Positions 1 through 36,477 of a stretch of DNA of 36,477 nt are shown here, one piece after another; position 1 is the stretch's first letter, and every line of letters begins with the position of its first letter. The notes under the pieces are model-generated. The model was not told where the DNA came from, ran no database searches, and saw only the letters and a program-made list of their open reading frames with translations. The DNA comes from a virus. The position numbers and the translations under genes were made by a program. The DNA lies in IMG/VR virus record IMGVR_UViG_3300044970_001476, positions 1 through 36,477 of that record; one strand, written 5' to 3'.

Positions 1-178
1 CATTGGATATAATATTGACCGTAGCATTAATATTCGCAATAACAGTAAAATTATTAAATCGAACCGTGTCAGCAGCACCCGGCAATACTGTTGATGCCAC
101 ATAACTTCCTGATGAATCATCCTGCCATGTGGCTAATGCACTCCAGTTTCCATTTGCAACTGCACGATAATTAGCCAT
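1..178 (-). CDS. Partial tail/appendage-like protein, N-terminus only
   Basis: An open frame starts with ATG at 178 on the minus strand and runs off the left edge, so only about 59 residues are visible. They begin MANYRAVANGNWSALATW and continue with a Gly/Asp/Asn/Val-rich beta-type sequence. The pattern 'GNWS..ATW......P....D.V' resembles the start of Bacteroidota phage tail and appendage proteins, but this is a resemblance by eye and the C-terminus is missing. The start is well supported: the upstream gene ends in GAGTAATGG, so its stop and this ATG overlap, and a strong GGAGGTGA Shine-Dalgarno sequence lies just upstream. This points to translational coupling. Function unproven. Confidence 0.6.
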   Translation of the reverse strand, partial: MANYRAVANGNWSALATWQDDSSGSYVASTVLPGAADTVRFNNFTVIANINATVNIISN

Positions 179-375
179 TACTCACCTCCTCTTTTCTGTG
201 AACCCTCAACAAAGGCAACCGCCAAATCAAAGCACTCCTGCATGGTTAAACCTGTCTTAACTTCGCTTTTCACAGTTACTTGCTGACCTTCTTCGTTAAC
301 ATACCAAGAGCGCATTACAAGTGCATTAAGCCCGTCACCTGTGCTATTCTGAACGATTGAATACTGAATTTCCAT
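178..375 (-). CDS. Small hypothetical protein, 65 aa
   Basis: A 65-residue, mostly polar protein with no signal peptide or membrane segment. I do not recognise a family. The sequence (motifs SWYVNEEGQQVTV and LTMQECFDLAVAFVEG) suggests a small alpha/beta fold. It lies 11 nt downstream of the 166-aa gene, and its stop overlaps the start of the next tail-like gene (TAATG), so it sits in a small structural-type operon. It may be a minor virion protein or a chaperone for the tail-like product that follows; this is inferred from position only. Confidence 0.6.
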   Translation of the reverse strand: MEIQYSIVQNSTGDGLNALVMRSWYVNEEGQQVTVKSEVKTGLTMQECFDLAVAFVEGSQKRGGE

Positions 376-386
376 ATCTATTTATT

Positions 387-887
387 TTAAGTGTAAATTA
401 ATGTTGTTCTGTCATCCCAAGAGCCTGTTGCCGTTTCAACCAATGTCGTGCCATCAAGACCTACGCTTATTCTTGAGATAAACCAATTAGATGCCGATTC
501 AACGGTTCCTATCGGGGCTCTTCCCATGTAGCTGTAAGGATTTTGCCAATCATGCTTTGCGGTCATACCCGAAGGAGGAGCCAAAAAGAATGATGCTCCC
601 AATGCCTGCACAGCTTCAAATATTGTTGTGGGGAGAGGCGAACTTGACGGATTTGAATGTTCAAAATCAATCCTCTCCCAAGGAATAGCCACAAACTTAT
701 TGTCTACATGATTTCCTATTGAATCCACGGGAATAACAATGCTTTCAGGATAAGACTGAGATATTCTTATGTCCTTAACGGGACTCAATGAATACAACTC
801 AACAACTACCGATTTTTTATAACCGGAAAGCTCTATGTTTCCGTTTGATGTCTTTGTGAATATATATGTATCCGGAACCAATCCCAT
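387..887 (-). CDS. Hypothetical virion-type protein, 166 aa
   Basis: A 166-residue soluble protein rich in Ser, Thr, Val and Ile, with beta-type alternation and a C-terminal half around SNWFISRISVGLDG. No signal peptide, membrane segment or catalytic motif is visible and I recognise no family. It is first in a three-gene minus-strand unit with the 65-aa protein and the tail-like partial gene. Its ATG is 17 nt downstream of a TATCTTTG -7 box (905-912), and a terminator closes the previous unit at 952-985. An appendage or tail role is inferred from neighbours only. Confidence 0.6.
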   Translation of the reverse strand: MGLVPDTYIFTKTSNGNIELSGYKKSVVVELYSLSPVKDIRISQSYPESIVIPVDSIGNHVDNKFVAIPWERIDFEHSNPSSSPLPTTIFEAVQALGASFFLAPPSGMTAKHDWQNPYSYMGRAPIGTVESASNWFISRISVGLDGTTLVETATGSWDDRTTLIYT

Positions 888-904
888 TTCTTTGTAATTT
901 TTAA

Positions 905-912
905 CAAAGATA
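905..912 (-). promoter_or_regulatory. Bacteroidota-type -7 element (TATCTTTG)
   Basis: On the minus strand TATCTTTG matches TAnnTTTG and lies 17 nt upstream of the ATG at 887, the same distance as at several other genes here. The position 20 nt further upstream is TTTT rather than TTTG, inside a very AT-rich tract, so the -33 box is weak. Confidence 0.5.
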
Positions 913-951
913 TGGGTATTATTTTATTTTTAAAAAATATGTTAAAAATAA

Positions 952-985
952 AAAGGGAGAGATGCATTATACACCCCTCCCCTTT
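952..985 (-). terminator. Intrinsic terminator after the ERF-like gene
   Basis: The minus strand reads AAAGGGGAGGGGTG, a short loop, then a matching CTCTCCCTTT arm with G-U pairs and one bulge, followed by TTTTATTTTT. This is a typical hairpin plus U-tract. It lies 15 nt past the stop of the gene ending at 1000 and before the promoter at 905-912. Confidence 0.7.
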
Positions 986-999
986 AACACACACACGGA

Positions 1000-2019
1000 C
1001 TAAGAAACTTTTGCTATGAAATTTATGAGTATATGTTCGATTTGTTTCGGTGAGGCAACCCTAAGATAATACACCGGGTCTTGGGCGTTCCAATTCTCAT
1101 CCCAAGCCAAGTTCTCAAAATCACCCGCATTAACTCCATTGGTAATAAATTTGCCCAACTCCTTGATGTCCACCTTCAGAATATCCGTAATGTATTTCAT
1201 AAAGTGGTCGCAGATAAAATTTATTGAGCGCTCATTTGCCGTGGGGATGTAGCCCTTAATCTCGCCATAACCGGCAATCGTGTAATGAAACTTATTGAAC
1301 AGCTGATGCGATGGTACACGCGGCTCATAGACAAAGTCGGGGAATTTATGCGAAATGTAGTCATTTTCGATACCGAGCCTTACCGCAGTAACAAGGCTAA
1401 ACTTCTCTGTCTGAGATGCCTTGACTCCGTGTTCCTTGTAAACCTCTTTGTAATCAAAATTGAACAGCCTAAGTTCGTGCGCTTTGTCAATATTGATTCC
1501 GAGTTTTTTTACCTTGGCAAGTTCTTTCTTCCATGCCTGTTCATCATTCGGTACAAACTCTCCCGTATTTACCTCTGCAACTTTCTTTGCCTCTATCTTT
1601 TGAAGGGCTTTTTCTGCGGGCGAAGCAACCAATCCCAACGGCTTACTGCCCGTTCCGTCATGGTTTGTGCCGAGGAAGAACGTGTTGATGTTGGCATACT
1701 TACCGCACAGAGTGATTCCCACCCCGGTCAGGTCTGTTTTGCCTATTTCGTAGCACACGGATGTGGTCATGGCATCGCACGGATCGTCCACGTTGATGTA
1801 TTCGTATATTGATTCAACAAGCCTTGCCTCACCTATCTCACGCACTTTTGATGAAATCAGGCGGAACAGCACCCTGTATTTTTGAAACAACGGCCTGAGC
1901 ATGTTTCTCACATATTCATCCGATGTCCATGTGGCAATATCCTCACCCTGCAATTTGGCATCCTTAATCAATGGAGAAGCCTCGCATTGAATGTTAAATA
2001 ATTTTTCAGTAAGTGTCAT
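1000..2019 (-). CDS. ERF-like single-strand annealing protein (probable)
   Basis: A 339-aa protein. The N-terminal third fits the ERF recombinase pattern: an amphipathic start (MTLTEKLFNIQ), a segment where a 'PLF.KY.V.F' helix precedes beta strands, then GVGITLCGKYANINTFFLGTNHD, which resembles the ERF signature 'tG.a.sYa.rYal...f.i..d.D' (about residues 99-122). ERF proteins anneal complementary single strands during phage recombination. The remaining two thirds are not recognised. An SSB-like gene lies two genes upstream, which fits a recombination pair. The peptide VASP occurs twice (residues about 131-134 and near the C-terminus); the C-terminal copy is encoded by an exact copy of the dispersed repeat at 1049-1062, and a reverse-oriented variant lies at 1818-1833. 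Assignment by pattern only. Confidence 0.5.
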   Translation of the reverse strand: MTLTEKLFNIQCEASPLIKDAKLQGEDIATWTSDEYVRNMLRPLFQKYRVLFRLISSKVREIGEARLVESIYEYINVDDPCDAMTTSVCYEIGKTDLTGVGITLCGKYANINTFFLGTNHDGTGSKPLGLVASPAEKALQKIEAKKVAEVNTGEFVPNDEQAWKKELAKVKKLGINIDKAHELRLFNFDYKEVYKEHGVKASQTEKFSLVTAVRLGIENDYISHKFPDFVYEPRVPSHQLFNKFHYTIAGYGEIKGYIPTANERSINFICDHFMKYITDILKVDIKELGKFITNGVNAGDFENLAWDENWNAQDPVYYLRVASPKQIEHILINFIAKVS

Positions 2020-2033
2020 TGTTTTGTCAGTTA

Positions 2034-2267
2034 TTAAACTTTATCATCCAAATAAATAGTGGGATGGTCAAATGATATAACCATTGAATATTGACTCTTG
2101 AATTTTTTGTTTATCTTTTCAAGCAACGCCTCAAGCTCCTCAAAGGTGCTTAACTCTATCTCGTAAAAATGATAATCGTCAGATGTGTTAAGCTTAGCAT
2201 TGATGTGCTTGTAAAAGGCTTTGTTGTTGTTCGGGTCGGGCCTGTTAAAGTCAATTTGAAATATCAT
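2034..2267 (-). CDS. Small hypothetical protein, 77 aa
   Basis: A 77-residue soluble protein (MIFQIDFNRPDPNN at the start, a Glu/Leu/Lys helix FEELEALLEKINKKFKS in the middle, then a beta hairpin). I recognise no family. It lies between the SSB-like gene (54 nt upstream, separated by a hairpin) and the ERF-like gene (14 nt downstream), so it may act in the same recombination/replication module. No catalytic motif is visible. Confidence 0.6.
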   Translation of the reverse strand: MIFQIDFNRPDPNNNKAFYKHINAKLNTSDDYHFYEIELSTFEELEALLEKINKKFKSQYSMVISFDHPTIYLDDKV

Positions 2268-2283
2268 TTTGAAAAAATATTAA

Positions 2284-2309
2284 GGAGAGGCAACCTTAGC
2301 TGCCCCTCC
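2284..2309 (-). terminator. Hairpin terminator containing the dispersed repeat
   Basis: Plus-strand GGAGAGGCA pairs with TGCCCCTCC across an 8-nt loop (9-bp stem, one mismatch that becomes a G-U pair in minus-strand RNA). On the minus strand it is followed by TTAATATTTTTTC. It lies just past the stop of the SSB-like gene. The left arm is a variant of the dispersed GGTGAGGCAACC motif, so the repeat forms part of the terminator. Confidence 0.6.
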
Positions 2310-2320
2310 AAGGTTAATCA

Positions 2321-3196
2321 CTAAAACGGTAAATCATCAAAAGATTCTTCTTCCTCGGTCACACTATCTCCGGCAGGAGAAAACCCATCCATTACATCAT
2401 TGTTGTACATGGGAGGATTGTAAATTATATCCTTCGGAACGGCGGGTGCAGCAGCCTGTGTTGCCTCACCGCCTGAGCCTCTTTGCTCCTGCAGCCACTT
2501 ATTAAACAATTCAATGGCACTTTCAGCACCGAGCGAGTCAAACTCTACATCGTTAACCGGCTTGTCAAAGCTGATTGATGCATACTTGGGCGGGTTTGTG
2601 CGCATAAGATTCAATGTGGCAGGGGTTGTTTTTTTGTCAAAATCAACCTCTCCTTCGGCATATTTCTTAGGTGTGAGCTTAATGTAATAATCAAACTGCA
2701 TGTCTGAATCAACCCTCTTCAACTGCGTGATTGCGATGCTGATGTTTGTTTTTACCGCAACCGTCTTAGGCTCTTTGCCCCACATCATGCGTACAAGAAT
2801 AACCTGAGCTTTCTTGGCGTTGGCACTCACCCTGCGTGAACGGAGGTAATACTCAATCTCATCAAAATTGCCCTCCATCACCTTTTCATAGCCTTGTGAC
2901 CCCGGCTTGAACAACACGACCTTTTCCTTTGAATAATAAAAGGATGTCGCCCATGTTCCCCCGCGCTGACCGATTGTGGCATCAAACCACTCCGCAGACA
3001 TACAACGGCCCACCAAAACCCCCTCAATTGGCTTCGGGATAAACTTGTTCTCTTTGGTTGCCTTGTCGTAGTAGGAGAATCCTATTTTGCCGTCTTTTTC
3101 CTTTACGGACAATACAACATCAGGGCTTAACTTTGTGTAGGACTGCCCCTGTTCCTGCTTGGCCTGAGCCTTCATTCTTTCACGAATACTTGACAT
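2321..3196 (-). CDS. SSB-like ssDNA-binding protein with acidic C-terminal tip
   Basis: A 291-aa protein ending EEEESFDDLPF, the acidic amphipathic tip typical of bacterial SSB and of phage ssDNA-binding proteins, which recruits partner replication proteins. The tip is preceded by a Gly/Ala/Pro linker (about residues 240-280), as in SSB. The N-terminal 230 residues are beta-rich with many Lys and aromatic residues (WATSFYYSKEKVVLF, FDYYIKLTPKKY), compatible with an OB fold, but no family was identified with certainty. A TACATTTG -7 box lies 24 nt upstream of the ATG. The primase-helicase in this window ends in a similar LEDDPF. The linker contains a reverse-oriented copy of the dispersed repeat (2459-2470), encoding GEATQ. 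Confidence 0.6.
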   Translation of the reverse strand: MSSIRERMKAQAKQEQGQSYTKLSPDVVLSVKEKDGKIGFSYYDKATKENKFIPKPIEGVLVGRCMSAEWFDATIGQRGGTWATSFYYSKEKVVLFKPGSQGYEKVMEGNFDEIEYYLRSRRVSANAKKAQVILVRMMWGKEPKTVAVKTNISIAITQLKRVDSDMQFDYYIKLTPKKYAEGEVDFDKKTTPATLNLMRTNPPKYASISFDKPVNDVEFDSLGAESAIELFNKWLQEQRGSGGEATQAAAPAVPKDIIYNPPMYNNDVMDGFSPAGDSVTEEEESFDDLPF

Positions 3197-3220
3197 AAAA
3201 ATATAGTTTTAAAATATTTA

Positions 3221-3228
3221 CAAATGTA
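3221..3228 (-). promoter_or_regulatory. -7 element TACATTTG for the SSB-like gene
   Basis: TACATTTG on the minus strand, 24 nt upstream of the ATG at 3196. It lies in the palindromic context TTTACAnTTGTAAA-like (TTTACATTTGTAAA). No TTTG box is seen 20 nt upstream. Confidence 0.5.
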
Positions 3229-3276
3229 AACAATAGTCAGTTAAGGTAATAGTTAAATAATCTTAATTCGGTGAGG

Positions 3277-4779
3277 CTACTTATGCTGAAACCACACCCC
3301 GTTTTCTTTCTCAAAGTATTTAAACCTTGTGTTTACGGGCTGACCCGATATGACGCAATCTCTGAAATACTTGTAAAATATGTAGTTACTTACAGCCATG
3401 TCGGTAGAGCCCTGCAACCCCTTACAATGCTCATTTGATATTATGCAGTATAGGGATAAAAATTTCTCAACCATTGATGTCTCACCCCCTATAATACCGC
3501 AGTTATACAGTTTGGATGTGGCATCTTTATTTATCACATTACGATAATCGGGAAAGTTTTCAAGCAACGGCTCCTGAGTCGTTCTCATCCATGCATTGTC
3601 CAATATCTGATTGGCCTCGTCACCGACATATAAAAACTTCTTTACAACGCTTGGTGCAGACAGACACACAACATCCGTGCTGTCTGTCAGAAACACGGGA
3701 ATTTTGGGTTGCATATCCTGCAAATAGGCAAGATATAGGTAATAACGCCATACGTTAGGTACAAAATCATTGTCAGGCTCACATTTGTACCACTTAACAC
3801 CCGGTATATATGGTGTGTCCTTATCGTCAAAACAATCGTGGAACACGGCAATTTCTCCTCCGTGGTCAACAACCGAATTGACGAGATCCATTACCTTGCT
3901 CACATCTGCATTCCACTTTACGCCCCTTTGCGGGTCTGCTTTATATGTCAGATAAGATGTAAGCACCAAAAACTTGCCCGACACCGACTTGTAAGGAACA
4001 AAACTGCAACCCTTTCTGCCTATCAATCCCTTTGTGTTCCATATTCCCATGCGTGATTTTACGCTTGTCTTTGTGTCCAAGTAATAGTCAAGGGAATGAA
4101 ACAGCATGAGCGAATAGGCAATGTCCATAAAGGGATGTGCGACCATGTTTGCGAAATATGCCCTGATTGAAAAATCCACATGCTCATTGCCATACTGCCC
4201 GAATCCTATGTCAAATCCGCCTATTTTCTCAACAAGCTCCTTGGTCATAAACAGCATACACCCGCACGGATTTGCATAATAGGAAATCTCGCCCTCGTTC
4301 TTTATAAAATCATTTCTGTTCGGTTGTCCGTTGTGAAGCTGACTAAATGTGAATGACATGTGATGAATACCCGCCTGTACATAAGGCTTCCACCAACCCG
4401 TTTTTTCGGGCCAACAGTCATCATCAAAGAGGAATATGTAATCGCAGTCGTCAAGCAGTTCAATACACTTGTTCTTTGCCTTGGCTATACCCACATTATG
4501 TCTGAATCTGAAATCGGCCCCGTCAAACGGCACATCGGATGCATCATCAACAACTACCACCCGATATGCTTCCGGGGTGGTCAATAATATGTTGGTGAGG
4601 CAACGCCTCGCGTTTTCAGGGCGGTTGTGTGTCGTAATGCCCACACCGATTTTAAAATTCTTTTTGGGAGTAAATCTTTTTATAGGCTTTATGTCGTAAT
4701 GATGCCTATCCTCATTGGCAGGGCCGTGGTGTGTCATTCTGCCCCGTGGCCTTCTACCTGTATATCCGGGTTGTTCCAT
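3277..4779 (-). CDS. Two-domain glycosyltransferase (GT-A/GT2-like N-terminal domain)
   Basis: A 500-aa protein. Residues about 43-240 look like a family-2 GT-A domain: KIGVGITTHNRPENARRC at the nucleotide-sugar fold start, VVVVDDASD, and FLFDDDCWP, which holds the DxD-type metal/nucleotide-sugar motif; GGFDIGFGQYGNEHVDFS fits the conserved late acceptor region. Residues about 265-500 form a second domain (FLVLTSYLTYKADPQRG, VFLTDSTDVVCLS, YNCGIIGGE) that looks like another glycosyltransferase-type fold with a D-S-T-D site. It is read alone, between a strong terminator (4830-4851) and the repeat at its stop codon. Phage glycosyltransferases modify virion proteins, phage DNA or host surface sugars; which applies here is unknown. 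The start at 4779 lies only 4 nt after a TAAATTTG box, so the mRNA may be leaderless; a later Met at residue 15 is the alternative. Confidence 0.75.
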   Translation of the reverse strand: MEQPGYTGRRPRGRMTHHGPANEDRHHYDIKPIKRFTPKKNFKIGVGITTHNRPENARRCLTNILLTTPEAYRVVVVDDASDVPFDGADFRFRHNVGIAKAKNKCIELLDDCDYIFLFDDDCWPEKTGWWKPYVQAGIHHMSFTFSQLHNGQPNRNDFIKNEGEISYYANPCGCMLFMTKELVEKIGGFDIGFGQYGNEHVDFSIRAYFANMVAHPFMDIAYSLMLFHSLDYYLDTKTSVKSRMGIWNTKGLIGRKGCSFVPYKSVSGKFLVLTSYLTYKADPQRGVKWNADVSKVMDLVNSVVDHGGEIAVFHDCFDDKDTPYIPGVKWYKCEPDNDFVPNVWRYYLYLAYLQDMQPKIPVFLTDSTDVVCLSAPSVVKKFLYVGDEANQILDNAWMRTTQEPLLENFPDYRNVINKDATSKLYNCGIIGGETSMVEKFLSLYCIISNEHCKGLQGSTDMAVSNYIFYKYFRDCVISGQPVNTRFKYFEKENGVWFQHK

Positions 4780-4783
4780 GTCG

Positions 4784-4791
4784 CAAATTTA
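4784..4791 (-). promoter_or_regulatory. -7 element TAAATTTG abutting the glycosyltransferase start
   Basis: TAAATTTG matches TAnnTTTG and ends 4 nt before the ATG at 4779, which would put transcription start at or very near the start codon. The same TAAnTTTGC(A/G)A(T/C)ATG arrangement occurs at 33627-33641. Confidence 0.4.
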
Positions 4792-4829
4792 TGCAAAATG
4801 TGCGACAACAAATGTTAAAAAAACAAAAA

Positions 4830-4851
4830 CCCCCGATGATGACACCGGGGG
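4830..4851 (-). terminator. Strong intrinsic terminator
   Basis: CCCCCG at 4830-4835 pairs with CGGGGG at 4846-4851 across a 10-nt loop. On the minus strand the hairpin is followed by TTTTTGTTTTTTT. It lies about 30 nt past the stop of the 148-aa gene and isolates the glycosyltransferase from it. Confidence 0.85.
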
Positions 4852-4881
4852 CAAACAAACAAACAAACAAAACAAAACAAA

Positions 4882-5328
4882 TTAAGAAGAATAAGTTCCG
4901 TTAAGGATTGACACAAGTGTGGCAAAAGGTGTAGCCACCTCAATCTCAATCAGTTCAAATTTGTTAATCCACTCGTAGTAGATAATTGATTTTGTAGCAT
5001 CGCCGGGTTTGGCAACAACATAAGAGATGTTGTCAACGGCCAACAGTTGATTACGCACGGCAGGTTTGCGGTCAAACTTCTCAATGGAAAGTGTAACGGA
5101 GAGACCGGGAGTGTAGTTGTCAAGGCTTGCAATCACGGTGTTGTAGTCACCTGATACAATCCAATACAACGGAGACCCTGCGCGTCTGCGATCTTCCTCA
5201 AAGAAAATTTTGGTGGTTGAACCTAAGCCGGGAACGGTTTGTTGGGCGCGGCCCACGTTCATGGCGATAGTTGCGGCATTTGTTTTGATTCCGCGTTTTC
5301 TTTCTACGGTTGCTGTGTAAAATTGCAT
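4882..5328 (-). CDS. Hypothetical protein, 148 aa, possibly virion-associated
   Basis: The chosen ATG (MQFYTATVERKRG) gives 148 residues. A longer frame starts with TTG at 5346, but that codon lies inside the TACATTTG promoter box and cannot be the start if that promoter is real. The protein is soluble and beta-rich with many Thr, Val and Ile; no motif or family is recognised. It is a single-gene unit with its own promoter (5344-5351) and strong terminator (4830-4851), a layout typical of an abundantly and independently expressed product. It is divergent from the recombinase-like gene at 5396. Function unknown. Confidence 0.65.
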   Translation of the reverse strand: MQFYTATVERKRGIKTNAATIAMNVGRAQQTVPGLGSTTKIFFEEDRRRAGSPLYWIVSGDYNTVIASLDNYTPGLSVTLSIEKFDRKPAVRNQLLAVDNISYVVAKPGDATKSIIYYEWINKFELIEIEVATPFATLVSILNGTYSS

Positions 5329-5343
5329 ATTCTTATTTTTATA

Positions 5344-5351
5344 CAAATGTA
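5344..5351 (-). promoter_or_regulatory. -7 element TACATTTG with the dispersed repeat in its spacer
   Basis: TACATTTG on the minus strand, 15 nt upstream of the ATG at 5328, with TTGG about 21 nt upstream as a weak -33 box. The spacer between the two is almost entirely an exact copy of the dispersed motif (5356-5369), so a protein bound to the motif would sit inside the RNA polymerase footprint. Confidence 0.55.
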
Positions 5352-5355
5352 ATGC

Positions 5356-5369
5356 GGTGAGGCAACCCT
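5356..5369 (+). repeat. Dispersed repeat, exact GGTGAGGCAACCCT, intergenic
   Basis: Exact copy in the 67-bp divergent intergenic region between the 148-aa gene and the recombinase-like gene. The match continues to CCCTACG, as in the copy at 35502, and the first 14 bases equal the copy at 1049-1062. Confidence 0.75.
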
Positions 5370-5395
5370 ACGCCAATTTTTTATACTTTTAACGC

Positions 5396-5824
5396 ATGAA
5401 TCTGACAAAAGAAATTGTATTACAAGCTATTGATAATTGCAACGAGTTGCAGCATAAGATAATGATTTCCGTTATGTATTATGCGGGAGCCACCGCCAAA
5501 GACATCATGCACCTTGAATATAAAGACTTTTCAATAAACGGAAAGTTCGTGATGCTCGGAAGGGTTGCGTATCCGCTTCCGGGTCATGTAATTACGCTGC
5601 TCAATGAATTTGTGGCTCAGAAGAATCGGAAATATGGCCTAATTTTTCTAACAAAGTTTGGCAAACCTCTACACTTTAATTACATCAGAACTACGATAAG
5701 CGATGCGTTTAATTGCCTCTCCGTAAAACCACTTGACCTTCGCCATCTCCGTGTAAGCGAATGGCGTTCCCAATATGGGAACACTTCTGCCCGGAGAATG
5801 GCGAGAATGTATGTAAGGGGTTAG
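5396..5824 (+). CDS. Degenerate tyrosine-recombinase-like protein, 142 aa
   Basis: A lone plus-strand gene. The 142 residues resemble the C-terminal catalytic domain of phage tyrosine recombinases: MISVMYYAGATAKDIMHLEYKDF matches 'yyTGlRisEll.L.w.Di', LDLRHLRVSEW matches the 'h.LRHtfat' box, and ARRMARMYVRG resembles the strand with the nucleophilic Tyr. Two key residues are altered: the first catalytic Arg (usual G-L-R) is G-A-T here, and the first His of the H-x-x-R-H box is Leu. The N-terminal DNA-binding domain of a full integrase is missing. It is therefore likely inactive or a repurposed DNA-binding domain. Its stop abuts the stop of the convergent 2442-aa gene with no spacer. A weak TATACTTTTA box lies just before the ATG. 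Confidence 0.55.
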   Translation: MNLTKEIVLQAIDNCNELQHKIMISVMYYAGATAKDIMHLEYKDFSINGKFVMLGRVAYPLPGHVITLLNEFVAQKNRKYGLIFLTKFGKPLHFNYIRTTISDAFNCLSVKPLDLRHLRVSEWRSQYGNTSARRMARMYVRG

Positions 5825-8800
5825 TTACTCCTCTTGAGTAAGGCTGAATTGGAATGCATCCTGTCCTTCTTTGCCGAACATTTCCAACAGAACTTCTCCG
5901 ATTATTCTTGACCTTTCCATTCTTATTCTTTCATCAAAGTATTCGTAGGCGGGCTCATTTTGCTCAACCAATCTGTCATACTCTTCTTTTGAAGGAATCT
6001 CCTTTAACTCATTGTAGTTTTGACGGACATAATCACCAAACTTAATTGAAAACTTAGTGGCAAAATCATTGAATTGCTTTTTGTCCATTTTGGTTCTTGT
6101 GATTTCTCCTCCATTGCCGATAGTTTCCACGACTTTTGAATCAGGAAGCAGATAGCCTTTTGACTTTTTACTTTCAAAAAGAGCATATTCTTTTGAACTT
6201 TCACCGCCCCTTACACTATTTGAAAAAGGACTTGATGCTTCACCTTCAGGCGAAATCTGAAATAATACCGGACTGTAAAATTTGCCTTCTGCAACATCTA
6301 CGGCTGTAACACCCAATAATGCAGACCTTGTTTTTGTTCTTTTGAGGAGAGGCTTGCCAAAATGGTCGTACTTTATATCTCTGTCAAACAGATTATTAAC
6401 AATAGGCCAATCCCTTGTAGCCAATTCGTACCAAGACAAATCTACTCTGTCCTGATTGCCCATGCCTCCCTCAATGTCCTGCTCGGCAGTCATTAAAATC
6501 CTCGGTATAATTGTGTTTCTTGTCTGAACAGAGATTGTTTTAATCAGCTTTTCTACGTTCTTATCAAATGTATCCTGAGTCATATTGATGGCATCATTCC
6601 TTTGTGAGAAAAGATTAAACATTTCCGACACACCTTTCATCGGGGAGGACTCAAGAGTCATAAGCATTTGACTGACAGACACTTTATACAGAAATCCCTG
6701 ACCTATTTCGTCAATCTTGTCATTAAATAAAAGGGCATCTGATGCAACTCCGGTTGTTCCGAACATTGCCGTATAAACAGGATTGTTTTTGTATGATAAA
6801 ACCTTTTTACCGTTCATGTACACGGTTTGAGGTTCAATGCCCGTTGCTTGCGTAAATGCCTGAGTTCTCCTCCAATTATTGCCTGCATCACCATACATAC
6901 GGCCTGTAATGAATAATCCGTCCTTCCACTTGCCTTGTCTGCCGTCAAGGTCATTTCCGAAGAATTCTTTACGACCCTCCAATCCAAGCCCTTCTGTGTA
7001 TTTTTCTTCGTCATCTTCACCACCTGTCAATGATGTAAGAATGGCCTTGGATTGTTCTCCAAACATAGCTGCAAGGAATCCGGCAGTCATTGTCTGAAAT
7101 GCCAACCATGTAAGCAGCTCTTCCCTTTTTTCAACCCTTCCGCCATAGCCATACATTTCTCTGCGGACATCTATTGATTCGTAAAACTTATCCGCGTTTT
7201 CACCTACACCCAACCCCCTTTTGTTCGTGTAATAATGTTTTATTACGGGAATTATTGATATAGGCGTTGATTTAAGAACAAATGCAGCGCTGTTAAATCC
7301 GGCATTAACGAATTTTATCAAAAGTTCTCCCCCCAATACATTCCTTGCAACCATTTCAATATGATGAGAAATCACACCTATTGTACCGGCGGGCTTGCCC
7401 ACAAGACCTATTTTGCCGCCTGATTCAACAGCCTGCTCATAAAGCCTCTGTAAATCCTCAGATGTAAAAGAAACCCAATCAGGCGTACCGTCAGCACCAA
7501 GCCTCTCCTCTCCAAATTCACGTTGCAATTCATCAACCCTCTGATTCCACAATACGGCTGTCTTGCCTTTCATCTCAAAGTTTTCGCCATACTGCTCCTT
7601 AAACTCTTCGGTTGCCTGAGCCTGAGCACGTTCCTTTATTGTGGGATTAAGGCCCAATAAGTCTTTTGCATATTGCCTTATTTCAGCATTGCTCATTCTC
7701 TCATCTTTAGGCAGTTTTTTATTTTCTGCGTCAAGCCTGTCAAGAACAAAGTCTGCATAATAAAGGTCAGTCATTGCCACGGTAACAAAGGCATCAAGAG
7801 CGTTCAATATCTTACCGGAAAGTGCTACAAACTCAAAATACTTTCTTGCTATAGGATTTTTCTGATGTTTGGCCCTTATCTCCGCAATTGTATTTGATGC
7901 CACATTTGAGCCTTCCCTCATTGTATCATTAATGAGAATACCCTTGGCAGACCGAACACTTTTGTGCATGCCGTTCCAAAGTGCATTACCCATCACTCCG
8001 AGATCCTTTATACGCCCCGTTTCAAAAAATGCTTTTCTTGCCGCTTTCTGACCAAGAACAAACAAAGACATGGTCATGTTTCCGTTTATCACGTTTGTCC
8101 ATGTTCCGTAATCAAACAAGATGTTGGCATATTGATTTCCGAATACATTCTGCCAAAAACCCTTATGCTCACCTTTGAGGTAGGACAGAAACATGTTCAA
8201 ATCCCTTTCCACCATTCTGCGTTGTACGCTGTTAGGCGGCAACTTGGCAATAGCCTCGGTGTATGCCTTTAACATTTCTTGAATCTCCGGCCTGTTGGCA
8301 TCGGGTATTCCGAATTTTTCGGCAAACATGTATAAGGAATCAATCTCACTTATGTTTCCGTCTTTGTCCTTCACCTTAATATTTTTCCCGTCAAAAGCTC
8401 CGAATTTTATAGCCTCTGTAAGTTTTTCGTGTTCTTTCTTTCTTTTGACTTTTGCTTTAAAATCCCCTCCGAGGTTTTTCTTTAAAGCCTGATTTTTCTT
8501 TTCTTCAAAGATTTTATCATACTGCTTATAAAACTCTTCGGCAAGTGCAGAAGCCTCAGATGCGGAAAGGTTGGCATCGTATCTCAGATTGTCGGTGAGC
8601 TGTTGAATAAACTGTTCTCTTGTTGATGCCTGTATTTCGTCTGCCTGTAATAAAACATCCTTTACATCAATTCCCTCTTCTTTTAATTTGCCCTTGACAT
8701 AATTTGGCCCTACTTTCTGCAAAGTCTGTTCTTTCAGCTTCTCGTCAAAGTTGAAATCTTCAAGAAATTTATCTTTTATCCCGTCAAAACTATCTCCGTC

Positions 8801-11800
8801 TATTCCAAGCTTGGAGAGGGCTTCCTTCATCTTTGTCACAAGCTGTGCTGCATTTGCAACACCTTGGTCAAATAGTCCGTCTGCCAATTTAAAGATAAGG
8901 GCATTAAACTCTTTCTGATTTTCATAGGCATCATTTAAATCCATCTTGGCCGAAATCTTGGGATTTGTCAGCCAATCTTTAAGGCCTGCCAATGCCTCAT
9001 CCACCTTCTTCTTGCCTCTTTCTTTTCTTTTTTCGGGGGTGAGGCTTGGTTTGCGAGGAATCTTCTGTCCCGTAACTTTTTCGGCAGCTTCTCTTATGGC
9101 ATCTTTTTTGGCCTTGCCCATTTCCTTTTGTGCCTCTTTTATCCGACCCATCTTGGATTTGGGATCAACAGCTTTGCCCTTACCTTTATCTCCCAATGAT
9201 TGTGCAATATCTCTTCTCTGTTTCTCAACAACAAAGGCATACAACCCTTCGGGGCTTTTTAGCTGAATATCACGCATGGCAGATATAAACTGACCCATGT
9301 CTCGCAACGAATCTGACAGCTTGTTTATAAGTCTTATCTTGTCAATACTTTCTGCCCCGGTTATCAATGAATCGTAAAGATATGCGGGTATAGCTCCAAG
9401 CCTCTTTCCCGAATAAACGCCTGCATCTAAATCGTTTTCAAGCTCTGTTCTCCATTCGTTTCCAAATTTTGCCCTGTATGCTTTTACAACACCCTCGGCA
9501 GCTCTTCTTGATTTATCTTGGCTCTGCTGCTCGTAATCAATTCCTTTTTCAATAAGCCCCTCTATTACTTTTGGTGCTGCTTTGCCTGCTTCAACAACTC
9601 TTTCTTCGGTTGCTTTTCCCCTCATTCTGCCTGCACCTGTTTCCATACCGGACAATGCCTCGCTTGGTTTTTCAGTTTCTTTTGCCACCTGATCGGCGGC
9701 AGCTTTCAGCCTTGAACTTTTTTCTTCACCTTTTTTCTGAGCCTTTGATTCGCCCTGATAGTTTTTAAGGGTTTTTTTACTTACCGCAGCGACAACTTTC
9801 GGATTTTTCAACAACTTGTCCACGTTGGCATCAAACCCGCCGGCATTATAGAATATCTCATTAAGGCCGCTTGATATACCTTTTGATGAATTTGCCTTAT
9901 CGGCTATCTCATTGAGTATCTCCTGCGCATATTTTTCTTTACGCAATGAGCCTTCAAAACCGCCAAACTTTCTGAACTCCTCTGTTTTCTTTTTATCAAA
10001 AGCTAAGGGAAGTGTCGTTTCTGCCCTTAATGGGAACTCGCCCCATTCGGCCACGACCATTTTAAATCCGGCCTTGGCAATAAGGGGATTCATAAAGTCT
10101 ATCTGTCTTGCCGCGTCAAACGCTCCGTTTGGAAATTCTTTTCTGAAATTCTTCTCGGCCTGATCGTAAAAGTTTAACGGATCTTTGTTGAAAGGATATA
10201 CCTGATGCTTAGGCACGGCAACAACGTGTGCATCTCCGCCAACGACAGTTTCTTTTTGATTACCCTTGGTGTAATAATAACTTACCCCGTGGAATCTCTT
10301 GTCGCTTGTATATGCATTTTTGCCCCAATTTTTAGGGTCAATCTTATTGCCTTGGATGTTTCCGTAGTGATAGAATAAGTAATTGCCGTCTGTGTCCATG
10401 TCTATGTCATAAGACTTAGGCACAAGGTTTTTACCCGGCAATGCGGTTTTCTGCCCTTTGCTTGCTTTTGACTTTAACGGCTTCTTGACAGGCTTAGGCG
10501 TGTCAACTGCCTCAACATATTCATTAAGAACAGGTTTCACATCGGCATCGGCAACACCTGAATAAATTGACTGAGCAGCCATCTGTCCGGGCTTGGCAAT
10601 CAAATCCGTCCTTCCGTTTTCCAATAACCACTTAGTAATCTTTTGTTTTTCAATTATCGGAGACTCCTTGCTTAACTTTGTTCCGTATTGATCATTGTAT
10701 AATTCATATGCAGACTCAAAAGGCATTCCCGCATCGGGGAATAAATCATTAACATTGTATGCAGAGTCAAGCATGAAGTTTTCCTCAGATTTGAATTTGG
10801 AATTAAACTGCTTGTGTTTTATGCCGCCCTTTGCATGTTCAATCTGTTGCTCAAGACTTGTTTTTGGATTATAAAAGAATCCTGAGAAAGTCATTCCGCC
10901 AAACACTTTTCCCTTGTCTGCCTGCAATTTTGTTTCATTAAGTTTTGGAAGAAACCTTTCATCCGCAAATTTCTGCCAAAAATCATTCAGAGAATGACCG
11001 ACATCCGACAATGCATTTCTTAATTCAGGATTTTTTTGCTTAGATGTGGCTTTTTTATTGCTCTGATTAGGCATTATTGATCCGTTGAGCTTTACCCTGA
11101 AACCAAAAGATATATCATTTGACGCAAGAAATTCAGACATTTTAAGCCTTTTTTCATGCGTATCAAACTCCCCTGAATCAACCATGTCAAGCAATTTTTT
11201 CTTTAAAATCTGCTCCTTTTCAGCCAATGCCTTTTCCTCCGGAGTCAATTTCTCTTTTTTGCTGCTTTCCTTAATTTCTATGGCAGATATTGCATCCTTA
11301 AAATGCTTTTTGGCTGCTCTTAAACCGCCCTTGTATTTGCCTTTTTGCAAGGAAATGTCAAGGCCCTCCATGATATACTCTGAGGCATACCACTCGCCAA
11401 GCATCGCCTCTCCGTTTTGAGAAACAACAAACACGGCAACGGGCTTACCCTTATGCTGAGGATTTGATTCATCTCTTTTTTGTTGGATGGCCTCGGCAAC
11501 CTTTTTAAGACTTTTGATTTTTGCATCCTCTGATGCCGCAAATCCTATCCCGTCATCAACATTCTTTTCAATAAATGTAAAGTCAAGGCCTCCGTCTATG
11601 CTTAATGTGCGGCCATTTATCTCAACCTCTCCAACTTTTGTGGCATCGCTGTTAACAAAAACGACAGCCCCTCCTGATTTTTCAAAAACCTGAGATATTG
11701 TTTTGGGGTCAGGATATTTCATTTTTATTTTACCCTTATTCCCTACCGGGTTTGTTTTAAACCATTTCACCTTAGCCTTTTCTAAATCTCTGCTTGACTT

Positions 11801-13153
11801 ATTCAATGCATCGGCAGAACCCGCTATCTGATTCCCCGGCTCAATTTCCTGAGCCACATCGGGATTTAAGATTGTCTTTTTAAGTTTAAATTCTTCTAAC
11901 TTTTTGGCAAGATCTTCCTTGCTTATATCTGATGATGTAAGCCCCTTGGACATTGTCTCAAAGAAGTCCCTCACAACATTTGCACTATCCGTCTTGTCAA
12001 ACACGGTTATGCCCGTGTATTTTTTAGAGATGTCATTGATGAATGATTTTACCTTATCAAGCCATGTCTTGTCCTGAAATTTGATTTTATTTGCCGTGAT
12101 TCTTGCCCCCAATTCGGTGAGGAACTCATCGGCCCTTGTTACATCTCCATCGTATTGGGAAACAAACTCATTGAGTGAGTCAATGTCTGCCTGACTTAAT
12201 ATGCCCTTGGCAGCATTAATCATCTCCTTCATTACATTCACATCGTCTGCGATGGATGATGACAAAATCGGGTGTATAATCTCGTGATAAACGGTAACTT
12301 TTGTGGCTCCGTCCATTGCGAAATGAACCTCAACCACATTTCCGTCCTCATCCATGATGACATGGCCGTTATCCATCATGTAGGCACTTGCATTCTTGCC
12401 TGTTGTTTCGGAAACGGAGTTGGCCAAGGATATGCTGTCATTGTGGACAAAGATTTTGGCATCGGGGAATTGCTTTTTCAATGCCTGTGATGCACTTTCC
12501 AATGCATTCACTACCTCGTTATCCTTACCATATTTCTCTTCAATCTGAGCCTTTTGTGTGCCGTAATCCAAGGATGATGATTCATAGGGCTTAATATTGC
12601 CTTTAACATCAATCTCAGCCACAATCTTATCTGATGCATCTCTGATATAAAACATTTCTCCGGCTGACAGGCCTGTCTTTTCAAGAATCCTTCGGGCCTC
12701 ATCAAGACTCCTCACGGAAACCGATTCTCCGTCTGCATACAGAGAATACTGACCGGAATCCATGTCGGACTCCAATTGTTCTGCAAAGTCAACTTTCGCC
12801 TCTCCTTCTACCTGTCCGACCAACCCTTCTTTTTGCGCTTGGACATCGCCTTGAACATCTCTACCTGTTGCAGCCGCTTCTCGGCCTCCTCTTTGCTCAG
12901 GTTCGGCTTCGACAGGTTTTTGCCCGACTCCGACTTCACCACCCATCCTTGGCTTGTTTTCTGTATCATATTCTTTAGCTTTTAATGTTTCGGGTGAGGC
13001 AAACTCAGCTTCAAAGGCTTTCTTATAGCTCTGAGCCAAACTGCCGCTTATCGTGTTGTCGTTTATTTTGTTTATCAGCTCATTTTCAGACAATAGCTTG
13101 ACAAACTCCGCAAGAGTGTACTTCTTGCCGTTATATAAAATGTCACAAGGCAT
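5825..13153 (-). CDS. Giant polyvalent virion protein with HEXXH metallopeptidase domain
   Basis: A 2442-aa protein, much larger than any neighbour and the last gene of the virion operon. The N-terminus is followed by a Gly/Glu-rich linker (about 50-125). Residues about 195-360 form a zinc-metallopeptidase-like domain: KVTVYHEIIHPIL carries HEXXH (H290, E291, H294), with DEFLTELGA (E347) as a likely third ligand. Further domains follow: a segment around FVVSQNGEAMLGEW, an ART-like 'YLFYHYG....YYYTKG' region, long charged helices, and hydrophobic helices in the C-terminal third. This multi-domain arrangement matches the phage polyvalent proteins described by Iyer, Burroughs and Aravind, thought to be ejected into the host with the DNA. 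No RNA polymerase motif was seen. Its start overlaps the ferritin-like stop (TAATG). Confidence 0.7.
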   Translation of the reverse strand: MPCDILYNGKKYTLAEFVKLLSENELINKINDNTISGSLAQSYKKAFEAEFASPETLKAKEYDTENKPRMGGEVGVGQKPVEAEPEQRGGREAAATGRDVQGDVQAQKEGLVGQVEGEAKVDFAEQLESDMDSGQYSLYADGESVSVRSLDEARRILEKTGLSAGEMFYIRDASDKIVAEIDVKGNIKPYESSSLDYGTQKAQIEEKYGKDNEVVNALESASQALKKQFPDAKIFVHNDSISLANSVSETTGKNASAYMMDNGHVIMDEDGNVVEVHFAMDGATKVTVYHEIIHPILSSSIADDVNVMKEMINAAKGILSQADIDSLNEFVSQYDGDVTRADEFLTELGARITANKIKFQDKTWLDKVKSFINDISKKYTGITVFDKTDSANVVRDFFETMSKGLTSSDISKEDLAKKLEEFKLKKTILNPDVAQEIEPGNQIAGSADALNKSSRDLEKAKVKWFKTNPVGNKGKIKMKYPDPKTISQVFEKSGGAVVFVNSDATKVGEVEINGRTLSIDGGLDFTFIEKNVDDGIGFAASEDAKIKSLKKVAEAIQQKRDESNPQHKGKPVAVFVVSQNGEAMLGEWYASEYIMEGLDISLQKGKYKGGLRAAKKHFKDAISAIEIKESSKKEKLTPEEKALAEKEQILKKKLLDMVDSGEFDTHEKRLKMSEFLASNDISFGFRVKLNGSIMPNQSNKKATSKQKNPELRNALSDVGHSLNDFWQKFADERFLPKLNETKLQADKGKVFGGMTFSGFFYNPKTSLEQQIEHAKGGIKHKQFNSKFKSEENFMLDSAYNVNDLFPDAGMPFESAYELYNDQYGTKLSKESPIIEKQKITKWLLENGRTDLIAKPGQMAAQSIYSGVADADVKPVLNEYVEAVDTPKPVKKPLKSKASKGQKTALPGKNLVPKSYDIDMDTDGNYLFYHYGNIQGNKIDPKNWGKNAYTSDKRFHGVSYYYTKGNQKETVVGGDAHVVAVPKHQVYPFNKDPLNFYDQAEKNFRKEFPNGAFDAARQIDFMNPLIAKAGFKMVVAEWGEFPLRAETTLPLAFDKKKTEEFRKFGGFEGSLRKEKYAQEILNEIADKANSSKGISSGLNEIFYNAGGFDANVDKLLKNPKVVAAVSKKTLKNYQGESKAQKKGEEKSSRLKAAADQVAKETEKPSEALSGMETGAGRMRGKATEERVVEAGKAAPKVIEGLIEKGIDYEQQSQDKSRRAAEGVVKAYRAKFGNEWRTELENDLDAGVYSGKRLGAIPAYLYDSLITGAESIDKIRLINKLSDSLRDMGQFISAMRDIQLKSPEGLYAFVVEKQRRDIAQSLGDKGKGKAVDPKSKMGRIKEAQKEMGKAKKDAIREAAEKVTGQKIPRKPSLTPEKRKERGKKKVDEALAGLKDWLTNPKISAKMDLNDAYENQKEFNALIFKLADGLFDQGVANAAQLVTKMKEALSKLGIDGDSFDGIKDKFLEDFNFDEKLKEQTLQKVGPNYVKGKLKEEGIDVKDVLLQADEIQASTREQFIQQLTDNLRYDANLSASEASALAEEFYKQYDKIFEEKKNQALKKNLGGDFKAKVKRKKEHEKLTEAIKFGAFDGKNIKVKDKDGNISEIDSLYMFAEKFGIPDANRPEIQEMLKAYTEAIAKLPPNSVQRRMVERDLNMFLSYLKGEHKGFWQNVFGNQYANILFDYGTWTNVINGNMTMSLFVLGQKAARKAFFETGRIKDLGVMGNALWNGMHKSVRSAKGILINDTMREGSNVASNTIAEIRAKHQKNPIARKYFEFVALSGKILNALDAFVTVAMTDLYYADFVLDRLDAENKKLPKDERMSNAEIRQYAKDLLGLNPTIKERAQAQATEEFKEQYGENFEMKGKTAVLWNQRVDELQREFGEERLGADGTPDWVSFTSEDLQRLYEQAVESGGKIGLVGKPAGTIGVISHHIEMVARNVLGGELLIKFVNAGFNSAAFVLKSTPISIIPVIKHYYTNKRGLGVGENADKFYESIDVRREMYGYGGRVEKREELLTWLAFQTMTAGFLAAMFGEQSKAILTSLTGGEDDEEKYTEGLGLEGRKEFFGNDLDGRQGKWKDGLFITGRMYGDAGNNWRRTQAFTQATGIEPQTVYMNGKKVLSYKNNPVYTAMFGTTGVASDALLFNDKIDEIGQGFLYKVSVSQMLMTLESSPMKGVSEMFNLFSQRNDAINMTQDTFDKNVEKLIKTISVQTRNTIIPRILMTAEQDIEGGMGNQDRVDLSWYELATRDWPIVNNLFDRDIKYDHFGKPLLKRTKTRSALLGVTAVDVAEGKFYSPVLFQISPEGEASSPFSNSVRGGESSKEYALFESKKSKGYLLPDSKVVETIGNGGEITRTKMDKKQFNDFATKFSIKFGDYVRQNYNELKEIPSKEEYDRLVEQNEPAYEYFDERIRMERSRIIGEVLLEMFGKEGQDAFQFSLTQEE
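12993..13006 (+). repeat. Dispersed repeat variant inside the giant gene (encodes FASPE)
   Basis: GGTGAGGCAAACTC; the first 11 bases match the consensus. Read on the minus strand it gives FASPETLK near residue 51 of the 2442-aa protein, in a linker. Confidence 0.6.
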
Positions 13154-13644
13154 TATGCAAATAATTTATCTTCGATAAGTAAAAGATTGATTTTTGTAGG
13201 CTCTACACCCTCAAGCATGTTCAGCATGTCGGCATATTTTGCCACACTTTCCGTCTGTATTCCCCTGTATTTTTGAAGGAAATCAAACGAACAAGGATCG
13301 GGAATGTCAAATATCTTCATGCTTGTATCTTCGTATGCCTCGTACAGATCATACTCTAATTGATAAGCCTTCTCAATAATCTCCATCAGCGAGCTGAATG
13401 TTTCGGGCTTGGCTATTACGGGCAAGTCGGGAAGCACGTTCCAATCAACGAGGTAGTTCTGCAACCCCTCGGAGTGTTCAAGTTCTTCCTTCGATTCATG
13501 GTCAAAGTATTCCGCAGCTTTAAAGAAGCCGTTATCCTTGGCCCAATTAGCCGCAGAACGGTAGAAATACATAGCTTTGTACTCATCACTTATTCTCGGT
13601 GTGATGAGCTGTACTGATTCGCGTATAAGTTTATTTGGTTTCAT
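13153..13644 (-). CDS. Ferritin-like iron-binding protein
   Basis: A 163-aa protein with the four-helix ferritin pattern and length close to bacterial ferritins (about 165). Likely ferroxidase ligands are visible: E21 in DEYKAMYFYRSAANWAKDNGF, E54 and H57 in the ExxH motif of HESKEELEHSEG, E97 in YQLEYDLYEAYE, and Q130/E132 in GIQTESVAKYADML. The typical 'DWNVLP' loop after helix B is also present. Ferritins oxidise Fe(II) and store Fe(III) in a 24-mer shell. Here the gene sits inside the virion operon: its start is 4 nt from the upstream stop and its stop overlaps the start of the giant polyvalent gene. A virion-associated role or iron handling during infection is possible; neither is shown. 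Confidence 0.85.
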   Translation of the reverse strand: MKPNKLIRESVQLITPRISDEYKAMYFYRSAANWAKDNGFFKAAEYFDHESKEELEHSEGLQNYLVDWNVLPDLPVIAKPETFSSLMEIIEKAYQLEYDLYEAYEDTSMKIFDIPDPCSFDFLQKYRGIQTESVAKYADMLNMLEGVEPTKINLLLIEDKLFA

Positions 13645-13648
13645 AATT

Positions 13649-16606
13649 TTATGGACAGTTTCCTACCTGCTCAAATTTAAGTTGTTTTTTTAAATTATTC
13701 CAATTATTATAGATAAATTCAGCCTTTCTGTTTGATTTTGATTTCTCACGGATGGCGTTTGCTATATCTCTCTGCTCTTTTACAGACTTGCCTTTCTTTT
13801 GGTCTAACAGGGCTGATATATCTTCAAAGGCTTTTGTTGTCTGCTCTACTTCAATGGCTTTTGTTTCGGGTGAGGCAACGCTTGGTGCAGTTACACCTTT
13901 AGTTACACCCTCAGTTACACCCTCAGTTACACCCTCAGTTACACCCTCAGTTTTTGCGGCAGCTTTTTCAAATTTAGGCAATTTACCTTGCTCAAGTGAT
14001 TTTGATATTTCCCTGAATTGCTCTGAGGTAAAGTTTGCAGGATTTAAGCCATCGGAGCCTGTCTTAACATTTTCATAAGTATCTAAATCAAACAGACTTT
14101 CCTGACCGGCCATCTTCCCAAACTCTAACGCAGTTTGTCTGTGCTGCCTTGGCACGACAACATTAAGGTCAATGGATGCATTATTGCTGTTTGGAAATTT
14201 GTAAATCCCAACCTTAACAGAATTAGAACCTATCTTATCTGTATTTTTCTCCACAAAATCGGCTATACGCTCAGGGGTCAATTCCGCCTGTGTCAAATTC
14301 TCACTAACTATCGGGACAACCAATCCGCCGTCTTTATATACCGTACCATCTGAATTGAATGTCTGACCCGTTTCTTCTTCAAATTTGGCAGAAACAACGG
14401 CATCAACATCAGGCTTTGTATTGACAACTATTTTACTTCTTTCAATAGGGAAAACACCTTCTATCTTGATAGGTTGAACTTCGGGTACAGCCATAGCTTG
14501 ACTTTCTGCCCCTTCTTGTAAAGGTAACACTTGACTTTCTTGTGTGGGTGAGGCAACGCTTGGCACAGGCTCACCTATCTGTACCTGCTCTGTAACAACC
14601 TCTGACACGGGTGCAACTTCGGGGGCGGGTGGCAGTTCGGCTTTTAACCTTTCGGCTTCGGCTAAAAAATCTGCTGCATCTTTAGGCGAAAAATCTTTTA
14701 CGGCTTCGGCTTTTTCTTGCAGCTCAATTATTTTACCTTTACTCGCAAGCCTGTCCATGTCCTCATTCAACATTCGGTCATATTCGGCTGTTTCTTTTGC
14801 TTTAAGGTCTTTTAATGCAGAAATCTGAACTTCATTTAGTCCCCTTGCATCGGCAAGTTTATTGTCTATTTCATCAACTTTTCTTTTTTGCTCAAGTGTT
14901 TTGGGGCTTGCAATAGGTTTTTTATTTAAAAGGTGATTTTCAAATTCACGCACCAAAGCCATTGACCGGTCAATTTCTGCCTGTTCTTCTTTATTAGCCG
15001 AGGCCCTCCTATCCATTAATGATTTACCTACAAGTCCAATAGATTTAAGCGCAAAACCCATTGTAAAACCAATTCCGGCTGCATCATCAATCCCTTCCAA
15101 AACGCCCCTTGTTTCATCATAAATACTATTTGCTGATGCATTTGTCAGAATTTGAGAAATTATTTCTTGACCGGACTCCTGAGCGCCTTGAATAAAAGGA
15201 GCTAACGGGCTTTTTTCTGCTATGTTTATAATGTCATCAACTCCGCGTTTTTTAAAATACCTTGACACGCCTCCACCTGTTCTTTTGTCAAGTTTATTTA
15301 ACCATCCGACAAAAGGCAAACCTTCCAATGAGCCTATTGCGGAATCTATTAAAAACATTTTGCTTGCAACCTCTTCGGGATCTTTACCCCTTAATTCATT
15401 ATATGCATTTCCTGCAGAGCTTCTTGTTTCATAATTATCGCCGCCATATTTATTTACAAACTCATCGTATTTTAGATAATTAGCATCAAAAACTTTTTCC
15501 CTTGCTGTTTCATATTCGGAAACTCCATTTTGCATCGCTCCCAAAAAAGAAACTGCCGCAGGGCCTCCAATCGTTCCTACCGCCCCGTACAATGGCAAAT
15601 CCCCGGTTAATGCCGACATTAACTTATAGGAAAACTTATCTACAACAAGAGGATTTACATGATGATGCTCCTCCCTTATCTCATCTACAATGTTTCCGAG
15701 CTTATAAAGAGGATTGTCTTTCGGTTGCGCCCCCTCCGGCTTAAATAGTTCCCATCCCGCTTTCGCCCCCGGCATTATTAACCATGAAATAGCCTCTGTA
15801 ATATCATCGTCAGATGACATTATAATAGCCGGCCCTTTTAACAAAAAGTCAGTAAGCCCTTTAATAATATTATTTCCACCGACCTGAGCATAAGACACCC
15901 ATTCGGGAATAGTTTTTATTTTTAATTGATCTTCAGCAGATAATTTTTCAAAACCGATTCTGTCATTAAGTTCACCTAATCTGTTTTGCAAATCAGCATA
16001 TTCAGGGCTTTCGCTAAAATCTGACTCGCCCTTTTTTAATTTATCTGTTGCTATTTCATTAAGCCTGTTTTCTAAAAATGTTTTTTGTTGTTGTAGATTT
16101 TTTAAATCTTGATTTTCATCTATTTGTTTTTTTATCTCGCCTTTGTAGGTGTTATATGCTTTTAATGTATTAATCCTTACTCCCTTTTCTCCCTGTGGTG
16201 CAAGGGCTTTTTCGGCTAATGTGACAGGTGCTTGATATTTTTTACTCACATCTACTCCTTCTGCCACAATCTGACCGCCCGTTTTAGGGGCAAGCTGAAT
16301 GGCTGATGCTGTTGTGCCTAAATTTACACTACCCGTCCCTACGCCCGATACGGATGTTGATTTCGATGTAGAAGGAGCAGTTTTTGTAGATATAGGAGGC
16401 TGCTGCGGAGAGGCTTGCTTTGAGCCTTGCCCCATACCCACCGGCCCACGCAATGAAGGCGTTGCCGAAGGTGCTGCTGAAGGTTCTTTTTTTTTTAATG
16501 GAATGCCAAATTCATCAACCTCTTGTTTAGCGACTTTCTTTTTTATCGGAATGCCAAATTCATCTACTTCTCCTCCGTTTTGCGGAGTTATTGGGTTTTG
16601 ATCCAT
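13649..16606 (-). CDS. Large internal virion/ejection-type protein, 985 aa
   Basis: The N-terminus carries two copies of VDEFGIP(I/L)KKK (residues about 14-42), then a Pro/Ser/Thr/Ala-rich linker to about residue 115. The centre has helical stretches with Gly/Ala-rich, mildly hydrophobic segments (GDLPLYGAVGTIGGPAAVSFLGAM, GIDDAAGIGFTMGFAL), as in injected phage proteins that cross membranes. A coiled-coil region (about 590-680) leads to another linker, a beta domain (about 740-890) and a TEGV tandem repeat before the C-terminus. SVASP occurs twice, each encoded by an exact GGTGAGGCAACGCTTG copy. No catalytic motif is evident. The gene is tightly packed between the 572-aa and ferritin-like genes. 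The ejection role is inferred from size, composition and position. Confidence 0.6.
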   Translation of the reverse strand: MDQNPITPQNGGEVDEFGIPIKKKVAKQEVDEFGIPLKKKEPSAAPSATPSLRGPVGMGQGSKQASPQQPPISTKTAPSTSKSTSVSGVGTGSVNLGTTASAIQLAPKTGGQIVAEGVDVSKKYQAPVTLAEKALAPQGEKGVRINTLKAYNTYKGEIKKQIDENQDLKNLQQQKTFLENRLNEIATDKLKKGESDFSESPEYADLQNRLGELNDRIGFEKLSAEDQLKIKTIPEWVSYAQVGGNNIIKGLTDFLLKGPAIIMSSDDDITEAISWLIMPGAKAGWELFKPEGAQPKDNPLYKLGNIVDEIREEHHHVNPLVVDKFSYKLMSALTGDLPLYGAVGTIGGPAAVSFLGAMQNGVSEYETAREKVFDANYLKYDEFVNKYGGDNYETRSSAGNAYNELRGKDPEEVASKMFLIDSAIGSLEGLPFVGWLNKLDKRTGGGVSRYFKKRGVDDIINIAEKSPLAPFIQGAQESGQEIISQILTNASANSIYDETRGVLEGIDDAAGIGFTMGFALKSIGLVGKSLMDRRASANKEEQAEIDRSMALVREFENHLLNKKPIASPKTLEQKRKVDEIDNKLADARGLNEVQISALKDLKAKETAEYDRMLNEDMDRLASKGKIIELQEKAEAVKDFSPKDAADFLAEAERLKAELPPAPEVAPVSEVVTEQVQIGEPVPSVASPTQESQVLPLQEGAESQAMAVPEVQPIKIEGVFPIERSKIVVNTKPDVDAVVSAKFEEETGQTFNSDGTVYKDGGLVVPIVSENLTQAELTPERIADFVEKNTDKIGSNSVKVGIYKFPNSNNASIDLNVVVPRQHRQTALEFGKMAGQESLFDLDTYENVKTGSDGLNPANFTSEQFREISKSLEQGKLPKFEKAAAKTEGVTEGVTEGVTEGVTKGVTAPSVASPETKAIEVEQTTKAFEDISALLDQKKGKSVKEQRDIANAIREKSKSNRKAEFIYNNWNNLKKQLKFEQVGNCP
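13869..13884 (+). repeat. Dispersed repeat, exact GGTGAGGCAACGCTTG
   Basis: Exact 16-bp copy, encoding PSVASPE on the minus strand in the 985-aa protein. It directly flanks the 12-bp tandem repeat. The same 16 bp occur at 14547-14562 and 27011-27026. Confidence 0.8.
13889..13948 (+). repeat. 12-bp in-frame tandem repeat (five units)
   Basis: Four exact units of AGTTACACCCTC (13901-13948) and one preceding unit differing at two bases. On the minus strand they encode repeated T-E-G-V, giving a flexible acidic linker. Copy number could change by slippage without breaking the frame. Confidence 0.9.
14547..14562 (+). repeat. Dispersed repeat, exact GGTGAGGCAACGCTTG
   Basis: Second exact 16-bp copy in the same gene, encoding PSVASPTQ. 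It lies in a Gln/Glu/Pro-rich linker before the C-terminal beta domain. Confidence 0.8.
16500..16564 (-). repeat. Duplicated N-terminal motif VDEFGIP, two copies 48 bp apart
   Basis: The 17-bp plus-strand string GGAATGCCAAATTCATC occurs at 16500-16516 and again at 16548-16564. The 48-bp offset equals 16 codons, so both encode DEFGIP in frame, each followed by a Lys run. Confidence 0.85.
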
Positions 16607-16607
16607 G

Positions 16608-18326
16608 TTATTTTTCTATTTGAATCCCTTTTTGTTGTAAAAGTTTTCTGTATTCTGACTCTGAATACCCTGCATTTTTAGCTTTTCCGGCTATTTCAGA
16701 TTCTTTTATTGTTTTTCTTGTTGTTGTAGGTGAGGCAGCGCTTGCTCCACTTGGCTTGTTAATTCCGTAATAATCGTAAATATCTCCGCTTGGTTTCTCA
16801 CCGGCTAAGTCATAAACAGGGTTTTTGCCTCTGTAATTTACATAAGATGCATAAAGAGGAGCCACATCCTGCCATTTTGCAAATACGGTTTTGGAAACAT
16901 CTTTTGTTCCCGATTTGTATGTTATAGCACCCTCGGCCCAAGGCTCCCATTCAATGTGTCCGCTTGGAACTGTATAGTTATGCTTTTTAATTATATCAAA
17001 TGTTTCTTCCGTCATTACCGAACCAGCCCTTACCGCAGAAATAACATTTCCTGTGTCATCTCTTACTACAAAATCTTTTTTAACGGTAGGAAGATAAACA
17101 CCATTCTGATACCTGAAATCAACAGGAGTTACCGAGTCTTTTAATCGTAAAGTTCCCGCTTCTTTGGTTTCATCTAAATTAACATAACTTCTGATGTTCA
17201 TCTTGTCAAGCTCACCTTGTTGACCGGGTGTTCCGTAGGCAAATGCCCCTTCGGGGAAGCTGACAGTTGTTTTGGCAACACCTGCGCTTGATATTTGACC
17301 CGCCGGCATTTTTCTTGCCACACCTTCATATTGCTGAGAAACGGGTGGTCTTTCCCCTGCACCCATATTTATTCCGATATTTATTCCGCCCGTTCCGCTT
17401 TCAACATCCGACTTGGCAACCAAATCTTTGTAATAATAGTCCTGAGCGTATTTACGGGGATTCTCATATACGGCTTGCTCTTCGGGAGTCAACCTGTTAA
17501 ACTCATACCTCATCTGATTTTCAAAGCGAATATCACCTTGATAAAATCTGTCAAGTATTCTCTTGGCCTCCTCCTCTTTTACCTCTTTTGTTAAAGTTTT
17601 TTTCTTGCCTTCCAAGTCTCCCTGAGCAGACATGTTAAAAATCTTTGCAGCCTCGGCAGATGCTACCGGCATCCACGTTGTAACAGGATATTGCTTTGGA
17701 ACCTGCAATAAGTCGCCTCTTTTTTCGTTTTGCGTGAGTAGCGCAGCATATTGCCTTACATCATCTTCATCATAACTCCCTTCGGGAAGGGCAGACATTC
17801 TTTGCTTAGCCGCTTCAAGATTTCTATTGTACGCCTCGGCAACTCCGGGATAATAATTTTCTGTTGCAAATTCGGGATTTTCAAATACTGTAAAATTTTC
17901 AGAAGCAACATCCCGCAATGCCCCTGCATCTCTGTTTACTGCATTTTGTGCAGCTAAATATTGTGTATAATTTGAATTTACGGCATTTACAAGTCCGTCA
18001 TTAAATGTTTTAAACAGACTTGCTTTTTGCGCAACTTCGTTTTGACGGCCTTCTGTAAAAGCTTTTGTTATCCAATCGGATTGTTTTGATTGTAAATTTG
18101 TGGCAACGCCTATGTATTTTGTCCAATTCGGGGCTTTTGTTGATGCTAATTTTAATGCATCTTCTTTTTGCTTTTCATCGGCCTTTTTCTTTTCCTGCAT
18201 CATGGCAAGTTTGGCCTGCCCTTTCATCAGCTCTGCCTGATAAGGGTCATAGGATGTCCAAGGCGCTTTAAATGCAGCACCCGTTGCGTCCTGTCCGGTA
18301 TATACTAAGCCAAGTGGATCTGCCAT
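16608..18326 (-). CDS. Internal virion-type protein, 572 aa
   Basis: A 572-aa protein starting MADPLGLVYTGQDATGAAF. Residues about 30-240 are helical and charged (MKGQAKLAMMQEKKKADEKQKEDALK and following, coiled-coil-like), and the remainder is beta-rich with a C-terminal basic helix (ESEYRKLLQQKGIQIEK). No enzyme motif or membrane segment is visible. Long helical proteins of this type, lying between a Q-rich membrane-active protein and a giant protein, are common among podoviral internal core/ejection proteins. It starts 3 nt after the 280-aa gene stop and ends 1 nt before the next start. A variant of the dispersed repeat (16729-16744) encodes SAASP near the C-terminus. Role inferred. Confidence 0.6.
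   Translation of the reverse strand: MADPLGLVYTGQDATGAAFKAPWTSYDPYQAELMKGQAKLAMMQEKKKADEKQKEDALKLASTKAPNWTKYIGVATNLQSKQSDWITKAFTEGRQNEVAQKASLFKTFNDGLVNAVNSNYTQYLAAQNAVNRDAGALRDVASENFTVFENPEFATENYYPGVAEAYNRNLEAAKQRMSALPEGSYDEDDVRQYAALLTQNEKRGDLLQVPKQYPVTTWMPVASAEAAKIFNMSAQGDLEGKKKTLTKEVKEEEAKRILDRFYQGDIRFENQMRYEFNRLTPEEQAVYENPRKYAQDYYYKDLVAKSDVESGTGGINIGINMGAGERPPVSQQYEGVARKMPAGQISSAGVAKTTVSFPEGAFAYGTPGQQGELDKMNIRSYVNLDETKEAGTLRLKDSVTPVDFRYQNGVYLPTVKKDFVVRDDTGNVISAVRAGSVMTEETFDIIKKHNYTVPSGHIEWEPWAEGAITYKSGTKDVSKTVFAKWQDVAPLYASYVNYRGKNPVYDLAGEKPSGDIYDYYGINKPSGASAASPTTTRKTIKESEIAGKAKNAGYSESEYRKLLQQKGIQIEK
16729..16744 (+). repeat. Dispersed repeat, one mismatch (GGTGAGGCAGCGCTTG)
   Basis: Differs from the 16-bp consensus by a single A-to-G change. 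On the minus strand it encodes S-A-A-S-P in the C-terminal linker of the 572-aa protein. Confidence 0.75.
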
Positions 18327-18329
18327 GTT

Positions 18330-19172
18330 TTATTGTGGATTAACCGGTTGATACCAAGGGTTTGCCTGAATTAAAGGAAATTGATTTGGCTGCTGATAAT
18401 TTGGAATATCGCTACCCATCATTTGTGACCAATTCAAATTATTTACAGCAGGCGCAGCTGTGCTTGCACCCGGTTGAATCTGTTGATTTTTATTGTATAA
18501 ATTCTTGTAAAAATCCATCATTTCCTTATTCTGCTGCTGCGCTCCGTAAGTACCCAAAGCCCCCGTTACACCTCCGAGAATGTTGCTCATCGCAGCATTT
18601 GTCAATGCAGATTTAGCAGCCATTGATTGTTGATAAGGCTGATTTACGTTGTAATCCCAAACGCCTTGTTGAGCCTGTCCGTATTGGTTCAATGCCTGAT
18701 TCAATGCCTGCTGCTGTCCCAATCTGAACTCCTGCTGACGGCCCTGCATACCTTGTAATGCCTCCAACTCTTTTGCGTAAATATCCGAAACGGCTCCCGC
18801 AGCCCCGGCAGTTCCTCCCGTGATTTCTTTTATATTTTGTGTGGCGGCAGCACCCTGTTGCCTGATTTGATTCAGCATGGCATCCGTGCCGGGTGCTTTT
18901 TCCATAGCGGCCAATCTTCTCTGATTCTCCAACGCCTCTTTTTGTGCGGACGGAATGTCCATGATGGGTCTCTGTTTTCTCTGCCTTGAGGCCATGCCAG
19001 CCTGAACAGCACCCAACACCAACGGAATGGCCGCAGCGACAATGTTTGCCCAATTCTTAGCCATGCCCTTTGTGTGCGGTGGTTTGCAAAATAAATCAAG
19101 AACGACTGCAAGTGCTATAAGGCTTGCAAAGAAAATAAAGTCGTTTGTTGTTATGGAATCTATAATTATCAT
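18330..19172 (-). CDS. Gln-rich internal virion protein with N-terminal membrane segments
   Basis: The chosen ATG (MIIIDSITTNDF) gives 280 aa; a longer TTG-start frame to 19190 would begin inside the TACATTTG promoter box. Two hydrophobic segments are visible near the N-terminus: FIFFASLIALAVVLDLF (about 11-28) and ANIVAAAIPLVLGAVQAGMA (about 40-60). The rest is rich in Gln, Ala, Gly and Asn with helical repeats (GQQQALNQALNQYGQAQQG). Small Ala/Gln-rich proteins with an N-terminal membrane-active segment resemble T7 gp14-type ejection proteins. It is the first gene of the unit that continues through the 572-aa, 985-aa, ferritin-like and giant genes, under the promoter at 19188-19219. Function inferred. 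Confidence 0.6.
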   Translation of the reverse strand: MIIIDSITTNDFIFFASLIALAVVLDLFCKPPHTKGMAKNWANIVAAAIPLVLGAVQAGMASRQRKQRPIMDIPSAQKEALENQRRLAAMEKAPGTDAMLNQIRQQGAAATQNIKEITGGTAGAAGAVSDIYAKELEALQGMQGRQQEFRLGQQQALNQALNQYGQAQQGVWDYNVNQPYQQSMAAKSALTNAAMSNILGGVTGALGTYGAQQQNKEMMDFYKNLYNKNQQIQPGASTAAPAVNNLNWSQMMGSDIPNYQQPNQFPLIQANPWYQPVNPQ

Positions 19173-19187
19173 CGCCTTATGTTTAGG

Positions 19188-19219
19188 CAAATGTAAGTCA
19201 AATATAAATTATTAGCAAA
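19188..19219 (-). promoter_or_regulatory. Bacteroidota promoter, TTTG-N20-TACATTTG
   Basis: On the minus strand TTTG (19216-19219) is exactly 20 nt upstream of TACATTTG (19188-19195), which is 15 nt from the ATG at 19172. It probably drives the five-gene internal virion/ferritin/giant-protein unit. Confidence 0.75.
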
Positions 19220-19228
19220 TGTTTTTAC

Positions 19229-19251
19229 GGAGAGGCTACCTTTGCCTCACC
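19229..19251. repeat. Inverted form of the dispersed repeat: two 8-bp arms, 7-bp centre
   Basis: GGAGAGGC and GCCTCACC flank a 7-bp centre (TACCTTT); the arms pair except at one position. It lies between the stop at 19252 and the -33 box at 19216. No U-tract follows on either strand, so it is not a canonical terminator. A similar element with the same flanking T-run lies at 30921-30951. Confidence 0.65.
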
Positions 19252-20064
19252 TTAATACCCTTGTTTCTTACGCATTTCTGCGCTTTGTTTCAAATATGGC
19301 TGTCTTAAATTATCTGCAATATATCCGATAATCAGGTTTGCAATCTCAGGTTTTACCTCATCACTCCACTCAAGCTCCTGCGTCTGACTGATTACCTGAC
19401 CGACAGTCTGCCCCGTTCTTGAAACCTCGCCAAGCTGCAACATGTATATCTGCCCCTGAGCCAAGAAATAATAACTTCCGTCAGGGCGGATGATATAATC
19501 CAACAAGGGCTTTTTAGGCATACGCAGATACACAAAGTTTATGTATTGATTTGCCCACTTCGGCCTAAACTCAATGTATTTATTCTGAAAGTTGCAATAA
19601 GGAAATGCATCTACGTTTTTATTTTTCACATAGCTGCCTATTCTGTCTACAAATCCCGCATCGGTTAATATCTCAATATTTCGCGGTATGAGGCTGTTTG
19701 GCATATCGCACTCATCGCCCATAGCTTGTACATAAGACATCCGTACAAAATGAACATAGTCAGATGGTATCTGCGCTACTCCGTTTTGAATTTGGAGAGG
19801 CGAGGGATCGTCTGCTCCGGGGCCACCCATATTTACCTTGCAATCTTTAAGGTTATCAAGTATTCTCTGCGTAACTTCAAAAGCTACGGGAGGCAATGGT
19901 GCGCCGGGGCGGTACATCTGAGGCAATCCGTACAGATATGAAAACATTTCCGTGTTGGCAATGCCCAAATCCACATTGAATTGGTCAAGACGATAGGTAT
20001 TACCCGATTGGTCTTTGTTTACCCTTGTGAATATGTGGTCGTATATATCTTTTAAAAGAAGCAT
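19252..20064 (-). CDS. Structural protein, head-tail adaptor candidate, 270 aa
   Basis: A 270-aa soluble protein beginning MLLLKDIYDHIFTRVNKDQ, with an alpha-helical N-terminus, a beta-rich middle (IQIPSDYVHF-like region, YIEFRPKWANQYINFVYLRMP) and a C-terminal helix (EIANLIIGYIADNLRQPYLKQSAEMRKKQGY). The 'IP.DY.....' segment and helix arrangement resemble podoviral adaptor/tail-tube-type proteins, but I cannot assign a family. It follows the fibre genes with a 3-nt gap and is the last gene of that unit. The role in head-tail joining is inferred from size and position. Confidence 0.5.
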   Translation of the reverse strand: MLLLKDIYDHIFTRVNKDQSGNTYRLDQFNVDLGIANTEMFSYLYGLPQMYRPGAPLPPVAFEVTQRILDNLKDCKVNMGGPGADDPSPLQIQNGVAQIPSDYVHFVRMSYVQAMGDECDMPNSLIPRNIEILTDAGFVDRIGSYVKNKNVDAFPYCNFQNKYIEFRPKWANQYINFVYLRMPKKPLLDYIIRPDGSYYFLAQGQIYMLQLGEVSRTGQTVGQVISQTQELEWSDEVKPEIANLIIGYIADNLRQPYLKQSAEMRKKQGY

Positions 20065-20067
20065 CTA

Positions 20068-21177
20068 TTATGGAGCAATATTGCTTACAACGCGATACAA
20101 TACACTTACCTCTATTGTGCTGTTTCCGGCAGTCGGATTTCCTCCGCTTACTGTTAAATAAACAGGGGCATTTAATGCAAGTTGATTTTGAACTTCACTT
20201 ACAAGAGGAACCTCATCAAATTTATATCTTCTCTGTTGTGTTGTTTTTAAGCAATCACACTCAAACATAATTCCGGGGCCGCTAAATAATTGCAAGTTGG
20301 TATGAGAAGCGTAAGGGGCTGACAAGGTTAAAACCCTCACGGTTGCACTTACGACATCTATGTATGTACCTGCGCCTTGTGCCGGAACGATTACAACAGG
20401 AATTGTATGCAAGGTTAAAATGTTTGCTGACGAAACCGAAACGGTCAGCTCCTTTAACTGAGTTCCCGTAAATCCTATCCCGCTTGTTGTGGCAGCAAGC
20501 CCACCCGCAGGGTCAAGTTTAACCTTTAATCCCGTGGCACTTTTTTCAAGACCGGATGTAGAATCATATTTTACACCAAGCTCATTAGCCACTATTTCAA
20601 GCGATGGGTTTGCAGCTTGAAGATTTACCCCGATACCATTGCTGTTTTTTGTAATGGCTCTTGACGGGTCAAGTTTAACACCAAGCTCATTTGTTGATAC
20701 CTGCAAAGATGGCTGTACGGCCTCAAGATTCGGAATGACACCGCCGCTTCCATTTCTTGCCATTCCGGAGCCTGCAATGTCGTTTTCTAACTTAACGGCG
20801 GGAACAGAGTTGTCAACAATTTCAGAACCTTCAAAACTTGCAGAACCGCCTGAAGAATTATAAATTGAACGCTCCCAAGTTGCCCCGTTGTATCTGTAAA
20901 CAATCAGACATGGCCGAAGTGCATTTATATCAGGAACAATATCTCCGTTTATGGTAAATTTACTTGCCCCTGCCGTATTGATCCCCCCGACAATATTAAA
21001 GTCAAGGCGACATCCGCTAAACGGAGTTCCGGTAAATGCTATTGCCTTTGTTCCGGTAATTTGACTTCCCCTGTCAATAGTCACACGATATTCAAATGCC
21101 GTAGTGTCTGTAACATCAATAGATAATGTCTGTCCCGTTATGCCCAAAAAGGCTATTTCACTAATCGCTGTTTTCAT
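20068..21177 (-). CDS. Repeat-containing tail fibre protein, 369 aa
   Basis: Residues about 125-240 contain imperfect fibre repeats of the form 'psL.v..nelGVKlDps.gi....nGigV.l' (LQVSTNELGVKLDPSRA, LEIVANELGVKYDSTSG, SATGLKVKLDPAGG). Such short beta repeats are typical of trimeric phage fibre shafts. The N-terminal 120 residues are beta-rich and may bind the tail; the C-terminal 120 residues may be the tip. It lies between the Cys-rich tail protein (1-nt TAATG overlap) and the adaptor candidate (3-nt gap), a tightly coupled tail unit. Host receptor binding is the likely role, inferred from repeats and position. Confidence 0.7.
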   Translation of the reverse strand: MKTAISEIAFLGITGQTLSIDVTDTTAFEYRVTIDRGSQITGTKAIAFTGTPFSGCRLDFNIVGGINTAGASKFTINGDIVPDINALRPCLIVYRYNGATWERSIYNSSGGSASFEGSEIVDNSVPAVKLENDIAGSGMARNGSGGVIPNLEAVQPSLQVSTNELGVKLDPSRAITKNSNGIGVNLQAANPSLEIVANELGVKYDSTSGLEKSATGLKVKLDPAGGLAATTSGIGFTGTQLKELTVSVSSANILTLHTIPVVIVPAQGAGTYIDVVSATVRVLTLSAPYASHTNLQLFSGPGIMFECDCLKTTQQRRYKFDEVPLVSEVQNQLALNAPVYLTVSGGNPTAGNSTIEVSVLYRVVSNIAP

Positions 21178-23180
21178 TATTTTTTAAATGCTTTATATTG
21201 TGAATACTGACAAATTGCAGCCCCGCTTGGCACTAACGTAAAATATGTAGGAGCAATAACAAGCCCTGTTGTTGTTATGTCTGCAACAGTTATTGTTCCA
21301 AAATACATCGTGTCTGAATTTAATGTTCCTGACTCATTTACCAAGTATTGACCATGCTCAATTTTCCAAAATATGCTTGTTGCAGAAACCCTTACCAATG
21401 TCAGTTTGGAAACAAGCTGTCGCTCACCCCTTCCTGCCAAAAATCCTCTTAACGTAACAGGTGTTCCGTTTATTGAAAATCCACATCCCAATGGGGCTGT
21501 AACCAAATCTGCCACCGTAAAGACCGCCTCTGCTTCAACAACATCACCATTAACGGACAATGGATTATTTCCCGTAGCCAACGGCAACTGAATATCCATG
21601 CTTGTATAATCGCCATTGGTGCTTCTTGATTGAGATGTGGTAAATGAATCAATTAAAAACGCCTTGCTGTAAGTAACGGGCGCAGCACTCGGAACCCATG
21701 CAGAACCATTCCACATAAGATACTGATTCATTACGGGAGAAGGAGCTGTTACATCGCCCAAATCATCAAGCAAAAGATTTGTATTTTCCCATTCCGTGCC
21801 GTTCCATACCAATGTCTGACCGGCTTGAACGCTTGTTATTGTTACATCGGAGAGGCTTCCCAACGATGATGGGTTTGCCGAGATATATGATGCAATATTA
21901 GAGTCAAGTACCGATAAGTCAAGACATACGTTATATGTTGTTGTGTTTCCTACCGTGTTTGATGTAACTTCAATTCCGTTTCCGCAACTTGTGACAACAA
22001 CGGTATCTCCAGATCCGGCAGAAACTCCGCAAAGAGGCACAACGGGAACGGGCAATCCGTCATCATCTCCGTCACAGCACTCGCAATTTTCGCTTTTTGC
22101 TATGTTGATTATTTCGCTGAGATACTTGGCTTTATTTGTAAAATCCCCACAAGAGTGTGCGGCTGAATACAACATCCAAGCGGTAGTCATCTTAAACAGC
22201 TTGGGGAAAAACTCGGCAGCCCTTGACGGATTTGTCTGAAGATATGACTCGTATTTATTGCGAAGGTTTGCCATGCATGAATACACGCAGCAAAGACCTT
22301 CTGCGCAATCCACCGTGTATTCGTCCTGACCATAAACAACCATTTGAATTATAAGTCCTGTCGGCAAAACATATTCGACATTTGTAGTTATGGTTGTAGT
22401 CCAAGTTTTTGTAAAAATAGGCGAGACTGTGACCGTAGGCAAACTTGATGTTATAATGCCAATAACGGGAGCGCCATTAGCGCCAAGAGGTGCAGTTATT
22501 TTATGTATTCGAAAAAGATTATATGGTTGAATTGTGGTTCCGCAAACATTAATATTGTAATTTGTAATATCCCGGCTTACAATTACCGAACAATCACAAT
22601 CAATACTTGGCTGAATTTCAACAACAGGGGCGTCATAACAAAACTCATAATTATATGTCTTGTTTTCATATAAAAAATAAGAAATGAAAACCCCATTTTC
22701 AAGACCTCCAAAAGACTGTACTACATTAACTACCGTTTCACCTCCGATAAACTGAGAGGACACAACGGTATATGTTCCCGGATAACTTCCGGTGTTTATT
22801 TCAAACAAAAATCCCGGAACAAAAGTTGATGTCAAATCAACACCGCTTATGGTTAATTCTTGAGTACCTGTAATATCTGCGGTGTATGCGTATGATATTC
22901 TTATACGATAATCAACCGTATAGTTCCCCTGAATTGGATTGTTTTGTGAATTAATTGGCAGATTTTTTTGCAAAGAATCCGTTATTCCCGGTAGTATGTC
23001 CGGAGAATTAAAGTTTGTGTTGTTGTAAAACACACCTGAAGGCCCGGTAAAGGTAAGACACCCGGCCACATTAGCCGGATTAACTGATTGCCCTACATAG
23101 TTTGTAGTATCAGTAAAAAATATCGTTTTAGGCGCAAGGTTTAAAAAAAACTTCGTTTCCGCTGTTAGCAATAATGGCAT
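21177..23180 (-). CDS. Large Cys-rich tail fibre/appendage protein, 667 aa
   Basis: A 667-aa beta-rich protein. The central part (about 280-380) is unusually rich in Cys for a phage protein: DCDCS, VDCAEGLCCVYSC and ENCECCDGDDDG. The C-terminal half has two fibre-type repeats of the form 'LsDVt.t....gQ.L.WNGt.W' (GSLSDVTITSVQAGQTLVW and DDLGDVTAPSPVMNQYLMW), common in phage fibres. The C-terminus is a compact beta domain. No enzyme motif is evident. The Cys clusters may bind metal or form disulfides in the virion. It starts the fibre/adaptor unit, after a bidirectional terminator-like hairpin at 23211-23253. Confidence 0.65.
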   Translation of the reverse strand: MPLLLTAETKFFLNLAPKTIFFTDTTNYVGQSVNPANVAGCLTFTGPSGVFYNNTNFNSPDILPGITDSLQKNLPINSQNNPIQGNYTVDYRIRISYAYTADITGTQELTISGVDLTSTFVPGFLFEINTGSYPGTYTVVSSQFIGGETVVNVVQSFGGLENGVFISYFLYENKTYNYEFCYDAPVVEIQPSIDCDCSVIVSRDITNYNINVCGTTIQPYNLFRIHKITAPLGANGAPVIGIITSSLPTVTVSPIFTKTWTTTITTNVEYVLPTGLIIQMVVYGQDEYTVDCAEGLCCVYSCMANLRNKYESYLQTNPSRAAEFFPKLFKMTTAWMLYSAAHSCGDFTNKAKYLSEIINIAKSENCECCDGDDDGLPVPVVPLCGVSAGSGDTVVVTSCGNGIEVTSNTVGNTTTYNVCLDLSVLDSNIASYISANPSSLGSLSDVTITSVQAGQTLVWNGTEWENTNLLLDDLGDVTAPSPVMNQYLMWNGSAWVPSAAPVTYSKAFLIDSFTTSQSRSTNGDYTSMDIQLPLATGNNPLSVNGDVVEAEAVFTVADLVTAPLGCGFSINGTPVTLRGFLAGRGERQLVSKLTLVRVSATSIFWKIEHGQYLVNESGTLNSDTMYFGTITVADITTTGLVIAPTYFTLVPSGAAICQYSQYKAFKK

Positions 23181-23210
23181 GACAAATTATTTGGTCAAAA
23201 ATAAACAAAA

Positions 23211-23253
23211 AAATCTGACCTCTAACATTTTTTACATATTAAAGGTCAGATTT
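23211..23253. terminator. Hairpin with 11-bp arms, probable terminator
   Basis: AAATCTGACCT (23211-23221) and AGGTCAGATTT (23243-23253) are perfect inverted repeats around a 21-nt loop. On the minus strand the 3' arm ends in TTTTTTTGTTT, forming the U-tract. It separates the 397-aa gene from the fibre unit. Confidence 0.75.
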
Positions 23254-23270
23254 GTAAATTTTCAATTGAA

Positions 23271-24464
23271 TTACGCTTCCTGTTTAGGCATAAATTTTTT
23301 CAGCCTGTTCGCATTCAGCGTGTGAGACTGCTTGTTAGCCTTATCCTCTTCCTTGAGTTCCAAGTAAATCTGATAGGCTGCTGCGAAGTTTTTGCTTTGC
23401 TCCAATTCTTTGGCAAATGCAACCTTCTTCTCTACATCAGTCATTTCCTCAAGTGGTGAGACAACGCTTGGCGAAGCCACGGGAATTTGACCCGTTACCA
23501 CACTTTCAAGATAGTTAAATGTGCTTGCATCTTTCCTTACATGCTCAACAAGCGCACTCATCGGTTTCTGATTCGGGCCTTTCTTCACAATCACGTTGCC
23601 GAAATAGGCGGGCGTTCCGATAACATGCTTGTCGGCAATGTATCGCCATGACTGCGAATTGGAGTCAAATCCGAGGATTTCATTGTCAATGGCTTTCTGA
23701 GAAACTGCACGATACTTAAACTCGTTGATGTCGGAAAGAATCTTGGCAAAAAACGCATAACCCTTTTCATCATCACCTTCTGAGTATTCGCGTGTCTTTT
23801 CGTCTTTCTCAACACGGGTCAAAATTGTTTCACACAATAATTCCCGTCCGAGTTTCTGAGGATTTGACACTCCGTAGATGTAAGCAAGTTCAATGATTTT
23901 TTTATCGGTGAGGCCCGTTTCCGCTTCATCACCGGACAACAAGTGTTCAACCTTGGCTCTTACCTTGCGAGCTTCGTTTTTAACTTTAGCATCGGTGTCT
24001 TTATCTTCGATTTCAAAGTGGTGTACGCCTCCGGGTTTTGCACCTTTTCCGTTTTCAACGTATGGGCAGATATAATACAAAAACCAAAACAGCTCATAAT
24101 CCTGAGTTTTTAAAACACGAGGTTTGGAGAAACGCTCAACCGATGTAACGGATGTGGTTCCGTTTTCTGTTTTGATTCTCTGTCCGATTTCAACCAAACA
24201 ATACTCTCCGCTTTGTGTCGGTTTAAGATAATTTTCTGATTCGGGATTCATGTCAAGCATTGTATATGCAGAAAGAGGAAACGATCTTACCATAGGTGTT
24301 TCCTGAGCATATCGGCCTGTTGAACTTCCTGACGGAGAATAGATGGGAACTGTGCGCACGAAACGCTTGGGGAATTTAATTTTTTTCCCTTCGCCAATCA
24401 TTTTCATCAGTTCTCCCCTGAATTTTACGGGTATTTCTACCAACTTGTTGTTAATTACTATCAT
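23271..24464 (-). CDS. Unknown virion-module protein, 397 aa
   Basis: A 397-aa soluble protein directly downstream of the major capsid gene, with its own promoter (24482-24513) and terminator. The N-terminal half is beta-rich and basic (KKIKFPKRFVRTVPIYSPSG), the middle is helical and charged, and the C-terminal 60 residues form a helix-rich tail (EKKVAFAKELEQSKNFAAAYQIYLELKEED). I recognise no family or catalytic motif. VASPSVVSP near residue 330 is encoded partly by a one-mismatch copy of the dispersed repeat (23455-23470). The single-gene unit next to the capsid suggests an abundant structural or assembly protein; this is position-based inference. Confidence 0.55.
   Translation of the reverse strand: MIVINNKLVEIPVKFRGELMKMIGEGKKIKFPKRFVRTVPIYSPSGSSTGRYAQETPMVRSFPLSAYTMLDMNPESENYLKPTQSGEYCLVEIGQRIKTENGTTSVTSVERFSKPRVLKTQDYELFWFLYYICPYVENGKGAKPGGVHHFEIEDKDTDAKVKNEARKVRAKVEHLLSGDEAETGLTDKKIIELAYIYGVSNPQKLGRELLCETILTRVEKDEKTREYSEGDDEKGYAFFAKILSDINEFKYRAVSQKAIDNEILGFDSNSQSWRYIADKHVIGTPAYFGNVIVKKGPNQKPMSALVEHVRKDASTFNYLESVVTGQIPVASPSVVSPLEEMTDVEKKVAFAKELEQSKNFAAAYQIYLELKEEDKANKQSHTLNANRLKKFMPKQEA
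23455..23470 (+). repeat. Dispersed repeat, one mismatch (GGTGAGACAACGCTTG)
   Basis: Differs from the consensus by one base and encodes SVVSP on the minus strand. A synonymous VASP (GTG GCT TCG CCA) lies directly before it in the protein. Confidence 0.75.
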
Positions 24465-24481
24465 ATTACTTATTTTGTTTA

Positions 24482-24513
24482 CAAATGTAAAGTGTTTTTA
24501 TTTATTTTGCAAA
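24482..24513 (-). promoter_or_regulatory. Bacteroidota promoter, TTTG-N20-TACATTTG
   Basis: TTTG (24510-24513) and TACATTTG (24482-24489) are 20 nt apart on the minus strand; the ATG at 24464 is 17 nt downstream. The 20-bp plus-strand segment 24481-24500 is identical to 27181-27200, the promoter of the scaffold candidate. Confidence 0.8.
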
Positions 24514-24527
24514 TTTTAACAAATAAA

Positions 24528-24553
24528 AAAGCCCCGCATCGCTGCGAGGCTTT
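24528..24553 (-). terminator. Intrinsic terminator after the major capsid gene
   Basis: AAAGCCtCGC and GCGgGGCTTT pair (10-bp stem, one mismatch that becomes G-U) around a 6-nt loop on the minus strand, followed by TTTATTTG. It lies about 20 nt past the capsid stop codon. Confidence 0.85.
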
Positions 24554-24573
24554 CGTAGATGATATGCTTATGA

Positions 24574-26007
24574 CTATTGACCTTCAAGAACAATCATTTG
24601 GTTTGCACCGAACACTTGGAGGCCAAGGTCTGCTTGCAGTTCCAAAGACTGAATATCGTAGTTTGTAATCACCTGACCGCGGTTCCACACGTTGTAAGCA
24701 CGGTTGTAACCTCCGAGTGATTTGTAACGAACACTCATGTGGTCAATCGGCTGACGGGTTTTGGCATCTTTACCGGGAGTCATCGGAATCATAAATCCGA
24801 GGTTAGGGGTATTGTAGCCAACTGCTCCGTAAGTGGCAGGGTCATGGAAGATAGGCTCAAGAACTTGGCAGAAGCTGTAGTTACCTTTTGTTACTTCTAC
24901 ATAAGAAGTGTTCATGGATTTACCGGCTCCGGCGTAAATTTCTTTGTTAGCTGTATCTTTAGTGTAGGTAGTGAACACGGCAGCGTTGGAAGAAATCAAT
25001 GCGTTTTCGATTTCACGCTGTTGTTTGTTACCAAGCAGGTGCATGATAGGACGGAGAGCAGATACGTTTTGTGACTGCAGGTAGTCAGCACATGCATCGT
25101 AGTCAGCCAATCCGAAAGAACCTGTGGTGTAGTTAACTACTCCACCGCGATCTTGAATGTGGTGGTAAAGACCTTTGGTGGCACGAACCGTTCCGTCAAG
25201 AGCGTTAGGATCTGTGTCAACGATAGGAGTAATGTTGTTGGTATTCTCCTGACCGAAGTAAATCATACCGGCAACCTGAGCAGCGTGACGGATTTCAACA
25301 CCGAGTGTTCCCAACAGAACGAAAGTGTTTCCGAGACCCATAGAAGAAAGCTGAGCTTTCAATTCAGATGAAAGAGTTGAGCTTGCAACGTAATCTTGGA
25401 TAGAAACGGAAGCAGCATCGGTAGCGGCAGTTCCGGAGTTCTGATAAGATTCTTTCAGAATTTGGGTAAGGAAATCGCGGCGAACCAATTTAGGAGTAAT
25501 TCCTTTAGGTTGGTTAGAACCTTCACCAAAGTTAGGCGCACCTACAACCAACTCCTGACCTGCTACTACTGAAAGAGTAATGGAAGGGTCTTTAGGAGTT
25601 ACAACGATTGTACATGTAGGGCCTGCGGTTGGAGTTACGGAAGTAATTGTACCTTCAACAAATCCGCCGGGGAATACGATGTTGTACCAAGGACGGGCAT
25701 AAGACTCACCGTTAACACCCAAAGTTGTTGGGTCAAGATTGAAAGTCAAAGGCAGACCGGGGCCGGCAGCAGTAGCGTTGTTTTCAACCACCAATTTCTC
25801 TTGGAAACGAGTATCCTCGAAGTGGTAGAACTTAACTTGGTCTACGGGCTTGAAAGCACCCATTTTGCGCACCATCAAATAGGCTGCGGCAAATTGGTCA
25901 CCAAATTGTTTGAAAATTTCCTCTGTGATGTTGAATTTCTCCAACAGAGGATCCATAAGGGCAACCACGTTTGCGGTTGTTCCGATTGCTAAGTTATTAG
26001 AAGCCAT
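24574..26007 (-). CDS. Major capsid protein (HK97-fold type, probable)
   Basis: A 477-aa protein in the position expected for the capsid: after portal and scaffold and followed by a strong terminator. The sequence (MASNNLAIGTTANVVALMDPLLEKF; later LGNTFVLLGTLGVEIRHAAQVAG, YKSLGGYNRAYNVWNRGQVITN) is soluble, rich in Ala, Gly, Thr and Asn, with no membrane segment, and its length is close to crAss-like phage capsids (about 490 aa). Its leader is purine-rich (AAAAAAGAAAAAAGAAATGG), possibly aiding strong translation. Unlike most long neighbours it contains no clear copy of the dispersed repeat. The assignment rests on position, length and composition. Confidence 0.75.
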   Translation of the reverse strand: MASNNLAIGTTANVVALMDPLLEKFNITEEIFKQFGDQFAAAYLMVRKMGAFKPVDQVKFYHFEDTRFQEKLVVENNATAAGPGLPLTFNLDPTTLGVNGESYARPWYNIVFPGGFVEGTITSVTPTAGPTCTIVVTPKDPSITLSVVAGQELVVGAPNFGEGSNQPKGITPKLVRRDFLTQILKESYQNSGTAATDAASVSIQDYVASSTLSSELKAQLSSMGLGNTFVLLGTLGVEIRHAAQVAGMIYFGQENTNNITPIVDTDPNALDGTVRATKGLYHHIQDRGGVVNYTTGSFGLADYDACADYLQSQNVSALRPIMHLLGNKQQREIENALISSNAAVFTTYTKDTANKEIYAGAGKSMNTSYVEVTKGNYSFCQVLEPIFHDPATYGAVGYNTPNLGFMIPMTPGKDAKTRQPIDHMSVRYKSLGGYNRAYNVWNRGQVITNYDIQSLELQADLGLQVFGANQMIVLEGQ

Positions 26008-26052
26008 TTCTTTTTTCTTTTTTAAATTGTTTCAACTTAGCCTCAGACAATC

Positions 26053-27162
26053 TTAAAATTCAATCCTACTCACCAAACTTTTGCCGATGTCGGATAAGCT
26101 ATCGCCTGCGCCGGACATTTTTTGCTCCACTTTGAGTGCCGATGGATTGTCAGATTGGATTAAGTGCTTCTTAGCCTCTTCCGCAACACCCTTCGCATAA
26201 GCATCCGCCACGAGCTGAGGTATTTTGTTAAAGACTACCTGTTGGTATGAAAAAGAATGTGCCTGTTCTAACATTTCATTTGTCGGCTCAGGTACATTAT
26301 TCGCCTCCAACCAAGCACGAACCCATTGATTGTATTCGGCCTTGTCTTGGGGGTCAAAATTAGTTTCTATTAACTTTTCATCCAAATATTTTATCTGCCC
26401 GTCCTTGGATTCAAACTTGGGAACACCGATTTTTAAACTTTCAACATTCTGATTGATAATCGGTTCCCATTTTTTAATGCGTTCCATTTTTTCTACTTTT
26501 AACGCATCTGCGTCAATAGGCTTAGGCTCATTTCCTTTAATTTTTGTCACAATATCAGAAAACTTATCCTGTGCCTCCTTTGCTTTGCTGAATAGTTCGT
26601 GCTGTTTCAGCTTGGCCAACGCCTTTTCAGATTCAGAAGAATCTTCATCAACCTCAACATTGTATTCATCAAGCAGCTTACGGGTAAGTGCATCTTTTAC
26701 ATTTGCCAATTCGGGCTTTTCAAAAATCTCGCGTGTAACGATTGCATCAACCAACTTCTCTACATCGTCCGTGCTTTTTACATCAAGACTCTGTACCTTT
26801 TTAAACGTACCGTAATCGTCAACTCCTGTTTCGGCAACAAAGTCATTGAACAGACGGATGTTTTCGTTATGGAATGTTTTTACGGGAGCTTTTGACAACA
26901 GATCAATTTTCTCCTGATATTCTTTTGTCCTTGACAGTAAAGTTTCTTTTGCCTTTACCGGGTCTTTTTCTTCTACCCCGGCTATTTCGTATATCCATGA
27001 ATAATCTTCGGGTGAGGCAACGCTTGTCTCTGCCGCAGGCGTAGGTTCTGCCGATACCGCCGCAGGCGCTTCTTCTGTCTTTGCAAGTTCTGTTACTTCG
27101 GGTTGTTTATTAAACGCGGATGTATCACCCGTCATTAACGCTGAAATCAATTCGTTATTCAT
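26053..27162 (-). CDS. Capsid scaffold-like protein, 369 aa
   Basis: An acidic, Lys/Glu-rich, mostly helical protein between portal and capsid, where phage scaffolds are encoded. The N-terminal 55 residues are a Pro/Ala/Glu linker ending in ETSVASPEDYSW. The centre is helical and charged (SSESEKALAKLKQHELFSKAKEAQDKFS). The C-terminus (DSLSDIGKSLVSRIEF) is a short amphipathic helix, as in scaffolds that touch the capsid shell. No protease motif was seen, so this looks like a scaffold rather than a protease fusion. An exact 16-bp dispersed repeat (27011-27026) encodes TSVASP. Its promoter is 27182-27213. Confidence 0.65.
   Translation of the reverse strand: MNNELISALMTGDTSAFNKQPEVTELAKTEEAPAAVSAEPTPAAETSVASPEDYSWIYEIAGVEEKDPVKAKETLLSRTKEYQEKIDLLSKAPVKTFHNENIRLFNDFVAETGVDDYGTFKKVQSLDVKSTDDVEKLVDAIVTREIFEKPELANVKDALTRKLLDEYNVEVDEDSSESEKALAKLKQHELFSKAKEAQDKFSDIVTKIKGNEPKPIDADALKVEKMERIKKWEPIINQNVESLKIGVPKFESKDGQIKYLDEKLIETNFDPQDKAEYNQWVRAWLEANNVPEPTNEMLEQAHSFSYQQVVFNKIPQLVADAYAKGVAEEAKKHLIQSDNPSALKVEQKMSGAGDSLSDIGKSLVSRIEF
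27011..27026 (+). repeat. Dispersed repeat, exact GGTGAGGCAACGCTTG
   Basis: Third exact 16-bp copy, encoding SVASP in the N-terminal linker of the scaffold-like protein. It lies more than 12 kb from the other two exact copies, in an unrelated gene. Confidence 0.8.
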
Positions 27163-27181
27163 ATTTTTTACATTTATTTTA

Positions 27182-27213
27182 CAAATGTAAAGTGTTTTTA
27201 CGAATCAAACAAA
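27182..27213 (-). promoter_or_regulatory. Bacteroidota promoter, TTTG-N20-TACATTTG
   Basis: TTTG (27210-27213) and TACATTTG (27182-27189) are 20 nt apart on the minus strand, with the ATG at 27162 a further 19 nt downstream. It shares 20 identical bases with the promoter at 24482-24513 and probably drives the scaffold and capsid genes. Confidence 0.8.
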
Positions 27214-27218
27214 TTTTT

Positions 27219-29651
27219 TTACATCGGAGCTTCTTCGGGCATAGGCATTTCTCCCATCGGAGGCTGCTCAGGCATAGGCACTCCGCCCATCATCTGCTGC
27301 AATTCGGGAGGCATGCCGCCCATCTCCATTCCGGGTTGAGGCTGAGGTTGTGCCGCCTCTCCCATCATAATGCTCAATCCCTGCTGAACCAACGCGCCCA
27401 TAAACTGCTCACCCATAAATCTATCGGCTTCAATTTGGGCATCTGCGTTTTTCTCCTGTATTTTAAGATAAGATTTTAATATTTCTTTTCTCGCCTCCTG
27501 TTCGGCTTTTACAAGCTCCATCTGTGTAAGACCATCTGATTGTTCTTTGGCGGCTGCTTTTGCGGACTCTTCTTTCTGTTTTTCCCGTCTCTGAATGTAC
27601 ATGGCAAGCGCACCCTGTATCAGCTTCGGGTTTGCCCCCTGATCCAACAGCGACTGAATAAGCACAAATTCAGATGCAGTAATACCGGCTCCTCCGTTTC
27701 TGTCGGTTGCCATCGCGTCCATTGCGGCCTGCTCAATCTTCATCCGCATTTGGTCATTGATTCGCGGAACAAGGTTTATGCCATACTGAGACAACTCTTT
27801 GGATGCATTTTTAATCATCTCTACGTTTGCCTCACCCAATATGTCGTAGTAGTCTTTTGCAACCTCCTCGTTGTGTCTGAATACAATCTGACCGCGAAGA
27901 ATTACGTTTGTAGCGGCCATTTTCTTAATGTCCCGATAGAGGTTTACAATCGGCTTCATCACGTTGGTTGTCGCACCGAGGGCAATCTCACTAACACCCT
28001 TACCCGTTTTTGCAGGCATGTTACTTGCCGTTGCCTGTCTTGACAATCCAGTAAGTTCCTGCAACATGTCAATCATCAGGTTCCAAGAACCGACAAACTC
28101 ATTAAGCGCCTGACCGATACCGCCCGGCATCTGAATAACGGGCGCACCCGCGTTTGGTGCAATCGCCGCCATTCCCCTTGCATTAACCGTTTTAAAGAAC
28201 AATCTTCCCGACTGCTCGCTCATTCTGATGATTTGGTCGGGAGTAAGTTTCCCGCCCAAGGTTGAGTTTATCAACTGAGCTTCGTCATACGCATATCCGT
28301 CAGGACGGGCCTTGGCCCATGAGTTCTGAAACTTGAGCCAAGCCAACTGCATCTGATGAAACACGGGAGAGGCTGACTCTACCGGGCTTGGCGTGGTAAG
28401 TTCTACATAATGGAAAGAACAATTCGCCCTTGTTTTATCGGGGCGAGGAATGTCGAACTGCATGCCATAGTCGTATACCATGTCGGTTCCGACAACCCAC
28501 TTAGCCCTGTAATAACATGGCGTTCTTGTGACATGCGTTTTTCTTTTGGCGCTGTTTCGCACCCTTCCGTATTCTTCCGGGTAGTATTTCTCACCTTTTT
28601 CGCTTTTAACTTCTGTCGTGTATCTTTTGTCAACTGTTGCATACTCGCAGTCAAGAACAAGAATTTTGATATTGTCGTAAAAATACGTGTTGAGTAATGT
28701 CTTGGATAAATTCTGATTAGCCTTGTTTCTTTCAAACACTTCTCGGCTCATGTTACCGAAAAATCCGAGATATGTTCCTGCGGCACGAACCAAATCCTCT
28801 TCCTCAAACCCTGATTCGGCACGAAGCTCGGAAATGGTCATAAGCACAAACTCACCTCCGTCAATCAGCGTTCCGTCGCTTCTCTTTCTCAGGATGCAGT
28901 TGCCCGGATCCACATACCGCACGGTGACTTTCTGCGTAACCTCGTCAACATAATCCTTCACCACCGCGCGGCCTATATCCCACAAGTCCTCAAGAATTTT
29001 ATCCTTGATTTTCTCAGGCCATCTGCTGATGACATCAAACGTGGCCTTGATAAACTGCTCAATACCCAACTCTTCCTCAAGTCTGAACATACCGAGTCCG
29101 TCCATAACTTCCAACTCGGTCATATTTTCAGGCTCAAACGGCTTCGGGTTTACATCCTCCTGAGAAATAGGCCCGGCCATCTGCAACTGCTCAAATCCCT
29201 GCGTAATTTTGGGCATAATCTTGGCATCAACCCAAGCCTTCCACTTTTTTTCTTCTTTCTTGCGTCCTGCAAACGGATTCAGCGATGTGGCCTGTATTTC
29301 GTAATCAATATCCGTAAACATTCCGATGAACGCATTGCGATATTTCACCGCAATTTTGAGAATTTCCCAATTCACGTTCATGTAGCCCTTGCGGATAACT
29401 TCCCCGTTGGCCTCACGCCCGTAGCACATTTGGTAGTAAAGGTCATCGGGCTGCTTACCCACCGCAAGTCTGCGCAATCCGTCAAATCTGACCCGGTCTG
29501 AGTATCCCCAAAGGGTTTCGTTCCTCAGCCATGCAGAATAAAACGCACGGGCAAATTGCAAGGCATACTCCTTGGTCTGCTTTACTTCCGGAGATACATC
29601 ATGCTTCGGAAAATTTAGAATGTCTTGAGAGCTACTCCCTATGTTTATCAC
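27219..29651 (-). CDS. Portal protein, 810 aa
   Basis: An 810-aa protein upstream of scaffold and capsid, with portal-like character: helical N-terminus (ALQFARAFYSAWLRNETLWGYSDRVRFDGLRRL), a central mixed region, the long helical segment RLFFKTVNARGMAAIAPNAG to SWNLMIDMLQELTGLSRQATASN (a 'G.s..A.G' type portal core), and a C-terminal tail rich in Met, Pro, Gly and Gln (about 760-810). The length matches crAss-like phage portals (about 800). The portal forms the dodecameric vertex through which DNA enters and leaves. The start is GTG at 29651, 20 nt after a TATGTTTG box. A reverse-oriented repeat variant (27823-27836) encodes GEANV. Confidence 0.75.
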   Translation of the reverse strand: MINIGSSSQDILNFPKHDVSPEVKQTKEYALQFARAFYSAWLRNETLWGYSDRVRFDGLRRLAVGKQPDDLYYQMCYGREANGEVIRKGYMNVNWEILKIAVKYRNAFIGMFTDIDYEIQATSLNPFAGRKKEEKKWKAWVDAKIMPKITQGFEQLQMAGPISQEDVNPKPFEPENMTELEVMDGLGMFRLEEELGIEQFIKATFDVISRWPEKIKDKILEDLWDIGRAVVKDYVDEVTQKVTVRYVDPGNCILRKRSDGTLIDGGEFVLMTISELRAESGFEEEDLVRAAGTYLGFFGNMSREVFERNKANQNLSKTLLNTYFYDNIKILVLDCEYATVDKRYTTEVKSEKGEKYYPEEYGRVRNSAKRKTHVTRTPCYYRAKWVVGTDMVYDYGMQFDIPRPDKTRANCSFHYVELTTPSPVESASPVFHQMQLAWLKFQNSWAKARPDGYAYDEAQLINSTLGGKLTPDQIIRMSEQSGRLFFKTVNARGMAAIAPNAGAPVIQMPGGIGQALNEFVGSWNLMIDMLQELTGLSRQATASNMPAKTGKGVSEIALGATTNVMKPIVNLYRDIKKMAATNVILRGQIVFRHNEEVAKDYYDILGEANVEMIKNASKELSQYGINLVPRINDQMRMKIEQAAMDAMATDRNGGAGITASEFVLIQSLLDQGANPKLIQGALAMYIQRREKQKEESAKAAAKEQSDGLTQMELVKAEQEARKEILKSYLKIQEKNADAQIEADRFMGEQFMGALVQQGLSIMMGEAAQPQPQPGMEMGGMPPELQQMMGGVPMPEQPPMGEMPMPEEAPM
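27823..27836 (-). repeat. Dispersed repeat variant in reverse orientation (portal gene)
   Basis: On the minus strand GGTGAGGCAAACGT; the first 11 bases match the consensus. It is read in the sense direction as G-E-A-N-V, a different reading from the SVASP copies. Confidence 0.5.
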
Positions 29652-29671
29652 AGGTATCTTAATTTAAACCA

Positions 29672-29679
29672 CAAACATA
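29672..29679 (-). promoter_or_regulatory. -7 element TATGTTTG for the portal gene
   Basis: TATGTTTG fits TAnnTTTG and lies 20 nt upstream of the GTG start at 29651. No clear -33 box; an AT-only hairpin (AAAGTT/AACTTT, 29682-29697) overlaps the end of the DUF3310 gene just upstream. Confidence 0.45.
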
Positions 29680-29689
29680 CAAAAGTTTT

Positions 29690-29929
29690 TTAACTTTCAT
29701 AATCCTTGGCCAAGGTTTCGTTTTTTAATTTTTCAATTTCCCTGTTCAAGTACCACTTCGCCTTTTCCAAATCCTGAATAAGCGTGTTGTTGTTTTTCTT
29801 ACCCGCCCTTGAGATATACTTCACGACATTGCCCAAGCAAAATCCGAGATTCCAAGCCTCAATGACTTTTATGGCTTCATAAACATTTTCTTTTCCCCCG
29901 TAATGGGAAGGGTGATTTACATTTTCCAT
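29690..29929 (-). CDS. DUF3310 family protein, 79 aa
   Basis: A 79-aa protein with the DUF3310 signature seen in many phages: NHPSHYGG near the N-terminus, then YEAIKVIEAWNLGFCLGNVVKYISRAGKKNNN and DLEKAKWYLNREIEKL. DUF3310 proteins occur beside phage nucleotide-metabolism and replication genes and are thought to interact with nucleotides, but their activity is not established. Here the gene directly follows the primase-helicase (10-nt gap), ending the replication unit before the structural genes. Confidence 0.9.
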   Translation of the reverse strand: MENVNHPSHYGGKENVYEAIKVIEAWNLGFCLGNVVKYISRAGKKNNNTLIQDLEKAKWYLNREIEKLKNETLAKDYES

Positions 29930-29939
29930 GATTTTTTAT

Positions 29940-31736
29940 TTAAAACGGATCGTCCTCCAACGGCTCAAAGTTATCAAACACCTGAGTAAATTCCTCTCTG
30001 TTCGGAACTATCGGCCTCTCGGACTTAACTTCAAAATTTATCTTCGGCTGACTCGCGGATGAGTCAATCCATGACCTGTAATCGGGATTTATGGGGTCTT
30101 GAAATCTGCCGGAATGTATGTCGTACTGATAAGACACCATACCCCTGTCTCCCCAATGCGAGAACTTCACTTTCTGAATATAAATCTCGGAACATTCCTG
30201 ACCTTCCACGGTGTTTCTGTACACGCAGAATCCGTTGTCGGTTTTGTTGTAGAAGTTTGCAGAGCCGTTGATGTCGTAAAGGTTAGGCACGACAAAGTAC
30301 CCGTCCTTCTCCTTCGGCATCTTACGCGGGTGAGCCACGAGGATGCAATGGATATTCTCATGCTCGCAGAACATCGCCAACTTGTCAAGACTCTCCCCGA
30401 TGTACTTGCTTTCATTTTCCCCGTACTTGTGTTCCAGCTTATTCCAAGCATCTATCACGAACATATCTATGCCCTTCTGCCTGCGAAGTTGCTTAACGTG
30501 CGAAAGAATCGTGTCAAGGGTAAAATCTTTCTCAGGCTTCACAAACCAAAACTTCTCATTCAGATAATTTTTTACCGATGCAAGTTCCGAGGGTGTTATC
30601 TTCCCGTTTCCGAACCAAGGCTTGCCTGTAAGTTTTCTTGCCAACTTTGAGAAGTGAAGCTGCGTGGGCTTGTTCTCAGGTGAGTAAAATGCCGTTTTCC
30701 ATCCCGCATTCACAAGCAGCTTCAAACATATTTGGTCAACGAAGTCAGACTTTCCGTGACCGGGTATTCCCGTTACGGTGGTGATGTAGCCCTTCACAAA
30801 CCGAAGGTGGTTATCAAACTTGCCCATGCCTGTCGGTGTCCCGTTATCAAGACCGTTGGCGTACAGGTCGTCAATGTCAAGGTCTATGTCGGCAATGGTA
30901 AAAGCCCCCTCAAGAGGAAAGTTTTTTGCGGAGAGGATTGCATTCCTCACCGAAACAACTCCCTCTGCCATCATCAGTTCGTTAAGGTCTTTGTACACAT
31001 CGCTCTCCCAATACTTACACCTCTCAACCCCAAATCGGTGTGCAATGTCCTGTCTCAGCTTACGGCCCGGTGCATCGTTGTCCGTGGCGATGATGATTTC
31101 CGAAACATGGTTGAACAACGGGTGGCAGTTCTCCAAATACTCAAGATTGTTGTTCTTCGGATTTGCCCCGTTAGGCACGGACAGCACATTTTCAATCCCG
31201 CATTGTATCAAAGTCAGCGCATCCATCTCTCCCTCCACGATGATGATTTTTTCGTGATTCTGCACCGCGTCAAGGTTGTAAAATATCAGTTCGCTGTCCT
31301 TGTGCAGCTTGAAATTTTTATTGCCATCGCGGTACTTTACGTTTATAAGTTCACCTTCGTAGAAGTAGTTGAACTGCACGGTGTTAACTTCCTTCTGATG
31401 CTGAGGCATCCACTCCAAACCTTCGGAAATCTTCATGGCATTCAGTGTCTCCTGCTTGATTCCTCTTGACTCAAACCACTTCACCAATTTCTCGCTCAGG
31501 CCGGTCTTATTCTTCCACACGGGCTTCACGTAAACCTTCGGCTGTATTCTCTCCTCCTTCAGAAACCCTTTCCAATCGCAATGGTGGCAATGCCAAACCT
31601 TTTTGTCCAAGTTCACAGAAAGGCACTTGTCGGATTTCTTCTTGCGGGTGTGTGAGCATTCGGGACACAGCGTGTAATGCTCACCGCTTATCTTGTTCGC
31701 GGGAACCTTAATCCCGTACTTTTCGTAAGTTTCCAT
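29940..31736 (-). CDS. Primase-helicase (T7 gp4/Twinkle type)
   Basis: A 598-aa fusion of primase and hexameric helicase. A zinc-binding domain is visible (C24-x2-C27 ... C50-x2-C53, CPEC and CHHC), then a Toprim domain with IIIVEGEMDALTLIQCG (E168/E170/D172) and IIATDNDAPGRK (D219/D221), and a RecA-like helicase domain with Walker A GIPGHGKS (323-330) and a Walker B-like region MFVIDAWNKLEHKY. The C-terminus ends FEPLEDDPF, similar to the SSB-like protein's acidic tip. The start overlaps the upstream stop as TGATG. It would prime and unwind at the phage fork. A repeat-like sequence (30921-30951) lies within its coding region. Confidence 0.92.
   Translation of the reverse strand: METYEKYGIKVPANKISGEHYTLCPECSHTRKKKSDKCLSVNLDKKVWHCHHCDWKGFLKEERIQPKVYVKPVWKNKTGLSEKLVKWFESRGIKQETLNAMKISEGLEWMPQHQKEVNTVQFNYFYEGELINVKYRDGNKNFKLHKDSELIFYNLDAVQNHEKIIIVEGEMDALTLIQCGIENVLSVPNGANPKNNNLEYLENCHPLFNHVSEIIIATDNDAPGRKLRQDIAHRFGVERCKYWESDVYKDLNELMMAEGVVSVRNAILSAKNFPLEGAFTIADIDLDIDDLYANGLDNGTPTGMGKFDNHLRFVKGYITTVTGIPGHGKSDFVDQICLKLLVNAGWKTAFYSPENKPTQLHFSKLARKLTGKPWFGNGKITPSELASVKNYLNEKFWFVKPEKDFTLDTILSHVKQLRRQKGIDMFVIDAWNKLEHKYGENESKYIGESLDKLAMFCEHENIHCILVAHPRKMPKEKDGYFVVPNLYDINGSANFYNKTDNGFCVYRNTVEGQECSEIYIQKVKFSHWGDRGMVSYQYDIHSGRFQDPINPDYRSWIDSSASQPKINFEVKSERPIVPNREEFTQVFDNFEPLEDDPF
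30921..30951. repeat. Second copy of the inverted repeat-related element, inside the primase gene
   Basis: GTTTTTTGCGGAGAGG, a short centre, then CCTCACC. This parallels 19221-19251 (GTTTTTACGGAGAGG ... CCTCACC): the T-run, both arms and even the single arm mismatch are shared. Here it is coding (V-R-N-A-I-L-S-A-K-N). Confidence 0.5.
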
Positions 31737-32581
31737 CAGTACACCATCCTCCTTTCCACGGCAGGTTTTACAATAGGCATCTTTGCAGCCTCAACGTACT
31801 TGGTAAACTTCTCCTCCCCGAACAGCGTGTCGGGAGTAAGGTACTGCGCCATCTTCTCGTCATTTGCCCAATCGCGGTACTTCATCTCCACAACGGCCCT
31901 GAAATCACTCTTGGTGTATCCGGCCTTGAGCAGCTTGCTTATCTTCCCGATTCTTGACTTGTTCACGATGCACTTCTTTCCGGTTACGGCATTGAATATT
32001 TCCAAAACCTCATTCACATCCCCAAGCACGTGTATTTTCAATTCCGGTTTCTTGGAATCAGAGGCCGTAATTTTAGAATCAGGGGCGGCGGTGTCGAATG
32101 TCTCATTCGACATATTATCTTTATCTATTACACTTACACTTACACTTACACTATCACTTACAGCGATGTTTGCGATGTTTTGCGATAAATTTTGTCGCAA
32201 ATCATCGCTTAGCGATATTTTGCGATCGCTATTATCGCTTAGCGATGTTTTGCGATGTTTTGCGATAGATAATGCTTGTTCAAGTGAAAGTTCTCCTTTA
32301 TTAAACTTGTCGTAAAGGTCTGAGTGCCACCTTCTTAAATTTCCAATACCTCCCGACTTGGAACGCTCCTCCTTCTTATCCTCCCACTTAACAAGATCGC
32401 GTTTCATTGCCTGTTTGATCGGTTCAAAGGCAATCTGCACCAAAACATCATCCGTCTCCGGATTTTGGTCGTTGACATACCGGAGGATGTGTTTGAATAA
32501 TTCACCCGCCTTATCGTGAGGTAATTTTTCAACCAAATGAATAATGTCACAATACAAAATGAATGACTTTTTATTTTCCAT
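31736..32581 (-). CDS. Replisome-organizer-like replication initiator (probable)
   Basis: The preferred ATG (MENKKSFILYCDI) gives 281 aa; it overlaps the preceding gene's stop (ATGGAAAATAA). Residues 1-90 match the DUF6291-type N-terminal region (SFILYCDIIHLVEKL, GELFKHILRYVNDQ). Residues about 180-265 match the conserved phage C-terminal domain Phg_2220_C (VLEIFNAVTGKKCIVNKSRI through DTLFGEEKFTKYVEA), found in phage replisome organizers that recruit helicase to the origin. Between them is a Ser/Asp-rich linker (about 95-150) whose DNA carries a phased GCGAT array (32162-32266) and a hexanucleotide repeat. The next gene is the primase-helicase, joined by TGATG. Confidence 0.65.
   Translation of the reverse strand: MENKKSFILYCDIIHLVEKLPHDKAGELFKHILRYVNDQNPETDDVLVQIAFEPIKQAMKRDLVKWEDKKEERSKSGGIGNLRRWHSDLYDKFNKGELSLEQALSIAKHRKTSLSDNSDRKISLSDDLRQNLSQNIANIAVSDSVSVSVSVIDKDNMSNETFDTAAPDSKITASDSKKPELKIHVLGDVNEVLEIFNAVTGKKCIVNKSRIGKISKLLKAGYTKSDFRAVVEMKYRDWANDEKMAQYLTPDTLFGEEKFTKYVEAAKMPIVKPAVERRMVY
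32132..32161 (+). repeat. Hexanucleotide tandem repeat (ACTTAC), five units
   Basis: Five 6-bp units, one with two substitutions (ACTATC). On the minus strand they encode V-S-V-S-V. The block adjoins the GCGAT array in the initiator gene. Confidence 0.85.
32162..32270. repeat. Origin-like iteron array (phased GCGAT boxes) inside the initiator gene
   Basis: Eight GCGAT boxes on the plus strand start at 32163, 32172, 32182, 32212, 32222, 32242, 32252 and 32262, seven of them in 10-bp phase; three inverted boxes (ATCGC) start at 32204, 32225 and 32234. The palindrome ATCGCTTAGCGAT occurs at 32204-32216 and 32234-32246, exactly 30 bp apart, each followed by RTTTTGCGAT. Such phased iterons in an initiator gene suggest a replication origin, as in lambda gene O. 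Confidence 0.7.
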
Positions 32582-32792
32582 TTTCTTCCGTATTAAGTTG
32601 TGAAATTTCAAATTTAAGCCTTTTAGACAGCGCTGCCGCCGTCAGCTTATTCATTATAACCCCGTCCTTTACGTGACCGTTGGTTACAAATCCGAACACA
32701 ATGTGTCCCGAAGGAAGCCGCATAATGCGAACAGCCTTCTCATTCCCCTCTCTGTCGGGGCTTCCGTAAAATTGAACATTTACTTCGCTCAT
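32571..32792 (-). CDS. Small hypothetical protein, 73 aa
   Basis: A 73-aa soluble protein (MSEVNVQFYGSPDREGNEKAV) with a beta-rich first half and a basic helix (AAALSKRLKFEISQL) at the end. I recognise no family. Its stop overlaps the start of the initiator gene by 11 nt, so translation is probably coupled. It is the first gene after the structured leader with complementary-loop hairpins, which may therefore control this unit. A regulatory or replication accessory role is plausible from context only. Confidence 0.6.
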   Translation of the reverse strand: MSEVNVQFYGSPDREGNEKAVRIMRLPSGHIVFGFVTNGHVKDGVIMNKLTAAALSKRLKFEISQLNTEENGK

Positions 32793-32828
32793 AATCTTTA
32801 ACCGTTTTAGGATAAACGAATAACCTTT

Positions 32829-32931
32829 AAAAAAAATGCCCCTATGAGGTTCGGTTGCAGCGAAACACCCAAAGAGGCAAAATGAATTTATATATAAGGA
32901 TTCTGCAACAATCCTGTTTTTACAAAAAGAA
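32829..32931 (-). ncRNA. Two-hairpin RNA with complementary 7-nt loops, ending in a terminator
   Basis: On the minus strand after the -7 box at 32938-32945: hairpin 1 (32897-32915) has a 6-bp stem AGGATT/AATCCT and loop GTTGCAG. Hairpin 2 (32838-32878) has outer stem GCCTCTTTGGG/CCTCATAGGGGC with G-U pairs and inner stem TTCG/CGAA closing loop CTGCAAC. The two 7-nt loops are perfectly complementary. Hairpin 2 is followed by A and eight T (32829-32836), an intrinsic-terminator pattern. This may be a free RNA of about 100 nt or an attenuator leader of the replication genes. Confidence 0.55.
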
Positions 32932-32937
32932 CGGACA

Positions 32938-32945
32938 CAAATATA
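32938..32945 (-). promoter_or_regulatory. -7 element TATATTTG before the two-hairpin RNA
   Basis: TATATTTG fits TAnnTTTG, just after the stop codon of the gene ending at 32949. It would place transcription start near 32931 and produce the hairpin RNA or leader. No TTTG box is seen 20 nt upstream. Confidence 0.5.
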
Positions 32946-32948
32946 TAC

Positions 32949-33242
32949 CTAAAACTCATTACCCATGAACTCAGCCTCAAGAAAATTTACAAACTGCTGA
33001 ATATCATTGATAAAAAAATCTTTGCCGTTTCTTTTAACAAGCCTTCCCTCATCATGGTAAAGCCAATTCTCAATAACTTCCCTTGATTCCTGACCATACA
33101 TAACATACAGGCCCTCCTCAAGCATTCTTGCCGTCTTATGATGGTTAATCACATGAACACCCAACCTGTTTAACTTCTGATCATCGTTAAAGAAATTCAG
33201 AAGATGTTCAATAACCATTACCGCATATTCACTTCTACTCAT
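32949..33242 (-). CDS. Small hypothetical protein, 97 aa
   Basis: A 97-aa mostly helical acidic protein (EYAVMVIEHLLNFFNDDQK, ARMLEEGLYVMYGQESREVIENWLYHDEG). I recognise no family and see no membrane segment. It overlaps the preceding gene by 8 nt and forms an early gene string with the 69-aa and 62-aa proteins. Its stop is followed directly by the promoter of the hairpin RNA. Function unknown. Confidence 0.6.
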   Translation of the reverse strand: MSRSEYAVMVIEHLLNFFNDDQKLNRLGVHVINHHKTARMLEEGLYVMYGQESREVIENWLYHDEGRLVKRNGKDFFINDIQQFVNFLEAEFMGNEF

Positions 33243-33444
33243 CCCACAAATTTAAATTATTTTCTGATAAAAGCTCGTTTATCTTATCACGAACCTGATA
33301 ACCGTCCACTCCATTGCCGTGTTTGTTCTCGCCCCTTATCCATTGGTCAAGCTCATTCATCACCATCTTCCACTTCCAACCGTTGACGGCAACGTCAAGG
33401 TCATGCGAATCCTCCGGCAGATTAAATTCTAACGTAGCTTTCAT
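33235..33444 (-). CDS. Small conserved-type phage protein, 69 aa
   Basis: Starts MKATLEFNLPEDSHDLDVAVNG, followed by WKWKMVMNELDQWIRGE. This opening resembles a small protein family often seen in Bacteroidota and Firmicutes phages ('KATLEF.LPE....f..A..G..w......L...lR'), whose function is not known to me. It overlaps both neighbours (4 nt with the 62-aa gene, ATGA; 8 nt with the 97-aa gene), so it belongs to a coupled early string. Confidence 0.65.
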   Translation of the reverse strand: MKATLEFNLPEDSHDLDVAVNGWKWKMVMNELDQWIRGENKHGNGVDGYQVRDKINELLSENNLNLWDE

Positions 33445-33629
33445 AAACTTTCCATTGCCAATTCCAACATGTCAAAATACTTATTTCTCGCCTCCTCCTT
33501 CAAATCCCTGTAAGGACTTATCCTTCTCCTTATCCTATGCACCGTCATACTGTGCAATCTTCCGAACTCCTCAATTTTATTATTAATGAGAATGTCGTAA
33601 CTCTCATCTTCGTCTGCTCTCTCTTTCAT
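33441..33629 (-). CDS. Small basic protein, 62 aa, early region
   Basis: A 62-aa protein with an acidic N-terminus (MKERADEDESYD) and a basic helix (MTVHRIRRRISPYRDLKEEARNKY). The helix pattern might contact nucleic acid but no HTH is assignable. A TAACTTTG box (33634-33641) ends only 4 nt before the ATG, so its mRNA may be leaderless. It overlaps the next gene by 4 nt (ATGA). Confidence 0.55.
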   Translation of the reverse strand: MKERADEDESYDILINNKIEEFGRLHSMTVHRIRRRISPYRDLKEEARNKYFDMLELAMESL

Positions 33630-33633
33630 ATTG

Positions 33634-33641
33634 CAAAGTTA
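33634..33641 (-). promoter_or_regulatory. -7 element TAACTTTG abutting an ATG
   Basis: TAACTTTG fits TAnnTTTG and lies 4 nt before the ATG at 33629 (TAACTTTGCAATATG). This matches the arrangement at the glycosyltransferase (TAAATTTGCGACATG), suggesting leaderless starts. Confidence 0.4.
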
Positions 33642-33674
33642 ACCTTAATTATTATCCGCCTGAGTTAAATGTTG

Positions 33675-33839
33675 TTAATTAACAATTGCCATCCTCACCC
33701 ACACCGAAATGGAAAAAAACACCAAACTTATTACTCCAAACAACGCACCCGTGTATGGCCGGTTCTTGGCCGTGCAATAGGCGGAGAGGACTGTCGTGAT
33801 GAGGCCGAACACCAATGCCAATATCTGTAATCCTAACAT
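33675..33839 (-). CDS. 54-aa two-segment membrane protein
   Basis: A short gene: MLGLQILALVFGLITTVLSA is a hydrophobic segment, a polar turn (YCTAKNRPYTG) follows, then a second segment (GALFGVISLVFFSISVWV) and a short basic end. Two membrane segments with a short loop are predicted by eye. The start has one of the best Shine-Dalgarno sequences in the window (AAAGGAGGG, 4 nt before ATG) and overlaps the upstream stop by 7 nt (ATGTTAG), supporting translation. It could be an early membrane effector such as a superinfection-exclusion or host-takeover factor, or a small holin; the early position argues against holin. Confidence 0.7.
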   Translation of the reverse strand: MLGLQILALVFGLITTVLSAYCTAKNRPYTGALFGVISLVFFSISVWVRMAIVN

Positions 33840-34417
33840 ACACCCTCCTTTGCCAACACCGCATCCAATTTCATCCGGCTCACCACCTTGTCAAAAAAAG
33901 CCTTATGTATCTGATGCTCCAAAGGCACATCGGCAAATATCCTGAATATAATCACATCCCCCTCATTCAGCCCCGACCCCTCCGGAGCCATAACAACCTT
34001 GGCCCTCTTGCCGCTTTTCTTTTTGTACATGATGACCTGAGACAAATCTTCCTCAATGGCCTCCGTAATCACGTAGTCGTTTACCGTGAAAACTTTGCCG
34101 TCACGTTTCGCAGCGATAATATCCTCATCCCTGACAAATACCTTGGCCACATTCCTTCCGTCAACCTCCTCAAAAATTCTCGGCATGCCTTCCTGCTTCA
34201 AAGCAATTTCCACGGCGGTTCTGTCCATCACGACAATATCCCCCACCTTAACCTTGCCTCTCCCCTCAACTATCACCTCCCCCACAACGGGAATGTGCGG
34301 CACATGGTCAAAATCCACATCCAACCACAGCCTCTCCCCATTATTCAGTTCAATCTCATCATTCATCCTCAGAAGCCTCACCAACACATAAGGCTTAACC
34401 GTTCTCTTTACTTCCAT
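33833..34417 (-). CDS. Possible GroES-like beta-barrel protein, 194 aa
   Basis: The ATG at 34417 (MEVKRTVKPYVLVR) is preferred over a GTG at 34423. The protein is beta-rich with two similar segments: VVGEVIVEGRGKVKVGDIVVMDR (about 46-68) and RAKVVMAPEGSGLNEGDVIIF (about 137-157). These resemble the GroES pattern '..G.V.a.G.G......v..GD.V.f'. Phage co-chaperonins of this type assist GroEL in capsid folding, but they are usually about 90-120 aa, so this would be a longer or duplicated form. It is first in the early leftward string, after the 143-nt structured leader. Fold assignment is tentative. Confidence 0.35.
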   Translation of the reverse strand: MEVKRTVKPYVLVRLLRMNDEIELNNGERLWLDVDFDHVPHIPVVGEVIVEGRGKVKVGDIVVMDRTAVEIALKQEGMPRIFEEVDGRNVAKVFVRDEDIIAAKRDGKVFTVNDYVITEAIEEDLSQVIMYKKKSGKRAKVVMAPEGSGLNEGDVIIFRIFADVPLEHQIHKAFFDKVVSRMKLDAVLAKEGVC

Positions 34418-34435
34418 ACACACTATTTAACAATT

Positions 34436-34490
34436 AGGGGTCGGACAGGGTAATCAGCCGCCACCCGACCTTGCCCGTCTGTTCCGGGCC
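34436..34490 (-). promoter_or_regulatory. GC-rich structured leader of the early leftward unit
   Basis: Between the TAGATTTG box (34567-34574) and the ATG at 34417 the minus strand has two clear hairpins: GCCCG/CGGGC with 7-nt loop GAACAGA (34474-34490), and GGTCGG/CCGACC enclosing about 20 nt (34439-34469). ACAGAC from the first loop can pair with GTCTGT about 40 nt upstream. The region is far more GC-rich than its surroundings. A regulatory leader is likely; no known riboswitch was recognised. Confidence 0.4.
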
Positions 34491-34566
34491 GCCATCAATT
34501 TTGCACCCATACTATGAGTACAGACATCATTGAGAGTTCATTTATTACCGATAATCATTTACACCG

Positions 34567-34574
34567 CAAATCTA
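34567..34574 (-). promoter_or_regulatory. -7 element TAGATTTG, early leftward promoter candidate
   Basis: TAGATTTG fits TAnnTTTG on the minus strand, 149 nt upstream of the ATG at 34417. No -33 TTTG is visible. It would give a leader of about 140 nt, similar in length to the leader before the 73-aa gene. Confidence 0.4.
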
Positions 34575-34900
34575 CACCATTACCCCACACACCCCGTGTT
34601 AAAAATTCTTAAATCAGCCAAGGTAAACTATCAATCAAAAAAAGTTTTGTTTTTACGGTGAAGAGGTGGCATTTGGGTATTGATAATCAATCTGTTGCAA
34701 AGTAAACTATTTTTCAAAAATGGGCGATTTTGAGGGTTGGATTGTCAAATGATTCAAAAAGGCTTCAGATGTACCGTTTGACTAAAGCTCATTACGCTTG
34801 ATTTAAGCACGTTTCGCGTTTAAGATGACACACGGGGTCAATTCGCCCGAGATGTGCCGTCAGAATGAACGGATGGGGGCTTATATGTTTAAAGAATGGG

Positions 34901-34972
34901 TGCGATAGGTGGTGGGTTTTGACAAATGAGTGGGATAGGTGGATGATTTTTAATAATAGGCGCGATAGGTGG
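34901..34972 (+). repeat. Three GATAGGTGG repeats at exact 30-bp spacing
   Basis: TGCGATAGGTGG (34901), TGGGATAGGTGG (34931) and CGCGATAGGTGG (34961) start exactly 30 bp apart. The period is a multiple of three, so an open frame here (34865-35065) reads repeated D-R-W every 10 residues; this could be coding or iteron-like. Two of the three contain GCGAT, the core of the array in the initiator gene. Confidence 0.75.
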
Positions 34973-35501
34973 ACGAGGGTGGTTACCCGTCAAATACCAC
35001 CCCCCATCCCAACCCGTAGGGCAAACCGAAAACCCGAAGCCACCCCCTCCAAAGGACAAACGTAAAGCCAAAACGGAAAGCACACTCAATGCCCTGCCCA
35101 TACCTGCAAAGCAAAGCGAGACGCATGCAGGCAGATACAAGGCAGATGCATAGGGCAATATTATCGTACTTGTCATCCTTCGGTGTAATGTGCAATAAAG
35201 CGACAAGGCACGGGCAATTTGAACGGGCAAAGCATATAGAATTTATCTATTTTTATGGCAAAAGGTATAGTTTTTGCCTATTTTGGGAAGCAGAAATAAC
35301 CACCTCCCATTTTTCCCTATTTTTCTTCATTGTTTACCCTCCCATTTTTACCCACTTTTCCCCACTATTTAACCCGTTTAATTTTGCCCACTTTCTCCCC
35401 TTGTTTAACTCATCCCGTTTTATCCGTTTCCCTTTATTGTTTATTCTCTTTTTATATGTTTGCTTCCTGTTGTGTTTATATATATAAGTAGATGATAATA
35501 A

Positions 35502-35515
35502 AGTGAGGCAACCCT
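35502..35515 (+). repeat. Dispersed repeat AGTGAGGCAACCCT, intergenic
   Basis: Matches the consensus at all but the first base and continues as ACG, like the copy at 5356. It lies about 170 bp upstream of the rightward operon, in non-coding DNA. Confidence 0.7.
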
Positions 35516-35647
35516 ACGTTAACAGATGTTAAACGACAAAAGCCATAATCCGCCAAAACCCGCATAAATTCACACTTTTGGCGAATTTTAAAATGTTAAA
35601 GTTTTCTTAAAAAGTGTTAACGCTATTTTTCAATACGTTTTTGTCCA

Positions 35648-35655
35648 TACCTTCG
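35648..35655 (+). promoter_or_regulatory. Weak -7-like element TACCTTCG for the rightward operon
   Basis: TACCTTCG differs from TAnnTTTG by one base and lies 29 nt upstream of the ATG at 35685. It is the best plus-strand candidate in the control region; no clear -33 box. Confidence 0.35.
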
Positions 35656-35684
35656 CATCATCAAATAACAAAACAAATATCAAA

Positions 35685-36197
35685 ATGAAAAATCTAAAAG
35701 AAATCGCAGAACGTGTGATGGAAATTGCCAAAGCTAATCCCGATGGCTTCACAATTGACAGAGACCTTAATATGGTTAGTAATGGTTTTGCCGTAGCTGG
35801 CCAAGTTACACAACATTCATTCGGTGAGGCAGGGCTTGCCCATGTGCTTGCCATTGTGTTCGGGCAGGACGCGGAAAAGTTTGACGGCATAGGCGGATGG
35901 CACAATAAATCAAACGGCGCTTACTATTTCGATGCCGTGCGCATATTCGATGACCAAGATGACGCGCAGAATTATGGCGAAATTAACAGGCAGATAGCCT
36001 ACTATGACCTATCCACAGGCGCGGAACACTATATTACCTACGAATATGTCATCCCTATGGTTAAGATTGAATATTCCGAATTTCTTTTTTCGGTGAGGGC
36101 AGCAAACGTGCGAGAAGCAGAGCAGATAGCAATCAAAAAAGCAGAAAGCAGCCCAATTACATTTATTCACAAAAATACGGAGATTAAAATATGTTAA
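35685..36197 (+). CDS. Conserved mobile-element-type hypothetical protein, 170 aa
   Basis: A 170-aa acidic soluble protein. The pattern NPDGFTI, then GFAVAGQVTQHSFGEAGL, IGGWHNKSNGAYYFDAVRIFDD and GEINRQIAYYDLSTG resembles a family common on Bacteroidota plasmids and phages ('nP.GFTi...gYAVa...Tq.SFG.eGL...iGGW.d..n..YYFDa...fdd...Ai.fgr.n.QiAi.dl'). Its function is not established to my knowledge. It is the first gene of the rightward operon. The variant repeat at 35823-35838 lies in the SFGEAGL segment, which appears conserved in the family, so that copy may be coincidental. Confidence 0.65.
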   Translation: MKNLKEIAERVMEIAKANPDGFTIDRDLNMVSNGFAVAGQVTQHSFGEAGLAHVLAIVFGQDAEKFDGIGGWHNKSNGAYYFDAVRIFDDQDDAQNYGEINRQIAYYDLSTGAEHYITYEYVIPMVKIEYSEFLFSVRAANVREAEQIAIKKAESSPITFIHKNTEIKIC

Positions 36198-36283
36198 AAA
36201 TTTGGCAAAAAGTACGGGGAGCATTAGATTTGCTCCTTGTACTTGCTTACTGCATGATACTTTCAAAAAACAAACACGATTAA
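36191..36283 (+). CDS. 30-aa membrane peptide (tentative)
   Basis: MLKIWQKVRGALDLLLVLAY and ten further residues. The ATG overlaps the upstream stop (ATGTTAA, 7 nt), the same arrangement as the 54-aa membrane gene. It has a basic amphipathic start and one hydrophobic segment (ALDLLLVLAYCMILS). Very short, so possibly not translated. Confidence 0.4.
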   Translation: MLKIWQKVRGALDLLLVLAYCMILSKNKHD

Positions 36284-36294
36284 AAACAAATAAC

Positions 36295-36456
36295 ATGACA
36301 ACAACAAAACAGAATCTAATCATTGAGATGCGTTTGTTCAGCGCTCTGACAAATCAAACGCGTCCTAACATGGCTGACCTTCTGAACGCGTCAGAAAGCG
36401 AACTTAAAGCGCAATTGGAGACATTAAAAAGTAACTACAACAACAAAAACAAATAA
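36295..36456 (+). CDS. Small hypothetical protein, 53 aa
   Basis: The ATG at 36295 (MTTTKQNLIIEMRLFSALTN) is preferred; a longer frame from 36202 would cross the 30-aa peptide gene in another frame. The protein is helical and polar (LNASESELKAQLETLKSNY). No family recognised. It lies 11 nt after the 30-aa peptide, and another ATG (36459) follows 2 nt after its stop, running off the right edge, so the operon continues. Confidence 0.55.
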   Translation: MTTTKQNLIIEMRLFSALTNQTRPNMADLLNASESELKAQLETLKSNYNNKNK

Positions 36457-36477
36457 ACATGAAAAATCTATTAATTT

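Follow-up and report, generated by a model that had tools for sequence, protein, structure and literature searches.

The window analyzed here is a linear IMG/VR virus record of 36,477 bases (IMGVR_UViG_3300044970_001476), of a record class that is often fragmentary. A ferritin gene lies on its minus strand at 13153..13644 and encodes a protein of 163 amino acids (P0001), a five-helix ferritin with the A/B diiron ligands and Y28. A plus-strand reading of these positions is interrupted by several stops, and the open reading frame runs on the minus strand from 13644 to 13153. P0001 matched the Pfam family Ferritin (PF00210) with an E-value of 2.2e-19 and 70.2 bits (cut-off 24.5), and by this match is a member of that family; the sequence-only reading had placed a ferritin here with the right coordinates. 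The G+C content of the gene (41.5%) is close to that of the window (42.3%), hence there is no sign of a recent arrival. No near-identical allele of P0001 was found, and dN/dS values were taken from eight pairs of homologues, three identical and five non-identical. The non-identical pairs gave NG86 dN/dS values of ~0.015, 0.026, 0.037, 0.058 and 0.040, the last from a pair with a saturated dS of 2.1. These low values suggest that the protein has been kept by selection in the phage clade. Together with the Pfam match and the recovery of homologous ferritins at 19 IMG/VR loci in two scans, they argue that the ferritin open reading frame did not arise by chance.

All genes from the portal to the giant gene lie on the minus strand, in the order portal, major-capsid-type gene, fibre-like gene, several orphans, a 985-amino-acid gene, ferritin and giant gene. 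The portal gene (27219..29651, minus strand; phrog_6547) has relatives in 86 records of Flavobacterium, Cellulophaga and Tenacibaculum phages, one of which is labelled simply Caudoviricetes; this kinship makes a member of the Bacteroidota the likely host of the window phage. The major-capsid-type gene (24574..26007, minus strand) matched phrog_13704, a virion structural protein, and has relatives in L024 and L026. The genes f572, g286, h270, i369 and the fibre-like j667 (phrog_9729) occupy 16608..23180 on the minus strand in the upstream part of the operon. Directly upstream of ferritin, across a 4-nt gap, is the orphan gene of 985 amino acids (13649..16606, minus strand), for which no match was found in Pfam, PHROGs or phage records. 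Earlier placement of the ferritin inside a virion operon therefore holds as gene order, with portal, major-capsid-type and fibre-like genes upstream on the same strand.

On its other side, the ferritin stop codon and the start codon of the giant gene share the motif TAATG (13151..13155, minus strand), a 1-nt overlap (gap of –1). A translational link between the two had been proposed; the overlap is there, and from it the translation of ferritin and giant gene may well be coupled. The giant gene (5825..13153, minus strand) encodes 2442 amino acids. Its product had no match in Pfam or PHROGs and nothing useful among solved structures, and is related to gp18 of the Flavobacterium phage elemo over 214–415 and 901–1051 (29–33% identity over the two stretches). 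Since gp18 is annotated as a "structural protein", the giant protein can be called structural-type, whereas its earlier description as ejection-type was a guess.

Next, we considered the fold. The AlphaFold model of P0001, built with 18 aligned sequences, has a mean pLDDT of 92 and a pTM of 0.87. Its helices span residues 8–37, 41–67, 86–112, 117–144 and 151–162, that is, four long helices and a short E helix (151–162). The best solved-structure match of the model is the Vibrio cholerae ferritin 3qz3 (Z 22.8, rmsd 1.5 Å over 160 residues, 29% identity). Bacterial FtnA also gives the best matches by sequence among solved structures (3qz3 at E 2.9e-13; E 2.4e-21 with the phage ferritin profile). 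P0001 is thus modeled as a four-helix bundle with a C-terminal E helix, of the 24-mer type.

The ligands of the diiron centre are identified by alignment: E21, E54, H57, E97, Q130 and Y28 of P0001 align with E17, E50, H53, E94, Q127 and Y24 of Escherichia coli FtnA (EcFtnA). All six are invariant in the 18 rows of the phage ferritin alignment A2, which holds P0001 and the ferritins of 17 of the 19 loci, L008 and L012 being omitted as identical copies of L007 and L011. The five metal ligands proposed earlier are thus present, but E132, proposed along with them, is E in only 6 of the 18 rows and aligns with E129 of EcFtnA, a residue of the third iron site (site C); it falls outside the conserved diiron set.

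Upon a closer inspection of site C, we noted that none of the 18 phage rows has E at EcFtnA positions 126 and 130, whereas all 20 bacterial rows do (this count leaves out the bacterial rows L048 and L049, whose sequence and long branch we took as signs of bacterioferritin-like proteins); the A/B ligands stay the same. P0001 has I at 126 (its own 129) and S at 130 (its own 133), and E at 49 and 129; among the phage rows it alone has E at position 49. Bacterioferritins have E127 and H130 in place of Q127 and E130, and P0001, with Q130 and S133, departs from that pattern. Dps proteins are not known to have an E helix, whereas the P0001 model has one. Its ligands are also intra-subunit, while the Dps ferroxidase site is described as inter-subunit in the consulted part of a review (PMC7762939). 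The same part gives the site C ligands as E49, E126, E129 and E130; P0001 does not carry this full set of classical FtnA, hence we class it as a ferritin but outside classical FtnA.

A tree built from 18 phage and 22 bacterial rows contains a branch, with support 96/67 (96% of 200 bootstrap trees), that separates the phage rows from the bacterial ones, and P0001 sits on a long branch. The bacterial rows comprise 19 from genomes of the phylum of G019 (Actinomycetota) and three from plasmids, with no Bacteroidota or SynFtn rows, so that "phage clade" denotes a set apart from those 22 rows, a narrow bacterial sampling. L013 (identical to L010) was dropped and L028 added; six weak or partial bacterial matches (L054–L059) and L034 (the same gene as L028) were omitted. 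L028 was a match in a bacterial assembly, where its contig, 3.2 kb long, also carries a partner gene of the kind found at several phage loci. Across 149 genomes of its phylum, the best match outside its own assembly reached 57.7 bits, compared to 262.7 bits for the L028 gene, and L028 is probably phage DNA. Collectively, the alignment and tree suggest that the phage ferritins form one clade from which the third iron site of bacterial ferritins has been lost, and this looks new.

We then compared the neighbors of the homologous ferritins, scanning selected genes at the 19 loci. In 10 of the 19, ferritin overlaps a downstream orphan gene of about 460–615 amino acids (the L019 copy, of 165 amino acids, is cut by the locus end). 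A profile of this partner orphan found no solved structure, and its AlphaFold model reached a pLDDT of only 37; a nuclease-like motif in it is a mere impression. The upstream neighbor of ferritin belongs to a dUTPase cluster in five of the 19 loci. In L002, the scanned example, genes for ribonucleotide reductase (RNR), DnaB, UvsX and SSB lie just upstream. At L020, the upstream neighbor has a partial head-tail adaptor match, and a class I RNR small subunit gene (phrog_86) is nearby. Other loci place the gene among tail functions. L016 has the order tail sheath, tail tube, ferritin and T4-type baseplate (the baseplate match, at 24.4 bits, is just under the Pfam cut-off of 24.5), the gene next to ferritin in L009 bears a phage tail lysozyme domain, and L017 has a tape-measure-like gene six genes upstream of ferritin.

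Two relatives share the virion module of the window. In the elemo phage record NC_055853, gp18, the relative of the giant protein, directly follows gp19, and with the neighboring genes in view the place of ferritin is empty; PF00210 and the phage ferritin profile found no ferritin in the whole record. The same two profiles found none in the 77-kb relative G001. As the two records are catalogued as linear or partial, the missing ferritin is suggestive rather than proof. Three near-identical fragments of the window's kind (L021–L023) end short of the ferritin region. The suggestion that the ferritin belongs to the virion thus went unsupported, given its absence from both relatives and the unrelated contexts of its homologues.

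Our preferred interpretation, which we hold to be somewhat more probable than all others combined, is that the ferritin acts late in infection as a cytosolic ferroxidase cage that removes and detoxifies Fe2+ during virion assembly. P0001 would be a functional non-haem ferritin belonging to a phage-specific clade, presumably made late from the structural operon, and a position just ahead of the giant gene would allow its expression to be late and co-ordinated. The subunits would assemble, probably as a 24-mer, and the resulting hollow cage would sit in the cytoplasm of an infected cell that is probably one of the Bacteroidota. Fe2+ entering the cage would be oxidized at the diiron centre of E21, E54, H57, E97 and Q130 and stored as a ferric mineral. 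With less free iron, phage DNA and proteins would suffer less Fenton damage during virion assembly. Given that the entire phage clade has lost third-site residues, iron probably passes the centre quickly, a behavior that would suit detoxification more than regulated storage. Should the host be anaerobic, there would be limited scope for O2-driven ferroxidation.

Such a cage would be consistent with the Pfam match, the confident model with its E helix, the match to a 24-mer ferritin, the invariant A/B ligands and the low dN/dS among homologues. It would also fit the absence of the gene from relatives with the same virion module and the published reading of phage ferritins and Dps as defence against reactive oxygen, as far as the consulted parts of two papers go (PMC6802176, PMC8008677). 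Homologues at unrelated positions, many of them beside nucleotide-metabolism genes, are as expected of an accessory enzyme. Against it, the place of the gene amid structural genes and the order in L016 would fit a virion protein as well. The kinetic part of the argument has evidence on both sides. In the sections consulted of one study (PMC4653698), removal of E130 from a diatom ferritin raised mineralization about 10-fold, while loss of E49 or E130 in EcFtnA slowed oxidation and sped regeneration. The slowed oxidation in the EcFtnA variants means that loss of site C need not imply fast turnover, and we can only infer that the phage ferritin might be tuned for it.

The opposing interpretation makes the ferritin a component of the virion, either packaged or ejected together with the giant protein or lodged in the tail, and bringing iron or ferroxidase activity to a new host or baiting iron receptors, as in the Ferrojan Horse hypothesis. 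The operon position and the 1-nt overlap with a structural-type gene speak for it, as do the L016 order and the tail lysozyme gene of L009. A further point comes from the Vi01-like phage Sajous1, whose gp217 was detected by mass spectrometry of virions and bears the name ferritin from Phyre2 at 22% identity, and whose gene is proposed to share an operon with one for tail completion, according to the consulted part of that study (PMC10892097). In the Vi01 genome, related to Sajous1, PF00210 found nothing at E 0.001, nor did the phage ferritin profile at E 1. The consulted part of the Sajous1 study also reports that TonB- and FeoB-deficient Salmonella strains were infected with similar efficiency, that is, without dependence on either (PMC10892097). 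The virion module of elemo and G001 does without ferritin, homologues lie beside dUTPase and RNR genes, and with about half of phage genes being structural, adjacency would be weak evidence. We therefore rejected gene order by itself as proof of a virion function: the gene is missing from relatives of the module, and its homologues turn up in different modules. A place in the virion strikes us as improbable, and we give the same low credence to its more specific form, in which a ferritin rid of site C for fast turnover, in the particle or ejected with the giant protein, would deliver a ferroxidase cage to the new host, or display iron to its receptors, within the first minutes of infection; the L016 order would then be a second, independent case.

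Slightly better placed, though still unlikely, is that the ferritin banks host iron for iron-dependent phage enzymes, or alters iron release at lysis, instead of preventing damage. Homologues near RNR genes, among them L020 with its class I small subunit and L002, would suit this. Against this, no RNR or other iron enzyme was recognized among the window proteins scanned (some small open reading frames lay outside the scan), and the loss of site C would favor fast turnover over controlled storage. Moreover, the RNR of L002 matches the B12-dependent class (PF21995). That class is not known to need a diiron centre. We see very little chance that the protein instead binds phage DNA and shields it physically in the manner of Dps, perhaps in the head. 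Ferritin-like Dps proteins do occur in phages: the consulted part of a gut-phage study (PMC8008677) proposes that Dps and Mn-catalase act against reactive oxygen in Gratiaviridae and others. These are, however, other ferritin-like subfamilies, and P0001 is of the five-helix Ftn type, with an E helix and with intra-subunit ligands as in 24-mer ferritins, in both of which Dps differs. Equally remote is a passenger or structural scaffold that keeps the ferritin fold while catalysis no longer matters. The long branch of P0001 and the lost site C would agree with it, but all A/B ligands are kept in P0001 and across the clade, and dN/dS is low in homologue pairs.

Among known systems, the phage ferritins resemble bacterial non-haem FtnA (V. 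cholerae 3qz3, Helicobacter pylori 5c6f, E. coli 1eum) in fold, E helix, A/B diiron ligands and Tyr24. They differ in lacking E126 and E130 in all 18 rows and in branching apart from the 22 bacterial rows sampled. The phage profile scores the chains 5ouw, 6gka and 6som, which we take to be SynFtn, at about 41 bits, compared to 79.5 for FtnA, and no SynFtn row stands in the tree. SynFtn, of marine picocyanobacteria, is likewise a class without site C, possibly tied to stress, in the account given in the consulted part of PMC7762939, and like it the phage ferritins keep the diiron centre. A diiron site kept while the third bacterial site is lost would show phages retuning an iron enzyme.

Phage ferritins as such are already known. 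The BFVD phage "Ftn" entry A0A6J5MFB8, a fragment, is 41% identical to P0001 (rmsd 1.3 Å). In the consulted part of a study of freshwater phage genomes, ferritin is a line in a list of genes read as protection against reactive oxygen (PMC6802176), whereas here its context, clade, ligands and site C are analyzed. In the literature that we found, phage ferritins had been listed rather than dissected, and a search of open-licence PMC literature found neither a phage ferritin clade described as lacking site C nor a report of a ferritin coupled to a giant structural gene. With this clade, the question of iron proteins in virions could be put to a simple test, and ferritin in virions, if found, would be direct evidence for phage-carried iron. 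Among 50,697 records of isolated phages, no matching ferritin was found with P0001 or L007 (E 0.01) or with L016 (E 10). By contrast, E. coli FtnA as a control query found seven of those records, six with a good full-length match, hence ferritins of another type do occur in isolated phages.

The 3' end of the ferritin gene was overlapped by an orphan gene (product of ~460–615 aa) in 10 of the 19 IMG/VR loci with homologous ferritins (L002, L003, L007, L008, L011, L012, L015, L017, L018, and L019, the last copy being cut off at 165 aa by the locus end), and also in L028, a match in a bacterial assembly. The orphan protein has a short motif near its N-terminus that also occurs in a hypothetical protein from Flavobacterium phage immuto. 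We also noted that the ferritin frames of L002, L003, L007, L011, L015, L017–L019, and L028 share a similar N-terminal extension of ~18–20 residues, which the window ferritin lacks. The short contig L028 (WLOB01000499.1), which was binned with an Actinomycetota MAG, carries a phage-clade ferritin; it looks like stray phage DNA.

Elsewhere, L016 (2505–6449) has a tail sheath gene followed by a tail tube gene, the ferritin, and a T4-type baseplate gene (24.4 bits, just under the Pfam cut-off of 24.5).

In the window, translation of the 985-aa protein upstream of the ferritin (13649–16606, minus strand) showed a repeated VDEFGIP-KKK motif at its beginning and a run of TEGV repeats close to its end. 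On the opposite strand, immediately adjacent to where the giant gene ends, is a lone tyrosine-recombinase-like domain of 142 aa (5396–5824, plus strand), whose match to Pfam Phage_integrase (24 bits) fell under the cut-off of 27.1. Downstream of the structural operon lies a glycosyltransferase gene (3277–4779, minus strand; phrog_1579, 3.2e-82).

Follow-up and report, generated by a model that had tools for sequence, protein, structure and literature searches.

The DNA analysed here (the window) is a virus record of 36,477 bases, with the gene of interest, encoding a replisome-organizer-like initiator, on its minus strand (Table 1). From N- to C-terminus, the protein features a DUF6291 domain, a linker and a Phg_2220_C domain, with scores of 76.9 and 64.9 bits relative to Pfam gathering cut-offs of 27.2 and 27, respectively. 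The open frame extends back to a TTG codon at 32611 (31736-32611); the ATG at 32581 is the likely start codon, and relatives begin at the equivalent ATG. The C-terminal half is related to the replication initiation protein phrog_428 of PHROGs, and together with Phg_2220_C and the neighbouring primase-helicase gene this suggests a role in replication. The primase/helicase encoded by the next gene is the probable partner loaded at the origin. Scans of Pfam and PHROGs gave no match of the initiator to the lambda O family, and the protein shows no AAA+ domain. Matches to ribosome-recycling factor (Pfam, PDB) were below cut-off or weak, and were judged compositional. Near the replication genes, positions 33833-34423 (minus strand) match co-chaperonin GroES in PHROGs, though weakly (E=1.3e-5). 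Immediately after the replication genes and a DUF3310 gene lies a gene for a portal protein (phrog_6547; 27219-29929, minus strand), which joins the replication and structural modules.

Table 1. Features of the initiator gene and its neighbour in the window.
Feature	Position	Strand	Remarks
Initiator (replisome-organizer-like) gene	31736..32581	-	281 aa, ATG at 32581
DUF6291 domain (PF19808), putatively box-binding	32345..32566	-	Pfam E=1.3e-21
Codons of putative recognition motif EERSKSGGIGNLRRW, end of DUF6291	32327..32371	-	Peak mutual information with box class
GCGAT array, 8 direct plus 3 inverted boxes at 10-bp phasing; degenerate copies also present	32163..32270	-	
Palindrome ATCGCTTAGCGAT, copy 1	32204..32216	.	
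Palindrome ATCGCTTAGCGAT, copy 2	32234..32246	.	30 bp from copy 1
Hexamer tract lacking C, GTAAGTGATAGTGTAAGTGTAAGTGTAAGTGTAATAGATAAAGATAATATG; candidate unwinding or single-strand element	32111..32161	-	Similar tracts in relatives
Phg_2220_C domain (PF09524), exchangeable C-terminal module	31793..32008	-	Pfam E=7e-18
Primase/helicase gene (Toprim and DnaB_C), next gene	29940..31736	-	Pfam/PHROGs matches; order shared with elemo and tooticki phages

An earlier note on this DNA had reported GCGAT boxes, eight of them direct (seven in 10-bp register) and three inverted, as well as a palindrome repeated 30 bp apart. All of these were located between 32163 and 32266, the palindrome as two copies of ATCGCTTAGCGAT. 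Direct boxes start at 32163, 32172, 32182, 32212, 32222, 32242, 32252 and 32262, and inverted boxes at 32204, 32225 and 32234. The exact register holds for the seven direct boxes from 32172 to 32262, the first box lying 9 bp before the second, and the array also contains degenerate copies such as GTCGCA near 32193. The frequency of GCGAT over the whole window is ordinary (56 observed versus 53 expected), and 11 of the 56 occurrences fall within 104 bp (32163-32266), the largest cluster elsewhere consisting of 2. When the codons of the 35 residues concerned were redrawn according to the phage's own usage with the residues kept fixed, a mean of 1.06 and a maximum of 6 boxes were obtained, compared to the 11 observed, and 11 or more were reached in 0 of 20,000 trials. 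The array in the window cannot arise from codon choice. A spacing of 10 bp is no whole number of codons, and copies of ATCGC accordingly occupy every reading frame (0,1,2,1,2,2,0,0), so that the array is a DNA repeat and not a peptide repeat. It is the single such array within the 36-kb record. Cumulative GC skew is monotone, without inflection at 32.2 kb, and is little informative since nearly all genes lie on one strand.

The adjoining ACTTAC hexamer repeat (about 32128-32160) reads GTAAGT on the coding strand. The extent of 32132-32270 originally proposed for the element holds in part only, as the putative functional unit reaches about 32111 and thereby includes the whole C-free tract. The description of the encoded linker as low-complexity is likewise correct for the hexamer part (VSVSVSV), whereas the part encoded by the array is not especially so. 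Two aspects had escaped the first reading: of the two halves of the structure, the hexamer repeat is conserved more widely, and the sequence of the boxes follows a short protein motif.

Scans of viral and genome contigs together with phage records yielded 214 DUF6291 loci, or 137 after removal of near-duplicates; a search profile from six diverse DUF6291 domains proved too divergent for the collections, and one from three closer domains worked. Contig L002, near-identical (99.9%), does not count as independent evidence. The loci occur in phages of Flavobacterium, Riemerella, Pseudoalteromonas and Vibrio, in one human-faecal phage, in Bacteroidota genomes and in one Woesebacteria metagenome-assembled genome, the set of 137 genes spanning phages of Bacteroidota and Pseudomonadota as well as gut phages. 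In Bacteroidota chromosomes DUF6291 was found in 4 of 395 genomes, two of them centres picked for carrying the domain, a rarity as expected of a phage gene. The gene on the Candidatus Woesebacteria contig (L096:2492-3694) is unusual for the length of its linker, which carries many GAAGC-type boxes.

The relatives that were read follow one order, i.e. DUF6291, box array, hexamer tract and a variable C-terminus. In the Flavobacterium elemo phages, for example, the N-terminal region of the initiator is 51% identical to that of the window and the C-terminus is different; the linker has an array of GTCGCA-type boxes and, as in the window, a GTAAGT tract. The initiator gene precedes the primase/helicase gene in both elemo and tooticki phages. 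All 64 aligned members contain DUF6291, but Phg_2220_C is found in 6 of them and DUF7833 in 6, indicating that the N-terminal domain, the array and the tract stay together whereas C-termini are swapped. Whether relatives retain the array had been set beforehand as the test on which the reading could fail, and it was passed. Under a strict rule applied to the protein only (alternating [VDGEKIA] and [NST] over at least 6 residues in the linker), the tract was detected in 127/137 non-redundant genes, such a run occurring elsewhere in 11, and 128/137 had two or more boxes of a single leading class. Of the ten genes lacking the tract by this rule, three are nuclease fusions, one is masked by N, and the rest have tracts recognizable by eye that narrowly miss the rule (e.g. 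GATAGTGTAAGTGTAATTGTAAGTG in L102 and GATAAGGATAAGG in L210). In 58% of genes the array was significant (p<0.05) against a null of resampled codons; this test was based on exact 5-mers, and the proportion is no higher because the boxes are degenerate, as in elemoC and PS_L5, where boxes are evident by eye and yet the test failed. In the 81 genes with significant arrays, adjacent boxes on the same strand are spaced by 10 bp (144 cases), 9 bp (60), 20 bp (45) or 21 bp (19), and spacings of 7, 8 and 12 bp are absent among such pairs.

Codon usage within the tract is extremely biased. Asparagine is encoded by AAT and AAC in a ratio of 491:1, versus 894:578 elsewhere in the same genes; AGT accounts for 164/170 serine codons in the tract and 221/1253 outside it; and lysine is encoded by 45 AAG and 18 AAA in the tract, compared to 772 AAG and 2153 AAA outside. 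The consensus over 771 hexamers is the C-poor G[AT][TA]A[AGC]T; 99.4% of the hexamers have A at position 4 and 96.5% have T at position 6. The protein rule used for selection favours position 1 and partly position 4 and leaves third codon positions unaffected. The simplest reading of this synonymous bias is that selection acts on the DNA of the tract. Synonymous-codon tests on both array and tract bear out the proposal that DNA rather than protein is under selection. The region beside the repeats is AT-rich, with 24.6% GC in the tract compared to 34.2% in whole genes for the 127 relatives; the tract of the window itself is less AT-rich than most. In an independent scan, viral contigs were searched with the tract pattern AATGWWAATGWWAATGWWAATGWWAATG alone. 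At least 81 matches inside open frames were obtained, and 66 of the 81 listed lie in a DUF6291 frame. Most of the other matches listed are in initiator-like genes with boxes present, and three (L256, L257 and L261) appear unrelated. The hexamer tract may extend beyond DUF6291 proteins. Genes at L237:9635-10354 (minus strand), L240:8084-9004 (plus strand) and L243:1362-2075 (plus strand) encode proteins of a DUF1376-like or similar kind, the tract being preceded by different boxes of their own; among these three, a Pfam match to DUF1376 was obtained for L243 only, and was below cut-off.

Box sequences differ between phages, with classes including TCGC, GCAAA, GTTGA, AACCC, GTTACC, GAACAA, GAACC, ATGCG and ATAAC. 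Called only from DNA downstream of the domain, the class tracks the last ~15 residues of DUF6291 and not overall relatedness. The motif GNLKRW, for instance, is found with TCGC and xSAExR with GTTGA, and NG-x-x-GGRPK is associated with AACCC but [AS]G-x-x-GGRPK with GCAAA; in the window, the end motif is G-x-x-GNLRRW. Among protein pairs less than 45% identical in the core and at least 60% identical in the motif, 73/82 (89%) have the same box class, versus 4/512 (1%) among those at least 65% identical in the core and less than 30% in the motif; these percentages are not probabilities since the pairs are non-independent and the class list was made after viewing the sequences. The profile columns most informative about box class, in terms of mutual information, are 73, 76 and 80-83. 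The AACCC class even crosses phyla, being found in a Pseudoalteromonas phage (L007) and in two Bacteroidota loci (L098 and L108). Judged from these comparisons, common ancestry of the core does not explain the pairing of motif and box. As box class follows the end motif and not the core, the boxes are most likely read by the initiator itself and would represent its own binding sites, which implicates DUF6291 as a probable DNA-binding domain.

What the sequences show directly is the anatomy, the fixed order of the two parts, selection on the DNA of each, their breadth of occurrence and the covariation of motif and box. We consider it very probable that positions 32111-32270 represent a phage replication origin inside the gene of its own initiator, repeated initiator-type sites lying within the initiator coding sequence. 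The idea of a lambda-like origin put forward in the earlier note is upheld with regard to anatomy (array, tract and order), from which origin function itself is deduced. For binding, opening, helicase loading and strand choice, we infer the following course of events. Several initiator molecules would bind the GCGAT boxes via DUF6291, the motif at the end of this domain setting the sequence of the boxes. With boxes one helical turn apart, the bound molecules would lie on one face of the helix, in a nucleoprotein array resembling the lambda O-some. This array would strain the adjacent hexamer tract such that the tract opens, making it most likely the site of unwinding or loading; one of its single strands would then be held by the initiator or receive the helicase, and the C-terminal domain would recruit the phage primase-helicase encoded next door.

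The box array might instead be an operator or a partition-like site, with replication starting elsewhere and the initiator binding its own gene to block transcription or to segregate a plasmid-like prophage. Phased arrays of initiator sites can indeed regulate as well as initiate, and the gene that contains the array is transcribed and lies upstream of that for the helicase. Neither a roadblock nor a partition site, however, would need a directly adjoining C-poor, AT-rich hexamer tract, the design of which remains constant between phages whereas the class of the boxes varies, and we regard this explanation as unlikely. Even less probable is that a host factor, such as DnaA or a nucleoid protein, occupies the boxes: host-factor sites are present in many phage and plasmid origins, but the boxes follow the initiator's own motif, even across bacterial phyla (L007 versus L098 and L108).

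Least credible of all is a pure protein feature, i.e. a flexible repetitive linker that arose by replication slippage and has no function as DNA. Slippage would also make codons uniform, and the tract does encode simple dipeptide repeats (VS, DS, VN). Against this, the 9-10 bp spacing of the boxes rotates the reading frame, and the tract mixes GAT, GTA, GTT and GGT with AAT, AGT and ACT while bases 4 and 6 are constant; slippage alone would not hold some bases constant while others vary. Moreover, the dipeptides encoded across relatives (VN, DS, GN, KN, DK) have no common chemistry, the DNA pattern being what they share.

Origins inside initiator genes are already known from lambda O and SPP1 gene 38. 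In lambda and its Stx-phage relatives, the origin lies in the middle of gene O and consists of iterons and an AT-rich tract (PMC7466680). The window is similar in that iterons lie in the middle of the initiator gene with an AT-rich tract flanking them, the linker being encoded by the origin. Unlike lambda O, however, the initiator has a DUF6291 domain, boxes in the family are about 5-7 bp long with 9-10 bp spacing and mixed orientation, and the flank is a patterned hexamer tract instead of a plain AT-rich stretch. The oriL of SPP1 lies within gene 38, encoding the replisome organizer G38P; it combines repeats with an unwinding element, the initiator binds the repeats and the helicase is loaded (PMC6316719). 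Direct repeats and a putative unwinding element inside the initiator gene are common to both phages, but SPP1 loads through a separate protein, gp39, and has oriR as an additional origin, whereas in the window the next gene encodes a primase-helicase and the 36-kb record contains one array. The closest parallel for the patterned tract is the basal unwinding system of bacteria (Bacillus), in which DnaA boxes are associated with DnaA-trios or the DnaD recognition element, and the periodic tract is read by protein as a single strand (PMC10201434). As in that system, double-strand boxes lie directly beside a short periodic tract, and the coding strand of the DUF6291 tract often has T every 3 bases, which is compatible with TnnT. 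Its period is 6 bases and not 3, however, the TnnT rule is violated by GTA-type hexamers (about 60% of the tract's valine codons), and the initiator lacks an AAA+ domain. Contiguous TA[GA] repeats next to DnaA boxes were not found, the period being 6 and the box classes not being DnaA boxes, and identity of the tract with DnaA-trios was rejected on period and polarity.

Three DUF6291 loci encode fusions to nucleases, i.e. DUF6291-HNH (L012:2507-2977) and DUF6291-T5orf172 (L106:2495-3535 and L187:2492-3433), without tract or significant array. Reuse of an initiator-like DNA-binding domain on a nuclease is reminiscent of Odn, the origin-directed nuclease of phage ICP1 (PMC8263062), and by analogy these fusions could aim at the origins of rival phages; they lie outside the window. 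Outside the set of 137 genes, the scan with the tract pattern also matched DUF6291 frames at L282:13329-14030 (minus strand) and L275:9715-10404 (plus strand), which are open only if TGA is read as glycine (code 25), and a third (L229) read in this way by eye, pointing to phages of Gracilibacteria/SR1-type hosts.

In the literature searched, with most subscription papers outside its scope, DUF6291 is not mentioned, and an initiator family with this domain, the hexamer tract and the relation of motif to box were not found. The tract, the motif-box code and any role of DUF6291 appear undescribed. On balance, we lean slightly towards the tract being a new sequence-specific opening element shared across phyla, combined with an exchangeable DUF6291 motif that codes for the boxes as a swappable module. 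If so, origin and recognition motif would evolve together as such a module. The analysis also assigns a likely function to DUF6291, which occurs in many phages and whose function had been unknown. The origin of phages with DUF6291 could be read from sequence alone, and the relation of motif to box predicts protein-DNA specificity. The hexamer tract would also provide a compact system for studying how a small phage initiator opens DNA.

Follow-up and report, generated by a model that had tools for sequence, protein, structure and literature searches.

Organisation of the leader region

The window, as the whole sequence is called below, is a virus record from IMG/VR with a length of 36,477 bases. 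On the minus strand, an intergenic stretch between a 97-aa ORF (stop codon at 32949) and a 73-aa ORF (start codon at 32792) carries, in this order, a TATATTTG box, hairpin 1, about 18 nt of mainly A/T, hairpin 2, a run of eight T, hairpin 3 and the ATG (Table 1). An earlier reading of the sequence alone had noticed two hairpins with exactly complementary 7-nt loops, a promoter box upstream of them and eight T after the second, and all of these are confirmed on the minus strand. The pairing between the two loops (K1 and K2) covers exactly 7 nt, with no complementarity beyond either loop edge. The promoter has a weak −33 element, and its TAnnTTTG box lies 28 nt from loop 1, compared with mostly 4–21 nt in relatives. 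The TAnnTTTG boxes and the relatives described below point to a host among the Bacteroidetes. Three other gaps in the window (4780–4881, 23181–23270 and 24465–24573) hold a terminator followed by a TAnnTTTG promoter, the opposite order to that of the leader.

Table 1. Features of the leader and of the operon downstream (window coordinates).
Feature	Position	Strand	Basis
-7 box TATATTTG, Bacteroidetes TAnnTTTG promoter type	32938..32945	-	sequence
Hairpin 1, 6-bp stem AGGATT/AATCCT, 7-nt loop	32897..32915	-	sequence; stem in most relatives
Loop 1 (K1) GTTGCAG	32903..32909	-	exact K2 complement; covaries in relatives
Hairpin 2, terminator-like stem-loop	32837..32879	-	outer stem in MFE fold; structure kept in relatives
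Hairpin 2 outer stem GCCTCT/AGGGGC	32878-32873 with 32843-32838	-	sequence
Hairpin 2 inner part TTCG[CTGCAAC]CGAA	32864-32850	-	sequence
Loop 2 (K2) CTGCAAC	32854..32860	-	exact K1 complement; covaries in relatives
Eight-T tract, putative intrinsic terminator/attenuator tail	32829..32836	-	sequence; T-run ~16 nt past K2 in most relatives
Hairpin 3 CGTTT-ATCCTA-AAACG, between T-run and start codon	32803..32818	-	compensated stem and kept loop in relatives
73-aa ORF, first of operon	32571..32792	-	predicted bbbba fold
Replication initiator-like protein, DUF6291 + Phg_2220_C	31736..32593	-	Pfam E 1.4e-21, 7e-18; phrog_428
Primase-helicase, Toprim + DnaB_C	29940..31736	-	Pfam; phrog_239 E 2.1e-99

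The element had been placed directly upstream of the initiator and primase genes. It does lie upstream of both, but the 73-aa ORF comes first. The product of this ORF has a predicted bbbba fold (pLDDT 86), and its best structural neighbours by VIA-align are PUR, PC4 and Whirly single-strand nucleic-acid-binding proteins, at middling Z scores of 5–7 and including a PC4 homologue of phage T5; a Foldseek search with the protein gave no significant match. The protein might act in replication or might read the leader. It belongs to a small family that forms the first ORF in several phages, and relatives found after the leaders of many phages have a common C-terminal motif, DKSTAIKFxKTLRTEI.

Hairpin 3 occurs directly before the start codon in the window and in L006, L085, L086, L099, L107, L187, L024 and L033. 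Across relatives its stem shows compensated changes, its loop is kept as ATC(C/T)TA(A) or ATC(T/C)TTA(A), and it co-occurs with the small STAIKF-type ORF. A role as translational operator is possible.

Folding and chance level of the single instance

The MFE fold of the window leader contains hairpin 2 and lacks hairpin 1, and its folding energy is unremarkable (z −0.88). A loose version of the feature arises about three times per shuffled 36-kb sequence, and a strict version (stem 1 of at least 6 bp, inner stem 2 of at least 4 bp) 0.23 times per shuffled 36-kb genome, both strands counted. When the window's 156-nt intergenic region was shuffled, 37 of 6000 shuffles gave two closed hairpins with complementary 7-nt loops. 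The window instance alone is thus weak evidence, suggestive only, and the comparison with relatives carries the claim. That the two loops are complementary by chance would accord with a single instance that is by itself insufficiently rare, but all of the comparative evidence, including the covariation in relatives, contradicts it, and its probability is negligible.

Two further readings of the loop sequence in the window were rejected. For hairpin 1 as a DNA operator palindrome, there was neither a second exact copy nor an excess of near-copies in the window. The loop 1 heptamer GTTGCAG occurs at 14 sites in the window, compared with 4.6 in dinucleotide shuffles; considered as targets in trans, they show no significant excess under synonymous-codon shuffles (9 against 5.4; 45/500).

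Related leaders and their loop pairs

The primase-helicase was used as bait and gave 80 viral loci; further loci were reached via three other primases, and cultured phages were added. The 73-aa and 97-aa ORFs, used in the same way, gave only one near-identical contig. The leader of this sole close relative is 100% identical to that of the window, so only phages at a greater distance provide a test of the window's own loops. A first scan of bacterial-assembly contigs returned no relatives, and a profile scan of such contigs found 19 loci, three of which carry the element with yet other loop pairs. A pattern scan built on the Flavobacterium-type frame was set aside, as its matches seem to be false positives in coding sequence.

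In most relatives, a gap of about 100–220 nt with the same layout is found before the initiator gene or before a small ORF preceding it: promoter, hairpin 1, 36–50 nt, hairpin 2, a T-run about 16 nt later, and a start codon. Cultured phages of Flavobacterium, Cellulophaga and Tenacibaculum with related primase-helicases share this layout. Among L110–L127, whose primases are at least 92% identical, unrelated initiator genes sit directly upstream, each with its own leader, a modular exchange of initiators. The genome of Tenacibaculum phage JQ (L190) also carries, at 34705–35096, several copies of intergenic imperfect repeats of the type CAGTGTCCCGATATTCATT...GCACTTTAAAA(A)GAAACAG.

The catalogue holds 40 distinct loop pairs, all complementary (examples in Table 2), and since its entries were chosen for complementarity it is no test by itself. 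The spacing between loops is mostly 36–50 nt, with 76–79 nt in one clade. The T-run starts about 16 nt past loop 2 in many members, and a strong T-run is missing in some (L006, L016 and L086). In L017, L020 and L037, a three-way-junction version is found, where a single-stranded segment pairs with the loop inside the terminator-like hairpin and the two covary.

Table 2. Examples of paired loop sequences in related leaders.
Leader	Loop pair(s)
L007	GCATCAC/GTGATGC
L063	TGTGGG/CCCACA
L070	CTGGAAG/CTTCCAG
L042	CTCGCCAA/TTGGCGAG
L006	AAGTAGAGAG/CTCTCTACTT
Flavobacterium phage tooticki6-1	GTGAGACG/CGTCTCAC
Cellulophaga phage phi10:1	GTACGAC/GTCGTAC
Tenacibaculum phage JQ	GCATCCTAC/GTAGGATGC
Three-way-junction group (L017, L020, L037)	CTATAAC/GTTATAG, GCTTAAC/GTTAAGC, CATCTAC/GTAGATG

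Covariation of the loops

If the loops pair with each other, they should change together in relatives, as the sequence-only reading had itself proposed, and this is what was found, both in the 40 complementary pairs and in 12 clade B variants without an uncompensated change. In a blind test, loops were defined solely by folding, and the promoter and T-run were picked by pattern and terminator-stem energy. In a set of 35 non-redundant leaders, at least six complementary loop nucleotides were found in 12 of 35 within-leader comparisons, against 24 of 1190 between leaders. None of 20,000 permutations reached the observed sum of 159, the best permuted value being 125.

For clade B, five variants were obtained via the primase and more by a pattern with four loop 1 bases left free and loop 2 unspecified. 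Every one of the 84 cells of the loop-loop helix is paired across its 12 distinct sequences, with no uncompensated change, and double compensatory changes occur at four of the seven loop pairs. The covariation score of the whole structure was reached by none of 500 shuffles, and slid structures also scored much worse. In a pattern survey of the clade (spacer 25–55 nt; a set partly known beforehand), 11 of 12 unique leaders carry one loop pair.

The leaders L110 and L112 give a close view of such a change. Their initiator regions are about 99–100% identical over some 800 bp, yet three adjacent loop 1 bases have been replaced together with the matching three in loop 2 (CGT to AAC, compensated by ACG to GTT). 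Recombination is as likely a cause as stepwise change, because the upstream region and linker also differ somewhat.

A descriptor of the geometry, derived from the same loci and made up of promoter, hairpin 1, loop pair with its spacing, hairpin 2 and T-run, gave 95 hits in the sense orientation against 10 antisense and 4 in shuffled sequence (29, 5 and 4 when non-redundant). Its hits peak 500–1000 bp upstream of the primase, at 0.75 per kb compared with mostly less than 0.25 within a few kb. Folding was more stable in the sense than in the antisense orientation in 22 of 28 leaders. The sets are related by descent and their counts are not independent events, so the argument rests mainly on the permutation and compensation tests.

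By sequence comparison, the leaders show two closed hairpins, fully complementary loops and compensatory change, which are among the features that define kissing-loop RNAs. The kissing-loop geometry and leader position first suggested for the window are strongly supported by the covarying loops and shared layout of the relatives, and the leader architecture, with selection for complementary loops, can be taken as almost certain from these comparisons.

Gene contexts

The element is not bound to one gene. In Flavobacterium phage tooticki6-1, it also precedes an HNH-endonuclease/SSB operon, with the loops GTCGTCG/CGACGAC, so that this genome has two leaders with different loop pairs; L032 likewise carries two leaders with different loops. 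At other loci it stands before genes resembling RecT and helicases (named by eye from their translations). Many leaders precede unrelated first genes and have neither hairpin 3 nor the small protein.

These contexts bear on whether the feature acts as DNA, either as a single-stranded structure or as protein-binding inverted repeats at a replication origin. The adjoining initiator gene would fit such a role, but the occurrence of similar leaders ahead of genes for HNH endonuclease and RecT-like proteins does not, the descriptor hits and folding stability are strand-asymmetric, and the promoter and T-run are placed for transcription of one strand. An origin structure is accordingly highly improbable.

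Possible function of the leader

The intrinsic-attenuator layout (promoter, terminator hairpin, T-run and no later promoter) is present in the window and in 25 leaders that had been selected for their T-run. In relatives, the T-run usually follows directly after hairpin 2. A start codon was located for 25 descriptor-selected leaders, and none of these has a TAnnTTTG box between it and the T-run; the gene must therefore be reached by read-through, either from the leader or from upstream. Regulated termination at the leader, that is, attenuation, is plausible on this layout.

The element is best explained as a cis-acting structured 5′ leader of the phage replication operon, with a full loop-loop helix joining the 5′-proximal hairpin to the terminator-like one. 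That it works as a kissing-loop-gated transcription attenuator is a prediction that we hold at close to an even chance. Transcription would begin just past the TAnnTTTG box and hairpin 1 would fold first. With some 16 nt separating the end of loop 2 from the T-run, loop 2 would exit RNA polymerase at about the time the polymerase meets the T-run. Capture of loop 2 by loop 1 would then determine how hairpin 2 folds, and so whether transcription stops at the T-run or reads through to the initiator and primase genes, setting the timing or level of their expression. Hairpin 2 can stay intact while the loops kiss, which leaves no obvious mutually exclusive switch, and termination may not be the conserved function, because some relatives have no strong T-run. 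Conditional attenuation is nevertheless the best single mechanism and, we infer, the most likely role.

The weak T-run of some relatives would also suit a post-transcriptional element, in which the T-run is incidental and the kissing structure either guards the 5′ end or governs how the first gene is translated; the small nucleic-acid-binding protein encoded by the operon itself would perhaps be its reader. The start codon is just 7–50 nt past the T-run, hairpin 3 with its kept loop lies just before it, and the first ORF has the PUR/PC4/Whirly-like predicted fold. Against this, the T-run right behind a stable stem is the common state, and many leaders standing before unrelated first genes lack both hairpin 3 and the small protein. 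We regard such a role as unlikely, if worth keeping in mind.

Dimerisation, raised in the sequence-only reading, is conceivable, and pairing in trans is a further reading. In the latter, the terminated leader would accumulate as a small RNA whose loops pair with nascent leaders of other genome copies or of co-infecting phages. Copy-number feedback or superinfection exclusion would result, and the loops would diversify so as to remain distinct, in the manner of plasmid incompatibility or the immunity of phage P4. Loop replacement between close relatives is always compensated while the frame is invariant, tooticki6-1 and L032 each combine two leaders with different loops in one genome, and P4 keeps its replication genes repressed through premature termination within their leader, directed by an RNA (PMC4825925). 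However, the partners share one molecule, where pairing in cis should win; the single loop pair of nearly all clade B survey leaders argues that diversification is not relentless; and the heptamer has no significant excess in the window genes under the codon-preserving null. Specificity in trans thus seems rather unlikely. It is, in our estimate, distinctly doubtful that the freely interchangeable loop pairs form a specificity code, one matched pair for each phage or operon, amounting to an RNA-coded incompatibility or immunity system. If they did, replication and early expression could be controlled apart from co-infecting relatives.

The two hairpins at the extreme 5′ end of phage operons, more than one operon in some phages, also recall antitermination in cis of the HK022 put kind, in which the folded leader would bind the elongating polymerase so that downstream terminators are ignored. 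Primary sequence is not conserved across the clades, however, and the element itself bears a terminator-like tail, making this very unlikely.

These leaders would be a new regulatory RNA family in abundant and poorly understood Bacteroidetes phages, positioned upstream of the genes that initiate replication of the genome. Cultured hosts are available for phages of Flavobacterium, Cellulophaga and Tenacibaculum, which opens the family to direct testing, and candidate orthogonal kissing parts could be drawn straight from the loop pairs found in nature.

Comparison with known systems

HK022 put is a cis-acting antitermination RNA that acts on the elongating polymerase and is marked by a conserved put sequence. 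The leaders here, compared only with one another, have no primary sequence common to the clades. In ColE1, RNAI and RNAII are two opposing transcripts with fully complementary 7-nt hairpin loops that control replication. The complementary 7-nt loops and the replication context are alike in both systems, but here there is a single transcript that continues into an intrinsic-terminator-like tail. The sequence-only reading had drawn the parallel with RNAI/RNAII, but a pair of that kind is not what is observed: a single transcript carries the two loops, separated by about 40 nt, and their pairing within one molecule is the simpler explanation. On the plus strand, covered by generic promoter scans, no opposing antisense transcript was identified.

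Rfam 15 gave no matches at gathering score in the window or in 16 relatives, and at a relaxed E-value only unrelated, sub-threshold matches. A search of a limited library of open-licence literature found no such leaders in Bacteroidetes phages.

The CI RNA of phage P4 is a processed antisense RNA that pairs with two sites, seqA and seqC (PMC4825925). Like the present element, it concerns the leader of a phage replication operon, and in P4 it is RNA–RNA pairing that decides premature termination. The window leader, compared with P4 by description only, has one complementary pair with both members in hairpin loops; the partners belong to one leader with a terminator-like hairpin, and no homology is claimed. 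The Guanidine-II riboswitch also has two hairpins in one leader, which are thought to kiss intramolecularly, and its conserved ACGR loops bind guanidine (PMC7357161), whereas the loops of the phage leaders vary freely in sequence and conserve nothing but their complementarity. The pRNA of phi29 is a phage RNA with complementary loops on the same molecule, and multimerises by 4-bp contacts for packaging (PMC7357161), in contrast to the 6–10 bp contact in mRNA leaders described here. The STAXI motif, a tandem repeat of pseudoknots in Enterobacteriales, lies near genes for DNA-handling proteins (PMC2864571); the phage leaders are likewise pseudoknotted elements near such genes, but without a match in Rfam.

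A loop sequence that is apparently free, given a matching change in its partner, is unusual among known leader RNAs. We conclude that the kissing-loop leader RNAs, as defined by their sequences, appear to constitute an undescribed family of cis-acting 5′-leader RNAs with a conserved loop-loop contact. The working principle has relatives in the P4 CI RNA, ColE1 and the Guanidine-II riboswitch, none of which matches the definition of this leader family.
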